Assembly: GCA_905221615.1 (NCBI GenBank)
Contig: CAJNDT010006135.1
Location: 1,516,934 to 1,580,933 of the forward strand
Source of the DNA: Symbiodinium sp. CCMP2592
Taxonomy: Eukaryota; Sar; Dinophyceae; Suessiales; Symbiodiniaceae
Length of the DNA stretch: 64,000 nt
Reading direction: 5' to 3'
In this document: positions 1 through 64,000 of the stretch, one piece after another
Layout: each line of letters opens with the position of its first letter
Numbering within the stretch: position 1 is the first letter of the stretch
The notes under the pieces: model-generated
Told to the model about the DNA's origin: nothing
The model's input: only the letters and a program-made list of their open reading frames with translations
Databases searched by the model: none
Program-made: the position numbers and the translations under genes

Positions 1-871
1 TAGGGTTCCTCTATTACGATTTCCTTATATAAGTCGTTAAAATGGTAGGTTCTTCAGGGTTAATTAAGGTAGTGCTTCGAGGCTGCAGGGTGTATGTCAA
101 ACGACTTCAGAGTCAACGGCAGATTGATTGCACAGCTCTCTCACACCTCATTTTCGTAGAGGCCAGAAACATCAGGCATAGAATACCGGTACGTGTTGGT
201 CCTCTTTTGCCACTACTCCAAGTTTTGGGGCTGATGTTCTAATTTTCTGGCCTCTACTGTAGGTCTTTCAAGTGAAGCTTTGCTCACCTAAGGTCACTTG
301 CAGATACTTGCAGGATGCAGCAGGGTACAGGTTCAGTTTTAACTCGAACCCTGCGCCGTAGCGCCTTTTATCGGCCAGGCTATCTCAGTACTATCTCCTG
401 GTTCCTGCCTTAAGGACCACATGACCCTTAAAGTAGTAAGGGGGTTTAGGGTTTAGGGGTTTAGGAATTAGGGTTTAAGGATTCCTTCCTTCCCTTGACC
501 CTAACACCTTCTGTAGCGGTCGAAATAAAGTACCAATGCCATTTTGGTGTTCCTTACTATAAGTGTGGTAGTCCATTTTGCACAAGCCCCTGAACCCCGC
601 GCCTAAAACCAAACCCACACCTTGAACATGTTGAAAAGCAATTGGCAAGATGCATCTTCTCAGTCGTCGTCAGTGCCGGCCCAACCCGCCGCTGATGATG
701 CGGAGGTGCTGTCGCAGGACTGAACGGGCCTCCAGGGCGTGTCATGACTAAGGGCTTAGCGTTCAGGGTATAGGGCTTGGTGTCCATGTAACGTACCCTA
801 CATGCTTTCAAGCTTCTTTGTCAACGGGTTCAGGTGTAGGTACCTCAGAGTCAACTGACATACGCATTTCA
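1..871. other. repeat-rich intergenic DNA, no supported gene
   Basis: No reading frame here looks like protein; the short open frames have ordinary-composition, unpatterned translations. Degenerate TTTAGGG words appear around 440-480. A GC-rich patch at 590-740 has no recognisable product. The region is typical of the spacer DNA in this window. Confidence 0.6.
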
Positions 872-1007
872 TACTTGGAGGGTCGGGGGACTTAGTAAGC
901 AGGTAGTAAGTAGACTTATAAGTACCCTAGAAGGGACCCTAATTGGGGTTATGGTACTTATAAGTCCTTAAAATAACCAGTTACTAAGTCCCCCGACCCT
1001 CCAAGTA
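872..1007. repeat. MITE-like hairpin, family A copy 1
   Basis: Terminal inverted repeats begin TACTTGGAGGGTCGGGGGAC and are mirrored at the right end; the inner part carries the family words ACTTAGTAAG and TTATAAGTACC. The whole element can fold into one hairpin. At least fourteen related copies lie in the window. There is no coding capacity, so any mobility would depend on a transposase not present here. Confidence 0.85.
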
Positions 1008-1132
1008 GGTACATGGACCTCCGGGTTTCCAAGGAACTGCAAAACCCCTTAAGTAGGCAATATACTTTAAGTCATATGCAGGATTCCTTATCAACCTCCA
1101 AATTCCAAATAGCAGGGAGATAGTTGGAGGGT

Positions 1133-1259
1133 CGGAAGACTAAGTAAGCGGCTACTTTATCTCGTATTATAAGTACCATAACCCCCATTAGGATCCCACG
1201 TAAGACTTAGGGCACTTGCAACTTCACAAATTTACCACTTACTAAGCCATCCGACCCTA
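1133..1259. repeat. MITE-like hairpin, family A copy 2 (diverged)
   Basis: The ends GTTGGAGGGTCGGAAGAC and CCATCCGACCCTAA are diverged family A termini. The core keeps TTATAAGTACCATAACCCCC. It lies only 125 bp from copy 1, and a third end fragment (TACTTACTAAGTCTTCCGAC) sits at 1381-1409. Confidence 0.7.
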
Positions 1260-1380
1260 AGATCCTTTTAGGAAATCCTGAACCCCAAACCCGCATTGAC
1301 TTAAAATAACCCTTAAAGGAACCCTGGTTGGTAACCTATATAGGCACTTAGGACTCAAGTCTTCCTGCAGAGTCCCCCGA

Positions 1381-1409
1381 CTACTTACTAAGTCTTCCGA
1401 CCCTCCAGG
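1381..1409. repeat. family A end fragment
   Basis: A single terminal arm (TACTTACTAAGTCTTCCGAC followed by CCTCCAGG) without a clear matching left arm; a solo-end relic of family A. Confidence 0.5.
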
Positions 1410-1710
1410 TCATACAGGAGCCTGGATAATTAGAATAGGGTGGTAGGGCCCATTATACTATGTTTATAACAAGGAACCCCCAAGGTAGTATAGGTAATTA
1501 TCTAAGCCCCTAGAACTCATTATTAAGGAGGAGTTTCTGGAACCCGGGCCACGGCGTCTCGCAGCAGCTGCTTGCCGGAGATCCTGATGCTTTTGGGATC
1601 CTTACAGGTTTCCTCGGAGGCTTCGGGTTCAGAGTCTACCGACCCCCCCCCCCCCCCCAAAGTAGGCAACATACTCGCCCAACGCCTATAAAAGGCTGTA
1701 GTTCTACATA

Positions 1711-1812
1711 CCTAAGGGTCCATCATGTAGCATATACTTTGGGCCCAATGTACCTACATGGGAAATACTGTAAGGCCAATGTATATACTATATGAGTACA
1801 TGACCCTTAGGG
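1711..1812. repeat. MITE-like hairpin, family E copy 1
   Basis: The element starts CCTAAGGGTCCA and ends TGACCCTTAGGG, with internal words GTACTTTGGGCC and CCAATGTA in both orientations. Related copies lie near 10,827 and 36,373. A poly-C run of 14 precedes it at about 1645-1658. Confidence 0.65.
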
Positions 1813-1889
1813 ATACTTTAGAGGTCCTGGTAGGGTTTAAACTGCCGCGTTTAAGGCGTCAGGCTTTCGGTTGCTTTTTCCCGGAGTGG

Positions 1890-2311
1890 GGCGGGGACGG
1901 CGGAGAGGGTTTAGGGTTTAGGGAGATTCAGGCTCTAGGAGGCTTAGGATCAGGGCTTCGTCGGGGTTTGGAAAGGAAGAGTAGGGTTAGGGTTTAGGGT
2001 CTGTCTGTTGGAACTGGATCAGGGCTTTGGAAATATGACTCTCGGCGAACGCACAGCAACATGACCCATGACGACGCATTCTCATTGAGCCCAGCGGTGC
2101 CAAGTTCCCTTAAGGGGGGTCCTGGTAACCCCCTAAACCCTAAACCCCTAACCCCTAAACCCGGAAAACCCTAAACCCCTTTAATTATGGAACCCCTATA
2201 GACCCCTTTAAAGGAACCACTATAGATCCCACAGTCTTGTTGTTTTGCCGATGCTTGGAAAAGTCTGCAGCTGAAAATTTCAAGCTACGAGCGCTGGCTT
2301 AATGCTTCGTG
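1890..2311. other. degenerate telomere-like words, no gene
   Basis: Scattered TTTAGGG heptamers (about 1908-2000) switch to CCCTAAA orientation at 2130-2175. The remainder is unpatterned; I see no gene. Confidence 0.5.
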
Positions 2312-2434
2312 TACTTGGAGGATCAGGGCACTCAGTATGTAAGGTTATAAGTACCCTAATTGGGTTATATGTAATTATAAGTAGAGTTTCCTTATGCAAA
2401 ACCCTAGTTACTAAGTCCCATGATCCTTTAAGTA
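2312..2434. repeat. MITE-like hairpin, family A copy 3
   Basis: The ends TACTTGGAGGATCAGGGCAC and CATGATCCTTTAAGTA define a subfamily (GATCA instead of GGTCG) shared with the copy at 7,710. The core is TTATAAGTACCCTAATTGGG. Confidence 0.8.
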
Positions 2435-3083
2435 CTCGGAGATCCCAATATCCCTTAATTAAGGAATGTACCTGAAATTATTGGGGCCTTCATATCATGG
2501 CTTAAGGAATATTCCTGAATGAAGGGATATTGCGATCTCTGGGTACACACATAATGCATATAGTTCGGCAGCCCTAATATATAATCAGAATAGGATTCCT
2601 TGAAAAGTGTCTATAAGGGATCTGTAATAGGGTACTCGTACTATAATATGGGGGCTTCGATAATTACCAATACTGTTTTGGGGGATTCCTTATTTATCTA
2701 ACCTCAGGTAGGCACCTGATTCAAGGCCCAAGGCGTATGGGCACATGGACACCTAGGGCAATAGACACTAAACCCTATAAGCCCTAACCTTATTTCGGAT
2801 CCTATGGTCTCGACAGAAGTCATCTGTGACCTCTCTTCCCTACGGCTCCTTGAGGGATTATAGGGTTCCTTTTCCTTTAATTCATGAATTATAAGGCTGA
2901 ACTTAACGGTTTTGTAGCTTTACGGCTCTTGTGTGCACTGTGTTGTGAGTGGGTTGCGAACCTACTTGCAAAACCATGATACTAAACTCACGAACCAATA
3001 CCTAGGTCCTTCTGACTCGTTCTTCCTTGACTGCCCCCCAAAAGTTGAAGTTCTGGAGCACATCTGTTTCCCTGGACTGGAAA
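2435..3083. other. intergenic, no supported gene
   Basis: AT-leaning spacer with short inverted words (for example AATTAAGGAATGTACC near 2455). The open frame from 2933 has no protein-like pattern. Nothing further is supported. Confidence 0.5.
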
Positions 3084-3215
3084 CCCCAAGGGTCCAAGTA
3101 CCTGATAATCATATACTCTCCCAAATAGTAACCTACATAACTACTATCCGAAACCTAAGTACCTAACTATCCGAAACCTAAGTACCTAACTGTCGGGTCC
3201 TTTGGACCCTTGGGG
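3084..3215. repeat. MITE-like hairpin, family D copy 1 with internal tandem duplication
   Basis: TIRs read CCCAAGGGTCCAAGTACC at the left and CCTTTGGACCCTTGGGG at the right. The core is the family D sequence with ATATACTCTCCCAAA and ACCTACATAACTACTATCC. Near 3,148-3,193 a segment CCGAAACCTAAGTACCTAAC is present twice in tandem, which other copies lack. Confidence 0.75.
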
Positions 3216-3503
3216 AAATTCACATGGGGAACGACTCCAACCCCCCTAAGCTCAAAGTTGAGTCGTTCACCCAGAGGGTCCATATATACTACCATGAAAA
3301 GGGCTGCTTCAATGGTTCCTTTAACGGCTCCTTTAAAGTTTTCTTTGGGTTTAGGGTATAAAGGTCCATCTATATACCACCACCATGGAATTAGGTCCCA
3401 AAAGACCCCTACACCCTAAACGCTAAACCATCCCTGCCATAGTTTCGGGGCCCTAATTCCATAATGGTCGTATGTAGGCCCCCTGACCCTCAGACTCAAG
3501 GTT

Positions 3504-3612
3504 CCCAGACCTTCCAAAATCCCTTAATTAAGGAATATACCTTAAATTATAGTAGGACCCTTAATATGATTTAAGGTATATTCCTTAATTAAGGGATTTT
3601 GGAAGGTCTGGG
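3504..3612. repeat. perfect long hairpin, 44-bp arms
   Basis: Bases 3504-3547 and 3569-3612 are exact reverse complements (44 of 44) around a 21-base spacer. The outer ends read CCCAGACCTTCC and GGAAGGTCTGGG. Each arm also holds an internal palindrome (CTTAATTAAG). No other full copy was seen, but the CCTTAATTAAGGAAT word recurs near 2455. Confidence 0.9.
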
Positions 3613-4665
3613 TTAATTCATTCATGAAGGCATCTTGGGATTGGGGTTAAGTTTAGGGTTTATAGCCAGGGTTTGGGTTCGGGTTTTAGAGTTTGCGGCT
3701 TTGGCCCACCAAAAAATTCAATCTTCGTATAGAAGATAGACCGATTGTATAAGGCCAAAAAACTGAAAATTGTCCCACCGTTGACGATCTGAGTACTTGC
3801 TCAAGGTGCTCGGAATTGTGAGCTACGTGCTGGGTTTCCTGCCTACCCGAAGGGTTTCTACGTGCCTTTATGGTAGAAAGTAGTATTTCGATTAGTAGGA
3901 ATTACTACTATGGTTTGTGTAAGTAAGTATCCCCCATATAGATACTTAGGACCCTTTGATCTACACCGCAAGTTCCTTTAAACAGGCACGACGGCATGAC
4001 TGAGGGCTTCAAGTGAGACTGCACCCTCGAACCCCAAAGCAGTAGATGCTTGGCTCCAAATAGCCCAGACGCCTCATACACATACAATAGGTTTTTGTGG
4101 CCCGACAGAACTAGACTTCTAGTCCTTGATTGAATAGGGATTTTCAGTTTACGGTGGGGGGGCACCTGCCTGCTGCACCGACAGCCACAACGGGGAGCCC
4201 ACCTTTCAGCTGCCACGGGGGTGAAGAGCATCCCGAATTATCTCAGAAGGTAGCCACATCTACTGCTACACTATGGCATGACTTCTGTGCCAGACCGCCA
4301 GAACCCGTGAAATTCGAGTACCGCATTTGAGAACCCGAACTTTGCAAGACGAAAAAAATTGAACCCCATTTCTGAGCCTTAATCACCAAACTCGCTACAT
4401 GAAGGATCAGAGCACTTCGGAAGTAGGCCGTAGGTATCATTTCTAGCACGTTAACCCTAAATCAGGATTACGACCTAGACCCCTCCAGCTATATACTCTC
4501 TAATATACCACCCCCCCCCCCAAAAAAAAAAAAATACCCACTACTAAGAGCCGAAGGGATCTTTTAAAGGCCCCTGGGGGTCCTGGAAGGTGTCCTCAGC
4601 ATTCAAACCGGAGCCGTGCATCTAAAACCTCAACCCTAAACCCAAAAGCCTTTCTCATAGATCCT
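3613..4665. other. intergenic, no supported gene
   Basis: Mixed spacer with GC-rich patches at 4,150-4,330. The short ORFs there overlap on both strands and have no family resemblance. A C12/A12 run at about 4,509-4,533 is low-complexity. Confidence 0.5.
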
Positions 4666-4798
4666 ACGGTTGATGATACCTAGGGTTCCTTGAAAAGGGA
4701 TTTATATAAGGGTACCTTTAAGGGCTTCCTTTAAGGGATCTGTAGGGTTTTAGGGTTTAGGGTCCTTAGGGTAATGCAGGATGTATATCGTCAGCCGT
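4666..4798. repeat. MITE-like hairpin, family B copy 1, with inserted filler
   Basis: Left end ACGGTTGATGATA and right end GGTAATGCAGG...GTCAGCCGT are family B termini. The middle (about 4,680-4,765) is not family B: it carries repeated CTTTAAGGG words and TTTAGGG, suggesting a later insertion into the hairpin. Confidence 0.65.
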
Positions 4799-6150
4799 AA
4801 GTCTAGGGTTTAGGGTTCGGGGGTTAGGGCTTAATATAAAGCCATGACAAAACCATGCACGAAACAACCATATTAAGAACCCCTAACCCCCAAACTAGAT
4901 CCCCAAAAGGCCCGAACCCTCGAATCCCATAAATACTTATAGGACCCTATATATGACACCCATATAGAAACCTTGAGGGACAACACCTCCCCTGTTTTTT
5001 CCCAGCCCCAAAACCCAAACCCTGAACCCTAAATCCCTAAACCCCTTAACCCTAAGCCCTATACCATAACCCTTCCCTTCTGAGCAGCCTGAAGCTTGAA
5101 TGCAAACGACTGTCATCGGCAGGCCCACCTCACTGCAGCAAAGAAGAACAAGCAGGGTTTAGGGCTTCGGGTTCAGGGGTGTTCGGTTTTGGGGTTTAAG
5201 GGTTTCAGAGTTTAGGGCTTGTTTTTGTTTTGAAGGCCCTTTTTGCGTGGGTTTAGGGCTTAGGGTTTGGGGCTTAGAGCTGAGGGGTTTTAGGGTATAG
5301 AGCTTAAGCCGTAAGCCCCTAACTGTAGACCCATATTGTCGGGGATCCTCAAGATTTTCAGGCATGGGCTTCAGAGTTTGTACTATTGGGTCCCGTGGGT
5401 TCCATAAGGGGGTTACTGTAACGGTTCTAGCAGGGTTACTAGGAGGTTTAGGGTTTAGGGTTACTAGGATGTTCACTGAAGGGCATAATTTCTCGGTGTT
5501 TCGGGTATAGGGTGTGTAGGGCTTAGGGGTGCTATGGGGATCTATGTGGTTTGGTAATCCATGGGATTCGCACCGACCAATGGTGAGCCTCTGGGTCGTT
5601 CGAAGCCCGAAACCCTGCAACTCCGAGAATCCCCCAATCCCTCAACCCTGAACCCTAAGCCATTCAACCCTGAACCTAAACTCCTAAACCCCTAAATCCC
5701 AACCCAACCCTGAACCCTATACCCCAGGCCCCAAAGCTAAACTCCTGAGCCCTAGACAATGCCTAAACCCTACCAAAACAAGCCCAAAATATTGAACCCT
5801 GAACCCTAAGAGCGCTTGTGCCCAGATGGTAAGGGGGGTGCACGTATATTCTCGGGGCCCAATCTGTATTTCGTGGGCACAAGGAACCTTTTCGGAGACT
5901 GTTGCATCCACGGGTTCTCTAACAACCACCCTAAACCCTAAACCCTAAACCGTACCTACTCCTGAAGCGACTCAACGACCCCGAAGCCCCTTTTCCAGAA
6001 ATTGGTCGCTTGCCGTGAGGACCCTTACAGGGGCAGGGGGGAGGGGGGTGTGGGCCTTAATACCCACAATAAGGACCTTAAGGAAGTATAGTCCCCTACC
6101 CCCCTCCCCCCAACTCCCCTAAGGGTGCCTATGAGCTTGGTGCGTTTCTA
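4799..6150. other. degenerate telomere-like DNA, no supported gene
   Basis: Dense, mutated CCCTAAA/TTTAGGG words in both orientations (4,810-5,060; 5,155-5,300; 5,445-5,465; 5,640-5,715; 5,930-5,955). Long open frames such as the one at 5,159-5,620 arise because the heptamer contains few stop codons in some frames; their translations are rich in repeat-derived NPKP/LNP words and are not genes. Confidence 0.65.
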
Positions 6151-6152
6151 TC

Positions 6153-6231
6153 CAAGGGTAAAAGAAGGGACCCTTAATAAGGACCCCTAGGTATATACCC
6201 TGAATATAGCTATTATATACCCTTGAATCAA
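6153..6231. repeat. MITE-like element, family F (partial)
   Basis: Contains CCAAGGGTAAAAG, GACCCCTAGGTATATACCC and a matching ATATACCCTTGAA. Fuller copies are at 9,877 and 61,913. The right part seems replaced by the coding-like fragment that follows. Confidence 0.55.
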
Positions 6232-6235
6232 TGAC

Positions 6236-6960
6236 GAACAACAGCATCATCACCAGTTCATTCGACGACGTCTCCCGGACGTGGCCAGTCTCGCCTCGCG
6301 CTTTAAGAAAGCGCCACACCAGCAATTTTCTCTTCTGATGACAGACGAAAGGGGGCTGGCGGCCTTCCGCCTGCGCTTGTTGATTCCGCACCTGGGCCAC
6401 GAAGAACAGAGTGGAACTAAACCAATTTGGGAGTTGCCGAAAATAGGGGAACCAAATATAGTAACCCTACATAGTAGGATCCATATTATACGGACCCCAA
6501 ATAAGGTACCCCTAATTTTCGGAAACTCCCTTATCAACGTTCTACCCGGGAAATTTAGGCACAGCGGCTCGGCACGCGTCGTGAAATTCGCCCGGCGTTC
6601 AAGATCCGCTTGGCTGCTCGGGAAGAGCATCCACGAGCCCATGGTCCATTCAGATTTGCATGCCTTAGACAATATTTTCTTGGACTCGTGGGCCCTCTTG
6701 GCAGAGCCACCATCGACAAGGACAAGGACAAGGATGTCCTTGTCGTCTTCTGCATATACATACCAAACAGCCGTGCGACTGTCGACCTCAGCGAAGATCG
6801 AAAGTCCGAACTGCATCAAGTGAAGCGAAACCGCATTCATCCGAGAGGCGCCGCTAAAATCATGAAAGGAGGATGCTGCGTGTAGACATTGTGAGACCGG
6901 GTGTAGGCCTCGCTGACTTCCGTCAGCATAGCTGTATCCCACCACCAAGTTCGCATGCCG
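6236..6960 (-). pseudogene. unidentified coding-like fragment split by a hairpin
   Basis: This segment is GC-richer than its surroundings and holds an open frame on the minus strand (about 6,250-6,948), plus an overlapping one continuing to 6,119. The translation of 6,540-6,948 includes a patterned stretch (VWYVYAEDDKDILVLVLV). A family C hairpin (6,429-6,530) sits in the middle, and the frame that looks best changes across it. I do not recognise the product. It may be a decayed gene fragment, or an accidental open frame in GC-rich DNA. Confidence 0.3.
6429..6530. repeat. MITE-like hairpin, family C copy 1
   Basis: Ends GGGAGTTGCCGAAAATAGGG and CCTAATTTTCGGAAACTCCC form an almost perfect inverted repeat. 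The interior holds AGTAGGATCC and GGACCCC words. The second copy lies at 56,937-57,037. This copy is inserted in GC-rich, coding-like DNA. Confidence 0.85.
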
Positions 6961-7036
6961 TTCTCCGGGCGGATGAGGGGGCTTTCTAGGTAATGCTTTC
7001 CAGGCATGGATGTTGAATCATACCAAGCATCCCTTT

Positions 7037-7132
7037 CCCCAAGGAATAATTAGGTACTCGGTTTTAGGATAGTAACTATGTAGGTTAGGATTTTGGAGAG
7101 TATATGATTATCAGGTACTTGGACCCTTGGGG
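7037..7132. repeat. MITE-like hairpin, family D copy 2
   Basis: Begins CCCCAAGG and ends ACTTGGACCCTTGGGG, with the core words TAGGTACTCGGTTTTAGGAT and GAGAGTATATGATTAT. The left TIR is shortened. Confidence 0.75.
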
Positions 7133-7158
7133 TTTATGCTTAACGGCAACGCAACATT

Positions 7159-7302
7159 CCCTAAACCCTAAAACCCTAAACCCTAAAACCCTAAACCCTA
7201 AACCCTAAAACCCTAAAACCCTAAAACCCTAAACCCTAAACCCTAAAACCCTAAACCCTAAACCCTAAAACCCTAAAACCCTAAAGCCCTAAACCCTAAA
7301 CC
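7159..7302. repeat. telomere-like array (CCCTAAA/CCCTAAAA)
   Basis: About 144 bp of nearly uninterrupted CCCTAAA with interspersed 8-base CCCTAAAA units. CCCTAAA is the plant-type telomere repeat, also reported from dinoflagellates. It is internal here, so it is an interstitial array and not a chromosome end. Confidence 0.95.
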
Positions 7303-7378
7303 ACAGTCCTTTATGCAGGTTTTGGCAGTCTTAGCGCCTTAACAGTTTCGAACGGGGTCTTTGGGTACATTCAAGCAC

Positions 7379-7590
7379 TACTTGGAGGGTCGGGGGACTT
7401 AGTAACTATAAGGGATTCCTTTAGGGGTTCCTTTAAAGGGATCTATAGGGATTCTATATAAGAGTATAAGGTTTAGGGTTTAGGGGGACTTAGTAACTGG
7501 TTGTTTTAAGGACTTGTAAGTACCATAACCCCAATTAGGGTCCCTTTTAGGGTTCCTACCTACTTACTAAGTCCTCCGACCCTCCAAGTA
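7379..7590. repeat. MITE-like hairpin, family A copy 4, carrying an insertion
   Basis: Outer ends TACTTGGAGGGTCGGGGGAC and CCGACCCTCCAAGTA are well kept. The element is about 90 bp longer than its relatives. The extra DNA (about 7,414-7,490) holds CCTTTAAAGGGATCTATAGG and TTTAGGG words and repeats the GGGGACTTAGTAACT motif, consistent with a nested insertion. Confidence 0.8.
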
Positions 7591-7709
7591 CTGCCCTAAG
7601 GGTCCTGGACCCTAAACCCTAAACTAAGACTTCTGTGAGAGCCCCAAAGGGAGCCAGGGTCCTCATCAGACTGGAACCCTGAGACGCCTTTCCAAATTAT
7701 TTGCCTATA

Positions 7710-7833
7710 TACTTGGAGGATCAGGGCACGTAGTAAGTAAGATTATAAGTACCCTTATTGGGATTATAAGTAATTGTAAGTAGAGTTACCTTGTTTATAA
7801 CCCTAGTTACTAAGGCCCATGATCCTTTAAGTA
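7710..7833. repeat. MITE-like hairpin, family A copy 5
   Basis: Closest to the copy at 2,312: same GGATCAGGGCAC left end and CATGATCCTTTAAGTA right end, same TTATAAGTAATTGTAAGTAG core type. Confidence 0.8.
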
Positions 7834-8707
7834 AGCCGTACATCGCAGACCTTAAAGACCTCCACCCCAAATAACCACCTTTTAAAGACTTATATACAGA
7901 AATCTTATTAGGGAACCCAAAGCTCACTCTCTCTTTCTCTCTCTCTCTCTGTTCATTCTTTCTCTCCTAAATCCGGGTTTAGGGGTTGTAGTGTTGTGTT
8001 TAGAAAAGAGCACATTCTAATCCCTCCATCCTAAACCCTGAATTCCCTAAACCCCTGAACCCTAATCCGGGAACCCCAAATCCTATGCCCAGCCTGCACA
8101 GCTTGATAAGGATTGCCAGCTTGGACTGGGCTCGTCGTGCTGCACCTGACTTCCGAACTTTAGGGTCTTGAAGGCAGTTTCATGTTTAGAGCTTAGTTTA
8201 AGGCTGAGGGGTTTGGGGTTGTAGAGTTTAGGTGTCTTGATAACTAGAATGGGTTTTTGAGGGAGTTTCTACCAATCCTCACCCTCAGGCTCAAAACAGC
8301 CAACAAGCCCCTAAACAATAAACCCTTCCCTAAACCCTAAACCCTAAACCCTAAACCGCCTATATAGAGCATGTTCTTTGGGACTAAAGACCTTAACAGA
8401 GGAGCCCCTAGAGGCTTAGGGTAACGAATAGTATGGCTAGTCAAGCTTTCCAGTGTCTTATGGTGGCTCTATGAGGCTTAAGCCATGCTCTGTACGGCTT
8501 CAATAAGGCTGTCCTCAAGCTTCATAAGGTGGCTTCGTGAGATTGAGAGCTGTGTACGGTTGCCTATTTATAAGGGTCCATGTACCCACGTAGAATAAAC
8601 TTAGGCCTCAACTTCGTCCCTATTTCGTTACTTTGGGGCCCAAGTTCACACCATATGACTATATGAACATATGGACCCGTAAAGCCTAGTACAAACCCTA
8701 CGTCGAC
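7834..8707. other. intergenic with short repeats, no supported gene
   Basis: Contains a CT-rich microsatellite (about 7,922-7,952), a short CCCTAAA array (8,333-8,357), and a family E-like fragment near 8,573-8,680 with GGGTCCATGTACC and CATATGGACCC words. No gene recognised. Confidence 0.5.
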
Positions 8708-9329
8708 TCAACTGTCCGTCCCTTGATCTACTTTGGGCGATGCTAGAGCTCTAACCCGGCAATCCAGTGTAGGGGCCTCAATGACTAGAATAGGGTCTTT
8801 GGAAAAGTAATGGAATACTGACAATCCGCAGGAAACAAATGGACGCTGGTCCACATCAGCGAGTCGCTCCAGAAGGATGGCCACAATGCTCATATTGCAA
8901 TACATGCAAGCCACCAAGAGCGGTGTAGTGAAGTCACGCTCAAAATTGGGAGACACACCAGCATTTAGCAAGACGATCAGCGCGCCAGGCTCCTGCTGGG
9001 CTGCCCAGTAGATGGGGTAGCTGAAGCTCCCCCCACACCTCATCCACAGCGAACTCCAAAATGGAAGGATAGGTACCGAGAATATACAGAGCCAAGTCGT
9101 ACCCTCCGGTTTGAAAGGCTTGCCGCAGCGCCCAGGCGTGCGAGGATGCCGCTACCGTGGAGTCGCGCATAATGATGGCGTGATCCTCTGACTCCACAGC
9201 GGTAAGTCCAAGGACATGCATCCTGTGCTGCGTCCGCAAGGCCATCAAGTGGTCGTCGCCCGCTTCCGATAATGCAACCTGGGAGGCGGACAGCCCCCAC
9301 GATACAGGGAGGACGCACACAGTGTCCAA
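8708..9329 (-). pseudogene. ankyrin-repeat gene fragment with a frameshift
   Basis: On the minus strand two overlapping frames form one ankyrin-like protein. The upstream frame (9,329 to about 9,035) contains ALRQAFQTGGYDLALYIL. The downstream frame (9,043-8,708) contains IVLLNAGVSPNFERDFTTPL and VAILLERLADVDQ, the typical helix-turn-helix and beta-hairpin pattern with the TPL signature. They are out of register by one base at a run of six C on the plus strand (9,029-9,034). A one-base length change there would join them, so this is either a decayed exon or a homopolymer sequencing error. There is no ATG at the upstream end, so the fragment is partial or an internal exon. Confidence 0.6.
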
Positions 9330-9818
9330 ATATTCAAGCTTCTATGTTAAATCTCACCTCCTTTCCGAACAGACACATGTCTGAGATTCCTGGTTTTATT
9401 TCCTTCTCACGTAGGGGTTGTAGTTCAAGGGTCGCCATTAGCTCTCATCCCCCATACAACCAGAAGGGAATGACTCTGAGAGTTTAGGCACTGCGAGGAT
9501 AATCAGGGCGTGTAATGAGTGTCAATCACATTGCGTAAGAAGAAGCCTACTTCAAATAAGGTACAGTACTGACGGACACAGTCCTCAAACTACAAACTTG
9601 TACTGGGCGAAAACAACAGAGGAAGCTCCAACCCCGTAATCGAACAACTCCCAGCCGTGAGCACTACTTCCACTAACTTTTGAAACTTCTGAAACCTGTA
9701 ACACGCATCAGATCTAGACATAGCCAGAGGCAGTGCTGACATCAAAGGCCGCTGCATAGCAAGTCCAGGCCAAGCAAAACCTGCAATAAGAAGGAGAGCA
9801 GGCTTCGGGGGAGTGGTG
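9330..9818. other. intergenic, no supported gene
   Basis: No repeats or protein-like frames that I can support. A short hydrophilic frame at 9,272-9,487 overlaps the ankyrin fragment antisense and is treated as a shadow. Confidence 0.5.
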
Positions 9819-9874
9819 GGTTTAGGGTTTAGGATTTCGGGTTTAGGGTTTCGGGTTTAGGGTTTAGGGTTTCG
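9819..9874. repeat. degenerate TTTAGGG array with TTTCGGG variants
   Basis: About 56 bp of TTTAGGG with T-to-C variants (TTTCGGG, GATTTCGGG). The same variants flank both sides of the giant LINE at 11.9 and 31.16 kb. Confidence 0.85.
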
Positions 9875-9876
9875 AG

Positions 9877-9978
9877 GACCCCTAGGTATATACCCTTAAT
9901 ATAGCTATTATTATATACCCATTATATAGCCCATTCTAGGCTAGGGGTCCCCATTAAGGGCCCCTCCTTTTCCCCTTG
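9877..9978. repeat. MITE-like element, family F copy 2
   Basis: Begins GACCCCTAGGTATATACCC and ends TAGGGGTCCCCATTAAGGG CCCCTCC-like sequence, with ATTATATAGCCCATT inside. The GACCCCTA/TAGGGGTC ends are inverted. Confidence 0.7.
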
Positions 9979-10368
9979 ATTTGTGGTACTTGAGTCGACG
10001 CTGAAGTTTGTCCATCGACAAAACATGATCTTTGCTTCAGGGTTCTATTGCCGTTGACCCTGAACCTTCAACCCTAAAACCTGAACCCTAAGCCGAAATC
10101 TAAATCTTGAGCCCTAAACCTTAAACCCCTACCCCAAGGGTCCAAGTACCTAATCATCAAAATCTTCTCCCAAGTCCGTACCTACACCTAATTACTGGGT
10201 CCTTTTAAATCCTATACCCTGCAGATCCCTTGAAGAACCCTTACAGTACCCTTGAAAGGAATCCTAAGCCCTATAAGCCCTATGAACCACATTCGCCTTG
10301 GGGTCACTCGGGGCTGGAGCCTCTGGGCTCCCCCACTAGATGCGTTCATCTTTTAGGGTTTAGGGATA
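9979..10368. other. intergenic; family D relic, no gene
   Basis: 10,131-10,206 shows a degraded family D element (CCCCAAGGGTCCAAGTACC, then ATCATCAAAATCTTCTCCCA). Remainder has scattered CCCTAAA-like words. No gene seen. Confidence 0.5.
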
Positions 10369-10471
10369 CGGATGATGATATAAATCCTGCACTACCTTAA
10401 GGACCCCCACACTATGGGAATTATGGTATATTCCTTATTATGGGTAATGAAGGATTTATATCATCAACCGT
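10369..10471. repeat. MITE-like hairpin, family B copy 2
   Basis: Ends ACGGATGATGATATAAATCC and GGATTTATATCATCAACCGT form a nearly perfect inverted repeat. The centre TGGGAATTATGGTATATTCC is shared with copies at 33,690 and 57,0xx. Confidence 0.85.
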
Positions 10472-10479
10472 ACTACCCT

Positions 10480-10602
10480 TACTTGGAAGATCATGGGACT
10501 TAGTAAGTAAGGTTATAAGTACCTTACTTGGGGCTATAAGTAATTATAGGTAAACTTACCTGAATTACAACCCGAGTTACTAAGTCCCATTACCCTTCAA
10601 GT
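10480..10602. repeat. MITE-like hairpin, family A copy 6
   Basis: Ends TACTTGGAAGATCATGGGAC and TCCCATTACCCTTCAAGT. It follows the family B hairpin by only 8 bp, so two unrelated hairpins are back to back. Confidence 0.8.
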
Positions 10603-11212
10603 CTGGAAACCCTTCTAAGGAATCTACAGGGCTCCTTTCAGGGACGTATAGGGTTCCTTTAAGGGATCCATCGGGTACATACTACTTTCGACACCTTTGA
10701 CGCAACAAGACATACTGGTGTCCAAACCAACGACTGCAAGCCCGTTTTTCTGCAAGCGGCGAGGGTCTTTTCCGAAGGTCTCATTCCCACTTTGGGCAAA
10801 TGGCGGGAAAGTACAGATGCCGAACCCTAAGGGTCCACGATGTGCTTTGGCCTCAGTGTACTTGTAGAGGGACTATGTCATTATTTTAAGGCCAAAACAT
10901 GTACTACTTGGGTACATGGACCCGTAGGGCAAAGGCTACGCGCATAGTTCAAGTGCCGAGACAGAAGGCAGCTTAAGGGATGCAAACACGACAGAAACAG
11001 GCCTCGCACCTAGTTCGATGTACACTTAAACCCTGAGTGCTATTCTTGAAGCAAACTGTTCGGGACATGGAACAGAAGACAGAGGTTAGTTAACCTGCTT
11101 TTTGAGTCTATGCGGGAATCAGGGCAGGGGTCTTTTGTACTGGGCTTTTAAGAAACCAGCGAGAAAATGTATAAACATGCATTTCATATATGGCACCTTT
11201 GAGGAAAAATTG
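10603..11212. other. intergenic; family E-like relic, no gene
   Basis: About 10,827-10,925 resembles family E (CCTAAGGGTCCACGATGTGC and TACATGGACCCGTAGGG ends). The rest shows no supported feature. Confidence 0.5.
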
Positions 11213-11324
11213 TACTTGGAAGGGCAGGGGACTTAGTAAGGAGGTTATAAGTAGAGTTATAAGTACCCTAAATGGAGTTACCCCAAGTATAACCCACTTA
11301 CTAAGTCCCCTGCCCCTCCAAGTA
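11213..11324. repeat. MITE-like hairpin, family A copy 7
   Basis: Ends TACTTGGAAGGGCAGGGGAC and CCCCTGCCCCTCCAAGTA. Belongs to the GGGCAGGGG subfamily also seen at 38,128 and 58,319. Core: AGAGTTATAAGTACCCTAAA. Confidence 0.85.
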
Positions 11325-11414
11325 TTCACGCATGGTATCCCGAAGCCCAGGCTATGGAAGAGGCCTCCCAGGATCCCCAAGTAGCCTTTAAAGGGCTCCA
11401 AGATTTCTGTGCCC

Positions 11415-11528
11415 TACTTAAAGGATCATGGGACTTAGTAACTGGGGTTATAATTAAGGTAACTATTCTTAAAACCTCACTTAGGGTACCTATAACCTTA
11501 CTTACTATGTCCAATGATCCTCCAAGTA
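11415..11528. repeat. MITE-like hairpin, family A copy 8
   Basis: Ends TACTTAAAGGATCATGGGAC and CCAATGATCCTCCAAGTA. Directly abuts the family G element that starts with the same AAGGGTCC word. Confidence 0.8.
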
Positions 11529-11648
11529 AGGGTCCCAGGTATCTCCCTAGGAGGGTCCGGAATCTCCTAGGGAGAGTCCTTGGGTCTGTTTGGGATCTCC
11601 AAAAACCCTCAATTTTGAGGTTCCTCAATTTGTTAGGACCCTTAGGGT
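11528..11648. repeat. MITE-like element, family G copy 1
   Basis: Begins AAGGGTCCCAGGTATCTCCC and ends GTTAGGACCCTTAGGGTA; a second, clearly homologous copy is at 55,890-56,013. TIR of the form AGGGTCC/GGACCCT. Confidence 0.75.
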
Positions 11649-11668
11649 ATGAGGCAATAAGGACTACT

Positions 11669-11750
11669 ACGGTTGATGATATAAATCCTGCATTACCCTT
11701 CTAAGGAATAAACCATAATTCCCATAGTTTAGGGTCCTTAAGGTAATGCA
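11669..11750. repeat. family B hairpin, copy 3 (right end truncated)
   Basis: Keeps the left end ACGGTTGATGATATAAATCC and GCATTACC plus the centre, but stops at AAGGTAATGCA without the final TTTATATCATCAACCGT. Confidence 0.7.
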
Positions 11751-11822
11751 CTTCTATCAAGAGTATAAAGGGTAGTTGGGGGATCCAGGTCTACTCAAGA
11801 TGATTACAAAGAGCGGTCCTGT

Positions 11823-11910
11823 TTAGGGTTTAGGGCTTTAGGGTTTAGGATTTAGGGTCTCGGGTTTAGGGGTTAGGGTTTAGGGTTTAGGATTTAGGGT
11901 TTCGGGTTTA
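11823..11910. repeat. degenerate TTTAGGG array at the 5' edge of the LINE
   Basis: TTTAGGG with GATTTAGGG and TTTCGGG variants runs up to about 11,910, where the sequence changes abruptly to GC-rich element DNA. The same variant mix resumes just after the N gap at 31,156. Confidence 0.85.
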
Positions 11911-12411
11911 AGGCGTCCTGGCTCGAGGCAAGGTAGCGGCTAGTCTCTCCGTTTGGAGTTTTGCTTGCCCGCTCTTGCCATTCCGGACCCCAGCATTCCC
12001 TGTGAACTGCGACTGGCGCAGCCTCTGAAAGGCTCGCCCAGGGCCAGCTTGGCCCCTTCTTTTGGTCACTGCTTTTCACTAAGCTGACCACTGCCAGAGG
12101 CGCTCTCTGGTGTGTTATTTTACCCTGGTATCTGGTGATATTCTGGGCTCTGGGTTGCTGCCTTAACTGAGCCAACCCTCGGGCCGTGCGGCCTTTTATG
12201 ACTGTCCTGGCGAGGTACCTCCCGATTCTACCGCTTTTATTGCTGGGATTGGGACTGCTTTGGCTTGGGCACGACAACGGCGCGGAGACGCCCACGCAGT
12301 CCCGCCTGGCATCGGCGTCAAAGGCGGGCAAGGCACAAGGCCAGGAAGGCCGCGCGAAAAGGGCGCTCCTCAGCGGCGCAGCTTTTTCTGCTTGCGATCC
12401 ACCACGGGAGC
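11911..12411 (+). other. LINE 5' leader
   Basis: GC-rich sequence between the telomere-like array and the first ATG of ORF1. Open frames on both strands exist here, but none shows a family resemblance. It probably holds the internal promoter expected of a LINE, though no motif is recognisable. A hydrophobic upstream stretch in frame with the giant ORF (ILPLLLLGLGLLWLG, about 12,225-12,270) is read here as an out-of-frame coincidence. Confidence 0.5.
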
Positions 12412-13905
12412 ATGGCTCCCAAACAAGGAGGTGCTGGCGGCCAGTCATCGCAGAAGGGCGGCCCAGGAAAGGGCAAAGAGAAAGCGGACAACCCGCAGGT
12501 TACAAAGATCGAATTTGGACTGCCCCCCTCGATGGTTCAATCCTTACAATCGATCGCGACCAGGGCTACACAGGACTTGTGGAGCCAGACAGCCTTTACT
12601 GCCGAGAATGCCACCGTCGAACAACTAGCCCAGCGGAGTGCAAACGCCCTGGGCCGACTGTCGAGGCGGTTGAACGGCAATGTCCGCGCCAAGAAGGACC
12701 TTCAGGATGCGCTGCTGGCATGGCTGTCTACAATGGGACAGCATCTTTTGGGCCTTGCCCACCGTGTAGATGCTCTCAGCCGGAAAGTGGACGAGGATAC
12801 GGTCGCTGCAGTGGAGGAAATGCGCCAAGTCATGGCGGCACAACCCTCTGTGACCACGGAGGAGCAGCTCGACCGTGCGATCCAGTCTCTGGGACCAGTG
12901 TGGTCCGAGGGCCAAGTGGTGGAGGTTCAGCGTTTGGCAGCAGCTCTTCGAGCCTTCTCCACGACCCTGGCCATGCCTTCGGGGACTCACGGTCCAGCGC
13001 CAGGGCTTGCAAGTGTGCACAGAGGTGGCCCCCTTCTCGGGATGCAAGCTGCAGCAGGACCCTCTTCGGATGTTCCTATGCTTTCTGGCCCTCAGCAGTT
13101 CGTTGGAGATCATGCTGCCGACCACAGCTCGGAGATGAGCTTTGGGCCCTTGGGCAACACATCCAGCCAGGCCCCTTCCGGAATGGATGGTCAGCGAAGT
13201 GGCCGATGGCGGAAACGCAGCGGAGGCAATGTCGATCGGCCCTCCAAAAGCCCACGTCGGGACCTGGAGGGTGCACCGTGGCCTGGGGAAGCCACAGGAC
13301 GTACTCCCGAAGGCCTCAAGCGCGATGCCCAGACTGCTGTTGCCGACGACGACCCAGAACTACTGCCGGCCACTGCAACAGAAAGTGCCTGGGTTGTGTC
13401 ATGGTTGGCTCTCCTTCGTTTCGCTGTGGACAGCGGAGCCGACTTGGTGGGCGAAGTCAGCTGCTGCCCCCAGCAAGACAAGGCCATGCAGCTCACTCTG
13501 GATGCTCAAGCGCTGGATGTGGTCCTTCGCACTGCCGAATCGGTCTGGACTGCTTTGGGAAATGCTGTGGCGGACCCGGCTCATGCCGACCTGCAATCGC
13601 TTTTTCTATCTCTGCAGGGATTTCTACACAGTGTACGGGGATGCGCCAATGCTCTGCCACAGGTTCGTCAGGGACTACTGGTGGCTGCGCTCCTGTCCAA
13701 TGGGAACCTCAGGGACCCGTTTGCATATGCCCCCTCTACCGCTCAGGAATGGTTGTTTCCGGACCTTCTCCTGGAAGCGGGGGTGCCATTGCGTGGGTTT
13801 GTGGCAAAGGATGCTTCAATGGATGCACACGTACAAGTTTTGCTGCGCATGCCTTCGCCTATGAGGCCAGTTGGACCAGACACCTGCCAGAACGAACTCG
13901 AGTGA
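12412..13905 (+). CDS. LINE ORF1 (gag-like) protein, 497 aa
   Basis: First ATG of its frame (MAPKQGGAGG...), ending at TGA 13,903-13,905. The N terminus is basic and Gly/Lys/Ser-rich (QSSQKGGPGKGKEKAD), suited to nucleic-acid binding. Residues about 30-190 are Ala/Leu/Gln-rich with heptad-like spacing (ALGRLSRRLNGNVRAKKDL, MGQHLLGLAHRVDALSRKV), suggesting a coiled coil like that of LINE ORF1 proteins. A second basic Ser/Arg patch is near residues 255-290. The C-terminal third is Leu/Ala-rich without motif. No CCHC knuckle is visible. Its position ahead of a pol ORF gives the gag-like assignment; sequence alone does not identify the family. The following giant ORF is in the -1 frame relative to this one and is already open at the stop. 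Confidence 0.65.
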   Translation: MAPKQGGAGGQSSQKGGPGKGKEKADNPQVTKIEFGLPPSMVQSLQSIATRATQDLWSQTAFTAENATVEQLAQRSANALGRLSRRLNGNVRAKKDLQDALLAWLSTMGQHLLGLAHRVDALSRKVDEDTVAAVEEMRQVMAAQPSVTTEEQLDRAIQSLGPVWSEGQVVEVQRLAAALRAFSTTLAMPSGTHGPAPGLASVHRGGPLLGMQAAAGPSSDVPMLSGPQQFVGDHAADHSSEMSFGPLGNTSSQAPSGMDGQRSGRWRKRSGGNVDRPSKSPRRDLEGAPWPGEATGRTPEGLKRDAQTAVADDDPELLPATATESAWVVSWLALLRFAVDSGADLVGEVSCCPQQDKAMQLTLDAQALDVVLRTAESVWTALGNAVADPAHADLQSLFLSLQGFLHSVRGCANALPQVRQGLLVAALLSNGNLRDPFAYAPSTAQEWLFPDLLLEAGVPLRGFVAKDASMDAHVQVLLRMPSPMRPVGPDTCQNELE

Positions 13906-16900
13906 CTTTTGATGTTGTCGAGCAGCATCGGCTTTCCAGCACAGCTGTCCCAGCGGGCTGTGGTAATAGAGACTTCGTTTGGTCGCAAGTCTCTCTTACC
14001 ACGGTCTGCCTTTTCCTCGGGCGCTGTGTGCTACTGTGTATAGCCCTGCGTAGAGTCAGTGTAGTCACGTCGCTTTTTCTTTCGGCCTATGGTCCCAAGC
14101 TTTCTTGGTTTCGGGCGTGGCAGCTTGGCAGTATCTGTTCCGCTTCTGCGTGGTGGGTCGCGGCCTCCTTCTGCCAGCCCTTCCCTATGGCACTCTGTGC
14201 GGTTACTAGCGAGCTTTTGGCCCTCCACCCTGCTCTGGTCCGCACTTTCTGCTGTGTCTTGGCGTGGCTTCCTTGCAGTTGGTGCTCACACCCTGCCGTG
14301 CAGGCCGACTTCCCGAGGCAATGTGGCCCTACTTGGGCGCACAGACAATGGCAGCATTGCTCTTCATCTGCAGCGGCCTTGATTTGGGCCTGCCTGCCCT
14401 TTACGTCCTCCTCATGGGAACATGACCATGCTTTGTGCTCGGTTTCCCGACTTGCTGGTCGTAAAGTTCAAGGATCACGTTACTGCGTTAAGGCTCGTCC
14501 TCAGAGGCATGCAACCCCAGGCCTGCACGTCGCGCTGCTGTTGCTGTACCTCTCAGTGGCTGATGGGGCTACTCTCAACCTTGGGGCCGCGGTTGTCTCT
14601 TCTTGCTTCATGCATTCCCCTGAAGCTGTGCAGCTCCACGCCCACGGATTTCACGAAGGCCTGCCTGTTCTCAGTACCGGACCTGTCCTCCCCACCCCGA
14701 CCGTGGAGGAGATGTGCGAGGTCTATCCGGTTGGGCGTACGGGGAATCTTCTTCTTCCTCGCACAGATCGGAACCGAAGGCATCTTTCTGTCTTTGTGGG
14801 TACGCCTCCCGGCGCTCCGATCCTGGAACCGTGCCCCATCCCTCTCCTGGTTGATGAATGGCTGCATGGCCCTCTTCTTCACGCTAGGTTGGCAGCTTCG
14901 CTGGGCTTTCCCTCTGGGGTGTTCTCTGCCTCTGCTGTACGGGGTGTCCTCCCAGGACTACCAGGTGAGCAAATTCTTCTGACCCCCGCTGCCTGCTCCT
15001 GGCGACAAGTGTGGCTGCCTGTGGATCTGCGTCAAATCGGAGGCCGTATCTGTATGCTTCAGTGCCCTCGTGACTCTACTTGCAGAGCCATTGCCCAACT
15101 TGCCCTTTCCGCCCAATCCTTGCAAACTGAGGTCGACCTTCTCCTTGCTCGATGCCCGTGGGGCTGGTTGACTCTTGTGTCCCAGCCCCTTTTCTTGCAA
15201 GATGTTGACACTCTGCAATTCCAGCTCGGGCCGTCTACGGGAGCGCTGGAAGGGCCTATAGGTGCCTCACTTGACCCTCCACTGTCACTGTTCTCAACCA
15301 TGCAGGTCAGTTTGCCCTCTGCTCCACTCAATCAAGAGGCTTTCCCAGGTCACTCACACAACCAGGCCATCCTCATCACTCCGAATGGCCTGGTCTATGT
15401 CGAAGCCCCGGTCTTTGCGGACGCAGCCACATTTAGGCGCATCGTCTCGACTCGGGCTTCCGCCAGTGCCACTGGAGGAATCATGCGCATTTGGCATCCT
15501 CTCCCTTCCCTGCCACTTGTCCAGTTTCTGGAAATCCACTGCGTGGGCGACGAAGTGCCGTGCATTTTGGATTTTCGGCCTGTGGGGTGGCGTCTTACTA
15601 CGGTGTGTCTTGCCCCGCCAGTCACAGCTGTCGCGGCGGTTTCAGCTGCCTCGACCAGGGAACGTAATAGCCTCCCCCTCGAATGGGTCGAACAATGTGC
15701 TAGAGGGGGTTTTGGGCTACTGCACAGGGAGTTGGCTGTTCTTCCTGATCAGGTCATTTCGGGGAGTTTTCCTCTTGTCATCATGTTCTTCCCACATGTG
15801 TTCCGTCAGGACTCCTCCTCCTCGTCAGAGGAGCAGGTTGGAGGCTGGGATGGCCCGGGTACGTCAGACACCATTTCGGCGCTTCAGCATACCCTGCTGC
15901 CTTCACCTGCCCGCGCTGCCACGCTTCCGGCATGCACGGGGATTTCGCCTGAAGCTTTCTTGGCTCCCTCAGGTTTAAGCCCCCCTGAGCCGGCTGCCGA
16001 GCCCAGCTCCGCCGGGTCAGCTGTGATGTCTTCCGTTATGTGGATTCAGCACATCCTGATCGGCCTTTGGCTCACTCATGACCTTCCGCTCGGCCGCGGG
16101 GCACTTTCTGTGTGGAGTTTAACTCCCCTACTCCTGTTAGTGTGGTCTAGTGCCGCTGTTCAGACCCGTAGTGAGCCCTCTTCCCCTCATGCCTTTGTCG
16201 TTGCAGCCTCCAGAGCCCCCGACCGTCATGTTGTTGCCCCCGCGGGGGTCCACGCACACCTCCAGGCCTCTTGGCTTCAAGTTGGGGACTTCGGCGATGG
16301 GACGCTGTGGCAGACGATCCCGCTCTCAGGGGTTAGCTTCTCTATCACTTGCCGGTTGTGGGTCCCGGGCTCCTTTGTTCGCCTTGAGTTTGCCAACACT
16401 GCTAGTGCCAGAGAGTCCTCTGCGGAACTCTACCGCCGCGCTATCCGGCTCGGCCGCCCCCACATCGTTGCTGCCTCTGCGGGACCTACACTTGACGCGG
16501 TCCACTTAGTCACCTTGCCACCTAGGAGCTCTACGTTGACCGTGCTTTTTGATGTTGGGGTTGAGATCGTATGCGTTGAGCTGCCCCTTGATTATTCTGC
16601 CGAACAGGTCCTGGCAGCCGCGCAAGGTGCGGCAGACTCGACCGACATTCAAATCCTTAAGGGTTCGGCCCATAGGCTTAGACAGGGCGATGTTGTTAAG
16701 GTTGTGGTTAATTCCGCTGCCCAAACCTTTGATGTCTCGGCCTTCACTCTGCCACATTGTGCCCCCTCTGCGTCCCGATGGTTGCATGAGACGCGTGTCG
16801 TCTCCCTGCTTCACTCAGGAGAAGGCGTCCTCTCCTTTGAGGTGCCTCGTGCGGCTGAGGTCGATTCTGCCCTTCTTCATGCCCTCCTGCGGCAGGTCCT

Positions 16901-19900
16901 GCCTGGGAAGCACATTTTCATCGAGATTCCCGATACCGGGGCCCTTCCCCATGCCACGTTTGCTGCAGTGAGTTCGGGGCAAGACTGCATCATTTATCGT
17001 CTTACTGACGCCTCTGTCCCGACGACCCCGGGGCTCTTTCTTGCGTTCTCTGGAGTATTTGACTCCTTTTCTGCCTTCTTGGAGAGTCTCCTCAGCAGTG
17101 GGCGGCCCGCCGCCGGGCTCCTCCGCAGCCTGCGCACCTTTGGTCTCTCTGTGCTCACCTGGGAATGCACCACCATCCCTACCCGTGACGACTGCCACTT
17201 CTGGTATGTCCACGTGCAAGCCGATTTCGCGCGGGCGCGGCGCCACGCTGTGCATTTCTTTGGGCACCCCCGCGCTATTCGGCAACCTTCTGTGCTGCCC
17301 CCGCCTCGGGCGAGAGCTGTTACACATGTGGGTGTTCAAACCAATGCCCCCTTTATCACGGCTAGCACCCAGGCCGCTGTGTTGCCATCACCCCCGTCCT
17401 CATGCGGGGCAGGAGTTGTGCCGGATTCCGCGTCTGAGCTTGTTAGCCTGTGGTGTGATTCTTGGCACATTAAATGTATCGTTGCCTGCATTCCAGGTTT
17501 CACTGTCTGGGCACTGAGGGAAGGCGGCCGCCTTGTTGGAATGTGCACTCCTGTCCCGACTTGGGAAGCTGTTACTCGAGCACTTTCCCTCTCTCTTTGG
17601 GAACTTCCCCAGACCTTCCTCTCTGATAACAATCAGGTCTGGCCGTACCCTCGGGATCTTGCGGACGTCACCAGGAAGTGCGTTAGTGTAGGATATGACT
17701 CGCCCGAGGGCGTTTCGCAACTGCTGCGTCACTGCACAGCACCTTCTCCCAGCCCACCGCCCTCTCCCCCTGCCTCTCATTCCGCTGCACTTGGCTTTGC
17801 TTGTTTTAGTAAGGGTAAGCCTTGGCTGGGGTTTCTTCTCTTCGCTATGCAAGCGGGATCCGTGCAGCTTGCGATCACGTCAACTGCCCTCACTTCGCGA
17901 GTGGGAGCCGATGATCCTCTGCTTCCTCGGCGAGACTACACGCGGACCTGTACCCTCTCCTGGACTCATGAGCTAGGGCGTCAGACTTATGGCTTCGCGG
18001 TCGCCGCCCCTCAACTCGGCGCTTATGTGGAATGCACCTCGCCGTGGCCTGAGGTCCAAATCCATTTGTGGTTGCCAGGCCAAGGTCCGGTTCACATGCG
18101 AGTCGGTGCCCGCCACATGGACATGCACCTCAGCGCCTACTTGGGTGCTTTCCTGCCCGATTGCGAATACGGTCTTCATGTTGCGTACGACTCCAATCCT
18201 CAGGTCCTAGACCTGGTCGTTGCGCCTCCTTCTCCTGCGGCATGGTGGATCCTGAGAGACTCTATTGGGTGCGAGTTGCTTCGGCCGGTCATCCAGCACT
18301 ATACGTCGCACTGCTCCTTTTTCTTCTGCACAGTCGAGCCCGACGGGGTTGTTCTTAGTGTTGAGCCCTCAGCCGAAGTCCGACAAATGTCTCCGAGCCC
18401 GCATGGGGCTAGAGCTTTGATCTCGCGTGCCCTGCCCGGCCTTATTGGTCAGGTGATTGATGGCACGCTGCTGATTGTTGCAGCTAAAGCAGGGCCTTTG
18501 GTTCTTGGTCACCTCGCTATGCTCTTGTTAACTTTTCATGCGGCTGCGATGCAACCACCGCAGGCGCATCAACTTGTACCGGTTGCTGAGGTTGCTCCCA
18601 CACCGTCCACCATGCGCATCTGGACCTTAAATGTGCCGCAGCCAGTCGACCTGCCTTGGCGTCCCCAGGGGTATCAGACCCGGTGGCTCCGTGAGTTGAT
18701 GTGCCGTCTCCACCATATTCCGGATCCGGGGGAGTTCCGTTCCACTCACTCCCAGCAAGGGGGTACTGTTCAGCACGTTCTCTTTGCGCCTGTCGTACCT
18801 CCAACCCTTCCTACGGCCAGGTTCTGGCTCCTCCATTGGGGCGCCGCGGCGGTCGTCACCTTCGGTCACTCGCCCTTCAATTGGGAAGTTGTCTATGCTC
18901 ACCTCCGCACTCTGTTTCAAGGTGGCCAATTGCCGGAGCGGTGCCCCACACTTGCTTATGCTGGCCAATTCTACGCCCCTGGCACGGTTTTGCCGGACTT
19001 CCCCTCGGGTGCTATTATCCAGATTTTAGTCGGGGCCCTTGAGCGGCTACCTGGTGACGATGACCCCTGGAACCCGGAGCCTTTCGTTGTTGAGAGTCCT
19101 TACTTTCGTCACATTCCCAGTCGCGGCCCCGCGCTTGAACCGGCCATTGTTCTGGATGGTCACGGCAACAGGTTGGCTGCCGGAGCTCTGCAATCCCCTC
19201 TGGTCGATCAAGGTGTTCAAACCGACCTTTCCGGAAATGGCACTGGCCTTGATCATGCCACTGTCTCCAGGGTGCATCACCTCTCCCAGGAGCTCTCGTT
19301 CCACACTGCTCGGCTCTGGGCCGGCCTCGCCGAGCCTGATGCCGAGCCGGCAGGCGACAATCCACCTGTCTTGAGACTCTCCTCCCAGAGTGCATGCGCG
19401 GCTGATACCTCTACGACTGATCTTTTGGATCTCAGTGATGCAGCAGGTTCTCAGGCTGTGTGCAGACTGCCGTGGGCAGCTTTGCTTCTTCTTGGCGTTC
19501 AGGTGCCTCGCGCCCTTGGGGCGGTTGGGAGTCTCCTTGTTCTTGCTTCCCTCAACTCGGGGTCCATCATTACGCCACCGCAGGCTAGCTCTGAGGAAGA
19601 GCAGGCTAATGATACTGCCCCTCCGGCTGTGCGGGCCACTAATATGTCAGCTGCGGACTGGGCCCCCGCACCCGTTGTGCGACCAGCCGGCCCTCCCCCG
19701 CCAGAGCCGGCGAATGCTCCCTTCCAACCTCACATGATGTTTCTTCGCGCGGCGAGGCCACTTGAGGATTATGCCTTGAGACAATGGCCCTCCACGGTAG
19801 ATAGGGAACCTGCAGCCGATGAAGATACGGTGCGGCGGGTCCAGGCTGACCTCCAAGGCCTTCGATGCGGGATCCGAACACTGGCAGCCGCGATCCCACT

Positions 19901-22900
19901 CGGCACGCCCTTTTGCATTCATAACCCGTTCACCGCACGGCAGCAGTGTGAGTTGGTCGAGTATTCAGCGGGCCCCGAAATTAATCCCTTCGTCCTCTTC
20001 GCGGGTCATGCTAGAGGCCGCGGCTGGGCAGGTCTGGTGCTCCTCCAGCCCCAGCCCGATGCCAGGGCAGTTCATCTCATTGGCTGTCCTCAGGCGGCCG
20101 GTAACGTAGCTGTAGGGGTTGCTATTGAGCACCGCTTAATTCCCTGCTGCCTCCCCGCGACTGTTGATATCGCTGCCCTCAGTGCCCTGCGCTTGGATGG
20201 CACTGAATATGACCTTCGGCCGCCTGAGGTCCAGGAAGGCACACAGGTTGTCCAGTTTAGGAACGGCGATTGCCTTTCAGCTAGGCGGCATGTTCCCCGT
20301 CGTTCTCACCAAGGCCAAGCTAGCCGGGATCCTGCTGCTGCTAGAGGAACGGTGAGTGCGGGCGAGCGCGATGCCAGCCCTGCTGACGAATCCGCAGCCA
20401 TAGCTGCCTCACCATCTCTCTGGGCCTCACTTTTACTCGTGCAGGCCCTTCGCAGCCGCCTTGGCTCTACCTGGCTTGTTGCTGCCATTCTACCCAGCCT
20501 GGTCCAGAGTATGCACAGACCTGGAGGCTTCCCATGGGGAACCGACTCGGCAAACCGTGTTTTCTCAGGGATAACTGCTGAGGATCCAGTCTATGTAGTC
20601 CTGCATAGTCCCTTTCTAGGGGTTTTCCCTCCCTACACGGCATCTCAGGAGACCCCCCACTCGCAAGTCTGGGCGCAGTTCCGCAATGATGACCCAGGTT
20701 GGGCGGAAGACTTCTTCCCCGTTTGGCCGGGGCCGGCATTCAATGAACTTTCTATCGTCCCAATTGGACGTGATCCAGCTTTGGTCACATTGATGCTTAT
20801 CTGGCGGGGCCACCACCGGGCCACACTTGTTCCCCGCACGATGACCGTGGATTGGATTACGTCCTTCACGGCCAGACATATCAATAGTGCTGTCGGGGGT
20901 GTGTCACTTCCCCACGGGCTTGCCGTCTGCGAACTTTTTGACGTGCCACCTGCCGCGTTTAGGTTCCGCAACGGGGACGTCGTGTATGTACATGATCCAC
21001 CAGATGACCCCGATGAGCCACTCGAACTAGTGGAGCCCTGGCATCTACAGGATGGTCTGGCTGCACATCACGCCCCCTGGGCGGTCGGATTTCAGCTCAT
21101 GTTCCCGATTTCAGTCCATTTGCTGCGACCTGAAAAACCGCCCTTGCTCACCACTATACCGGCCGGCGAATCTTGGTGCCCTGAAGCGTTCGCCTTTTCA
21201 GGCGAGTTCCAACACCATTTCCCGGGCATGTGGACACCTGTCCAATGGACGAGTGCCCGTGCCCTGCAGCTTATTGAGGTCAACGGAGTCGCTGCTCGAG
21301 TCAACGTTGTCGCGGCCACGCCGGAGGGTCGATTATGCCGTACTGTCGACCGCATTTCCTCTCGGCACAGCGTTGCTGACCAGTTGCACTTCTATCCAGA
21401 TTCGATACAAGTTGGCGGAGTGCCTGCGTATGCCTTGGACCAGGCCTGCGAACTCAGGAACGGTGATGTGGTGTTTGGGGCATTTGATCGGAGTGCATGC
21501 CCTCGTAGCCCAGGCTCCCCGAGTTGGTGGCTCGGTGTGACCCTCACCACCTTGCATCTGAGCCAGCAGTGGCAAACGTGTCTGCCTCTACTTGTGGGTT
21601 GTACCCTTTCATTCCACGCCGGTCTCAGCGACCCATATGACATCACTCCCTCTCATGCGCCTCACACTGCTGCTGCACCTAGCTGCCAGTCGCTAGTCGG
21701 AGGGTCCTCCTGCTCTGCTGATGAGGATCCTCCCTGGAGTGGCATGGCCCTGGGCTGCGCCTCATCTGCCATGGGTGGCCCACAGTCTTGGTGGCGGGGC
21801 TCTCTTTGCTGCCCCATCCTTCCTGGTGTCTCGGCCGCCCTCCTGTTTTCCGGCCTACGCGGCATTGCCCTTCTGGCGGCCTCCGCGTGTATTCCTGCTT
21901 CTCAGGCCATGCTTCAACAAGCGTCTGCCTCGTCAGCCACTGTCCCGGCTGCTGCAGCTCCTCGCGTCACTGTGACGGTTGCTAACCCTTTTGCCCCTTG
22001 GTATCGGGTCGAAGCCGACCCGCGCAACCTCTTTGACGATGTCGTCGCTGATGCGCATCACACTTTAGCATCTTGGCATCAGGGTTTTGCAGCTACGGGA
22101 CTTGTGCTGGACAGCACCCAGGTTGTTGTACCCTTGCCCGGGCGTCGCTTGGTCTGCTTGTTGGTGCAAGGCATGGGTCAGCTGCTGTGCGTTGTCCTGC
22201 CAGCTTTCATGACCCCGCGGGATCTCACGCAAGCCATTCAAATGCGACTTGGCAAACGAGTCAGCGTCAGCCTGCTACCTGGACTGGCGGCTACTGTCCG
22301 TGCCAGCCGTCCGGTCCTTGCTCTGAGATCTGGGGATATTATTGCTATCAGCCCACTTCAGCTTGACCCACTTGCCGGACCGCGGAACCCACCTGTCTTT
22401 CTCACATGGGGGGCTGCCCATGCTGCGGCCGCGTGGCACTCAGACTTTCTCGTTGCTCAGGCCTCCTGTGTTCTGCTATGGTCGCCTGGCCGCCCTACTC
22501 GCGTCGCCCTTTTCAGGCATCAAGCCCGATGGATTGCAGCTGCCGCCACGGTACATCACCATGAGCAAGAGCTAGGAACCCACCGCTGGGCACCTTGCCA
22601 TGGTCACCTCGGCGCCCCACCTTGGCTCGTTGAACAGTCTGAGGTGGCTGGCCGCGCTAATATTATCCAGTCCTGCGACTCTACTCGTTGCATTGAAGTG
22701 GAGCGCGACGCCCATGACCTTCACATCTCAGGTTATACTGTTCGCCCTGCCTCAAGTCACGCCTGCCGCACTGCCACTGTGCGCGATGGCGACTGGTGGG
22801 TCCACTCAGCGGCCGTTGGGCTGCTTGGGCGCCATCTCTCCTTCCCAGCACAGCTCGCCTGGCTTCTCTACAGCCTGGCCGCCCAGGCTTGGGCTGGGTC

Positions 22901-25900
22901 TTCGAGCTGCCCAAGTGTTGACTCCTCCGAGGCTAGAACCATCCGCACCCGCCGGCGACCCAGCCGTAGTCGTTCACCGGGTTCACAGTGGCCGGGACGG
23001 TTTTTCCCTCCTCGAGTTGACTTTAATGATGGGGAGCCCTACGTTCCGCAGAGTGGCTGGCAACCTGACGCCCCAGACGGCCCACTCGCACGCTGCTTTC
23101 CGGGGCCTCGGCCGCAGACCGCCAGAGTCCTCTGCCCCCTGCGGGGCTGGAGCGAGCTCTTGTTTATTAACCTGGCAGGCACCTGGCGGGAAGTGGAGCA
23201 TGAAGGTGCTCGGCACTGCGGTCTTTGGTCGCGCAGGTTCTTTCCGGTGCGTGCTGTGCTTCCCGTCTCGCAGCTCACTCTTGCTCCAGTGGCCCCGTAT
23301 GGCCTCGCTACAGTTGTCTTTCACATGGAAAGTTGCTCAGCCGTGGCTTTGGCGTCTGTTGACTCCAGTTTGGTTGACCTTCAGCGGCTCGCCGCCCGTG
23401 TGTTCACGCATGCTCGCTACTGGCGAGTGGTTGCGCCGCCTGTGTTACGCGCGGCCAACCCGCACACTCATCTACGGTTGCGTAACGGCGACGCCTTTAG
23501 TCTTGTTCCTGAACAATCTCAGCCAGAGGCCACCCGCTTCCCACTGCTGCAGTACCCCTCCCTCGAGCGGGCCCGACAGGTTGCCAGCTGGTCTCTTCCT
23601 TTTCGGTTTGACTCTGGTGGGCTCGTAGTTCTCTGGTACTCTAATCGTCGGCTTGGGCACTACATTAGGATTAGGGATACGGGCTACTGGGACCCTGAAG
23701 GTCCCACCTTTTGGAGCCTTAACGGGGAGGCTTTGTCAGGTTCATGGGTCCCGGTCCTTACGGGTGACCTGTCGAGTCTTCACTTGGTGCATCAAGCTTC
23801 CGTTGGTGAGGCGCACGTTCTCTTCCTTCTGCCGCCGGACCTCGTGCCACAGGGCCGGCGGCTCGCGGGCTGCAATGCCTATCGTGCCCCTCCTGGGTGG
23901 CGACTTCTGCCAGCTCTGCAATATGTTCGCGCGGACAGCCCTCTTCGAGACGGCGATGTGCTAGTCATCGACCCAGACGCCAGCGTGGTCTGGGACCCCT
24001 TCGGTCCACTTCCCTCCGCGGCCGTAGAGGAGTCTCATTCTGATTGGCCCTCCTGCTCGTCACCTTCTGGGATACGAGTGGCCGGTGGGCTTGCCTTTCT
24101 TGCTGTCGCTGCTCGATGGCCCCGTTGGCTTACTCTCGCTCTCCTTTCTCATTACGTGTGCGGCATGGTTCCGGTCCTGGAGGTGCCTGATAGGCCCGTT
24201 CGCACAGGCCTGTACCCATGGCGAGCCAAGCCCGGCGAGGAAGACCTTGTCGACCTCTCTCCTGGCACTGAGATTGACGTTGTGTATCTCAGCCCTTTCA
24301 CTGGCCCGCGGGAAGCTGGACGTCTCCCCACTGTGTCCACACTTGAGGATCTGAGCTCGCTTGCGCGGGCATGCGATCCTGAATGGGCTGCTGATGTTGC
24401 GCCGGTGTGGCCCACAGCGGCCATCCCTGCCCTGCTTGTTGTACCCAGGCCCCTCTCTCTCGATATGGTGTGTCTCGCCATATCGTCCTTGGATCAACAC
24501 TTTTCCATTCTGACTCCATGTGTCACTTCAGTGTCATGGCTCAGTTTTGCTCTTCGTTTTCTGCAGCCTATGCAGACCCTGTCCGTGCGAGCTCCCAGCC
24601 CTCTCACTGCTGAGGCCACCACGGATCAAAATGTTAGATGGCGCTCAGGGGACCTCGTTGTCGCTCTTCCGCCCGCCGCCTTTGTGCCTGAGTATCAACC
24701 GCCCTGCTTCCACTCTGACACTCAAGTTCGTCATTGCGCCATATGGTCGGTTGATTTTTCAGTTTCCTTTCGAGCGAACTTCGTCCTGTGGCAACCGGGC
24801 GTCAGGGCCGTTCGGGGACATGCCCCCGCAGGAGCTCGCTGGCAGGCACTCGACTTCACCTTCGAAGGGGAATTCTGCCAACATTACCCCGGTCGCTGGG
24901 TGCCCGTCCCCTGGATTGCCCAGGACCATACGCATCTCGTCCGGCTTCCTGAGGACCCATCCCGTGCCAATGTGGTGGTGGAAGCGGATGGTCAATGCTG
25001 GTGCGCCTCCATCACTGCTGTCACAGATGCGTGGCAACTGTGGACTGAACTGCCGACTGTCTCCGGCCAACCTCGGGTCCTCGGCGTTTCTCATCGCGAG
25101 CTTAGGCAGGGAACTACCCTACGTAGTGGCGATGTGGTGTCCGAGGCCTCCGGACGCTTTACACCTTGGGCCGTTTTCAGCTTGATCGGGGCGTCTGGGT
25201 GGCGTACTGCTGGGCCTAGCGCGGCTCTCCTCGCTATTGGACTTGCCTGGGGGCATTCTGTCGGGGCTACTCGCTACACTGGCGCTGCCCCGAGCTCCTC
25301 TCTGGACCGGCACGCAGAGGGCCCTCTCTTGCCAGACTGCTTCCCTACTTGCCATCGGCTGTGGGATCCTGCTTGTGGGGTCCTTGGACCCTTCCGTGGT
25401 ACCTCTTTGGAGCTCCCTGTCGCTCTTCGAGATGCTGCTCCCGCATGGTCATCCTTTACCCGGGTTCACCCTCCACAGGACCCTCGCCTTGTTGACTGGG
25501 TTCCGGTGCCCTCTGACCCGATGTTTGCCACCGTCCTTCTCCAGTGCCCCCCGGCCACCCGGGCTGCTTTCCTTCCAGCTACGTGCGCCGCTGCCGATTT
25601 GCTCCGAGCCTACAATCGAATTGTCCGGGACTTGTCTCTCATCTTGGCACCCCCCGAAATTTGGTGTGGGACGGCTACCTCACCGAACCCCACTCTTTTC
25701 CTCCGGTCCGGTGACGTTCTCACGCTCGCTGGAGAGACCTGGGCTCCTCGCCTTCGCTCGCCGGCCGGGCGTTACTGGGACACGCTGCTGCAGGCGCGTC
25801 ACTTCGCCTTCTGGGGAAGCCCTTTCAGCATACGCCAACCTGGGCTCCTGTTTGCCTGGTCACCTGGTGACCCGGTCCCACTCACTGTACCCACGGTTCG

Positions 25901-25988
25901 CGACGAACAATGGGACCCCGTGCACTGCACATTTCGGCCCTCCCTTGCCTGCTTCAGTGTCACTCGATGGATTCCTGCACAGCGATGA
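13906..25988 (+). CDS. LINE ORF2 segment 1: giant modular repeat region
   Basis: One uninterrupted frame of about 4,027 codons. Its first ATG after ORF1 is at 14,187; alternatively it could be reached from ORF1 by a -1 shift. It ends at TGA 25,986-25,988. The protein is built from a two-part module ending in [LFVW]R[NSDQ]GD motifs, found at about 16,684, 20,256, 20,970, 21,456, 22,326, 22,783, 23,482, 23,946, 24,643, 25,118 and 25,710. Spacing alternates about 470 and 700 nt. The second half of a module has the pattern W..F...W.PG...W....F.G.F..HFPG.W.PV.W...L (best at 21,070-21,260 and 24,740-24,920). Most modules are followed by a hydrophobic stretch that could span a membrane (e.g. LWASLLLVQAL, GGLAFLAVAARW, AALLAIGLAWG). 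I recognise no known family. A beta-grasp-type fold is only a guess. Confidence 0.75.
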
Positions 25989-28163
25989 CCTTGGTCTTCA
26001 CCTTGTCCCTGAGAGCCCGAACCTGCACCGTGCGCATGTTCTTCCCGCACAGCCTCCCCTGCACGTCCAGGTCGTTTCGCGACAAGGGTCGAGTGGCCTG
26101 CTGCGTGACGGAGATAGCCTCTCTGGCTGTCGACCAGCCCCGTCCCGTCTCCTTCCCCACCTTTTAGTTGGGGGTCTGCTCCCCAGTACTCTCCGGCGGC
26201 CTTGGCTGGCGGCCCTTGGTCTCGGGCTCCTGGCAAGCTACGGCCCGCCAGCCTTTCCAGCTCATCCGCTCTCCCCCCGGGCAGGGGCCCTCTCAGGGAA
26301 CTGCCTGGCTCCCGCGTTTGATTTTGGCCTCCTGTTCCGCACCAGCTGCTATCTCCGCGCTCGGGGCGCGCCTGTCTGGAGCAGCACTGATGGAATCTCG
26401 TGGTCGGCCGATGTTCATGAGGAATGCGTCGCCCAGGCTTCCATACACCAACTCTGGTGGTCTCATGAGCTTTACCCGTTTCTTCCCGCATCCGCCCCTC
26501 CATCATACCGTCAGGCTTTCTGCAACTTCCCGCTCTGGCACGGGGGAGTGCCTGACCAGGTCTTCATTGCCACTGACGGCAGCGGCGAGCATGGAGGGGC
26601 TTGGGCCTTCTGTGTGTGGGCTTGGTGGCGCCATCGATGGTACCGCGTCGGTTGGTTTGGGGCCTCTGGCCATCAGCTCCCATGGACCCCCGACCTGCCG
26701 CCCTCGGCAGGCGGCCTCTCCTTCCACACTGAACTCGCGGCCTTGCAGGCTGCCGGACTCTGGCTTATTGCCTGGGTTGACCGCCTGTCCCTTCTCACAG
26801 CCTCTGCCCCTACCAAGGTTACTGTTGCGGTCGATAACGCTGCGGCACTTCAAATCGCAGCAGGGCAGGCCCAGGCCGCAGCACCTGCCACCACCACCAG
26901 TCGGTATGTTTGGCAGGCCGTTCAAGCTCGGCTCTCCACACGGTTCCAGCATGTCCATAGCCACGTCGGAGTGCTCCCAAACACCTTCGCGGATTTCCTT
27001 GCCGGCTGGTCGGGTCGAGTCTCCTGGCAACCGTGGAAGCAGCTTGACCCTTTGCTACCCTCCCTCATGCAAAACGCGGCTCCGTGGCTTTGGGTCATCC
27101 CACATGCTCGTGTCGTCAAGGGTCGGCCGTGCATTTGTTTGGTCTCGCAGACCATCTCATGTGCCCCTGCTACTGATGCTGGTGACGTGCCCCCTCCTGC
27201 CGAGGATACCTTGACATCCACTGAGGCCGCTGCTCCACCGGGTCGTCCTCTTGCCGATTCTCCCATCCCTTTGCGCTTGGTCACAGCCAATGTTCAAACG
27301 ATGCGTGACTCCAACGCTTCATTCTTCAATCCCTCAGGGCACGGTCAGCGGCGCCAGTACCTTTATTCTCAGGTTGCTTCCTTAGGCCTTGACGTTGTCT
27401 GCCTGCAAGAAGCCCGCAGCAAGGGTGGCCGTTGGGACACAGCCGGCCTCCTCACCTGGCGCTCCGGCGCGCAGAAAGGGAGTTACGGTTGTGAAATCTG
27501 GATAAGGCCTGGCATTACCAATCCGCCCTTGCGGCTTGATGACTGGCGCATCGCTAGCGCCGACCCTCGTCTTCTCGTTATTGTCAGCAAGCGTGCGGAC
27601 TTACCCATTGCTGTCATCGCCGCCCATGCTCCCCACGCTGAGCGGCCCGCTTCTGAGATTCACCACTTTTGGTCTTCGCTGCACTCGTCCCTGTGCCAGT
27701 TGCCTCGGGCTCTGTCTCTTGTTCTCGGCCTGGATGCTAACGCTGACCTACTTTGGGCGGACGAAGACCACGCCTATATCGGCGACTGTCTGGGCAACAG
27801 TGAGGAGGGTGCTGGCGAGCAGGGTCTTTTTGACACTATCCAGCGTTTCGGCCTTCTTGCTCCGGCTTCCTTCTCCGCCATCCAGCAGGGCCCGGGTTGG
27901 TCCTGGGAGCATACGGGCGGAACCAGGAAGCGGCTTGACCATCTCCTGCTTCAGGCGGGTCCATGGCAGTGCACCCGCGCCCGTCAGCTTCCCGAGTTGG
28001 ACATTCTTAACGGCCGCAGAGATCATATGCCTCTCCTTGTTGAATGCTGTCTTAAACGACAGGCGACACCGGCACGACCCCCCGGGGCATCTAACCGAGC
28101 TACCGCTAAGCAAGCTCAGCTTATTGTGCTGCCAGCCTTTGGCGTGGGCTCCCATCTCCCGTG
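25984..28163 (+). CDS. LINE ORF2 segment 2: last module, RNase H, EEP endonuclease
   Basis: This frame is open from 25,237 but the biological part starts at about 25,984, where it continues the module broken by the stop of segment 1; its own LLRDGDSLSG motif is at 26,098-26,127. RNase H spans about 26,555-27,015 with all four acidic/His signature sites: FIATDGSGEHGG, HTELAALQA, VAVDNAAAL and HSHVGVLPNTFADFLA. The EEP (AP-endonuclease-like) domain spans about 27,270-28,060 with VTANVQTM, CLQEARS, AAHAPHAE, LGLDANADL, KRLDHLLL and GRRDHMPLL, so the metal and catalytic residues look intact. It would nick target DNA for target-primed reverse transcription. RNase H lying upstream of the endonuclease is unusual. 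The frame closes at 28,521; the protein must move to the -1 frame somewhere in 28,110-28,170 to reach the polymerase. Confidence 0.85.
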
Positions 28164-31055
28164 CGCAGCATCGTTGAGGTTGGACAGGAGATCAGGGATC
28201 TCAAAGCTAGGCACCTCCGCCTCTTGGAGGCCCTTCCGCGAGCCCCTCGGCGGCCTGCCCGCCAGCCCTACATCACTGCCGAGTCTGTTGCCGCCCTGGA
28301 TGTTGTGCGGCAGGCTCGCGAGCAACTCCCGCGCCTCCGCAGCAATGTCGAATGGCAGAAACGGCGCTTTCTTCTCCTTGTGTGGCGTTGGAGTTGCGTC
28401 AGGGGTCGATCCGACACTGCTGTACCCCGCCCAGACCCCACCGGGCTTCAGCATGCCAGGTTGTTGTTACAGGCCTGTAATTTGCATATCCGGGGTCTGC
28501 AGCAGAAGGCACACTATCTAGCCCGTTCTGACAAGCTTGCCCATTTCCGCACTCTTACCCTTGCTGCCACCCAGCACTGGGAATCCACAGGCATTCCTTT
28601 GGAATCTATCCGGCATCTTCGATGGGCCTCTCGCAAAGCCCACGACCGTCGAGCTGTGCACGCCGCTGGCGGTTTCGACATCGACCGTGAGCTTGAAGCA
28701 CAATTTCGTGACCAGGAAGGCGCCCGCCTCGTCTCTCCTGCACTGCTCTCACGAACAGCCGAGCAGTGGCTCTCTGTCGATGCCACTCGCTCCCCGTGCC
28801 TCGAGGCAGTTCCTTCACTGCTCCAAATGGAGCAAATGTGCATCCGACAGGCACCAGCTAAGGCACCAGGACCTGACGGCCTGCGGAACGAGCTCTGGCG
28901 GGAACATGGAGCTCTTGCCGGACAATGGCTTTGGCCACTCTGCACCCGCATTGCGCTTCAAGGCCGAGAACCCTTCGATTTCAAGAAAGCCATCGTCTGC
29001 GCCCTCTACAAGAAGGGCCCGGCATCAGTACCTGCCAACTACCGTTCCATTGCCCTCCTTAACGGCATCGCTAAGCTGTGGCATTCGCACCTCCGCACCA
29101 CGGTCGGTGGACATGTGCTGTCTCGTTATGAGCCCATGCAGCTAGGAGGGCGCCGAGGTGTTCACACTGGGTTTGCACTGGCGGCTTTCCGATGCGCCTG
29201 GGACCTTTCCGTCGCAGCGGGGCGGTGCGTTGCTGTTGTCTTTGTCGACATCCAAGCCGCTTACTATGAGGCTAGCCGGGATCTTCTTTTCGATGGCTTC
29301 CCTGACGATGTTGATGTCCCGGAGCACCATCACCTCGCTGGACTTGTCCTCCAGCTTCACGGCCAGGGGGCTCTCTCCGCTCTTGGCGTTGCTGAGGATG
29401 TCAGCGCGCTCCTTCGGGATTGTGTTGCCCTGTCCCACTGGTCGCTCTCCGGGTCGGACAACATTTTCTTGGCCTCCCGAGGCTCCCGCCCCGGCGACGG
29501 CCTAGCGGACGTTTTGTTCGGCGCCCTATTTGCCATTGGGCTGCAACACATACAGCGCACAGCTTGTTCCATGGGCATCTCGCACACCAGTGCCGGGGTC
29601 GAGATCGGCCTCGAGCCAGGCGTCAAGCCGATTGGCTGGGCTGACGACCTTGCCGTCCTTGCGGACTTCGATAGTCCTGCCGAGCTCCAAACACAGCTCC
29701 CCCAACTCACTGGTGTCATTCTTGATACCCTCCGGTGCTTGCGGTTCCGGGTCAATCTTGGAGCAGGCAAAACTGAGGCCCTTGTCGATATTAGGGGAGA
29801 CGGTGCTCGCGCTACACGAGGCGCCTTGCTCAGCGGCGACGCCCTTTTGGAAGTCTCCAATGGTGACAGCATTCGACTTTGCCCTGAGTACAAATACTTG
29901 GGTGTAGCCCAACTGCCTCGAGACACCGGCAGGCGCGACTGCGAGCTGTCGGCACAGCGGGGGTCAGCGGCGGCGTCGCTTGCCCGAACCCTGCTGTGCA
30001 GCAATTGTCTTCCCTGGGAACTGAAACGAGCCTGGATTACCGGCCGAGTTCTCCCCTCAGCTTACTCCTCCTTGGCCTTCTCGCGCGCTGACTCCGCCCG
30101 GGCTGCTGCGCCATTGGCTGGACTCTTTGAACGCACAGCTAGGATCCTGTTGTCTTCCTGGCAAGTCGGTCACAAACTTACCACCCCCTTGCTTCGGCTT
30201 CTCGCTGATATCACCCCTCCTGACCTTGCTACCACTGTTAGCCAGTGCCGCCTCTGTGTGCAACTTTTCTGCAAGGCTCCAGCGGCTGTCAGGGAAATTG
30301 TCGATGCTGCGTGGAACCGGGCAATCCCTTGGTGTCAGGCCCTTGTCCTTGCTTGTTTGCGAGTAGGAGTCGCCCTAGACTCCTGGGACCCCGCCGCTCC
30401 TCCCGCCATCACTGTCCTGTTCGTCCAGCAGAACGGACGCGCTCTCCTTCGAGCGTGCAAGGCACTGAGTAAATTTGGGCACAGGTATACTGCCTGCGCC
30501 CAGCTTTGGGCGGACCTTGCCACCCGTCGCGCCACCAAGATCCTAGGTTCGCCACAATCCCACAGTTGTCCGGTCTGTCGAGGTGTTTTCCCGAGCCTTC
30601 ATGCTGTACGCGCTCACATGCATCGGAAACACGGCGTCCTGTCTGATGTGACTGCCTACATGGCGGGCTCGGTTTGTCTCTGGTGTATGCGGGACTTCCA
30701 ATCCTCGGATCGACTGAAGCACCACCTTCAAACGCAGCGCTCCTGCCTGCACGGCCTGCGTGTTACAGTCGGCCCTGTCTATCAGTACGGCTCGGGCACA
30801 AAACGTTCGGGTCGTGCCAGCCACCGGGGAGTTCCTCCACAACGCATCTGCGGTCCTTGCAATGCCACCCCAGCGCAGAGACGGGCGGCCGACCTCGGGG
30901 TGCCGGCCGATGACGCGGCCCTACAAGCTGAGTGGGAAGCTGTTCAACGCTCCCCTGCGCTCTCGGACCTTGTCCCCGGCAACCTGCATCGACCATCTTC
31001 CTTGTTGCCTTCCGACGATGCCTCCGGCACTCAGCAGGCCTGCCTTATCTCCGCT
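28110..31055 (+). CDS. LINE ORF2 segment 3: reverse transcriptase and zinc fingers (3' partial)
   Basis: Same frame as segment 1. No ATG precedes the conserved core, which argues for access by frameshift or for mutation. A charged helical linker (EIRDLKARHLRLLEAL) leads to the reverse transcriptase at about 28,850-29,900: AKAPGPDGLRNE, YRSIALLNG, motif A FVDIQAAYYEA, motif B SRGSRPGDGLADVLF, motif C GWADDLAVL and motif D FRVNLGAGKTEAL. The catalytic aspartates (FVD and ADD) are present. After a thumb-like region come two zinc fingers: CPVCRGVFPSLHAVRAHMH..H (30,568-30,633) and CLWCMRDFQSSDRLKHH (30,678-30,735), then an ICGPC motif near 30,845. Such fingers are known in other LINE groups as nucleic-acid binding modules. 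The frame stays open to the N run at 31,056, so the true C terminus is unknown. Confidence 0.9.
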
Positions 31056-31155
31056 NNNNNNNNNNNNNNNNNNNNNNNNNNNNNNNNNNNNNNNNNNNNN
31101 NNNNNNNNNNNNNNNNNNNNNNNNNNNNNNNNNNNNNNNNNNNNNNNNNNNNNNN
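31056..31155. other. assembly gap (100 N)
   Basis: Exactly 100 N. Round length suggests a scaffolding gap of unknown size. It hides the end of LINE ORF2, the 3' UTR, any tail and the target-site duplication. Confidence 0.99.
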
Positions 31156-31599
31156 TTTCGGGTTTAGGGTTTCGGACAGTTCACAAAACCCTAAGAGCTG
31201 AACCAGAAACCTTCAAACCGCGAGAAACTCCCCAACGTAGTTCCTTCTGTCACTACCTGGCTTCTCTATTGCTGGGTCCCAACTATGTGTACAGCTACAT
31301 GGAGGGTATCGGTCAGTCCGTAGCCTACCCTCAACCCTGCTTAAAACTCTAAACCGTGGAATCTTGAGCCTGATGCCCAAAGCCTAATTACTTAAAGCCC
31401 AAACCGCCTACACCCGTTAAGCCCTGAAGCCTGAAACCCCTATGAACCCCGAACCCTGCGCGACGAAAGTTAGGCATAGAATTTGCAACCATCCTCTGGG
31501 AGGTCCCCGCGGTCGTTTGGAACCGATTCGGCGCCGTGCTCCAGAAATAGCTTCCTTGGGCTGAAACTGCATACTATACAGAGTTTAGGCTTTCGGGTT
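31156..31599. other. TTTCGGG/TTTAGGG remnant, then spacer
   Basis: Starts TTTCGGGTTTAGGGTTTCGG, the same variant array as on the 5' side of the LINE. The rest has scattered CCCTAAA-like words and no gene. Confidence 0.6.
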
Positions 31600-31980
31600 G
31601 ATAATGAGCTGAATACATGAACTGAAATTATAAGGTTTAGGGTTTAGGGGTGGATACAGTGCTGAATAAATAGATTAGGTGTTACGGGTTTAGGGTTTTA
31701 CAGGAGCTGAATACATAGACTAGGTGTTACGGGTTTAGGCTTTAGGGTTAGTGTTGCTAAGGAGCCGAATGCATAGACCTGCGTGTTAAGGGTTTAGGGT
31801 TGATAAGGAGCTGAATGAATAGACTAGGTGTTAGGAGTTTAGGGTTTAGGTTTGATGAGGAGCCGAATAAATAGACTATAGAGGCTTTACGCTTTAGGGT
31901 TGATAAGGAGCCGCATACATTTAGGGTTTAGGGTTGGTGAGGAGCTGAACAAATAGACTAGGTGTTAGGTTTTGTGTAGT
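31600..31980. repeat. minisatellite with embedded TTTAGGG
   Basis: Six to seven imperfect units of about 50-60 bp, each with AAGGAGC(T/C)GAATACATAGACT, AGGTGTTACGGGTTTAGGG and TTGATAAGGAGC words. Each unit contains one or two TTTAGGG heptamers, so the telomere-like word is part of a longer tandem unit. Confidence 0.8.
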
Positions 31981-32928
31981 ATGCAAGGACATGGGTAGTT
32001 CTCAAAATTAGGGTCCCTGCTTTTGGGAACCCTAAATAATAGGTGCCGTATTATAATAGGGACCCCAAAAAGGATCCTAACTTTTTTGACAACCACCCAT
32101 ATACACCCTAAACCCTAATCAACCCTAAACCCTACTTAACCCTAAACCCTAAAGCCTTAACCCTACACCCTAATAACACTTATGGGGTCCCTAAATGCAG
32201 GTAGTATGCCGGGACATCAACCCCCAAAGCGTAGTCCCTGAGTTTCTGCCCAGTGGCGTTAGCTCTTCACAACCGACCAAGGCCGCATATCCTGGGATGC
32301 TTCGGCTTCCTTAACCGAATTAGGACGGGATGAACTGTAGGTTCCGAGACCATAGGAGGATTCACCGCATAACCCCTATAGCTTTATAAGGATTAACCAT
32401 ATAACCCCTAGTTTTAAGTTCGCAGATTCAGAGATCTGATGCTGCACTTTCTAAAGTTGCATGGCTGTAAGGCTGAGGCAGCCACCGGGCTCAATACCCT
32501 TAAGACTTTAGGGTTAGGTAGCAACTCTGGTTTAGCTTGCCTGCGCCGATTCAGTCATCCTCATGCCATTTGGTGTTTTGTGCTACGTCTGAGTGACAAA
32601 GTTGCTCCCAAGTCCTCTCGCAAGAAAGCTACTTCCTCAATCATTCCTGATTGGTCTATCCTTCCGTCGCATTGAATTCCAGCATGTTTTGACGCTCCGG
32701 ATGCTTGTGCGGCTACGTGAGCATAGTGGGTAAAAAAAATAACCCCTAGTTTTAAGGAGCTTTTGGCCCTGAAAGGTGCAGCAAACACAATGATCAGGTA
32801 CTTGGGTTCAAATTACCGTAGTAGTTGCCTACTTTCTGCTACCTAGGAACCCTGCAGTAAACCCTAAACCCCAAATAAGCTAACTATCTGGGTACCCTTT
32901 TCAGTTTATAGGGTCTAGGGTTCAAGGT
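31981..32928. other. intergenic; hairpin and CCCTAAA stretch, no gene
   Basis: 31,995-32,092 is a hairpin-like element (GTTCTCAAAATTAGGGTCCC and GATCCTAACTTTTTTGACAAC). 32,100-32,170 is a degenerate CCCTAAA array. Low-patterned frames at 32,439-32,788 on both strands are not convincing. Confidence 0.5.
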
Positions 32929-33507
32929 TTAGGTTTGTGGGACATGTCCCGGTAGCGCTCCCAGTCGGCTTGGTTGCGGATGCACTTGAATGCCCTTGCA
33001 ATGGGACAAGGGCATATTGGAGGACGCCTGCACAAAGCGCGGGGAGGTGGACGTGTTCATGGAGCGCCATGTGTTGCACCAAGAGTTCCAGTTGCTGCGA
33101 AGGAGGTCCTTCCGCAGCTCCGGGTTCATTGTCAAGAGTTCACCGAGGCGCAGATGCAAGGTTTCGAGGGCATCGGGCGCGTACGTCTCATACAGCGGCG
33201 GGACTCTGTCAGAACTGGAGGGGCTCCTTCGTAGCCAGATGTTGTGGTCCCGAAGCACCATGCTTGCATGCAATTTTTGCATTTGTCCATGTAGAAGCTG
33301 TTCAAGGAGCCAAGAGTCGCTTTCACGGCTGAGCACCAGCACATACAGCAGCTTCAGCTCGATGCCAGGAAGAAGACATCGCTTTCTGTAGTTGTTGAGG
33401 AGTGTCGTAGCGGGAACTCCGCGTTGCCACGGCGTGACATGCATCGAGGTCTTCCCCACCTTGATTATGTCGGAGCTGTAGCGCAAAAGCACACCAGAGC
33501 AACTCAT
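32929..33507 (-). CDS. unidentified 192-aa ORF
   Basis: An ATG-to-stop frame in a GC-richer island with AT-richer flanks. The protein is soluble-looking, Leu/Arg/Ser-rich, with helical stretches such as ALETLHLRLGELLTMNPEL and DSWLLEQLLHGQMQKL. No motif, signal peptide or membrane segment was recognised. Plus-strand frames over the same interval are shorter and less patterned. It may be a single-exon gene, one exon of a larger gene, or a relic. Confidence 0.4.
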   Translation of the reverse strand: MSCSGVLLRYSSDIIKVGKTSMHVTPWQRGVPATTLLNNYRKRCLLPGIELKLLYVLVLSRESDSWLLEQLLHGQMQKLHASMVLRDHNIWLRRSPSSSDRVPPLYETYAPDALETLHLRLGELLTMNPELRKDLLRSNWNSWCNTWRSMNTSTSPRFVQASSNMPLSHCKGIQVHPQPSRLGALPGHVPQT

Positions 33508-33689
33508 CTCCCCTTTTGCATGTCGGCGGGACCCCTATGAGAAACGATGAGCCGAGCCGAAAACCTGAAAGAGTTGGACTGGAGGTTTACTGCACAGGGT
33601 TTCAGCCCTTACAGCGGGGAACTCCTTACCCTTCTCTCCGTGCCTGTTCGGGGAAAACACTCGTGAGTAGACTATCACAAGCTGATCCT
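33508..33689. other. short spacer
   Basis: No feature recognised. Confidence 0.4.
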
Positions 33690-33798
33690 GCTTGATGATA
33701 CAAATCCTGCATGACCTTGATGAACCTAAAGTATGGGAATTACGGTATATTCCTCATTATGGGTAATGCAGCAATGCAGGGTTTGTATCATCAACCGA
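33690..33798. repeat. MITE-like hairpin, family B copy 4
   Basis: Ends CTTGATGATACAAATCCTGC and GGTTTGTATCATCAACCG. The right part has a small duplication (GGGTAATGCAGCAATGCAGG). Confidence 0.8.
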
Positions 33799-35622
33799 AG
33801 CAGTCGACATGAACATCATCCCCACAGTTAAAGCACAAGCATGAAATCTACCATACACCTAAAACTCGAAAACGAATTGAAACTCTAGTGAAACGATGAA
33901 AGCCTGTGAATTCGACAGAGACTCCAGTAACCCCTAAAGAAGGTTCCCTTGTTCAGAACCCCTATAACCCCTAAGAGCTCAATCAGTAAACAAAACGCCC
34001 AATCATCCAGAATTCGGCATGCAGTATACCATGTTCCTTCGCCTATATTCAGGCTGCTCGAGTATTAAAGTAGCTCACCTTAACCTACCAAACCCTACCT
34101 TTTTGTAGGTTCTTATTATACACCCTAATATGGAATTTATAGGGACCCTACTTTTTTGTAGGTTTGGGTAGGTTAAGGCAGAATCTTAAGCCAGTCGGCC
34201 CTTAAACGCAAAGCTCCCAACACGAAGAAGCCGCGGCACCGAGTGGGGTGATGCCGGGCATGGATGCCCGCAGTCGGCTCCTGTGTTAATCAGAATAGGG
34301 GTTCCTTCAAAGGGGTCCTTTAAAGGGCTACTATAAGGGATCTATAGTAGGGTTCTATAGTACAGGAGGTGTGTGTGTGTGTGTGTGTGTGTCTCTCGTT
34401 TGTAAACTTTGTTTTTTTCTTGGTGGTGGTTGGGAGTACGTAGTTCATATTCGGGCTTGCAGGATTTATACAACTGTTGCTGATTTGGGTTTAGCGGTTC
34501 GTAGAGTTAGGCCTCTCTGGTATAGTAGTATAAGACTCGCAGGTTGAGATTTCAGGGTTGAGGCTTTAGCTGGAGATATCCCGATCTCGCGGTGCGTATA
34601 GGGATCGTCTACGGACTTTACCGGCTTATAGGGTTTCGGAATGTTAAGGCACAGAAACTCCAATGTTGAGGGTTAGGGGTTGGGAGTTGCTTCCCTTTCT
34701 TCTGGGACCTTTGCTATGAGAGACGGATCATTCGCTGAGGAAGCTGTTGACACGTGAAAACTAGTGGTGTCCCCTCTGGCGTTTAAACAATATATTACGG
34801 TGTAAGGATATAGGGCTTTGGGTTCATTGCTTGTCCTAAATCCCTACACTACTCCAACTGGGGTTGATTCACTGCAGCCTATCTCTGTGGCTTCTACATA
34901 GGAATTACTCCTATGGTTTGTGCAAGTATCCCCTTAGGCATACAGGTACTAAGGACCCTCGGCGGGTCCAGGTGCTCAGGGTTAGGTTTCGGGTTTCGGT
35001 TCGGCTTTAAGACCCACTCAACCCAAAAACAATCTTTTTCAGCATTATTATCTACATTGCTGGGATCCTCGCAGACGGAGGGGTTCGGCGGCGGGGGGGG
35101 GGTCTATGTCCCAACACTCCCCTGTTCGCCCTGGTGCTCTCTAAGGTTCCCTAGTACCCTCTCGGCTTAGAAGCCGCTGGCTTCAGGATCCCATAATAAA
35201 GTAGGAAAGCAAGTCAAGTCCTGTAAGTGTTCCTTTTCCGGGCTCAATGATTAAACGGGTTCCCGTAAGGATTACGTTCTAATACAGGGACTTTAAAAAG
35301 TACCCATACCAGTTTGGGGGTTCCTTATGATAACTATGGTATGATGGCCTCCTGTACTATAGAACCCTACTATAGATCCCTTATAGTAACCCTTTAAAGG
35401 ACCCCTTTAAAAGAAACCCTATTCTAATTATATACTATGGCCCCAATATTACAAGCTTCTGTATCCATCCACAGACTCGAAAGCACCATGATCAGAGAAT
35501 AACCTTAAGGGTGCAAAGGACCCACTAGTCACGGGAGCCTTTTAAGGGGTACGATAGGGTTCTAGAATGGGGCTTCCTTGAAGGGGTACTCTAGGATCGT
35601 CTAATGGGGTTTCCTTTAAAGG
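33799..35622. other. intergenic with small inverted and simple repeats, no gene
   Basis: 34,081-34,175 is an inverted pair around AACCTACCAAACCCTACC and TAGGTTTGGGTAGGTT. 34,300-34,365 carries CTTTAAAGGG / GGGATCTATAGTAGGG words that recur inverted at 35,350-35,420. A (GT)n tract is at 34,370-34,392. A G9 run is near 35,094. No protein-like frame. Confidence 0.5.
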
Positions 35623-35703
35623 AACCATAATTAGGTACTCGGTTTTAGGATAGCAGTTATGTAGGTTCGCGCTTGGGAGAATATGATTTAGGTCCTTGGG
35701 CAC
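35623..35703. repeat. family D hairpin, copy 3 (truncated)
   Basis: TTAGGTACTCGGTTTTAGGAT, TATGTAGGTT and GGGAGAATATGATTTAGG match family D; the outer TIRs are degraded. Confidence 0.6.
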
Positions 35704-36372
35704 TTCTAGTCATATCCCCTAGCTCATGTGCAGGATTTCCCTCGACTAAATCCATCCCCATATGCAACCTCCATAGAAACCGGGTGTCTAACACCGGCAA
35801 TATCCTATAACAACCAATAGGCTTGCTTGAACGCAGGGTTGTTGGAGTCTCTGGATGCAGCAGTGCGCCTAGTAAGTACTTTGCCTTCCTAAGAACCAGC
35901 ATAAAACATGTTTCTTCCCCTTACGTTAAATTGTACGAATATACTTCCTAAGGGCAGTAAGGATTAGTAGGAGTCAAGGCGCATCATGGTGCTGGCTGGA
36001 AATCCCACCATGGCCTCATCCGGGGTTCCAAGGCTTTTGGGGTTTGAGAATCTAAGGCTTAAGTTTAGGGCTTAGGGTTCAATCTTCAATCTAATTAGAT
36101 ATCAATCAGTACACCCCGAAATCTAAGGGCTGAAGCCTATACACTTAATCCTAACTACCCGAATAAAATACCTGTTGATATGAGACCTCTGTAACGTGTT
36201 CATGGACGTCGTAAGGAACCCCTAGCTCCCCAAACCCTGAACCCTGAATGGCTTAAGTGCGGACACCCCTGAAGAATCCCTCTGAAATCGATCATAAAGA
36301 ACCCCCAACCCTTCCCCGAAACCCGCTAGTCACTGGCCCCAAACCCTATAACTCCTGTACTCCCTAAACAGT
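35704..36372. other. intergenic, no supported gene
   Basis: Only scattered CCCTAAA-like words; the minus-strand open frame at 35,657-35,902 is not protein-like. Confidence 0.45.
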
Positions 36373-36480
36373 CCCTAAGGGTCCGTGTACCCATGTAGCA
36401 TGTACTTTGGGCCCCATGCACCTATATAGGGAGTACTTTAAGACCAATGTATAAACTATATGAATACATGGACCCTTAGG
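36373..36480. repeat. MITE-like hairpin, family E copy 2
   Basis: Ends CCCTAAGGGTCCGTGTACCC and TACATGGACCCTTAGGG are near-perfect inverted repeats; interior AGCATGTACTTTGGGCCC and CTATATAGGGAGTACTTT. Confidence 0.8.
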
Positions 36481-37010
36481 GAGTTTAAACTGCAAAACCC
36501 TAACACCCAAAACCGAAGTCTTAAATCTTTCTTAGCCCTGGCCCTAAACTAACCTGAACAACAAAAGTTCCAGGCCAAGACACTCGCTAAACCCCTCACC
36601 ATACCCAGAGGCTCCAATAAATCTAGCATTAGGGAATTCGTTCTCCAAAAACATATTGGCCTTTGGGGACCTAGTTCCATAAAGGTAGCATATATACCAG
36701 GACCCTCCTTGTATCCTTCAAAAGAGGTATATGGTCCCCAACAGTGGGTTTTCAGGGTCGAAAAGAGGGTGGGTGGCGTGTCTAGGTATATAGTCTCCGG
36801 GTTACTCCCAAAGGGTCCGAAGTACCTATATAGATGAAAGTAGGGTAAGTATTCCCCAAAGAGGTACTTAGGACCCTTTGGGACTATGGCCGCCAACACC
36901 CCAAAACTTCGTCCCTAAGGGCCCCTAATTAACCCTATAGTCCGAATCCCTACACGCTACTTGTTCTTCCCTCCCTGAATCCTAAAGCCCGAACATAAAG
37001 CCATAAACCT
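36481..37010. other. intergenic, hairpin-like words, no gene
   Basis: 36,640-36,895 contains AAGGTCC/GGACCTT-type inverted words and a GGTCCTAAGTACC pair around 36,810-36,880. No gene supported. Confidence 0.45.
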
Positions 37011-37088
37011 AAACCCTAAACCCTAAAACCCTAAACCCTAAACCTCTAAACCCTAAACCCCTAAACCCTAAACCCCTAAACCCTAAAC
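37011..37088. repeat. telomere-like array (CCCTAAA)
   Basis: About 75 bp of CCCTAAA with CCCCTAAA and CCTCTAAA variants; interstitial. Confidence 0.9.
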
Positions 37089-38127
37089 TCAAGGTCAAGA
37101 GTCCACGCGGGCACGAGCCAGTCGGCACTCCCAGAGGAACCTTCCCGAAGGGGCCGACCGGGCGTTGACGTCCTGAGCCGATTCTTTTTTCAGGGGTCCT
37201 ACGTCCTACGTACTTATATTAATATGGGTGTGGGGCCGTGTAGGGATTAGGGTTCAGGGTTTAAGGATTAGGGTTTAGGGATTAGGATCCTCAGCCAGCC
37301 GGGCTTTTGGTGCTTGTTCGCCTTACGGTTCCGCTAAAGTCACGAAAGGGTCTAACACGAGTCACGAAAGGGTCTAACACACGGGTTGCGAGAAAGGGCA
37401 TTGACATCCTTGGCCTTTTTTGCGCTCTGGTTTCGCAGGGGTGTTTTTTTGTTTTGTTAGGTGTTTAGGGTTTAGAGTATCTTCGTTTTTGGTGGTGGTT
37501 CCTTTACAGGGTTCCCTCAAGGGTTCTGCTCCTGCGTCGATTGCAGGTCGAATAAGGAGCCCCAAGGAACCACAAGGTATATTTGTCGATCTCTATATAG
37601 CTCTTTTGTGCTGCTCTCCTAGTTACTAGTTGTTTGAGGTTGGTACCGTGTTTGGTACTCTGGGGTATGTTCGTAGCATGCTTGTGCAAATGTGATGGAC
37701 TTACGAGCAGTCTTACACCGATCCCCTACAGGACAACTCCCAACGTCTGGACAGGGTTGTTGAGAAGCTTCGGCGGAATCCCAAAATATGACTCCGAAAC
37801 AAGTCTCAAGCCGCAAGGGTACAACTATCTAAATACCTCGAAATGAAACCCTCAACTCCAAACCCAACAAACACAACTAGAAGACCATTACCCACTGCAC
37901 TGCTCAACTGAAACCCTAAATCCTACCCTAAGGCGCCAAACAGGGTCTTGGGCCTTCTGGAGGAGGGTTTCGGCTTTGGGGGCTAGGGTTTGGGACCTCA
38001 CTCCAAGGGTCCAGGAGCCTTAGCGTAACCCCTAAACCCCAAACCCTAGTAGAACCGAAGGAAGAGGAGCACGAGCTCTTGGACCAGTTGAGTTGCCGCT
38101 CGGTATTGAAGCAGGAGCCTCGAAGTA
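37089..38127. other. intergenic, no supported gene
   Basis: Includes a direct duplication at 37,334-37,381 (AGTCACGAAAGGGTCTAACA repeated with 24-base period). Frames at 37,374-37,846 on both strands show no protein pattern. Confidence 0.5.
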
Positions 38128-38250
38128 TACTTGGAGGGGCAGGGGACTTAGCGAGTAGGTTGTAAGTAGAGTTATAAGTACCCTAAATGGAGTTACCCCA
38201 ATTATAGCCCTAGTTATAACCTACTTACTAAGTCCGCTGCCCTCCAAGTA
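38128..38250. repeat. MITE-like hairpin, family A copy 9
   Basis: Ends TACTTGGAGGGGCAGGGGAC and CCGCTGCCCTCCAAGTA. Very close to the copies at 11,213 and 58,319, with the same AGAGTTATAAGTACCCTAAA core. Confidence 0.85.
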
Positions 38251-38358
38251 AGCCCCTATACAGCCACAATAATAGGGATGGTCTTTTTCCACAATCGCGT
38301 TCAGTATAGGCCTAGTCCCCACCAACTACCCTCCGTTCTAACCCAAACCCTCTATTCG

Positions 38359-38360
<2 letters not shown>

Positions 38361-38441
<81 letters not shown>
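38361..38441. repeat. poly-C tract next to the left LTR
   Basis: About 80 bases of C with a single T near 38,411. It directly abuts the LTR. The other end of the element also meets a C-rich tract, so the insertion site was probably in poly-C. Confidence 0.95.
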
Positions 38442-38683
38442 TGTGCCGATACACCCACAAGGAAATGCTCCTTGTTAGGAGGTGTATGACCAGTTTATTC
38501 CCTAAGGATCAAAGGGCAGCGCCCTGCACACGGACAGTAGTTGTTTTGTCTTGCTACGCAAGGAGAGCTTGTCTTGTCTCAATATGGTAAAACCACTGTG
38601 AGCCAATGGGCAGCGGAATGTATATGTATGAGCATGCAGCCATTGCTGTAGGTACCTGTTAGAGCTACCCCTTTAGAGGTTTA
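38442..38683 (-). repeat. 3' LTR (left copy)
   Basis: Starts TGTGCCGATACACCC and is identical base for base with 54,103-54,344. It lies immediately after the poly-C tract. The start of the LTR contains a short inverted pair (ACACCCACAAGGA...CTCCTTGTTAGGAGGTGT), able to form a hairpin near the R/U5 end on the minus strand. Confidence 0.95.
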
Positions 38684-38991
38684 CGCAAACAAACAGACAC
38701 TAATTTTCTTTTACCGGAAGCATGGCCGCACATTCACACATATACTATTATGCCCACTGTCACAGTTGCGGAGTTTGGACTCATGATAAAAACAGCATAT
38801 TGTTTATGCTAGGTATAGCACTGAAGTACACTGTTGAGGTCACTCCTTTTGCACACACTCATGCATGTTGGTCAGAGAGATCATCTGTACAAGATCAGGT
38901 CTGGTAATGTTCTTCTACCGAATTATGCAGCCCTTCATTGTGCTCTTGTTAGAGCTTTGTGAGTCACTGTTGTGAAACTCTGAGAATTTTC
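38684..38991 (-). other. 3' untranslated region and polypurine tract of the copia element
   Basis: Between the last stop and the 3' LTR. On the minus strand TAAAAGAAAATTAGTGTCTG lies at 38,713-38,694, about 10 bases from the LTR, and is the best polypurine-tract candidate. The same motif with one mismatch occurs at 46,055-46,036. No gene in this interval. Confidence 0.6.
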
Positions 38992-40818
38992 TTATCTCAG
39001 ATTCGGATCCAGGTTTGGATCATAGGCTCGAGCATAGACGTTCGGATGTGGTTCATCCGGGTCTGAGTGATCTTCTTCGGAACTTGAAAAGATTCCGAGT
39101 AATCTGTTCTCAGCCCTGGTGAAGGCGGCGTCTGCAGTTCCATATCCATGGTTGGATGTAGTCGCCTTTGGCTCGGCCTTTGGTGCAGCTTGTGAGCTGA
39201 TTGAAGTTGCCTCGGCTTTAGCCGGTTGTGGCTGCTTAGCCTTTGCCCGTTCGGCCCTTCTTCTTTCAAGCTGTCCGTCTGAGGACGCCCATGATCTTTC
39301 ACTTTCATCTCCTGAAGGAGATAAGGCGTGGGCATGAAGGCTGTTCCAGTACTGTGCTGCAGAAGGAGTTAGGACTTCTTCATGGTCAGATTCTGACTGG
39401 TCTTCCTCAGAGCTTTGGTCGTCAAAAAGTGTCTCAAGGACATTTTTGAGGTTTTTATGTCTTCGCTCTATCTCTAGTGAGGAATGGACCAATTGATTGA
39501 AGACTGTTTTTGAGTCCTTCAGTGCTGTTAGAAGGATTTCCACTCTGGATAGAGTATCTTGGATGGTGTCAAGATGATCCTTTCTTTCCTCCTTGTCTCT
39601 CTGGATAGAGTTTCGCAATGATTGTGCGATTCTGAGGAGGTCGAGATATTTCTCAATAGGCATAGTTACCGTATGATTGTCATGTATGACAGTTGTTTCG
39701 TCGCTGCTCAAGTTCCTGAATAGGACTTCCACGACTGGTAGAAACTCCGTGCTCCACGGTTCCTCTTCGTCATATGTTTCTACATGCTGTTGCACGCGTT
39801 GCGTAAACTGCTCGGCTGCTTCTACCGTTGCATCGATAGAGCTGACGTGTCTTACTGCCATGTTTCGGCACATAGTGTTAATGGCCTGGCCTTGATTGGC
39901 TTCGCCAAGTGCAGCGTCTGCATGGTTGCAGAGTCCACTATTATGGGCTTCTCTAGCTGCTTTTCGTTGAATGCGCCGATTTTGACCTCCTCTTCTGGTA
40001 GGACCTTTTGGTCTCGGAGGATCTGAAGGTACTGTTCCTTTCGCCTTTGGCGGAGGAGACTTAGGCGGAGGTGACATGTTTGCCTTGTTAGGCACTGGTG
40101 GCATTGCCTTGGGCACTGACGACGATGAGGCACTTGCGAGTGCAGATGTACCTCTGGCTCTTGCCGAGGATCCCTTAGGGATTGATGTATAGGTAATCTG
40201 CATGGCTTCTTCGGCCATTTGTGAATGCAATGCATCACTGAATAATTGCCTCATATGAGGAGTAGTACTTGCATCGTCATAGGTTTGAAACCGTTCAATG
40301 TCCCTTTCGGTGCCACGTGGTCGTGTATCACCTCTTTGAAAAGGATCGTTCCTGCGAATCTCCGCAACTTGTACTGCCTGGAGGCAGGTTTTACACAGCA
40401 CCTTCTTTGAAACATCTTTTGCTTGCTTGAGCTGGTAACAGCTGTCTGAAAGATGGTAGACTTCGCTTCGGGAAGTGTGCCACACAGGTCGCAAATCCGT
40501 TGTTTCTCCAGAATTGACCCTGTTGGGTCCTAAAGGTTCACGCGTCTGTGGTTCATCCTCGGGTTCGAGAAATGGTGGTGGTCGTTTCGCTGCTGCTTTT
40601 GCATTTGATTGTTGGCGGTCCATACATCTGATGGGAGCCCTGGTGAGCTGCTTCCACATCCAGTGTAGGCCCATTAGCAGCAGAAACACATTCCACGCGA
40701 TGCTGAAGACGGAGAAGTCTTGCTCACTGGTTAGTGAGTTGGGAAGTGAAGGTTCATCAGTCTTGATAGACTCTGCGTTTGCACCGCCTTGATTACGGTG
40801 TCCGAACCAGCCCGACAA
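38992..40818 (-). CDS. copia accessory ORF4: membrane-anchored Cys/His protein
   Basis: About 608 codons, open from a stop near 40,933 but with no ATG before residue ~49, so it is probably made by a -1 shift from the preceding ORF, by re-initiation, or from a spliced RNA. Upstream of 40,818 the same frame reads a plausible basic segment (SRRRRKASRPPSAPSGKAL). Near the N terminus is a hydrophobic span (FSVFSIAWNVFLLLMGLHWM, 40,660-40,720) that could anchor it in a membrane. Then follows a Cys/His cluster VYHLSDSCYQL...VLCKTC (40,380-40,470) likely to bind zinc, a Pro-rich linker, a helical region (about 39,450-39,700) and an acidic Ser/Glu tail. Function unknown. Its place behind Pol and its membrane segment recall env-like ORFs, but there is no sequence resemblance to a glycoprotein. 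Confidence 0.7.
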   Translation of the reverse strand: MSGWFGHRNQGGANAESIKTDEPSLPNSLTSEQDFSVFSIAWNVFLLLMGLHWMWKQLTRAPIRCMDRQQSNAKAAAKRPPPFLEPEDEPQTREPLGPNRVNSGETTDLRPVWHTSRSEVYHLSDSCYQLKQAKDVSKKVLCKTCLQAVQVAEIRRNDPFQRGDTRPRGTERDIERFQTYDDASTTPHMRQLFSDALHSQMAEEAMQITYTSIPKGSSARARGTSALASASSSSVPKAMPPVPNKANMSPPPKSPPPKAKGTVPSDPPRPKGPTRRGGQNRRIQRKAAREAHNSGLCNHADAALGEANQGQAINTMCRNMAVRHVSSIDATVEAAEQFTQRVQQHVETYDEEEPWSTEFLPVVEVLFRNLSSDETTVIHDNHTVTMPIEKYLDLLRIAQSLRNSIQRDKEERKDHLDTIQDTLSRVEILLTALKDSKTVFNQLVHSSLEIERRHKNLKNVLETLFDDQSSEEDQSESDHEEVLTPSAAQYWNSLHAHALSPSGDESERSWASSDGQLERRRAERAKAKQPQPAKAEATSISSQAAPKAEPKATTSNHGYGTADAAFTRAENRLLGIFSSSEEDHSDPDEPHPNVYARAYDPNLDPNLR

Positions 40819-43016
40819 CCCCGCTGCTGTGGCAGCTGTTCTGAGTGCCTTGCCGCTCGGAGCAGACGGTGGGCGTGATGCCTTCCTTCTTCTTCTCCGG
40901 CTGAGGATTCGTCCTCTTGTTCGTCTTCATCTCTTTGAGCAGACATCAGGTTTGATGTTTCTCGTTCGTGCTCTTCAATATCACTCTTTGTTGGAGAGTG
41001 TTCTTCTTCTTGTTGTTCCTCAAGTGTGTCCAGTTCCTCTAAAGACATGTTGAGCTTGTCAACAATATTGGTTCTTTGAGGTCTGGACCTTGATCTTGGT
41101 AGATCTTGTTGTGAAGAGGACGATGATGCCTGGCTCCTTCTTGGAGGAGGGCCTTCAGGCTCGCTGGGACGTTCAGGCCTTGGCCTTTCCCAGAATCTTC
41201 CATATCTGTGATAGCTACCTTGTGGTTGCTGTTTGTCGTACCAGCTGTTGCCGGATGAATACACAAATGAGTCTTTGTAATCCCAGTATTCAGCATTACG
41301 CTGCTTGTAAGCCTGTCGCTTGTTAGCGATCTTCTGAACCTGGGCATCTGACCGGTTGTGTTTCCCTTTTGTAAGGATTGGTTGTATCGTGAAGCCCAAA
41401 GGGCTGTGCCAATCTTTGTCAGAGGGACTCAACCAGAGGTCAAGGTTAGAAAAAGTTGAATAGTACTGCTTGACTGAGACAAACAGACGGATATCGATAT
41501 CCCTGTTGTTGTTCATGTCCTGCCACATATCTGAGATTCGTTCCCAGTATGTTCTTTCGGCGGCAGGTGTAGCATCTCTTGGACTAGGTGACGCCGTGTG
41601 CGGCGTTTTGCTCCAGTCAAGGATATAACTGTTGATACAGTCGAGGTCAGCAACTTTCTTCGCCGGTTCCGGCGGTAGACGATCTGCACGTGCCAGTCTG
41701 TGCTGGTCAGAGTTGTTCAAGCAAAGGTGTCGCACTTGTGAGTGCCTTCCTGCTATTCTGTTGAATGCTGCAAGTTTCTTCTCCAGGTATAGAGAAAACA
41801 AACCGTTTCGCGGGTGAACGTCTCCACCTTTTAAGGTGAGCCTCGACGCAATATTATTGAGATCCCCCGCAATTACATCCGGTTTGAAAGGGAGAACCTC
41901 GTTGAGGAACGCGTTCACCAGTTCGCGCCTCTGTTCTTCCTTATGAGTCATGTATGAGTTGAAATGGACGATCGCGATGGTGATGACCTTGTAAGGCCCT
42001 TTTGTACACCACATCTCGTCAAGATCGTTTGATGCTTCTTGTGAGAAGATCTCTGCGTATGACTCAAAGTCTTCCTCTGGTGGCTCATCACCCTCGACAT
42101 GGCCGTTCCATTCACAGAGAACCGGCGCAGGGTCGAGGTCCGACATTGTCAGACACGCCTCTGGTGAGAGGTAAGAGCCATCAGTGGGTCCATCCTTGTC
42201 AGGATTTTTACCCTTGAGAGGGTCATATCCGATAATCTTCATGTACTCATCTCTCGTCATCCTCTGGCCGGAATATGGGTGGACCCATTCTTTTGCCTCC
42301 TTGATGGTACTGTGGTACCCAAAGGTGAGGCGGCATACCGCACCGTGGCATGCCCACAGTCGCTTCTTGGGACCACCAGCCTTAGGCTTCATTGTTCGGT
42401 GACGGTAAAAGTGGTGGACGAGAGAGATGTCTGTTGTTGGGTCACCCTTGACTCCAATATACATTGAGGGTGCCTCAGGCTCCTTGGGAGGAGAATGGAT
42501 TAGCATCCCTCTGTATTCATGTTTTCGCATGGTTGCGATCGAATACTTTGACGCAAGTGCTCCTGCCTCGAGTACGAGGGTAATATGTGCTGAATTGTTG
42601 AAGCACATGTCAATAAGAGGGTGGTAATCGAATCCCTTCTCAGGTTTGAGTTTCTTTTTGGGATTCCCTGCTGGCACCGGCGCTCGATCCATATTTCCCC
42701 AGTTGCATACCACTAGGCTTAGTGATACGCTGTCTGGGTTTGAGCCCTCTATGTGTTCTCTCTTTTCGTTGACACCGGCCATCCTATTACGAACTATCTC
42801 GTAATGTGCGTCGAGCACCAGTTTGTCTTCGTAGCCAGTAAGAGAGAGAAAAGAAGCCGGGTGGCTTGTTCTGGAGTCCTTGATATTGATGTGACTCTTG
42901 TTAATGCTCTTGTATTCCTCCAGGGTTGGAGCTTCTGTGGAGCTGGCGTAAGTATTAGGAGGATTATTCCTAATATCATCAAAGCTACACGGATCAACGC
43001 CTGGATGGTCCCTCAT
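40731..43016 (-). CDS. copia accessory ORF3: EEP nuclease-like protein, 761 aa
   Basis: Starts at an ATG whose last two bases overlap the TGA of the preceding mini-ORF (ATGA). The frame just upstream is closed, so this start is well supported. The first two thirds have the ordered signatures of the endonuclease/exonuclease/phosphatase fold: SLVVCNWGNMDR (about residue 97), ITLVLEAGAL (about 143, Glu in the place of the LQE site), TIAIVHFNSY (about 345), DVIAGDLNNIA (about 380) and KDWHSPLGFTI (about 535, matching the terminal Asp-His site). The C-terminal part is Arg/Ser/Pro-rich, then acidic. EEP domains normally belong to LINEs, not LTR elements, which integrate through integrase. The role could be nicking, RNA decay or phosphatase; this is inference. 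Confidence 0.75.
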   Translation of the reverse strand: MRDHPGVDPCSFDDIRNNPPNTYASSTEAPTLEEYKSINKSHINIKDSRTSHPASFLSLTGYEDKLVLDAHYEIVRNRMAGVNEKREHIEGSNPDSVSLSLVVCNWGNMDRAPVPAGNPKKKLKPEKGFDYHPLIDMCFNNSAHITLVLEAGALASKYSIATMRKHEYRGMLIHSPPKEPEAPSMYIGVKGDPTTDISLVHHFYRHRTMKPKAGGPKKRLWACHGAVCRLTFGYHSTIKEAKEWVHPYSGQRMTRDEYMKIIGYDPLKGKNPDKDGPTDGSYLSPEACLTMSDLDPAPVLCEWNGHVEGDEPPEEDFESYAEIFSQEASNDLDEMWCTKGPYKVITIAIVHFNSYMTHKEEQRRELVNAFLNEVLPFKPDVIAGDLNNIASRLTLKGGDVHPRNGLFSLYLEKKLAAFNRIAGRHSQVRHLCLNNSDQHRLARADRLPPEPAKKVADLDCINSYILDWSKTPHTASPSPRDATPAAERTYWERISDMWQDMNNNRDIDIRLFVSVKQYYSTFSNLDLWLSPSDKDWHSPLGFTIQPILTKGKHNRSDAQVQKIANKRQAYKQRNAEYWDYKDSFVYSSGNSWYDKQQPQGSYHRYGRFWERPRPERPSEPEGPPPRRSQASSSSSQQDLPRSRSRPQRTNIVDKLNMSLEELDTLEEQQEEEHSPTKSDIEEHERETSNLMSAQRDEDEQEDESSAGEEEGRHHAHRLLRAARHSEQLPQQRGCRAGSDTVIKAVQTQSLSRLMNLHFPTH

Positions 43017-43126
43017 AAACAGATTTCTTCTTGGTCACAGTACATGTTGATTTTCTGGACTGCCAAATCTACGTCCTCAGGTGTGAGGATGGCCTCGTAT
43101 AAAAACTGACGCTCTTCTGATGTCAT
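43013..43126 (-). CDS. copia 37-aa mini-ORF bridging two ORFs
   Basis: Begins MTSEERQFLYEAILTPEDVD and ends DQEEICL. Its ATG overlaps the TGA of the KptA-like ORF (ATGA at 43,126-43,123) and its own TGA overlaps the ATG of the EEP-like ORF (ATGA at 43,016-43,013). The peptide is acidic and predicted helical. The double overlap suggests termination-reinitiation coupling of three ORFs on one RNA. Alternatively it is a decayed linker between two once-fused ORFs. Confidence 0.6.
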   Translation of the reverse strand: MTSEERQFLYEAILTPEDVDLAVQKINMYCDQEEICL

Positions 43127-46044
43127 TCCTGCTGACACTTTAGAGGTCTCGAGGCAATCGATTGGCAAGACGCACTCGCACATCTGTTGTTTACCCTGTG
43201 GGGTAAGTCGACAGTCTGCACATACAATCGTACCACAGGAATAGCAAAAATAGCCTGTAGGCTGAAAGATCGATTATCTGGTCGTGTCATCAGCCGTATC
43301 CTTTGGTTAAGACTCATGGCTGTCCTGCGTACTCCTACAAATCTCTCCTTGGTAGGAGGTTCAGAGGAGGAAGATGCCGGATCTCTGGGTCTGTCCCACT
43401 CCTCTTCGTCAGGAGCCTCAGAATCCTTGATCATGAGTGGACTTCGGATTTTTCGATTCCATCGACTAACCCAGATTCTCTCTTTCATTTCCTGTTGCAT
43501 AGCCGGGTTAGACGATGACTTCGAGATTCGGTGCTTGCGATTTTCTCGAAGTCGAGCGCTGATGCGCTCATGTTCTCTTACGAGATCTTCCTCATCAGCA
43601 GGTTCCTCGTATTCGAGGTTGAGCTTGCTTCTGTTGACTCGATAATAACTTTCTGTTTCAGGATCGAAGAGAACTAGGAATTTCTCCTTCTCCTTTTTAG
43701 GAGATTTTGGTTTCTGTGGCTCTTCGTCTGAACTCTGAACATATTCTGTTTCAGGCTTTGGTTGGTCAAGTTTGACCTCCTTAAGTTTCTCTGTGATCTC
43801 TTCCGTGGGAGATTCTTTCTTCTCCTCCGACGCTGCAGGTGCAGAGTTCGTCTTGTGAGACGGATTAACATCAACTCGGAGTTCTGAGGATGACGAAGAT
43901 TTTGAGCTCTTTTCGCTTGATGCCGACTCATCGTCTGATTCTTCGTCACGATCCTGGTTAGGATCCGGTTCCTCAGGTTCCGTCTCTGTTCCAGAAGATT
44001 CTTCCTTGGGAGGAACTACGTTGGCGGAAGTATCCTGAACAGGTTCTGGAGGTTTGTGACCTGTCGTTATCTTAAGAACTTCGGTGGCGCTTCTGGTGCC
44101 GTCGGAGTTCCAGAGCTGTCCCATAAGACTGTCCGGATCCTTGTCAGCCTCGGCCTGCCGGGCGAGCTTGGATCTCGGATGGATCTCCTTTGCAGTAGTC
44201 TCCGTTTTCGGAGGTACCTCACCTGCAGAAGCGGTTTGCTCCAGGTTTGGAGCTGTGTCAGCCTCTGTCTGTGGCAGAGAAAAAGACTTCTTGTGAGAAG
44301 ATCTAGCCTTGGGAGGCTCTGGTGGCAGATTTCGCCTTGCCACTTTTCGAAGTGCCGATTCGATTTCTCGGCCGTAATTTGCGCACCATTTCTTCGACTC
44401 GTAAGTCGCTGACGGCATCTGTTCGGAGCAATGGTCTGCCCACCATGGTCCGATGCTCTTGAGCTCATCGTATTGCGATGATAACCAGAGTGTTTCGGAG
44501 GGTGCGAATACGGCGCTAAGAGTACGGGCATGCACTACATCTGGTGTAGCAAACATCCCTACTTGCGACTGCCACAGGTTTGTGACTTCGTTTACTACGT
44601 TATTTGCATCGAAGACCAGAAGCAGTGCCTTGTTGGCACGCAACATGGTCGGATTAGGATTCGCCAGGTTTAGCGTTGAGAACTGAACAGTGTCCCTGTT
44701 GGAACGACTGTTTTCATTCACAAGAGCTTGGAAATCTGGTGCTGTAACCACCTTTGCTAGGAGGTTTGATGGTACCAGACCGTGCCTCAGGATTGAGGAT
44801 AATGCCTGTAGGTCCGTGGCATGCATGATGTAACAAGGGTTGTTCTGTCGAACAAAATCCTCCATGCCGACGGGCCTTGGCGCGTTAGTGGAGAGACGCT
44901 GTGCATGGGACTGCACAGGATTGCTCCCCGTTGCCATGAAGTCTGAGATGGTCATGTGTGACCTTGGTCTCTCTTCTTCAGGATCTGGTTCTTCAGCTCT
45001 TGGTAGAGTTCGTCGTGAACCGTGTCCTCCCACTGCCGAAAGGAAAATTTTGCTCATGGTCAACACATTTGCATCCGGTGGGATGTTAACGGCGGCATCT
45101 GTGGTTTCGGCCTTGCCATCTTTGTTATAAACCATGGTGACCACAAACCTAGACTTAGTGTTGAGGAGGACACCAAGCGCGATCTCTTGTGGTGTATACT
45201 GTGCGAGCTCTGCATCGGCCAACTTGAACATGTCCAGAAGATAATTGTGTTGGCCAGCAAAGAGATCTGGGCGCTGGTTCTGAAGGTGTCTTGTTGAGTG
45301 TGCCAACCACCTTCCGACTCTGTTGGTCTTGGAAAGAATGTGGAAGCACATCTCTGGTGAGAGACCTGTTACATCTGCCAGTTTTGGCACTGAGGAGGAA
45401 TAGTCATATTCTCCGGATCCATCAAGGCTCACACATTGTTCTACCTCCAGTGGGAGGCCTGTCTGAAGGTGTTGTGCAAGCATCGTACAGAACTGGTGTG
45501 GATCACGAGCGTGATTACCGACATTGTTATCCCAGTATACAAGGGGACTGTTGTCCCATGGTCCTTGAAGGACTCCTTCATAGAGCCTGACTCCATGTCT
45601 GGAGTTTAGAGTGAGCCTTGCTCTACTCGCATGGCCATATTGTGAGATCAATTGAGCAAGATCTCTTGGATGCGGATTGAACACCTGTTGGTGATTCATG
45701 ATGATGAATTGAGGCTCATGATTTTTCTCACGTTTGTGAATTCGGTGTCCACCGTGTTCGGTGTTTCGACGTGATGCTTCCCGACGAGACTCGGGGTACG
45801 AGCTATCCATGTGTGGATGTCGCTCATGGTACGCCTGCACTGCCCTGGGTAGGGCGTGTCCATCACGGCTACGGAAGTTTGATCGTGTGCTCATTACGGC
45901 ACAATGACCAAACAGGATCAGGAACGCTTGGTTAGCCCGAAAGGCTGATTGCTGTAAGGCTCGAGGCTGAAAGCGGCTGCGGATGATACATATAATTCTC
46001 ATGAACATGTCCGATCTTAATGAAAACGCAGCTCGCAGACACAA
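43123..46044 (-). CDS. copia accessory ORF2: Tpt1/KptA-like domain protein
   Basis: Open for 973 codons; the first ATG is at 46,008, and the frame has a stop at about 46,071 upstream. Residues about 260-300 read LLDMFKLADAELAQYTPQEI then NTKSRF, which fits the N-terminal half of Tpt1/KptA RNA 2'-phosphotransferases (a 'DGW..vd.LL....t..ei...v..N.K.RF' pattern). Residues about 398-425 read CYIMHATDLQALSSILRHGL, matching the ADP-ribosyltransferase-fold 'LYHGT....l..Il..GL'. A 90-residue insert separates them. The enzyme family transfers a 2'-phosphate to NAD+ or otherwise modifies nucleic acid with NAD+. The C-terminal third is Glu/Ser/Pro/Lys-rich and highly charged, then a basic tail. I rate the family match moderate and activity unknown. 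Confidence 0.65.
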   Translation of the reverse strand: MCLRAAFSLRSDMFMRIICIIRSRFQPRALQQSAFRANQAFLILFGHCAVMSTRSNFRSRDGHALPRAVQAYHERHPHMDSSYPESRREASRRNTEHGGHRIHKREKNHEPQFIIMNHQQVFNPHPRDLAQLISQYGHASRARLTLNSRHGVRLYEGVLQGPWDNSPLVYWDNNVGNHARDPHQFCTMLAQHLQTGLPLEVEQCVSLDGSGEYDYSSSVPKLADVTGLSPEMCFHILSKTNRVGRWLAHSTRHLQNQRPDLFAGQHNYLLDMFKLADAELAQYTPQEIALGVLLNTKSRFVVTMVYNKDGKAETTDAAVNIPPDANVLTMSKIFLSAVGGHGSRRTLPRAEEPDPEEERPRSHMTISDFMATGSNPVQSHAQRLSTNAPRPVGMEDFVRQNNPCYIMHATDLQALSSILRHGLVPSNLLAKVVTAPDFQALVNENSRSNRDTVQFSTLNLANPNPTMLRANKALLLVFDANNVVNEVTNLWQSQVGMFATPDVVHARTLSAVFAPSETLWLSSQYDELKSIGPWWADHCSEQMPSATYESKKWCANYGREIESALRKVARRNLPPEPPKARSSHKKSFSLPQTEADTAPNLEQTASAGEVPPKTETTAKEIHPRSKLARQAEADKDPDSLMGQLWNSDGTRSATEVLKITTGHKPPEPVQDTSANVVPPKEESSGTETEPEEPDPNQDRDEESDDESASSEKSSKSSSSSELRVDVNPSHKTNSAPAASEEKKESPTEEITEKLKEVKLDQPKPETEYVQSSDEEPQKPKSPKKEKEKFLVLFDPETESYYRVNRSKLNLEYEEPADEEDLVREHERISARLRENRKHRISKSSSNPAMQQEMKERIWVSRWNRKIRSPLMIKDSEAPDEEEWDRPRDPASSSSEPPTKERFVGVRRTAMSLNQRIRLMTRPDNRSFSLQAIFAIPVVRLYVQTVDLPHRVNNRCASASCQSIASRPLKCQQE

Positions 46045-46055
46045 ATTTTCTTTTA
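46036..46055 (-). promoter_or_regulatory. internal copy of the polypurine-type motif
   Basis: Minus-strand TAAAAGAAAATTTGTGTCTG lies at the Pol/accessory-ORF junction and matches the motif beside the 3' LTR (38,713-38,694) in 19 of 20 bases. It could be a central polypurine tract or a signal for a separate RNA of the accessory ORFs. Confidence 0.5.
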
Positions 46056-46113
46056 GACGGAAAACAGTCTAAATAGAAAATCCAGCACATGGTTGTGCTA
46101 CCAGCAAACGAGA

Positions 46114-49100
46114 CTACCACCATATTCCTTGGCAGTAAAATAATCGGTAAATCTCTGTTGAGACATCGATTCCAAGGAAGGCTACCGCTGTGGCGGCATT
46201 CTTGAGATTGTCTATGATCCACCGAACAGTGAAAGCTTTATGTTGAAGAAGTTCACGGAAGGGTGGATGAATGTCTGTTTCTGGTAAATTCCCTGTTTCC
46301 AGAGCCTTGATAAGCTCATCAGGTTGCGCCGAGTGCTTTGTTAATGCATCAGCTAGGCAGTACTTCGAGCTTACATGAGCTAGGTCATCTAAAGATCCAG
46401 AGTTGGATTCCTTACGAAGCATCTGAATGAGGTGGTGAGTTTCCTTCTGCTCTGGAAGGTGTGTCGTGCCTGCTGTTGTCACAAGATTGTTCGCATCTGT
46501 TCTGATATGTATGGGTACGGTCTCTGATGAGAGATCTGCCCAAAGTCCCTTGAGGAACAGGCAAGTACCAAAGCAACGCATCAGTGCGTTAAGCTCTGCC
46601 ACTGTTGTGGACATTGTGGTTGTCGTAATCTTGTGAGACTCATAATCCACCAGGCTACCTCTCGAGGATGTTTCCTTAATAGAGGATTCAGAGAAATCGT
46701 TCTTCTTGGAAGAAGCAGCTGCTGCTGATTGTTTCATTCCCTTTAGCTTTGGATTTCGATCTTCAGCAAGGAAAATAACATGTGCTCTCTGAGATGATTT
46801 GTCATCATTGTTCCTGTAGGAAGCATCAGGGTAACCGAGGATTCTGAGATTTCCTTTCAGCGGCCAAAAACGCAGTTCTACTTCAGTAGACTTCAAAATC
46901 CTAACAAGCTTGTTCAATTCTCGAATATCACCGATAGTAGGCTTGGCAGCCTTACTCGCACACCGACTGAAGCGATAACAGATGTGAGCTTGAGTCCGGC
47001 TTTGTAGCCAGTTGATCTGTCCTAAAACACTTCTGTAAGCAGTGTGCTGCTGTGGTGTGCATTGTTGCTCATTGTTGAGCTTCTTATCAAAAACAATTTC
47101 CTCTAGAGCTTCAACAGCTAGGTTCTGATTTACTGAGATATGTGCTGGCACTGATGCTGTAGCATCCTTCCAGACTAATCTCTGTCCTACAAACATAATA
47201 TCGTTCGTGTCTTCAGAACCGACTGCAAACTCCTTTTTGATCGATTCAATCACGGCCTTACGAAAGGTGTCATCACCGGCCATGCACAGGTCATCTACAT
47301 GTAAACAGACTACTCCATGTACCTGTCTACCCTTGGCATTGTTGCCTGCTATGGGATCTAGGAGATAGTCAATCGCTGATTCCATGGTCTTAGGCTGAGA
47401 CTTCTTGAGCTCAGCATCTGCTGTTGCAGACTTCTTACCATACAGAACATATGTACAGCGATCCGCACGGGTTGGCACCAGGCCGTAAGACAGGAGTGCC
47501 TTATCAACGATGTTCCACCATCTTCGAGGTGCATCGTTAAGTCCATAAGCGGGTTTCTTCATCCTCGCTGCAATGTAGGGAGGATAACCTGCTTCAGGAG
47601 GAATCTGACAGATTATGTCTCTCGACTCATCATAGGCTTCACCCTGCAGAAAAGCAGTCTTTAGGTCGATGTGTGTCAGTCTCCACAGCTTGTTAGCTGC
47701 TAGTTGAATCGCCAAGCGGAAACCTGGGCGACTCGCAGCAGGACTATCAGTTTGCTGTATGTCCTTTTGTCGATCCTGGAAACCTCTTAGGACCCATCGG
47801 GCCTTGCACTTAAGGAAGTTTCCGTCCTTATCTCTTTTTAGAGTCAGGACCCATCGACCAGTGACATAATTTCGGATGTTTCCGAGTTTCCGTGTATCGA
47901 CGAGCTCAAAGACATCATTGTCTAGCCAGCTCTGATATTCTGCTGCTTTCGCTTCATCAAACTGTTTCTTCATCTCACGCTTTTCCTTGGCGGTTGCCTC
48001 CTTCCGTTGTGCCTTCTGGGTCAAATTTGCTGAGTTCCTGGGGGAACTTAGGGATAAGGCCTTGTCCTCTTCCGTGAGAAGATCATACTCTTCACGGATG
48101 TCAGATCGGAACCTTTTGGTGGGTTTATACCGTGTTCGGTCTGACCTCACTCTTGATGTTACCTCTCTGATGTCTACGGGTCCGCCATGCATGTACCGAG
48201 GCATGGAGAAAGAACCTGTGTTACTGCACAGTTTCTGTTCTTCTGTGAGAAGGATCCAGTCCTTCTCATCTACGACCAGGTCACCTTCCTCATCAGAGTA
48301 ATACCTTGTGTCTTCTGACTCGGCATCGCTCTCCGGTTCTGGTGAACCAGAGGTGTGAGGAGGAGCGGACGGTTGTCCGGGGTCGTCCGGGACCAGTTCT
48401 TCTTCAGAATCTTCTTCATCTTGTTGTAACGGAAGAATGGGTCCCTGTGGATGTGCCTTCGGTTTAGGTTTTGGTGTCGGCACCTGTGAAGGTGATTTCT
48501 GTTTGTGCGGCGAAACTTTCCTTTCCGATGAAGACCTTGGCGACACATCACCCCCCAGACGCCGAGGAGACGGAACGCGAGGAGGCGGATGCACGCGAGG
48601 CTTAGCCCGAGCAGGAGCCACGGGCTCATCGGAGGAAACGGCCGGTAGTCGCGGTGGAGGTATGGGAGGAGGAGGACGCGACGGCGGCGTGCCGGGAGGC
48701 ATCGGCTGATCTGGTTCCGGCATAGAGACATCGTCAGATGTGATCCGTGAGCGATTAGTGCTCATGGGTTCTGACGGGTCTGACGGCGAAACCTCTTCGT
48801 CCGACATGATAACATCCGGCGGTGTTCGCACGGACGGTGAAGTCTTGCCGCCTGTCATCTGGAAGAGCACCCCCGAGAAGGTTGATGGGTGTACCTTGTT
48901 CCAGGAAACCTGGTGCGGCAAGCAGCACGTCATAGTCGAATTGGGCTTCTTCTTGTTCCAGAAGACAAGAACGCCATCAGTTACACTGGTGAGTGCTTTG
49001 ACTGTTCCAAATGTACCTCTGTATAGAGTACACTGTTCGAAACCAGACCCTGGTAAGAGTCTTGATCTAAGGCGAGTAATGTCTGACACCAAGGCATCAA

Positions 49101-52100
49101 GGGACGGTGATGGTTTGGAATGATGCAATGGTAATTCAGTTTTACTCGATAAGGAATTTACTCTAGCAACAAGTGATCTGATTTTCGGATCTTGCAAGAG
49201 TTTGGAATCCTTGAGAGGATTTGCTGTCAAAAGTGAATACTCCTGGTCAAGAAGTTCCGAAAGTCCCTGGAGGCATTCATCTCCAGAGTATTCTAGCATG
49301 TCTGTGACCAAAGAAAGATGAGATGCATATGCATCTCTCTTCAGGAATCTTGCCAAACACGAGGCAAAGGTCTCACAGAATTCATAAGGATACACTTGTG
49401 CGAGTTTCGTTTTAAGACCGTAGCCTTGAATACCCTTTTCGTCTCCTGGTGGAGATGTTGGAGATTTCGTTTTGGCAGAATGCCTCTGGAGAGGAGTTAG
49501 AACCTGCGGTGGCAGGTTGTGCATGAAAATCGAGGATTTCGATTCATAGTATCCTTTTGGATCTTTCATGCCATAGGCTTGTAGGTTACAGACCTCATAG
49601 CTGATCTTGCGGTTGGAAAACAGGCGTTTTGCTTCTGGTGAAGACCAGAGCCTGCTGTAGTATGGGTTCTCAAGAACAAAGTAACGTCCGAGCTTCATTT
49701 GGTGGTCTGCGACCGATTCACAGAATTTTAAAACAGAAAGTCTCTTGGCAGAGCCTTTCTTCCACTGTGAGTACCAGCTAGACCACTGAGAGTGATCGGG
49801 TGACATAACAATAATAGTAGGTTCTTGTTCCTTGATGATCCTAAGAAGATTGGAGCGACCTTGAGGTTGCTCAAGATCTAGACCACTACGCAAGTCGACT
49901 GGCTGACCTACTCGCAGACCTGACAGGGCAGCCTTGTGACTCATACGGGGAGATCCACCGTAGAGTTCTAGGAAGTCAATCTTCCCAGTGCTGGTGACCT
50001 GCCAGTGACACTCTTGATGCGGAACCGTTAGGTCTGTCGACTGCAGGGAAGCATCAAAGGTGACCATGCAACTTGCGTGATCAGAACCTTCTGACGTCAG
50101 AGTTTCCTCATCAGGCGCGAGAGGAATCTCCACATCAGATGTTATGTCATAATTTTTCCTCAGTTTTGAGATATTAACGCGGACGATGCGTGTTCCAAGA
50201 TCCACACCTACCATGGATCCTCCGAGTTCGGAGATCACCTTTCCTTTTAGCCAAGATCCATGTTTGGACCCAGTTGATCCAATCTTAGACTTATCCTCTG
50301 ACCAGTAGAAAACCTTATCTCCCAAAGAGAAAGGTCCTTCGGTCATTGACAGTCTGGCCGCAAGATCTCTGCGCAGATCATCAGATTGGCGTGCCTCTTG
50401 GTAAGCCCTGTTGGCAAGCTCCTTAATGGCTCTCGCAGTGACTTCCGTATCAGTTGGATTACCTGTCAACTGATTGGGATCAGCGTTCTCTGGTGTTATA
50501 ACATCTCGAGGACGCCTACCAAAGGCCATTTCTAAAGGAGTAACTCCTCCATAGGTAATCGAAGAGTTTCTTGCCAAACATGCTTGTCGAACGAGGTTGC
50601 CATACTTCATGGTGATTCCGTTATACTGCGGGTCACCATCCTTCAGGATCTGAAGTATGATCTTAATCTGATGCTTCAGCAATCTTACAGCAGCTTCGGC
50701 CCTGTTGGGCCATGGTGTTCCAGGTCCTGTTGCTACAGGCTTGATATTCTGCCGATTGTAATAAGCCTCCATTTTTGGAGTCATGAATGCTTGATCTCCA
50801 ACTACAACCTTTGGGTTGATCTGAAATTTCTCAAAGTAGTCATTCATAATCGACATTGTAGTATGCTCTTCTTTATCCTGGACTACTTCGGAAGTCAACA
50901 GGTTTGTTGCTCCGTCATAGAGAATAAGAAATATTAAGCGACTATCCTTGCCGGGAATTGGAAGCTCACCGTGATCTACGAAGGTGAGATCACCGAAAGT
51001 CTCTGATCTTAAACCGGAAATCTTCGCTCTTGAAGGAGCTCTCACGTGTTCCTGACAGGCTGAACACTTTTTGACCAGTTGGTCATATAGCTCATATATC
51101 TCCTTTGGGATCTGTAAGGCTTTCGTGCGTCGCTTGAACTGATCCGTACTCATATGACGGTGCTTAAGGTGAAGCTTATAGAGTTCTACAGGGTCCTTAA
51201 GCTTCTCATGAATCCTGCGAAGAGCAATGGGAAGAGATGGCGATGGTTCTGCGACAATCTCTTCACCTGTAGGTGAGTCTGTACCAGGAGCCGGGTATTC
51301 TCTTGACTCAAGTGGTCTTACCTCCGTCCCGTCATCAGCTCCTGGGACCATAGACTTCTCTTCAACAGGAGGTTTGACCGCATATTTGCGGGTTTTCTTC
51401 AGAAGGTTTTTAAGACCCTTTGGAGTCTTTGTCTTCGCAGGTGGAACCTCAAGTCTTTCTTCTTCTGGAGGTTCGTGCGGTGCAGATGATTCTGCAGGTT
51501 TGTCTCTAGAGCCTGATGATGGTTCCGATGGTTCGGAAGGCTCAGGAGCATCACCAGATGGTTCTGGTGGATCAGGTTTCTTGGCAGATGATTCTGCCGG
51601 ATCAGATGGAAGAGGCTTCTTCTTACCTGTAATGCCCTTCGGTGGTGGATCAGCTGCTCCCTCAGGTGCCTTGTCGCAACCTTTGAGGTACGTATGAGCC
51701 CTTTTCTGTCCTGCGCAGGCTGGACAGCGACCTTCCGGGATCCTAGTATAAGGTCTTCCTTCTTCCTTTGGCTTCCTAGCTCCTAGAGCAGTCTCTGTCG
51801 CATTGAACGACGTACCTGATTTAGGGAGATACTTCCTGGTGGAAGTGAAGCCTAGAAGGTCCAATACCAAATGGTTATTGGTACTAATCGGAAGAGGGGT
51901 TTTATACAAACCGAAAGCTTCACACGTTGCTAGGTCAGCTGTGGGACTACACTCGAGGGTCATTCTTAGATTCCTCATCTGTTCGATGGAGAACAAAATG
52001 GGAACTCTCCCCTGATCCAAAACTTCTATGGTTGTATCTCTTCTTGGAGTTGTGTTGAACCATAGAGTTACACGCTCCTTGATAAGAGCTGTTTCACTAT

Positions 52101-54000
52101 CTGCGAAAGAGAACTTCGTGTTCGAAGGTGAGAAAGTGAAATCAATCATGCCTGGGGCACGTTGCTTCACGGCCTTGATAAGCCTGTTCACCGCATAGCG
52201 GGAACCCATAGCCCTAGTACAACCTGAGTCAAGTATGACAAAGGTAGGGTTCTTATCAAGATTGATCCGCTCTGTGAGAGCAGATAGGACGGTGTGCTGC
52301 AACGGAAACACCGCTGTTGCAGTTTCAACACCTTGCCCCTCGGATGGTTCAAAGACCTGGGGCACGTAACTCACTGATGAGTTGAACACGGGTTCTTGGT
52401 GCGCGCTCGGATCTGTGCCTCTACCTGATGATCCTGCTTGATTTCTTCTCTTCTTTCTCCGTGTTTTTCTTCGTGAGGCTTGTGATGCATAGTATGTATA
52501 AGACGTTTGATCGTCATAAGCGGCATAATTCCAACTGGAGTCAGTATAATAACTGTCCTCATACCATGAATCCCAGCTCGGTGCGGTGGAACTTTCATAG
52601 GCCTGTGGAGATCCAGTTTGGTCTCCTTGTAAGGAGGCAGACTTAGCTGTATCCTTACCTTTGCCTTTTGCCTTTGCACCTTTGAAGGAGCTTCCTTTAT
52701 CTCCTTTGTCCTTTCCTTTTCCTTTGCCTTTTCCACCTTTTCCTTTTTCCTTTCCTTTACCTTTACCGAAATAGCTGGAATCAGTTGGATCATGTTCTGC
52801 CTGGTTGGCTCTCCCTTTTCCGCGGTATGACCTAAAACGGCCACGTCCTTTTCGCTTGCCACCCTTTGCTCTTCCCGGTGATCCGGGACGCATTCTTGGT
52901 CTTCTTCCCTTTTTGAATCTCCTTGCAACGAAGGCCTCATGGTCATCAACTGTCCAGAAGACAGCTTCTTCATCCTCGGCGGCAAGAAAGCCTTCCTCAA
53001 GGGTGTCTTCGTCTTGGAGCCAGAATCCATCGACTCCATCGTATTCACCCTGATCGAGGATGAGGAAGTTTCGACCTCCGCGTTTGCGGCGTTGGTCTCT
53101 CCTTCCATGGCGGTCCTTCTTGTGAGAAGAGTGCCGAATGTTGGGATCCTGCAGACCAGTTCTGGTCGTTGAGAACTGATCGAACATGGTCTGCCGTACC
53201 ACAGGGTACGTGTAGGTCTCAATTCGGTGACCTTGGTTGGTCAATGCTGTTACCAACCTCTCACGTTGCATCTCATTTAGGTCGGACTGCACTAGGAAGA
53301 GGAGAGCTAGGAGATTATCATTTAGAGGAAACGCTCTTCGATGATTATCAAGGCGTTCCTTGTTCCATGTTTCGAAGAAACGTGCGGCGTATGTGTCTCT
53401 CTCGGTTGCATCCTGTAGGCGCAAGAAGGTTTGATCTGCCTGCACAGCCTGCATGAAATCTGGATGGGCATCCTCCAGAGCTATCTCTGGTAAGAGATCC
53501 ATCCATGAGTTTTTCACGCGCTGTAGCACGATCTCAAACTTGGCAATCCAAGTCACAAAGTCTTGGTTGCCCTTCCATGCCTTGAATAGGCCGAGGAAAC
53601 GCCACAGGAAAACGTACTGTTCTCCTTTCACGAAAAATGGACGCATCTTCTTCTTGAAGTAATCTACTCCATCTGGGGCTGCAAGCCTTTCTCGGTTCAG
53701 TGATTCCTTTTGTACTGCGGCCAATCCGGAGAGCCTCGTCTTGAGAGACGGACCTCTTTTGGTGTCATCCAGCGTTGTTATGTCGCACCAGTCGTCAATC
53801 AACTGTTCATACTCAAACCACGAGGTGGTGCCATCATAGGCAGGCGCGATCTTGGGCGTTATGCCTAATGATGCAAGCATGCGGTCAGATGTTGCATATG
53901 ACTGTGCGACATAAGTGGCTGGACCTTGGGAGGTCTCTTCGTTCTCATATCCCCCGGAGGATTGGGAACTGCCGTCGGCTTCGCTATGCGAGCTCGACAT
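46114..54000 (-). CDS. copia Gag-Pol polyprotein, 2,628 aa
   Basis: Starts MSSSHSEADGSSQSSGG at an ATG and runs unbroken to TAG. Order: Gag (about 1-330, PAYDGTTSWFEYEQLIDDWC, LFKAWKGNQDFVTWIAKFE); a Gly/Lys/Arg-rich basic region (about 370-450) in place of a CCHC knuckle; aspartic protease with FVILDSGCTRAMGSR (Asp about 591); a CPACAGQKRAHTYLKGC motif (about 757); Ser/Pro/Glu linker; integrase with H..H..CSAC (about 940-985) and the Asp, Asp, Glu triad at FVDHGE, VVGDQAF and WPNRAEAAVR; a methyltransferase-like segment (about 1,335-1,510); a second Pro/Ser-rich linker; reverse transcriptase (about 2,010-2,290; THIDLKTAFLQG, CLHVDDLCMAGD); RNase H (about 2,385-2,560; LGYPDASY, VAELNALM, IRTDANNL, HVSSKYCLADALTKH). 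Single-frame Gag-Pol is normal for copia; its length is about twice the usual. Confidence 0.95.
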   Translation of the reverse strand: MSSSHSEADGSSQSSGGYENEETSQGPATYVAQSYATSDRMLASLGITPKIAPAYDGTTSWFEYEQLIDDWCDITTLDDTKRGPSLKTRLSGLAAVQKESLNRERLAAPDGVDYFKKKMRPFFVKGEQYVFLWRFLGLFKAWKGNQDFVTWIAKFEIVLQRVKNSWMDLLPEIALEDAHPDFMQAVQADQTFLRLQDATERDTYAARFFETWNKERLDNHRRAFPLNDNLLALLFLVQSDLNEMQRERLVTALTNQGHRIETYTYPVVRQTMFDQFSTTRTGLQDPNIRHSSHKKDRHGRRDQRRKRGGRNFLILDQGEYDGVDGFWLQDEDTLEEGFLAAEDEEAVFWTVDDHEAFVARRFKKGRRPRMRPGSPGRAKGGKRKGRGRFRSYRGKGRANQAEHDPTDSSYFGKGKGKEKGKGGKGKGKGKDKGDKGSSFKGAKAKGKGKDTAKSASLQGDQTGSPQAYESSTAPSWDSWYEDSYYTDSSWNYAAYDDQTSYTYYASQASRRKTRRKKRRNQAGSSGRGTDPSAHQEPVFNSSVSYVPQVFEPSEGQGVETATAVFPLQHTVLSALTERINLDKNPTFVILDSGCTRAMGSRYAVNRLIKAVKQRAPGMIDFTFSPSNTKFSFADSETALIKERVTLWFNTTPRRDTTIEVLDQGRVPILFSIEQMRNLRMTLECSPTADLATCEAFGLYKTPLPISTNNHLVLDLLGFTSTRKYLPKSGTSFNATETALGARKPKEEGRPYTRIPEGRCPACAGQKRAHTYLKGCDKAPEGAADPPPKGITGKKKPLPSDPAESSAKKPDPPEPSGDAPEPSEPSEPSSGSRDKPAESSAPHEPPEEERLEVPPAKTKTPKGLKNLLKKTRKYAVKPPVEEKSMVPGADDGTEVRPLESREYPAPGTDSPTGEEIVAEPSPSLPIALRRIHEKLKDPVELYKLHLKHRHMSTDQFKRRTKALQIPKEIYELYDQLVKKCSACQEHVRAPSRAKISGLRSETFGDLTFVDHGELPIPGKDSRLIFLILYDGATNLLTSEVVQDKEEHTTMSIMNDYFEKFQINPKVVVGDQAFMTPKMEAYYNRQNIKPVATGPGTPWPNRAEAAVRLLKHQIKIILQILKDGDPQYNGITMKYGNLVRQACLARNSSITYGGVTPLEMAFGRRPRDVITPENADPNQLTGNPTDTEVTARAIKELANRAYQEARQSDDLRRDLAARLSMTEGPFSLGDKVFYWSEDKSKIGSTGSKHGSWLKGKVISELGGSMVGVDLGTRIVRVNISKLRKNYDITSDVEIPLAPDEETLTSEGSDHASCMVTFDASLQSTDLTVPHQECHWQVTSTGKIDFLELYGGSPRMSHKAALSGLRVGQPVDLRSGLDLEQPQGRSNLLRIIKEQEPTIIVMSPDHSQWSSWYSQWKKGSAKRLSVLKFCESVADHQMKLGRYFVLENPYYSRLWSSPEAKRLFSNRKISYEVCNLQAYGMKDPKGYYESKSSIFMHNLPPQVLTPLQRHSAKTKSPTSPPGDEKGIQGYGLKTKLAQVYPYEFCETFASCLARFLKRDAYASHLSLVTDMLEYSGDECLQGLSELLDQEYSLLTANPLKDSKLLQDPKIRSLVARVNSLSSKTELPLHHSKPSPSLDALVSDITRLRSRLLPGSGFEQCTLYRGTFGTVKALTSVTDGVLVFWNKKKPNSTMTCCLPHQVSWNKVHPSTFSGVLFQMTGGKTSPSVRTPPDVIMSDEEVSPSDPSEPMSTNRSRITSDDVSMPEPDQPMPPGTPPSRPPPPIPPPRLPAVSSDEPVAPARAKPRVHPPPRVPSPRRLGGDVSPRSSSERKVSPHKQKSPSQVPTPKPKPKAHPQGPILPLQQDEEDSEEELVPDDPGQPSAPPHTSGSPEPESDAESEDTRYYSDEEGDLVVDEKDWILLTEEQKLCSNTGSFSMPRYMHGGPVDIREVTSRVRSDRTRYKPTKRFRSDIREEYDLLTEEDKALSLSSPRNSANLTQKAQRKEATAKEKREMKKQFDEAKAAEYQSWLDNDVFELVDTRKLGNIRNYVTGRWVLTLKRDKDGNFLKCKARWVLRGFQDRQKDIQQTDSPAASRPGFRLAIQLAANKLWRLTHIDLKTAFLQGEAYDESRDIICQIPPEAGYPPYIAARMKKPAYGLNDAPRRWWNIVDKALLSYGLVPTRADRCTYVLYGKKSATADAELKKSQPKTMESAIDYLLDPIAGNNAKGRQVHGVVCLHVDDLCMAGDDTFRKAVIESIKKEFAVGSEDTNDIMFVGQRLVWKDATASVPAHISVNQNLAVEALEEIVFDKKLNNEQQCTPQQHTAYRSVLGQINWLQSRTQAHICYRFSRCASKAAKPTIGDIRELNKLVRILKSTEVELRFWPLKGNLRILGYPDASYRNNDDKSSQRAHVIFLAEDRNPKLKGMKQSAAAASSKKNDFSESSIKETSSRGSLVDYESHKITTTTMSTTVAELNALMRCFGTCLFLKGLWADLSSETVPIHIRTDANNLVTTAGTTHLPEQKETHHLIQMLRKESNSGSLDDLAHVSSKYCLADALTKHSAQPDELIKALETGNLPETDIHPPFRELLQHKAFTVRWIIDNLKNAATAVAFLGIDVSTEIYRLFYCQGIWW

Positions 54001-54102
54001 TGTGCTGCCTCTTATCCGCTTGGTTAAGCGTTCGGCGAGGCCGACCGCTGTAGCGGACTTTAGGAGGCGGGCGGCCCTTTCCGGGCTCCGCTACCAGAAA
54101 AC
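54001..54102 (-). other. copia leader between 5' LTR and Gag-Pol ATG
   Basis: 102 bases containing the primer-binding site and a GC-rich inverted stretch (GGCGGGCGGCCC / GGGCTCCG). No ORF. Confidence 0.7.
54083..54096 (-). promoter_or_regulatory. primer-binding site, initiator Met tRNA type
   Basis: Minus-strand TGGTAGCGGAGCCC begins 6 bases inside the 5' LTR. It complements a tRNA 3' end reading ...GGCTCCGCTACCA, close to eukaryotic initiator-Met tRNA (CTCTGCTACCA in animals). Copia elements commonly prime from initiator Met tRNA. Confidence 0.7.
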
Positions 54103-54344
54103 TGTGCCGATACACCCACAAGGAAATGCTCCTTGTTAGGAGGTGTATGACCAGTTTATTCCCTAAGGATCAAAGGGCAGCGCCCTGCACACGGACAGTA
54201 GTTGTTTTGTCTTGCTACGCAAGGAGAGCTTGTCTTGTCTCAATATGGTAAAACCACTGTGAGCCAATGGGCAGCGGAATGTATATGTATGAGCATGCAG
54301 CCATTGCTGTAGGTACCTGTTAGAGCTACCCCTTTAGAGGTTTA
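54103..54344 (-). repeat. 5' LTR (right copy)
   Basis: Identical to 38,442-38,683 over all 242 bases. It is followed by TGGTTTCA and then a C-rich tract. If the outer end were placed at the CA of that octamer (54,352), the LTR would have TG...CA ends and C-rich flanks on both sides; the left LTR differs there, so the exact boundary is unresolved. Confidence 0.95.
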
Positions 54345-54352
54345 TGGTTTCA

Positions 54353-54415
54353 CCCCCCCCCCCCCTCCCCCCCCCCCCCTCCCCCCCCCGTCCCCCTTCC
54401 CTCCCGCCCCTCCTC
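54353..54415. repeat. C-rich tract next to the right LTR
   Basis: Runs of C broken by T and G, mirroring the poly-C tract on the other side of the element. Confidence 0.9.
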
Positions 54416-54626
54416 CGCTCGCTGACAGGTGCGAGTTTTGTGGAGTTTTCGGCGACACAGGACTGCAATGTAGGGGCTCGCCTTTAAGGCTGCAGTACCA
54501 AGCGAGTTTCAAACCTGAAATTCTCACCCTACTGCAGATAGTAGCCACTCGCCGCATGCGCGTACAGCCGGGCCGAGGCGGACGACGCGCAGCGTTTCAA
54601 ATTAAAGACGACAGGCTCTTTCGGAA
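54416..54626. other. GC-rich spacer
   Basis: Contains an inverted-looking pair around GCAGTACCAAGCGAG and no supported ORF. Confidence 0.4.
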
Positions 54627-54732
54627 AGGGTCCAAGTCCAAGTACTTCATAATCATATACTCTCCCAAAACCTACACCACTACTATCCGAAACCTAAGTA
54701 CCTAACTATTGGGTCCTTTGGACCTTTGGGGT
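54627..54732. repeat. family D hairpin, copy 4
   Basis: AAAGGGTCCAAGTCCAAGTAC at the left and GGGTCCTTTGGACCTTTGGGG at the right; core ATCATATACTCTCCCAAAAC. Confidence 0.7.
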
Positions 54733-54905
54733 TTAGTAGAGCTTTAGTATTCAAGGGCAGTTGGTGGGTCCTTGCCTGGTTCTGCCCCCAACTGCCCTAT
54801 TTGCGCGTAAGTACCCACCACAGTTGAAAATCCTAGGGATCCTTTGAAGGGATCTATAAGGGTACCTTTAAGGGCTTCCTATTAAGGGATCTATAGGGTT
54901 TTAAG
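54733..54905. other. spacer with AGGGTCC-type inverted words
   Basis: GGGCAGTTGGTGGGTCC and CCCCCAACTGCCC flank a short centre (about 54,755-54,800), a further small hairpin. No gene. Confidence 0.5.
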
Positions 54906-55009
54906 GAGTTGATGATATAAATCCTGCATTACCTTGAGGACCCTAGACTGTGGGAAATAGGGTATATGTTTGATTATTGGGTAATGCAGGATTTATATCA
55001 TCAGCCGTA
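54906..55009. repeat. MITE-like hairpin, family B copy 5
   Basis: Ends GTTGATGATATAAATCCTGC and GCAGGATTTATATCATCAGC; full-length and well matched. Confidence 0.85.
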
Positions 55010-55418
55010 TTTTCGACCACAAGGTCTGAAAACAGGGTACTGGGGACTTGAAGGCCGGGCTTTTGGATGTAGGACGTTGGGCTTGGGGCTGGGCTTTTGA
55101 AGAGGGCTTGAAGCTTTTGGGACTTCGGAGTCGCATCTTGGGGTTTCAAGCGGTTGAGGGATTGATTTAAGGATAGGGGAATACGACTTTTGGGGTAGGA
55201 GTTGGAAGTTTTAGAACTCAGGGGTTTAGTTGCATGGGCACTCCGTTAGCTCGGCACGCAGGATTGGCGAGATGGATCTCTGCAACCTTTGGAGGCGCCA
55301 TGCGGGATACTTAGTCTAAGCAGACTTGAAGTGCTGAGGCTGCTAGTAGTGCTCTGGGGCTCTTTGAAGATGCGAAGACGCAGTAGATGCGACCTCTCAG
55401 TCTGCTGAGCGTTTATTA
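55010..55418. other. intergenic, no supported gene
   Basis: No recognised repeat or gene; moderately GC-rich. Confidence 0.4.
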
Positions 55419-55453
55419 TAGGGTTTAGGGTTAGGGTTTAGGGTTTAGGGTTC
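55419..55453. repeat. short TTTAGGG array
   Basis: Four to five near-perfect TTTAGGG/GGTTAGGG units beside the ankyrin-like relic. Confidence 0.85.
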
Positions 55454-55454
55454 A

Positions 55455-55795
55455 GAACCGAAACGAGTAGCTTTGCCGTTTCCACGGCGTAGCGATTGCT
55501 GCGGGAGTACAAGGCCAGTGCGTGCAATGGTCCATATTTCGCCTCAGCTGCAGGTGTGAAAGGAATGTCAACATCGGTTAAATCAAAACTACCGACGTCG
55601 TGCAATCAGACAGGCTGGCATACAACAACCCATCAAAGCATGTCGACAGGCATGGCTCATGCTTGCCACTATAGTCCTCATACCCCATTGCCATCATCAT
55701 CGTCGTGAGTAAGTCATACGCACGGCCACAACCCTCATCGACAGGAGTAGAACCACCATTCAGGCAATCCAAAACAACTGTGTGATTCTTAGTAA
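55455..55795 (-). pseudogene. ankyrin-like gene relic with frameshift
   Basis: On the minus strand one frame (55,772-55,578) reads MDCLNGGSTPVDEGCGRAYD and ends at a stop. The adjoining frame continues with DVDIPFTPAAEAKYGPLHAL and SNRYAVETAKLL, which fits the ankyrin pattern (G.TPLH.A, then V..a.LL). The break lies at GATTTAACC (about 55,586). It resembles the ankyrin relic at 8.7-9.3 kb in kind, not closely in sequence. Partial and not functional as it stands. Confidence 0.45.
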
Positions 55796-55889
55796 GGAAT
55801 GGGGGAATGGATCCCTATGATACTAACTTAAGGTCCCTTATAGTAGTCCCAAACACCAACCCGAAAACCCATTCCCCCATTCCCTGATA
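55796..55889. repeat. hairpin with GAATGGGGGAATGG ends
   Basis: AGGAATGGGGGAATGG (left) and CCCATTCCCCCATTCC (right) are inverted around a 55-base centre; it adjoins the family G element. Confidence 0.7.
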
Positions 55890-56013
55890 CCCTAAGGGTC
55901 CAGATATCTCCCTAGGCGTGTCCGGAATCTCCTAAAAAGAGTCGTTGGGTCTCTTTGGGGTCTCCAAAACCCCCCAAACTTGAGGTTCCCCAATTTGTTA
56001 GGACCCTTAGGGT
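55890..56013. repeat. MITE-like element, family G copy 2
   Basis: Homologous along its length to 11,528-11,648 (ATCTCCCTAGG, GTCCGGAATCTCCTA, CAATTTGTTAGGACCC). Ends CCCTAAGGGTCC and GGACCCTTAGGG are inverted. Confidence 0.8.
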
Positions 56014-56072
56014 AAGAACCAGGCAGACAACAGGCTGAGCAAGACATATTGGAGGTCCCTACAACCGAAACC

Positions 56073-56182
56073 CTTGGGGTCCAAAGGACCCAATAAATAG
56101 GCTAGGTACTCGGTTTTAGGATATTAGTTATGTAGGTTACTATTTTGGGAAGTATGTGACGGATAATTTGGACCAATGGGGA
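56073..56182. repeat. family D hairpin, copy 5
   Basis: CCTTGGGGTCCAAAGGACCC start, TAGGTACTCGGTTTTAGGAT core, TTTGGACCAATGGGG end. Confidence 0.7.
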
Positions 56183-56922
56183 GACCATTAACCAAACAAG
56201 CTAGTGCAAAACACAAAATTACAGAAAAGACGTAATCACATGGAGCCATTACAGCAACCTGAAAGAAACAATGAAGGGAACCGCCGTCGAGCCATCGTCA
56301 TCCTTTCGCCTTGAGAGTTTCACGGGTATTGTTAAGAATTAGTGTAGACTGCTGTAGGATTTCGGGCAGTTCCCATACGCCTCCCCTAAAGGGGTCTACA
56401 GGGGCTCCCTTAAAGGAGGGGCTGTCAAGAGTTATTCTGAAGTGCTTAGGGCTCATATATGTATTTAGGATACCATACTGCGGTAGGGTACCCGAATCCC
56501 TCCCCCGTCGCTGTCAACACTTTACAAAATCCCTATGAGCTTAATCTCGGCGACCGTTTGAGGATTCCTTGCTATGCTCTGTTTGGGTTATGGCCCACCC
56601 TAACCTAAGGCTCCTGGACCCTCGTAGTGAGATCCCAAACCTTAGCCCCCAAAGCCCAAACCCTCCCCCAGAGATCCCATGACCCTCTTAGGAGCCTTAG
56701 GGTTTTCCCTAAGCCCCTGAACCCTCATATATATATATATATATATATTTATTTATTTATATTTATATTTATACATATATACATATACCCCAAACCCTAT
56801 TTAAACCCTAAATTACACCCTAAGCCCTTACAGATATTGGGTTATGGTCCACCCTAAGCTCTAATACCCTACATCCCTAAAATTCCTGTCCTAAACCTGA
56901 AGCCTCAAACCCCAAGGGTCCA
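56183..56922. other. intergenic with AT microsatellite, no gene
   Basis: An (AT)n-type tract with ATTTATATTT variants spans about 56,729-56,790. Small hairpins with CTCCCTTAAAGG words are near 56,385-56,430. No gene supported. Confidence 0.5.
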
Positions 56923-57128
56923 ACGGTTGATGATAAGGGAGTTTCCGAAAACTGGGGGTACCTTATTTTGGGGTCCTGAAAATAAGGATCCTACTATTTA
57001 GGGTACTATTTTGGGGTCCCCATTTTCGGAAACTCCCATATAATCCTGCATTACTTTATGGACCCTAAACCAAAGGAATTATGGTATATTCCTTATGATG
57101 GATATCGCAGGATTTGTATCATCAACCG
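56923..57128. repeat. family B hairpin, copy 6, interrupted by family C
   Basis: The left end ACGGTTGATGATA (56,923-56,935) and the remainder ATATAATCCTGCATTAC...TTTGTATCATCAACCG (57,037-57,128) form one family B element split by the family C hairpin at 56,937-57,037. The short AT-rich ATA on both sides looks like a target duplication. Confidence 0.8.
56937..57037. repeat. MITE-like hairpin, family C copy 2 (nested)
   Basis: Ends GGGAGTTTCCGAAAACTGGG and CCCATTTTCGGAAACTCCC. It interrupts a family B element, so it inserted later than that element. Confidence 0.9.
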
Positions 57129-57225
57129 AAGTACCTAATAATCATGTGCTCTCCAAAATCCTAACCTACATAACTACTATCCTACAACCGAGTACTTAAT
57201 GATTGGGTCCTTTGAACCCTTTATA
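57129..57225. repeat. family D hairpin, copy 6
   Basis: Directly follows the family B element; reads GTACCTAATAATCATGTGCT, CCTACATAACTACTATCC and TGGGTCCTTTGAACCC. Confidence 0.7.
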
Positions 57226-58217
57226 GAACCCTAGAGTACCCTTTAAGGGGGACCCTATTATAGCCCTATAGTACCCTTTTTTAAGAAACTGCTCTATACA
57301 CATCGGGGCGCTTCGCCGATGTCGGTGGGGTCGCAGCGACTCTCCAACAAAGCCAACGCCGTTTCTGTGCTCGCAAGAGAAGCGATGCCGTTCCTCGGCT
57401 AAGCCCTAAACCCAGAGAGCCAAATACCCCTTGAATAAGGAATATGGCTTAAACCATATAGAGCTTTATATGATGGCCACTGCTGTCGATTGTACGGGCT
57501 GAAGTTATACCTTACGTACATATGGCTTATAGGGCCGCTTTGGGATTACCTCAACACTCATGTGTATGTGTGTGTGTGTGTATGCGAATATTATCATGTA
57601 CCTTAACATGGGGGTCTTCGAAACTAGTGGCGAGAGGGGACTCAGAAATCACAATGCCAAAACGCAGGGTTTCTCTGGGAGGAGCATCAGAGTTTATATG
57701 TGTTTGTGGTGTTGCATCGTGACTCTACCATAAGGGCTTGCGATTTGGGGCTGAAGGGTTCAAGGCTTCGGGCTTTTAGGGCGTTTAGGCATTCAGGGTT
57801 TAGGGCTTTGAGTTTAGGGTTCAGGGATTGGGGCTAAGGGATTCGGGGTTTAGGGCTGTGAGTTCTGCGATCTTGGGGGCCTTACGACTTTAGAGTCCAC
57901 CGGATTTAAGCAATACGGGGCTTGATCAGTGGACTGGGCGAATATCCTGATTCCATTCAAATCAAGCTTCCAGGTGTGCTGCATATAACTATAGAGTTAT
58001 AGATACTATACTCTAAACCCTAAATCCTAAACCCAAAACCCACCTAGCCCGCCTTACTTCCCCAATAAGCCAGGGAAATGAAAGGTTAAACTTTCAGATT
58101 ACTACTAAAATATGTAAACCCAAGAAGTTTAAAAGGTCGGGTATTGGAGAGCTAAGTTGCAGAATTTGCCTGAAACCCTCAACCCCAAGCTACCACTGCA
58201 AAACTACTACTATGAAT
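57226..58217. other. intergenic, no supported gene
   Basis: A GC-rich patch at 57,298-57,410 with inverted CGGGGCGCTTCGCCG-type words; a (TG)n tract near 57,560-57,580; scattered TTTAGGG words 57,775-57,850. No gene supported. Confidence 0.5.
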
Positions 58218-58320
58218 GTCGGAACCTGATTAAGAAACCCTGGGTCCTCATTAGGGCTCCTTATATGAATCCTACTTAGCTGGGGGTTATAGGCCAAGGG
58301 TTTCTTAATCAGGTTCCGAC
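58218..58320. repeat. hairpin with perfect 23-bp TIRs
   Basis: 58,218-58,240 and 58,298-58,320 are exact reverse complements (GTCGGAACCTGATTAAGAAA plus CCC). It abuts the family A hairpin that begins at 58,319. Confidence 0.9.
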
Positions 58321-58441
58321 TTGGAGGGGCAGGGGACTTCGTAAGTAGGTTATAAGCAGAGTTATAGGTACCCTAAATGGAGCTACCTGAATTATAGCCC
58401 TATTTATAACCTACTTACCAAGTCCCGTGCACCTCCAAGTA
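58319..58441. repeat. MITE-like hairpin, family A copy 10
   Basis: Ends ACTTGGAGGGGCAGGGGAC and CCCGTGCACCTCCAAGTA; same subfamily as 11,213 and 38,128. Confidence 0.85.
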
Positions 58442-58516
58442 CATTAAACTGTGAAGCGCCGGGCTTGTCGGGCTCGTTAAGGATCTACGTGGAGCTGGAT
58501 AAATCTAGTGTCATAC

Positions 58517-58628
58517 CCCCCAAGGGTCCAAAGGACCCACTAATTGGGTACTCGGTTCTAGGATAGTAGTTATGTAGGTTAGGAGTTTGGAGAGTGTATG
58601 ATTATTAGGTAATTTGGATTCTTGGGGA
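58517..58628. repeat. family D hairpin, copy 7
   Basis: CCCCCAAGGGTCCAAAGGACCC start, TGGGTACTCGGTTCTAGGAT core, GGAGAGTGTATGATTATTAG, end TTTGGATTCTTGGGG. Confidence 0.75.
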
Positions 58629-59412
58629 TACCTTGATCTTGAAATGCAGTGCCTTTGATTGGATGCCTGATTTTACAGTTAGGATCCAATATTAAACTAA
58701 GGGTAACCAACAAGGTACTACGATATAGGGTCTAGGACTAGGTAGTCGTATGAAGGACGTCTAGAGGTCTGGCTTGTGAGGGATAGCGGGACCGTGCGTA
58801 GAAGGTCAGACTTCAGGCGTGTTGGGGCTCGGCCTGATCTTGGCTTTAATTGTTGTGTTGCTTTGAGATTTATCTAGGATGGCCAGTAACCTAGGAATCA
58901 AAAGGGTTCCCTTTTTGGTTTGGTGTTGGGTAACTTTAAACGGAACCTAGGACAACAAAAATGGAATAAGGGTACTACTGGGCATCCTAGATATTGTTAA
59001 ACAAGACTTCGTACACTCAGCGGATCACGAGAAGAGCGCTCTTTCAATCGGGCTTCATGACCTATAAACTCCGAACCATTGACCTCAACCATAAATCTAT
59101 GCCCCGCAATGCCCTAAACCCCAAAATCGTTGACCCTACCTGAACCCTAAAGAACCTACCTTTTCAGGGATCCGAAAAATATGACTTCCTTATATAATTC
59201 CATAACAGGGTAGGGTCTTCAAAGTCCAGGAAATCCCGACCCTAAACTCAAGATTCTTGACCCTAAACCCTAAACTAAACCCTAGAATCCAAATTCCTTG
59301 ACCCTAAACCATAAAAGGAATAGCAAGACTACTTGGCGAGCTGATGAGCTCCGACTTTCCCAGCCCTGGCGACTGTAAACATTTCAGCACCCGAACAGGG
59401 CATCCTACCACC
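58629..59412. other. intergenic, no supported gene
   Basis: 58,880-58,985 includes inverted TCTAGGAT...ATCCTAGA words around GGTTCCCTTTTTGGTTTGG. The rest is unpatterned with a few CCCTAAA words. Confidence 0.45.
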
Positions 59413-59508
59413 ACAAGGGTCCAAAGCACCCACTCGGGTTTGGGATAATAGTTATGTAGGTTACTGTTGTGTAGAGTATATGATAAGTAGGTACTTGGAC
59501 CCTTGCGG
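59413..59508. repeat. family D hairpin, copy 8
   Basis: CACAAGGGTCCAAAGCACCC start and ACTTGGACCCTTGCGG end; core TATGTAGGTTACTGTTG. Confidence 0.7.
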
Positions 59509-60051
59509 CCATGATATGATGTGGCTTAGGAACTTAGGAGGGTTCATCCTGTTGTTTTAACCCTTTACATGGGACTAGGCTTAGGCCTTGCGCACGAGTC
59601 GGGAATTTCGGACAAAGGGTAGTTGGGACATACGGGTAGAAATCTTGCGCACAGAACCCTAAACCCCTGACCGCAAACAGCTAAAGCTAAACCCTAACCG
59701 CCGTAACCATGAAGACCCAAAATCGGAAAACACCCTTAAACCCTAAACCGAGCCAGCGCCCCCCGACTAGTCCTTATTGGAGACTATTATGGACCAGACG
59801 GCCTCCATTGAAGGGCACTTCCGGCATGCCACAAAACCCCTAAACCCCTAAACCCACCTCAAAGGGGCTTCCTTTGCCTTAAGGGTCCAACCCACATAGT
59901 AATAGTATATGCCTTTGCCCAAGGTAGCTATTCAGGAACCCTCAACCCATAGGCTTGCACCAGGCATCAATGCAAAATGTCTTTGCATGTCGGCCTTCTT
60001 CTCCAGCAAGACTTTGACCTGACCTGGAGACCTGGGTCAATCTCAACGGCT
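59509..60051. other. intergenic, no supported gene
   Basis: Scattered CCCTAAA words (59,650-59,760; 59,835-59,855). No gene seen. Confidence 0.45.
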
Positions 60052-60154
60052 ACTGCCGATGGACAAAATCCTGCATGACCCTAAGGACTCTAAACTATGG
60101 GAAGTATGGTATATTCCTTATAATGGGTAGTGTAGGTTTTTGTCCATCAGCAGT
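60052..60154. repeat. family B-like hairpin (variant ends)
   Basis: Ends ACTGCCGATGGACAAAATCC and TTTTTGTCCATCAGCAGT are inverted; the centre TGGGAAGTATGGTATATTCC is the family B centre. So it shares the middle but has swapped termini (GGACAAAA for GATATAAA). Confidence 0.75.
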
Positions 60155-60925
60155 ACCTTTAGGGCTACCTTTAAAGGGTTCCTTGAAAGGTTACTATAAG
60201 GGTTTGGGATAGGGACTTACATGGGTGGTTGTGAAAATTATGCTACCTTTAAGGGTTCCTTGAAAGGTAAATTAGGGTTTCATGGGGTTGAACAAGGTCT
60301 AACAGGGCTTTAAACCGGGTTTTATGACGGCTTCATCGGGGTACAGCGGGTTTCACAGGATTTATAGGCTTGTTTATCAGGGTTTTGTGACGGTTCTTGT
60401 AGGCTTCTGTCTTGAGACACGATTCTGTCTCGCCGTGGTCCTCCGAGGGTTCTTTCCCAAGGTTACTACAGGCTCATGTAATTTTGGCCACTCAGACATC
60501 TTAACAAACAAAGGGGTTGAGGGTGGTAAGGTTTAGGGCTTATGTGCGCAGTGACTCCTCCGTCTTGAGAGCTGATGATGGTTGCATTTGCGATTGGACT
60601 CCTGCTTCCTTTTTGACTCTGAAACCTCGTAATCAGAAAAGGGTCGCATTGGGGCTGCTCTATATCTGCATGAGACCTAGAACAGAAAACATCTCATCCG
60701 TAATTGGATCTAGACTCATGGATCCGCACGGCAGCAATGGGTTTTTTTACTTACCTACACTACACTCGAAGGGCTAGCATCGTGCCTTGGAGGCAACACT
60801 GATCTGGATCAGTCGGCCGACGCTTATCTGGATCCGGCCGCTATAGTGCCCCGTCACACGAAAACTCGAAACGGCGTCATCCCCGTAACTCCAAACAACC
60901 TCAAAAGCACCACACTAAGCCCTAT
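60155..60925. other. intergenic, no supported gene
   Basis: 60,150-60,275 has CTTTAAGGGTTCC words in tandem and inverted. A moderately GC-rich frame at 60,324-60,777 has no recognisable protein. Confidence 0.45.
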
Positions 60926-61012
60926 ACCCTAAACCCCTAAACCCCTAAACCCTTAAACCCTAAACCCTTAAACCGTAAACCCTAAACCCTTAACCCTAAA
61001 CCCTAAACCCTG
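60926..61012. repeat. telomere-like array (CCCTAAA)
   Basis: About 85 bp of CCCTAAA with CCCCTAAA and CCCTTAAA variants; interstitial. Confidence 0.9.
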
Positions 61013-61912
61013 AGACTCTGTGTCGAGAAGCCTTGCCACGAACAATGGCGTGACACCAGTCCTCGCCTGCAAGGGAAACCCTCGAACGAACGCGGATTGG
61101 GAAGGGATGGTTTTCGGGCTTTATAAAGGGGTTTGGGTGTATCAACTTGGGCACGGCCCCCACTCAGTTATAGTTGAACATTTTCATAATATATTGATGT
61201 ATTGGGACCTTAATAGTAGCCCTATTATAGACTCTTACTGTATGGGGGGAGTACCTAAAATACAACCCTTAACCCCGAACCCTCTATTGGGTTTATCTTA
61301 GGTTTTCTGCTGTGAAATGCATTTGGCAGCCTTGTCATCTGCATGTGTAGGTTGCTCATGTACCATGTACCGACCACACTGGTTCTCGACTCTACTGCCC
61401 AACCAACCACAGGGTCCAAGTACCTTTCTAGTACTTATATGTTTAGGCATTAGCGTATCTATGTAGAAACCACTTCAAGGCCCAAGTATATACCATGCAG
61501 GCACGTGGAGCCTGGGGGTAGCTAACCCCTAGTAACAAGCGAAATTTCGCAGCGACAGCTGAAAAGTCCAACGGACAGTGACGGTTGGAGTCGGCATGCA
61601 CAACACACTATGTAGAATGCAGCAAACCAGTACAGAATACCGATCTGATTAAACACAGGGCGTCAGGAAAACCGTCCCAATGCTCCCAAACATATCCTCA
61701 AACCACAGAGTCCTACGAAACTTAGCGCTAACGTAAAAAACACACACAAAAATGAAGACCCTAGTGACCATCATGATAAGCAAGCAGGTGACTAGGCTTC
61801 TCGTGTCTGGTGCGAGGTTGGTGGAGAACTTGGCCCGAAGCATCTAAGTGCCCAAACAGTAAGGTTTAGGGTTTAGGGTGTTGCTATCCAAGAAAACATC
61901 CAGAGTCGTATG
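61013..61912. other. intergenic, no supported gene
   Basis: 61,405-61,515 has family E-like words (TATACCATGCAGGCACGTGG). The open frames at 61,020-61,301 and 61,649-61,843 show no family resemblance. Confidence 0.45.
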
Positions 61913-62030
61913 TCCAAGGGTAAAAGGAGGAGACCCCTAGGTATATACCCTTAATAAAGCCATTATAAACCCATTATATAGCCCATTATAGGGTAGGGGT
62001 CCCCATGAAGGGTCCCTCCTTTCCCCCTTT
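61913..62030. repeat. MITE-like element, family F copy 3
   Basis: TCCAAGGGTAAAAGGAGGAG start, GACCCCTAGGTATATACCC, TAGGGGTCCCCATGAAGGG, and CTCCTTTCCCCCTTTGA end; the most complete family F copy, with inverted outer ends. Confidence 0.8.
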
Positions 62031-62160
62031 GAGTATGGAACTTGGGGCCTGAGACACACCATGGGGCATTGGACCCTCTGAAGTTCTACCACAACGCCTG
62101 CGCATTGGCGTCCGCACGAAGGTCGATCATTGCCGCCACGAGTGATGGGTCCTAGACGTT

Positions 62161-62254
62161 TACTTGGAGGGAGTATCATAACTCCCATGAGGATCCCGTG
62201 TAGGGTACTTATAGGTGTACTTTTTCCCCACTTACTAAATCCTCCCTACCTCCC
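62161..62254. repeat. family A-like hairpin, copy 11 (rearranged)
   Basis: Left end TACTTGGAGGGAG and right arm CCACTTACTAAATCCTCCC; a second right-type end (GACTAAGTCTCCTGGCCCGC) follows at about 62,303-62,326. Confidence 0.6.
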
Positions 62255-62655
62255 TTATAGATCCCCCTATGACCCTGTTAAGGGGGCCCTTTAAGGATCC
62301 CTTGACTAAGTCTCCTGGCCCGCCAAGTAGAGCTTACAGCGTCTCGATCACTAGCTAGCGAGTCCCGACGGGTCCTAAGCACCTACATATCGGGCATACC
62401 TACCCAAGCCAAAATGGTAAGTCCTACGATGGAAACCTAAACTCGAAACTACCGTTCAGATAGTATCAGAAAGCCTAAACCCTAAACCACTATATAATAA
62501 AGCCCAAAGGTTCATCATGGGACATACTTAGACCCCCAAAATGCCCTATAAGTATATACCAGGATGATACTTGGACCCTTTGGGAAGGTACCCTAAACCC
62601 TAAACCCTACAGTGAGGGCCCGTTGGGTCTGAGGTCATGGGCTTGGCCTGGGGCA
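62255..62655. other. intergenic, no supported gene
   Basis: Short hairpin-like words at 62,505-62,590 (AAGTATATACC, GGATGATACTTGG) and a few CCCTAAA units at 62,592-62,610. Confidence 0.45.
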
Positions 62656-62699
62656 TTAGCTTTGGAACCCTCCCTGACGACCGGTCCCTAACCCGAAAC

Positions 62700-63205
62700 C
62701 CTTAACCCTACCTAGAGGCTCACACCCTGCCCCTTTTTTGGGATACCTAGTTTTATGGTTCACCAGAAGTGCTCTTAGTGTTTCTGCTGGAGCGCCTGAA
62801 GCATACAGCACGTCTTCTGCCACAGATTTGGCAAAGTTGCCGCAAGATACCACTCTTACCTTTCTCCGGAAAGGTTTGCCGGGCTTTACTGTAAACACAC
62901 CCTTTGCAGGCAATATCTCCACATTAGCCCTCTTCAAGAGAGCTTTAGCTGCTGCACCCCGGTGGCGGATAATCGCAGACATGCCTTCCATTGAATCCAC
63001 CTCCTCTTGAGCAGGTGCTTTCCATTTTTCAAGATGGCGCTGTACCTCTGATGGAGACACCTGGTGGACTACTTCAAGTGGCCCACTCAGGCCTTCCAGC
63101 AACTCCTCTACATTCGGCGTGAAGGCAGTCTCCAACACCTTATGCACCCGGGCTTCCTCACACGGAATTGGAACATTGTCCTGTGGTACGGAGATGACGG
63201 AAGGA
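62700..63205 (-). pseudogene. copia reverse-transcriptase relic
   Basis: On the minus strand the frame (stop at 62,656, no ATG at its upstream end) contains VSPSEVQRHLEKWKAPAQEE, VDSMEGMSAII, VEILPAKGVFTVKPG, RRKVRVVSCGNFAKS and DVLYASGAPAETLRALL. This is the N-terminal part of a copia-type reverse transcriptase, including the segment that aligns with 'RWV.k.K....KARlV..G..Q', then 'A....lR.ll'. The catalytic Asp motifs that should follow are missing, so it is truncated on its 3' side. It differs from the intact copia element at 38-54 kb and represents another lineage. Confidence 0.65.
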
Positions 63206-63210
63206 AAGGC

Positions 63211-63317
63211 TATTCCAAAACCCAAATTTCAACATCCAAAATTCCAAAAATCCAAAATCCAGAACCCAAAATCCAGAACCCAAAATCCACAACCCAAAAC
63301 AAAAAAACAAAATCCAA
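63211..63317. repeat. AACCCAAAATCCAG microsatellite
   Basis: Imperfect tandem words CCAAAATCC and AACCCAAAATCCAG, about seven units, ending in an A-rich stretch. It abuts the reverse-transcriptase relic. Confidence 0.8.
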
Positions 63318-63393
63318 ACTCTGGCTCAACAGCCCCTCTCGTCAGCTCATGTGTTGGGGACCTTTCAGGGTCTGTTATCTTAAAAAGTAGGCG

Positions 63394-63527
63394 CCCTAAA
63401 AAAGGGGTACTTGAAGGTTCATGGGACTTAGTAAGTAAGGTTATAAGTAGGTTATAATTAGGATAACCCCACTTAGGGGACTTATAACCCCAATTATAAC
63501 CTACTTACTAAGTCCCATGATCCTCTA
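63394..63527. repeat. MITE-like hairpin, family A copy 12 (arm of a large inverted pair)
   Basis: Begins CCCTAAAAAAGGGGTACTTG and is the exact reverse complement of 63,867-64,000 over 134 bases. Within itself it is a family A hairpin (GTTCATGGGACTTAGTAAGT ... ACTTACTAAGTCCCATGATC). Confidence 0.95.
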
Positions 63528-63619
63528 AGTAGGATATGAGCCTGCAGGTAAATCCTAAACCTCAGGGACAGAAAGACCCTGAAAAGTTCGGGCCCCGAAA
63601 CTTATACCTGAACAGGGGT

Positions 63620-63744
63620 TACTTAGAGGGGCAGGGGAATTGGTAAGTAAGTTATAAGTTGGGTTATAATTGGGGGTGACTCCAATTAGAGTACTTATAA
63701 CCTTACTTATAGCCTGCTTACCAAGTCCCCTGTCCTTCCAAGTA
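63620..63744. repeat. MITE-like hairpin, family A copy 13
   Basis: Ends TTACTTAGAGGGGCAGGGGA and CCCTGTCCTTCCAAGTA; lies between the two arms of the large inverted pair. Confidence 0.85.
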
Positions 63745-63866
63745 AGGGGTCCTCTAATGGACCCTATAAGGGTTTCGGGTTGAATTTGGGTTTATATAGG
63801 GTTTAGGGGATACATAGGGTTTAGGGGTTTAGTATAGGGACTACCCTAAGGCTCCCCAAAGGGTCA
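63745..63866. other. spacer with TTTAGGG words
   Basis: TTTCGGGTT and TTTAGGGG words at about 63,770-63,830. No gene. Confidence 0.5.
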
Positions 63867-64000
63867 TAGAGGATCATGGGACTTAGTAAGTAGGTTATAA
63901 TTGGGGTTATAAGTCCCCTAAGTGGGGTTATCCTAATTATAACCTACTTATAACCTTACTTACTAAGTCCCATGAACCTTCAAGTACCCCTTTTTTAGGG
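63867..64000. repeat. MITE-like hairpin, family A copy 14 (second arm)
   Basis: Perfect reverse complement of 63,394-63,527, ending CCCCTTTTTTAGGG exactly at the window end; may continue beyond it. Confidence 0.95.

Follow-up and report, generated by a model that had tools for sequence, protein, structure and literature searches.

The window analysed here, a stretch of 64,000 nucleotides of Symbiodinium sp. CCMP2592 DNA, contains the ORF2 of a LINE-type retrotransposon of about 19-20 kb, whose N-terminal part encodes an array of diverged repeat units. The units are under purifying selection, keep a fixed order and are depleted in lysine, and a model of one of them predicts tandem beta-grasp (ubiquitin-like, Ubl) folds. 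We tentatively propose that the array may be a multivalent poly-Ubl scaffold that docks on partners in the host ubiquitin system and avoids ubiquitylation.

Organization of the element

The element occupies approximately 11915 to 31055 on the forward strand, the 3' part of this copy being cut by a gap of 100 Ns (31056-31155). Its GC content is 0.585-0.622 vs 0.44-0.52 outside it, and the element strand is rich in T and C. Four other copies extend at least 0.65 kb beyond the 3' end of the window copy, and one reaches a probable end at ~0.76 kb. A 3' tail of GTGAGTGAGTGAG was present at one of four 3' loci compared (L040), the other three ending before that point. Comparison of 10501-14500 with 29001-33500, in which the window copy lacks its 3' end, revealed no long terminal repeats; the seven short matches (30-81 columns, six to the opposite strand) all lie within a telomere-like tract at 11823-11912. 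Insertion into telomeric arrays is not claimed, as six copies have different 5' flanks beyond a short TTTAGGG-like tract; telomere-like letters recur further out at L031 and L032.

ORF1 (12265..13905, forward strand, 547 codons including the stop) had no Pfam match at E≤0.01. The N-terminal region of ORF2 (13908..25985, forward strand, about 4,000 aa) follows in the -1 frame relative to ORF1, and the two ORFs stand in the same relation in the four other copies for which both are listed. An earlier note on this DNA had described a single open frame of about 12 kb, and one frame is indeed stop-free from 12186 to 25985. Within 13908-25985 there are no stops, vs 94 expected in frame on average from a first-order Markov simulation (200 runs, minimum 66) in which the longest open run was at most 487 codons. 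In the window copy the frame is broken at 25984/25985, after which the last unit continues in the next frame, and element copies carry private frame breaks. A programmed frameshift at 25985 was rejected because break positions vary between copies, one of which (L012) is in one frame from unit 5 to the reverse transcriptase part.

The array has ORF1 before it and three enzyme domains (RNase H, endonuclease and reverse transcriptase) after it, and the matches of the latter two bear out the placement of the frame inside a LINE ORF2. For the RNase H domain (26545..27039, forward strand), PF00075 was matched in 3/5 aligned family members (best E 4.8e-6) and not in the window member, where the domain is placed by family alignment; this alignment, used as a profile against the PDB, gave nothing at E≤0.1. 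The apurinic-type (APE-type) endonuclease of the element (27328..27966, forward strand) is a PF03372 match (E 3.6e-7, 30.6 bits, above the cut-off of 24.5). A putative LINE-type reverse transcriptase core with a WADD motif (28746..29780, forward strand) is assigned by profile match: profile A4 matched 8c8j (E 1.1e-4), whose name is RNA-directed DNA polymerase, as well as four sequences of LINE-1 ORF2p (E 2.2e-4 to 5.3e-4), a single-sequence search reached E 0.008-0.023, and RVT_1 was matched in 1/5 members only (E 0.048). The C2H2-like zinc finger at 30558..30632 (forward strand) is a zf-C2H2_2 match below the cut-off (E 0.0051). LINEs of the I and R1 type, which have an RNase H, carry it downstream of the reverse transcriptase; in the window, P0019, P0027, and P0034 it lies upstream of the endonuclease.

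Repeat units and their conservation

Residues 574-4600 contain the motif [LFVW]R[NSDQ]GD 11 times, whereas 2,000 shuffles gave 0.03 on average and never more than 2. From 20256 onward the motifs are spaced by 708, 489, 870, 456, 699, 465, 696, 480, and 582 nt, so that the alternation of ~470 and ~700 nt reported in the earlier note is real but has two deviations (870 and 582). Comparing the whole protein with itself by BLASTP (E≤1) yielded no off-diagonal match, and this search was replaced by Smith-Waterman alignment (100 shuffles per pair) and an iterated HMM. Within the last 2,000 aa the HMM detected five diverged units at full length, and it also detected two partial ones; this agrees with the earlier count of five or more, except that the last unit crosses the frame break. 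All are on the forward strand, with HMM cores at 20595..21356 for unit 1 (residues 2804-3057; iE 1.2e-94), 21969..22712 for unit 2 (3262-3509; 2.3e-73), 23121..23843 for unit 3 (3646-3886; 1.3e-77), and 24279..25025 for unit 4 (4032-4280; 2.1e-86). Unit 5 (25410..26067) was matched on the joined reading (iE 1.1e-69) with the first 24 model columns missing. Older diverged units had been suggested upstream, and partial units were found there at 19911..20306 (residues 2576-2707; iE 5.1e-35) and, more diverged, at 16383..16799 (residues 1400-1538; iE 1.6e-20, and in hhalign windows), but most of residues 574-2570 did not match the unit even with profile-profile windows.

Identity among the window units is 18-28%, and the linkers between them are ~60-160 aa long. 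In the ten Smith-Waterman pairs of U1-U5, z was 33.6 for U1-U4 and 3.9-13.4 for eight others, with U1-U3 under the z>3 cut; the score of U2-U3 (65) was not above its best shuffle (66). The units are homologous and therefore derive from internal duplication. As the earlier note surmised, the family is new to the libraries searched: no Pfam family was found on P0001 at E≤1, the only Pfam match in 16 unit-family members was UreE_N (1/16, E 0.18), a PDB sequence profile search with the units returned nothing at E≤1, and among proteins of about 170-540 aa none of the best 7,997 candidates scored against the unit alignment reached E≤1e-3.

Homologous copies exist at other loci, in divergent families, and in three proteins from another source (P0032-P0034); the searches scored only the 1,427 and 7,990 candidates with the most words in common, and the species spread is a lower bound. 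Among the genome copies, unit dN/dS was 0.11-0.17 at the 12 of 17 loci where it could be measured, similar to that of the RNase H-endonuclease part (0.11-0.18); dS was saturated at the other five, distant loci (L021-L025). ORF1, held by 6/11 upstream loci, gave 0.14-0.23. The dN/dS of L036 was not trusted (dS 3.17). The units are thus under purifying selection, which had been proposed as the reason that the frame stays open. A decayed or artefactual frame, open through base composition or assembly and yielding no protein, might be suspected from the private frame breaks, the T/C-rich strand of high GC, and the description of Symbiodinium LINEs in general, in PMC8045281, as divergent relics left by an old expansion. 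This reading is hardly credible given the low dN/dS with an excess of third-position changes between copies, the 94 stops expected where none occur, a dS of only 0.04 between the closest copies, and the homologues in other families and from another source.

Unit order is common to the window, the divergent families and the three proteins from another source, and units cluster by array position across families. To judge from this grouping of same-position units, the array is old, its order is fixed, and it is therefore not now expanding; the internal duplication claimed earlier stands as an old event rather than a present expansion.

Predicted fold of the units

AlphaFold2 modelling of 304 aa of one unit (24270..25181, forward strand; pLDDT 84.9, pTM 0.83) predicts tandem beta-grasp folds in four beta-grasp-like parts, which we divided as D1 (about residues 1-60), D2 (62-140), D3 (160-226), and D4 (230-295). 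The best structural matches of the modelled unit (Foldseek, VIA) were the Ubl domains of USP7 and linear polyubiquitin, and one subdomain had the UBL of Plasmodium Dsk2 as its best VIA match. This single model thus combines a predicted beta-beta-alpha-beta-beta order with a Ubl structural match. D2, assigned via VIA and Foldseek, and D4, assigned via strand order and a profile match to D2, appear to be the clearest beta-grasp folds; D1 and D3 were assigned by strand order only, and the other units by homology to the modelled one. There are probably two to four such predicted folds per unit. A second model (residues 740-1939) was discarded at pLDDT 31.8. No ubiquitin family appeared among the Pfam matches of 16 members at E≤1, and none of the sequence libraries searched (Pfam, PDB) indicated kinship to ubiquitin.

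The earlier note had instead read the units as membrane-tethering or virion-like modules with a hydrophobic stretch after most motif pairs. Trp- and Leu-rich segments do follow most second GD motifs, and 22 inter-unit segments from five proteins lean hydrophobic (mean rank 0.28), but none ranks below 0.07 and the numbers of hydrophobic 19-mers stay within the shuffle range (window, 12 vs a shuffle mean of 9.5; P0019, 12 vs 14.3; P0027, 9 vs 10.7). With the modelled unit also predicted to be beta-grasp-like, we reject membrane modules and consider this reading very improbable.

Lysine depletion and possible roles of the array

The array contains 3 lysines in 2,030 residues vs 18 expected from base composition. 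The depletion is strongest in the array, ORF1 and the reverse transcriptase being unlike it, and it recurs beyond base composition in divergent families. In this the array resembles the lysine deserts of UBL shuttles described in PMC10169902. It does not resemble a conjugatable modifier with a C-terminal Gly-Gly, as Gly-Gly within 20 aa behind GD motifs was found in 0/11 cases in P0001, 1/11 in P0019, and 0/9 in P0027, or 1/31 overall. Pfam scans of P0001 (E≤1) and of P0002 and P0003 (E≤10) detected no UBA domain.

Under the poly-Ubl docking reading, the N-terminal part of ORF2, with five units plus older diverged ones, would form a chain of Ubl domains tethering the element's RNP to partners in the host that read Ubl folds. 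Candidate partners include proteasome or Cdc48-type shuttling, deubiquitinases, and chaperone-like escort. Avoidance of lysine would then keep the chain from being ubiquitylated itself when it is close to ubiquitin ligases, and the C-terminal RNase H, endonuclease, and reverse transcriptase would be carried along for ordinary target-primed reverse transcription.

Almost as likely is a neutral scaffold unconnected with the ubiquitin system: a purely structural coat, spacer, or gag-like platform for RNP assembly, made of a general-purpose binding fold, whose low lysine would be incidental or serve RNP assembly. The wide use of beta-grasp folds as binding modules, the position of the array between ORF1 and the enzymes, and the lack of Gly-Gly behind 30/31 GD motifs, of a UBA domain, and of sequence kinship to ubiquitin would all suit such a scaffold, but a generic scaffold does not predict lysine depletion that exceeds base composition and recurs in divergent families. 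A processing device, in which cuts by host deubiquitinases or proteases between Ubl folds release the enzyme part (RNase H, endonuclease, and reverse transcriptase) from a giant polyprotein, is very improbable given the near absence of Gly-Gly. It has an analogy in the ubiquitin inserted in pestivirus polyproteins, which is cleaved, and would accord with the 5,982-aa gene model P0019 and with Foldseek matches to viral models (a Pandoravirus protein named ubiquitin at E 2.8e-4, and weak matches to fragments of pestivirus polyproteins at E 0.018 and above).

A bolder extension of the docking proposal, in which the giant, nearly lysine-free chain captures or blunts the host ubiquitin-proteasome system as a decoy, shield, or RNP escort, seems unlikely to us. 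If true, this would be the first mobile element known to us with a tandem Ubl array against that system, its order kept across host lineages.

Comparison with known systems

This one LINE combines a new domain family with an unusual domain order, and to our knowledge its ORF2 product would rank among the longest LINE proteins. A lysine-depleted Ubl array encoded by a retroelement would tie retrotransposition in dinoflagellates to the ubiquitin system of the host in a concrete way that can be tested. We found no description in the literature of a giant lysine-poor Ubl-like chain before LINE enzymes. Like LINE-1 ORF2p, which the reverse transcriptase profile matched, the element has an APE-type endonuclease followed by a reverse transcriptase, but LINE-1 is not known to have an RNase H or an N-terminal array, whereas here RNase H precedes the endonuclease and an array is present.

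With USP7/HAUSP, its best Foldseek match, the modelled chain would share several diverged Ubl folds per chain, probably in greater number; unlike USP7, it shows no USP catalytic domain (P0001 scanned with Pfam, E≤1) and no sequence kinship. A predicted head-to-tail beta-grasp chain also recalls linear polyubiquitin, ISG15, and FAT10, but here Gly-Gly is wanting, unit identity is low, and the linkers are long. Rad23 and Dsk2/ubiquilin are similar in their lysine deserts and in the Dsk2 UBL match, and differ in having a single UBL in place of an array, and a UBA domain, which our scans did not find.

Dinoflagellate genomes are rich in retroelements according to PMC8045281 and PMC5890265, and a figure legend in the latter includes Exo_endo_phos, RVT_1, and RNase_H when naming the domains of the retrotransposons it shows. 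A close parallel in kind is SymbioLINE-Dnmt, presented there as a Symbiodinium LINE with an extra domain under purifying selection (PMC5890265). In that element a DNA methyltransferase, encoded by an ORF upstream of the reverse transcriptase ORF, is the extra domain, whereas here it is a 4,000-aa putative Ubl-like region at the N-terminus of ORF2 itself.

Organization and extent of the element

The element forms a GC-rich block at about 11.9-31.05 kb of the window (GC 0.585-0.622, against 0.44-0.52 around it). Within this block ORF1 occupies 12265-13905, and the ORF2 frame runs without a stop from 12186 to 25985, where a frame break occurs; beyond the break follow, in order, RNase H, an APE-type endonuclease, a reverse transcriptase (RT) and a weak C2H2 finger. 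The endonuclease matches PF03372 in Pfam (E 3.6e-7). RNase H is recognized as PF00075 in three of five family members, the window member not among them (best 4.8e-6), and its TDGS, E, D, H, N and D positions are invariant in the alignment, some of these being presumably the catalytic residues. In profile searches the RT hits four LINE-1 ORF2p sequences at E 2.2e-4 to 5.3e-4 and, at E 1.1e-4, the entry 8c8j, which carries the name RNA-directed DNA polymerase.

Relative to ORF1, ORF2 sits in the -1 frame, both in the window and in the genomic copies L027, L028, L029 and L031. Of six loci with ORF1, these are the four for which both runs are listed. The ORF2 frame is also open across the whole of ORF1 (12186-13905 versus 12265-13905) in the window, L027, L029 and L031. 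Gene models fuse ORF1 and ORF2 into a single protein in the homologues P0019 and P0027, which may reflect either the families themselves or the way the genes were modelled. In the window, a 100-N gap comes after the C2H2 finger. Four other copies extend at least 0.65 kb past this point, and one copy, L040, carries a GTGAGTGAGTGAG tail 0.76 kb beyond it that is probably the 3' end; the full element therefore measures about 19-20 kb. In the genome of 1.098 Gb and 5,383 contigs, at least 37 matches to a 501-base probe (20000-20500) were found, 65-100% identical.

A TTTAGGG-like tract borders the 5' end of the LINE in the window (11821-11910) and in other copies; of L027, L028, L029, L031, L032 and L033, five have an exact heptamer within the initial 41 shared bases. 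Telomere-like letters also appear after the N gap of the window (31163) and after the tail in L040, and no TTTAGGG heptamer occurs at 12000-31000. A target preference of the LINE is possible; the chance of a heptamer in a random 60-bp flank here is 0.15, and telomere-like sequence is common in the surroundings. Elsewhere in the window, the minus strand of 38992-54000 contains a Copia-type element (RVT_2, E 1.2e-16, in a 2,628-aa ORF) and, after it in the same orientation, three further long ORFs of 973, 761 and 608 aa, which have no Pfam match at E<=0.01.

Repeat units and their age

The recurrence and spacing of the motif [LFVW]R[NSDQ]GD, on which the earlier note had based a repeat array, are borne out, with 11 motifs against 0.03 expected from shuffling. 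A unit HMM was seeded with two units and refined by iteration on the window protein plus 19 homologous proteins. In the window protein it places two partial units (residues 1400-1538 and 2576-2707) and full units starting at residues 2804, 3262, 3646, 4032 and 4409, the last of which spans the frame break. A first search for homologues yielded at least 19 proteins, all from CCMP2592, and a second added at least seven from CCMP2592 and three from ENA; many are gene models, some of them chimeric. In P0022, P0026 and P0027, gene models fuse element parts with other sequence, and names such as Ank2, CPK2 and PTAC2 are probably chimeric annotation.

Paralogous units of the window are 18-28% identical to one another, and same-position units of the window and P0019 are 39-62% identical. 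In a maximum-likelihood tree of 37 units, drawn from the window and seven of 29 homologous proteins, units cluster by position; two of five P0027 units (2675 and 3064) sit on long branches and their placement is unsure. Three unit positions are common to the window and P0032, P0033 and P0034 (P0034 with two units), 'ena' proteins 37-42% identical to the query and not assigned to CCMP2592. The array therefore predates these families, and its unit order has been preserved. P0034 runs from units through RNase H and into the beginning of the endonuclease without a change of frame, which shows that the domain order is no artefact of the window.

Selection on the array

The array (20583-25984) was compared codon by codon between the window copy and 17 fetched loci. 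Twelve (L009-L020) gave dN/dS of 0.106-0.168, and third codon positions carried a large excess of the differences; dS was saturated in the five distant loci, which have no value. These twelve represent eleven distinct copies, as L010 and L011 agree at 9,897 of 9,900 positions, and the comparison for L018 reaches only 23673. L010 (G000:C447:269726) and L011 (G000:C447:253425), which differ at 3 of 9,900 positions, lie 16.3 kb apart on the same contig and may reflect a recent tandem duplication or an assembly duplication. In the ORF2 N-terminal part dN/dS was 0.082-0.182 in 10 of 11 loci, some partial (L030: 299 codons); the value for the eleventh, L036 (dS 3.17), is not trusted. Values were 0.137-0.227 for ORF1 in the six of 11 loci that contain it and, in the nine of 17 downstream loci that were entered, 0.109-0.176 for RNase H-endonuclease and 0.019-0.063 for RT. 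Selection on the array is thus about as strong as on RNase H-endonuclease and weaker than on RT. Because all comparisons use the window copy they are not independent.

Compared array codons contain no in-frame stop in 11 of the 12 loci and one in L019, and one stop occurs in the ORF2 N-terminal part in each of three of 11 loci. Indels that are not a multiple of three occur at least once in each of 8 of the 12 array loci, and frame breaks fall at differing places in different copies. We conclude that individual copies have suffered private damage, or contain indels from assembly, and that the lineage is maintained. Symbiodinium LINEs in general are described in PMC8045281 as divergent remnants (Kimura distance 15-40); copies of this family have dS as low as 0.04, and it has therefore moved more recently than those remnants.

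Lysine depletion and a proposed role

Residues 2571-4600 contain 3 lysines versus 18.4 predicted from the base composition of each codon position (P 1.3e-5). Asn AAY codons (28 vs 31.3 expected) and Arg AGR codons (21 vs 22.9) are near expectation, so lysine itself is lacking and not A-rich codons. Depletion is weaker in the first half of ORF2 (11 vs 20.7, P 0.015), and lysine exceeds expectation in RT (23 vs 11.2), ORF1 (17 vs 12.4) and RNase H-endonuclease (9 vs 6.1). K/(K+R) is 0.019 in the array versus 0.20 in RT for the window (Fisher P 7e-7), 0.063 versus 0.238 for P0019 (P 4e-6) and 0.090 versus 0.239 for P0027 (P 3e-4), the array side in the latter two being the entire region between ORF1 and RNase H, and 0.033 versus 0.269 in RNase H-endonuclease for P0034 (P 3e-3); these proteins are related and the P values not independent. 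The RNase H-endonuclease stretch of P0019 (4401-5098) is an exception to the enzyme-part pattern, at 0.089.

Most likely, the ubiquitin-like (Ubl) chain on the ORF2 protein would serve as a multivalent docking surface for host readers of Ubl folds, protecting, escorting or tethering the element's RNP, and lysine avoidance would keep the chain from ubiquitylation. The alternative of a neutral structural scaffold is almost as probable. We infer a ubiquitin-system role, in preference to this scaffold, mainly from the lysine depletion: lysine deserts are reported in PMC10169902 to be prevalent in ubiquitin-system proteins, including the UBL shuttles RAD23A, UBQLN1 and UBQLN2, where they are proposed to prevent unwarranted ubiquitylation. 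Cleavage of the array by deubiquitinases is unlikely, since Gly-Gly is absent behind 30 of 31 motifs. Membrane modules, as the earlier note had envisaged, are likewise unlikely.

Comparison with known elements

In the usual RNase H-bearing LINEs, RNase H follows RT, whereas in the window element it lies ahead of the endonuclease. We class the element as a LINE whose N-terminal domain family is new and has a predicted ubiquitin-like fold, and we place it in no ubiquitin family. No account of a non-LTR element with a Ubl array was among the matches listed in searches of the open-access literature, which is weak evidence of absence. Accessory domains of retrotransposon polyproteins are discussed in PMC6338049, where the word ubiquitin does not occur. 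According to PMC5890265, there are Symbiodinium LINEs that have captured a DNA methyltransferase, which is under purifying selection, and the gain of extra domains by LINEs therefore has precedent in Symbiodinium.
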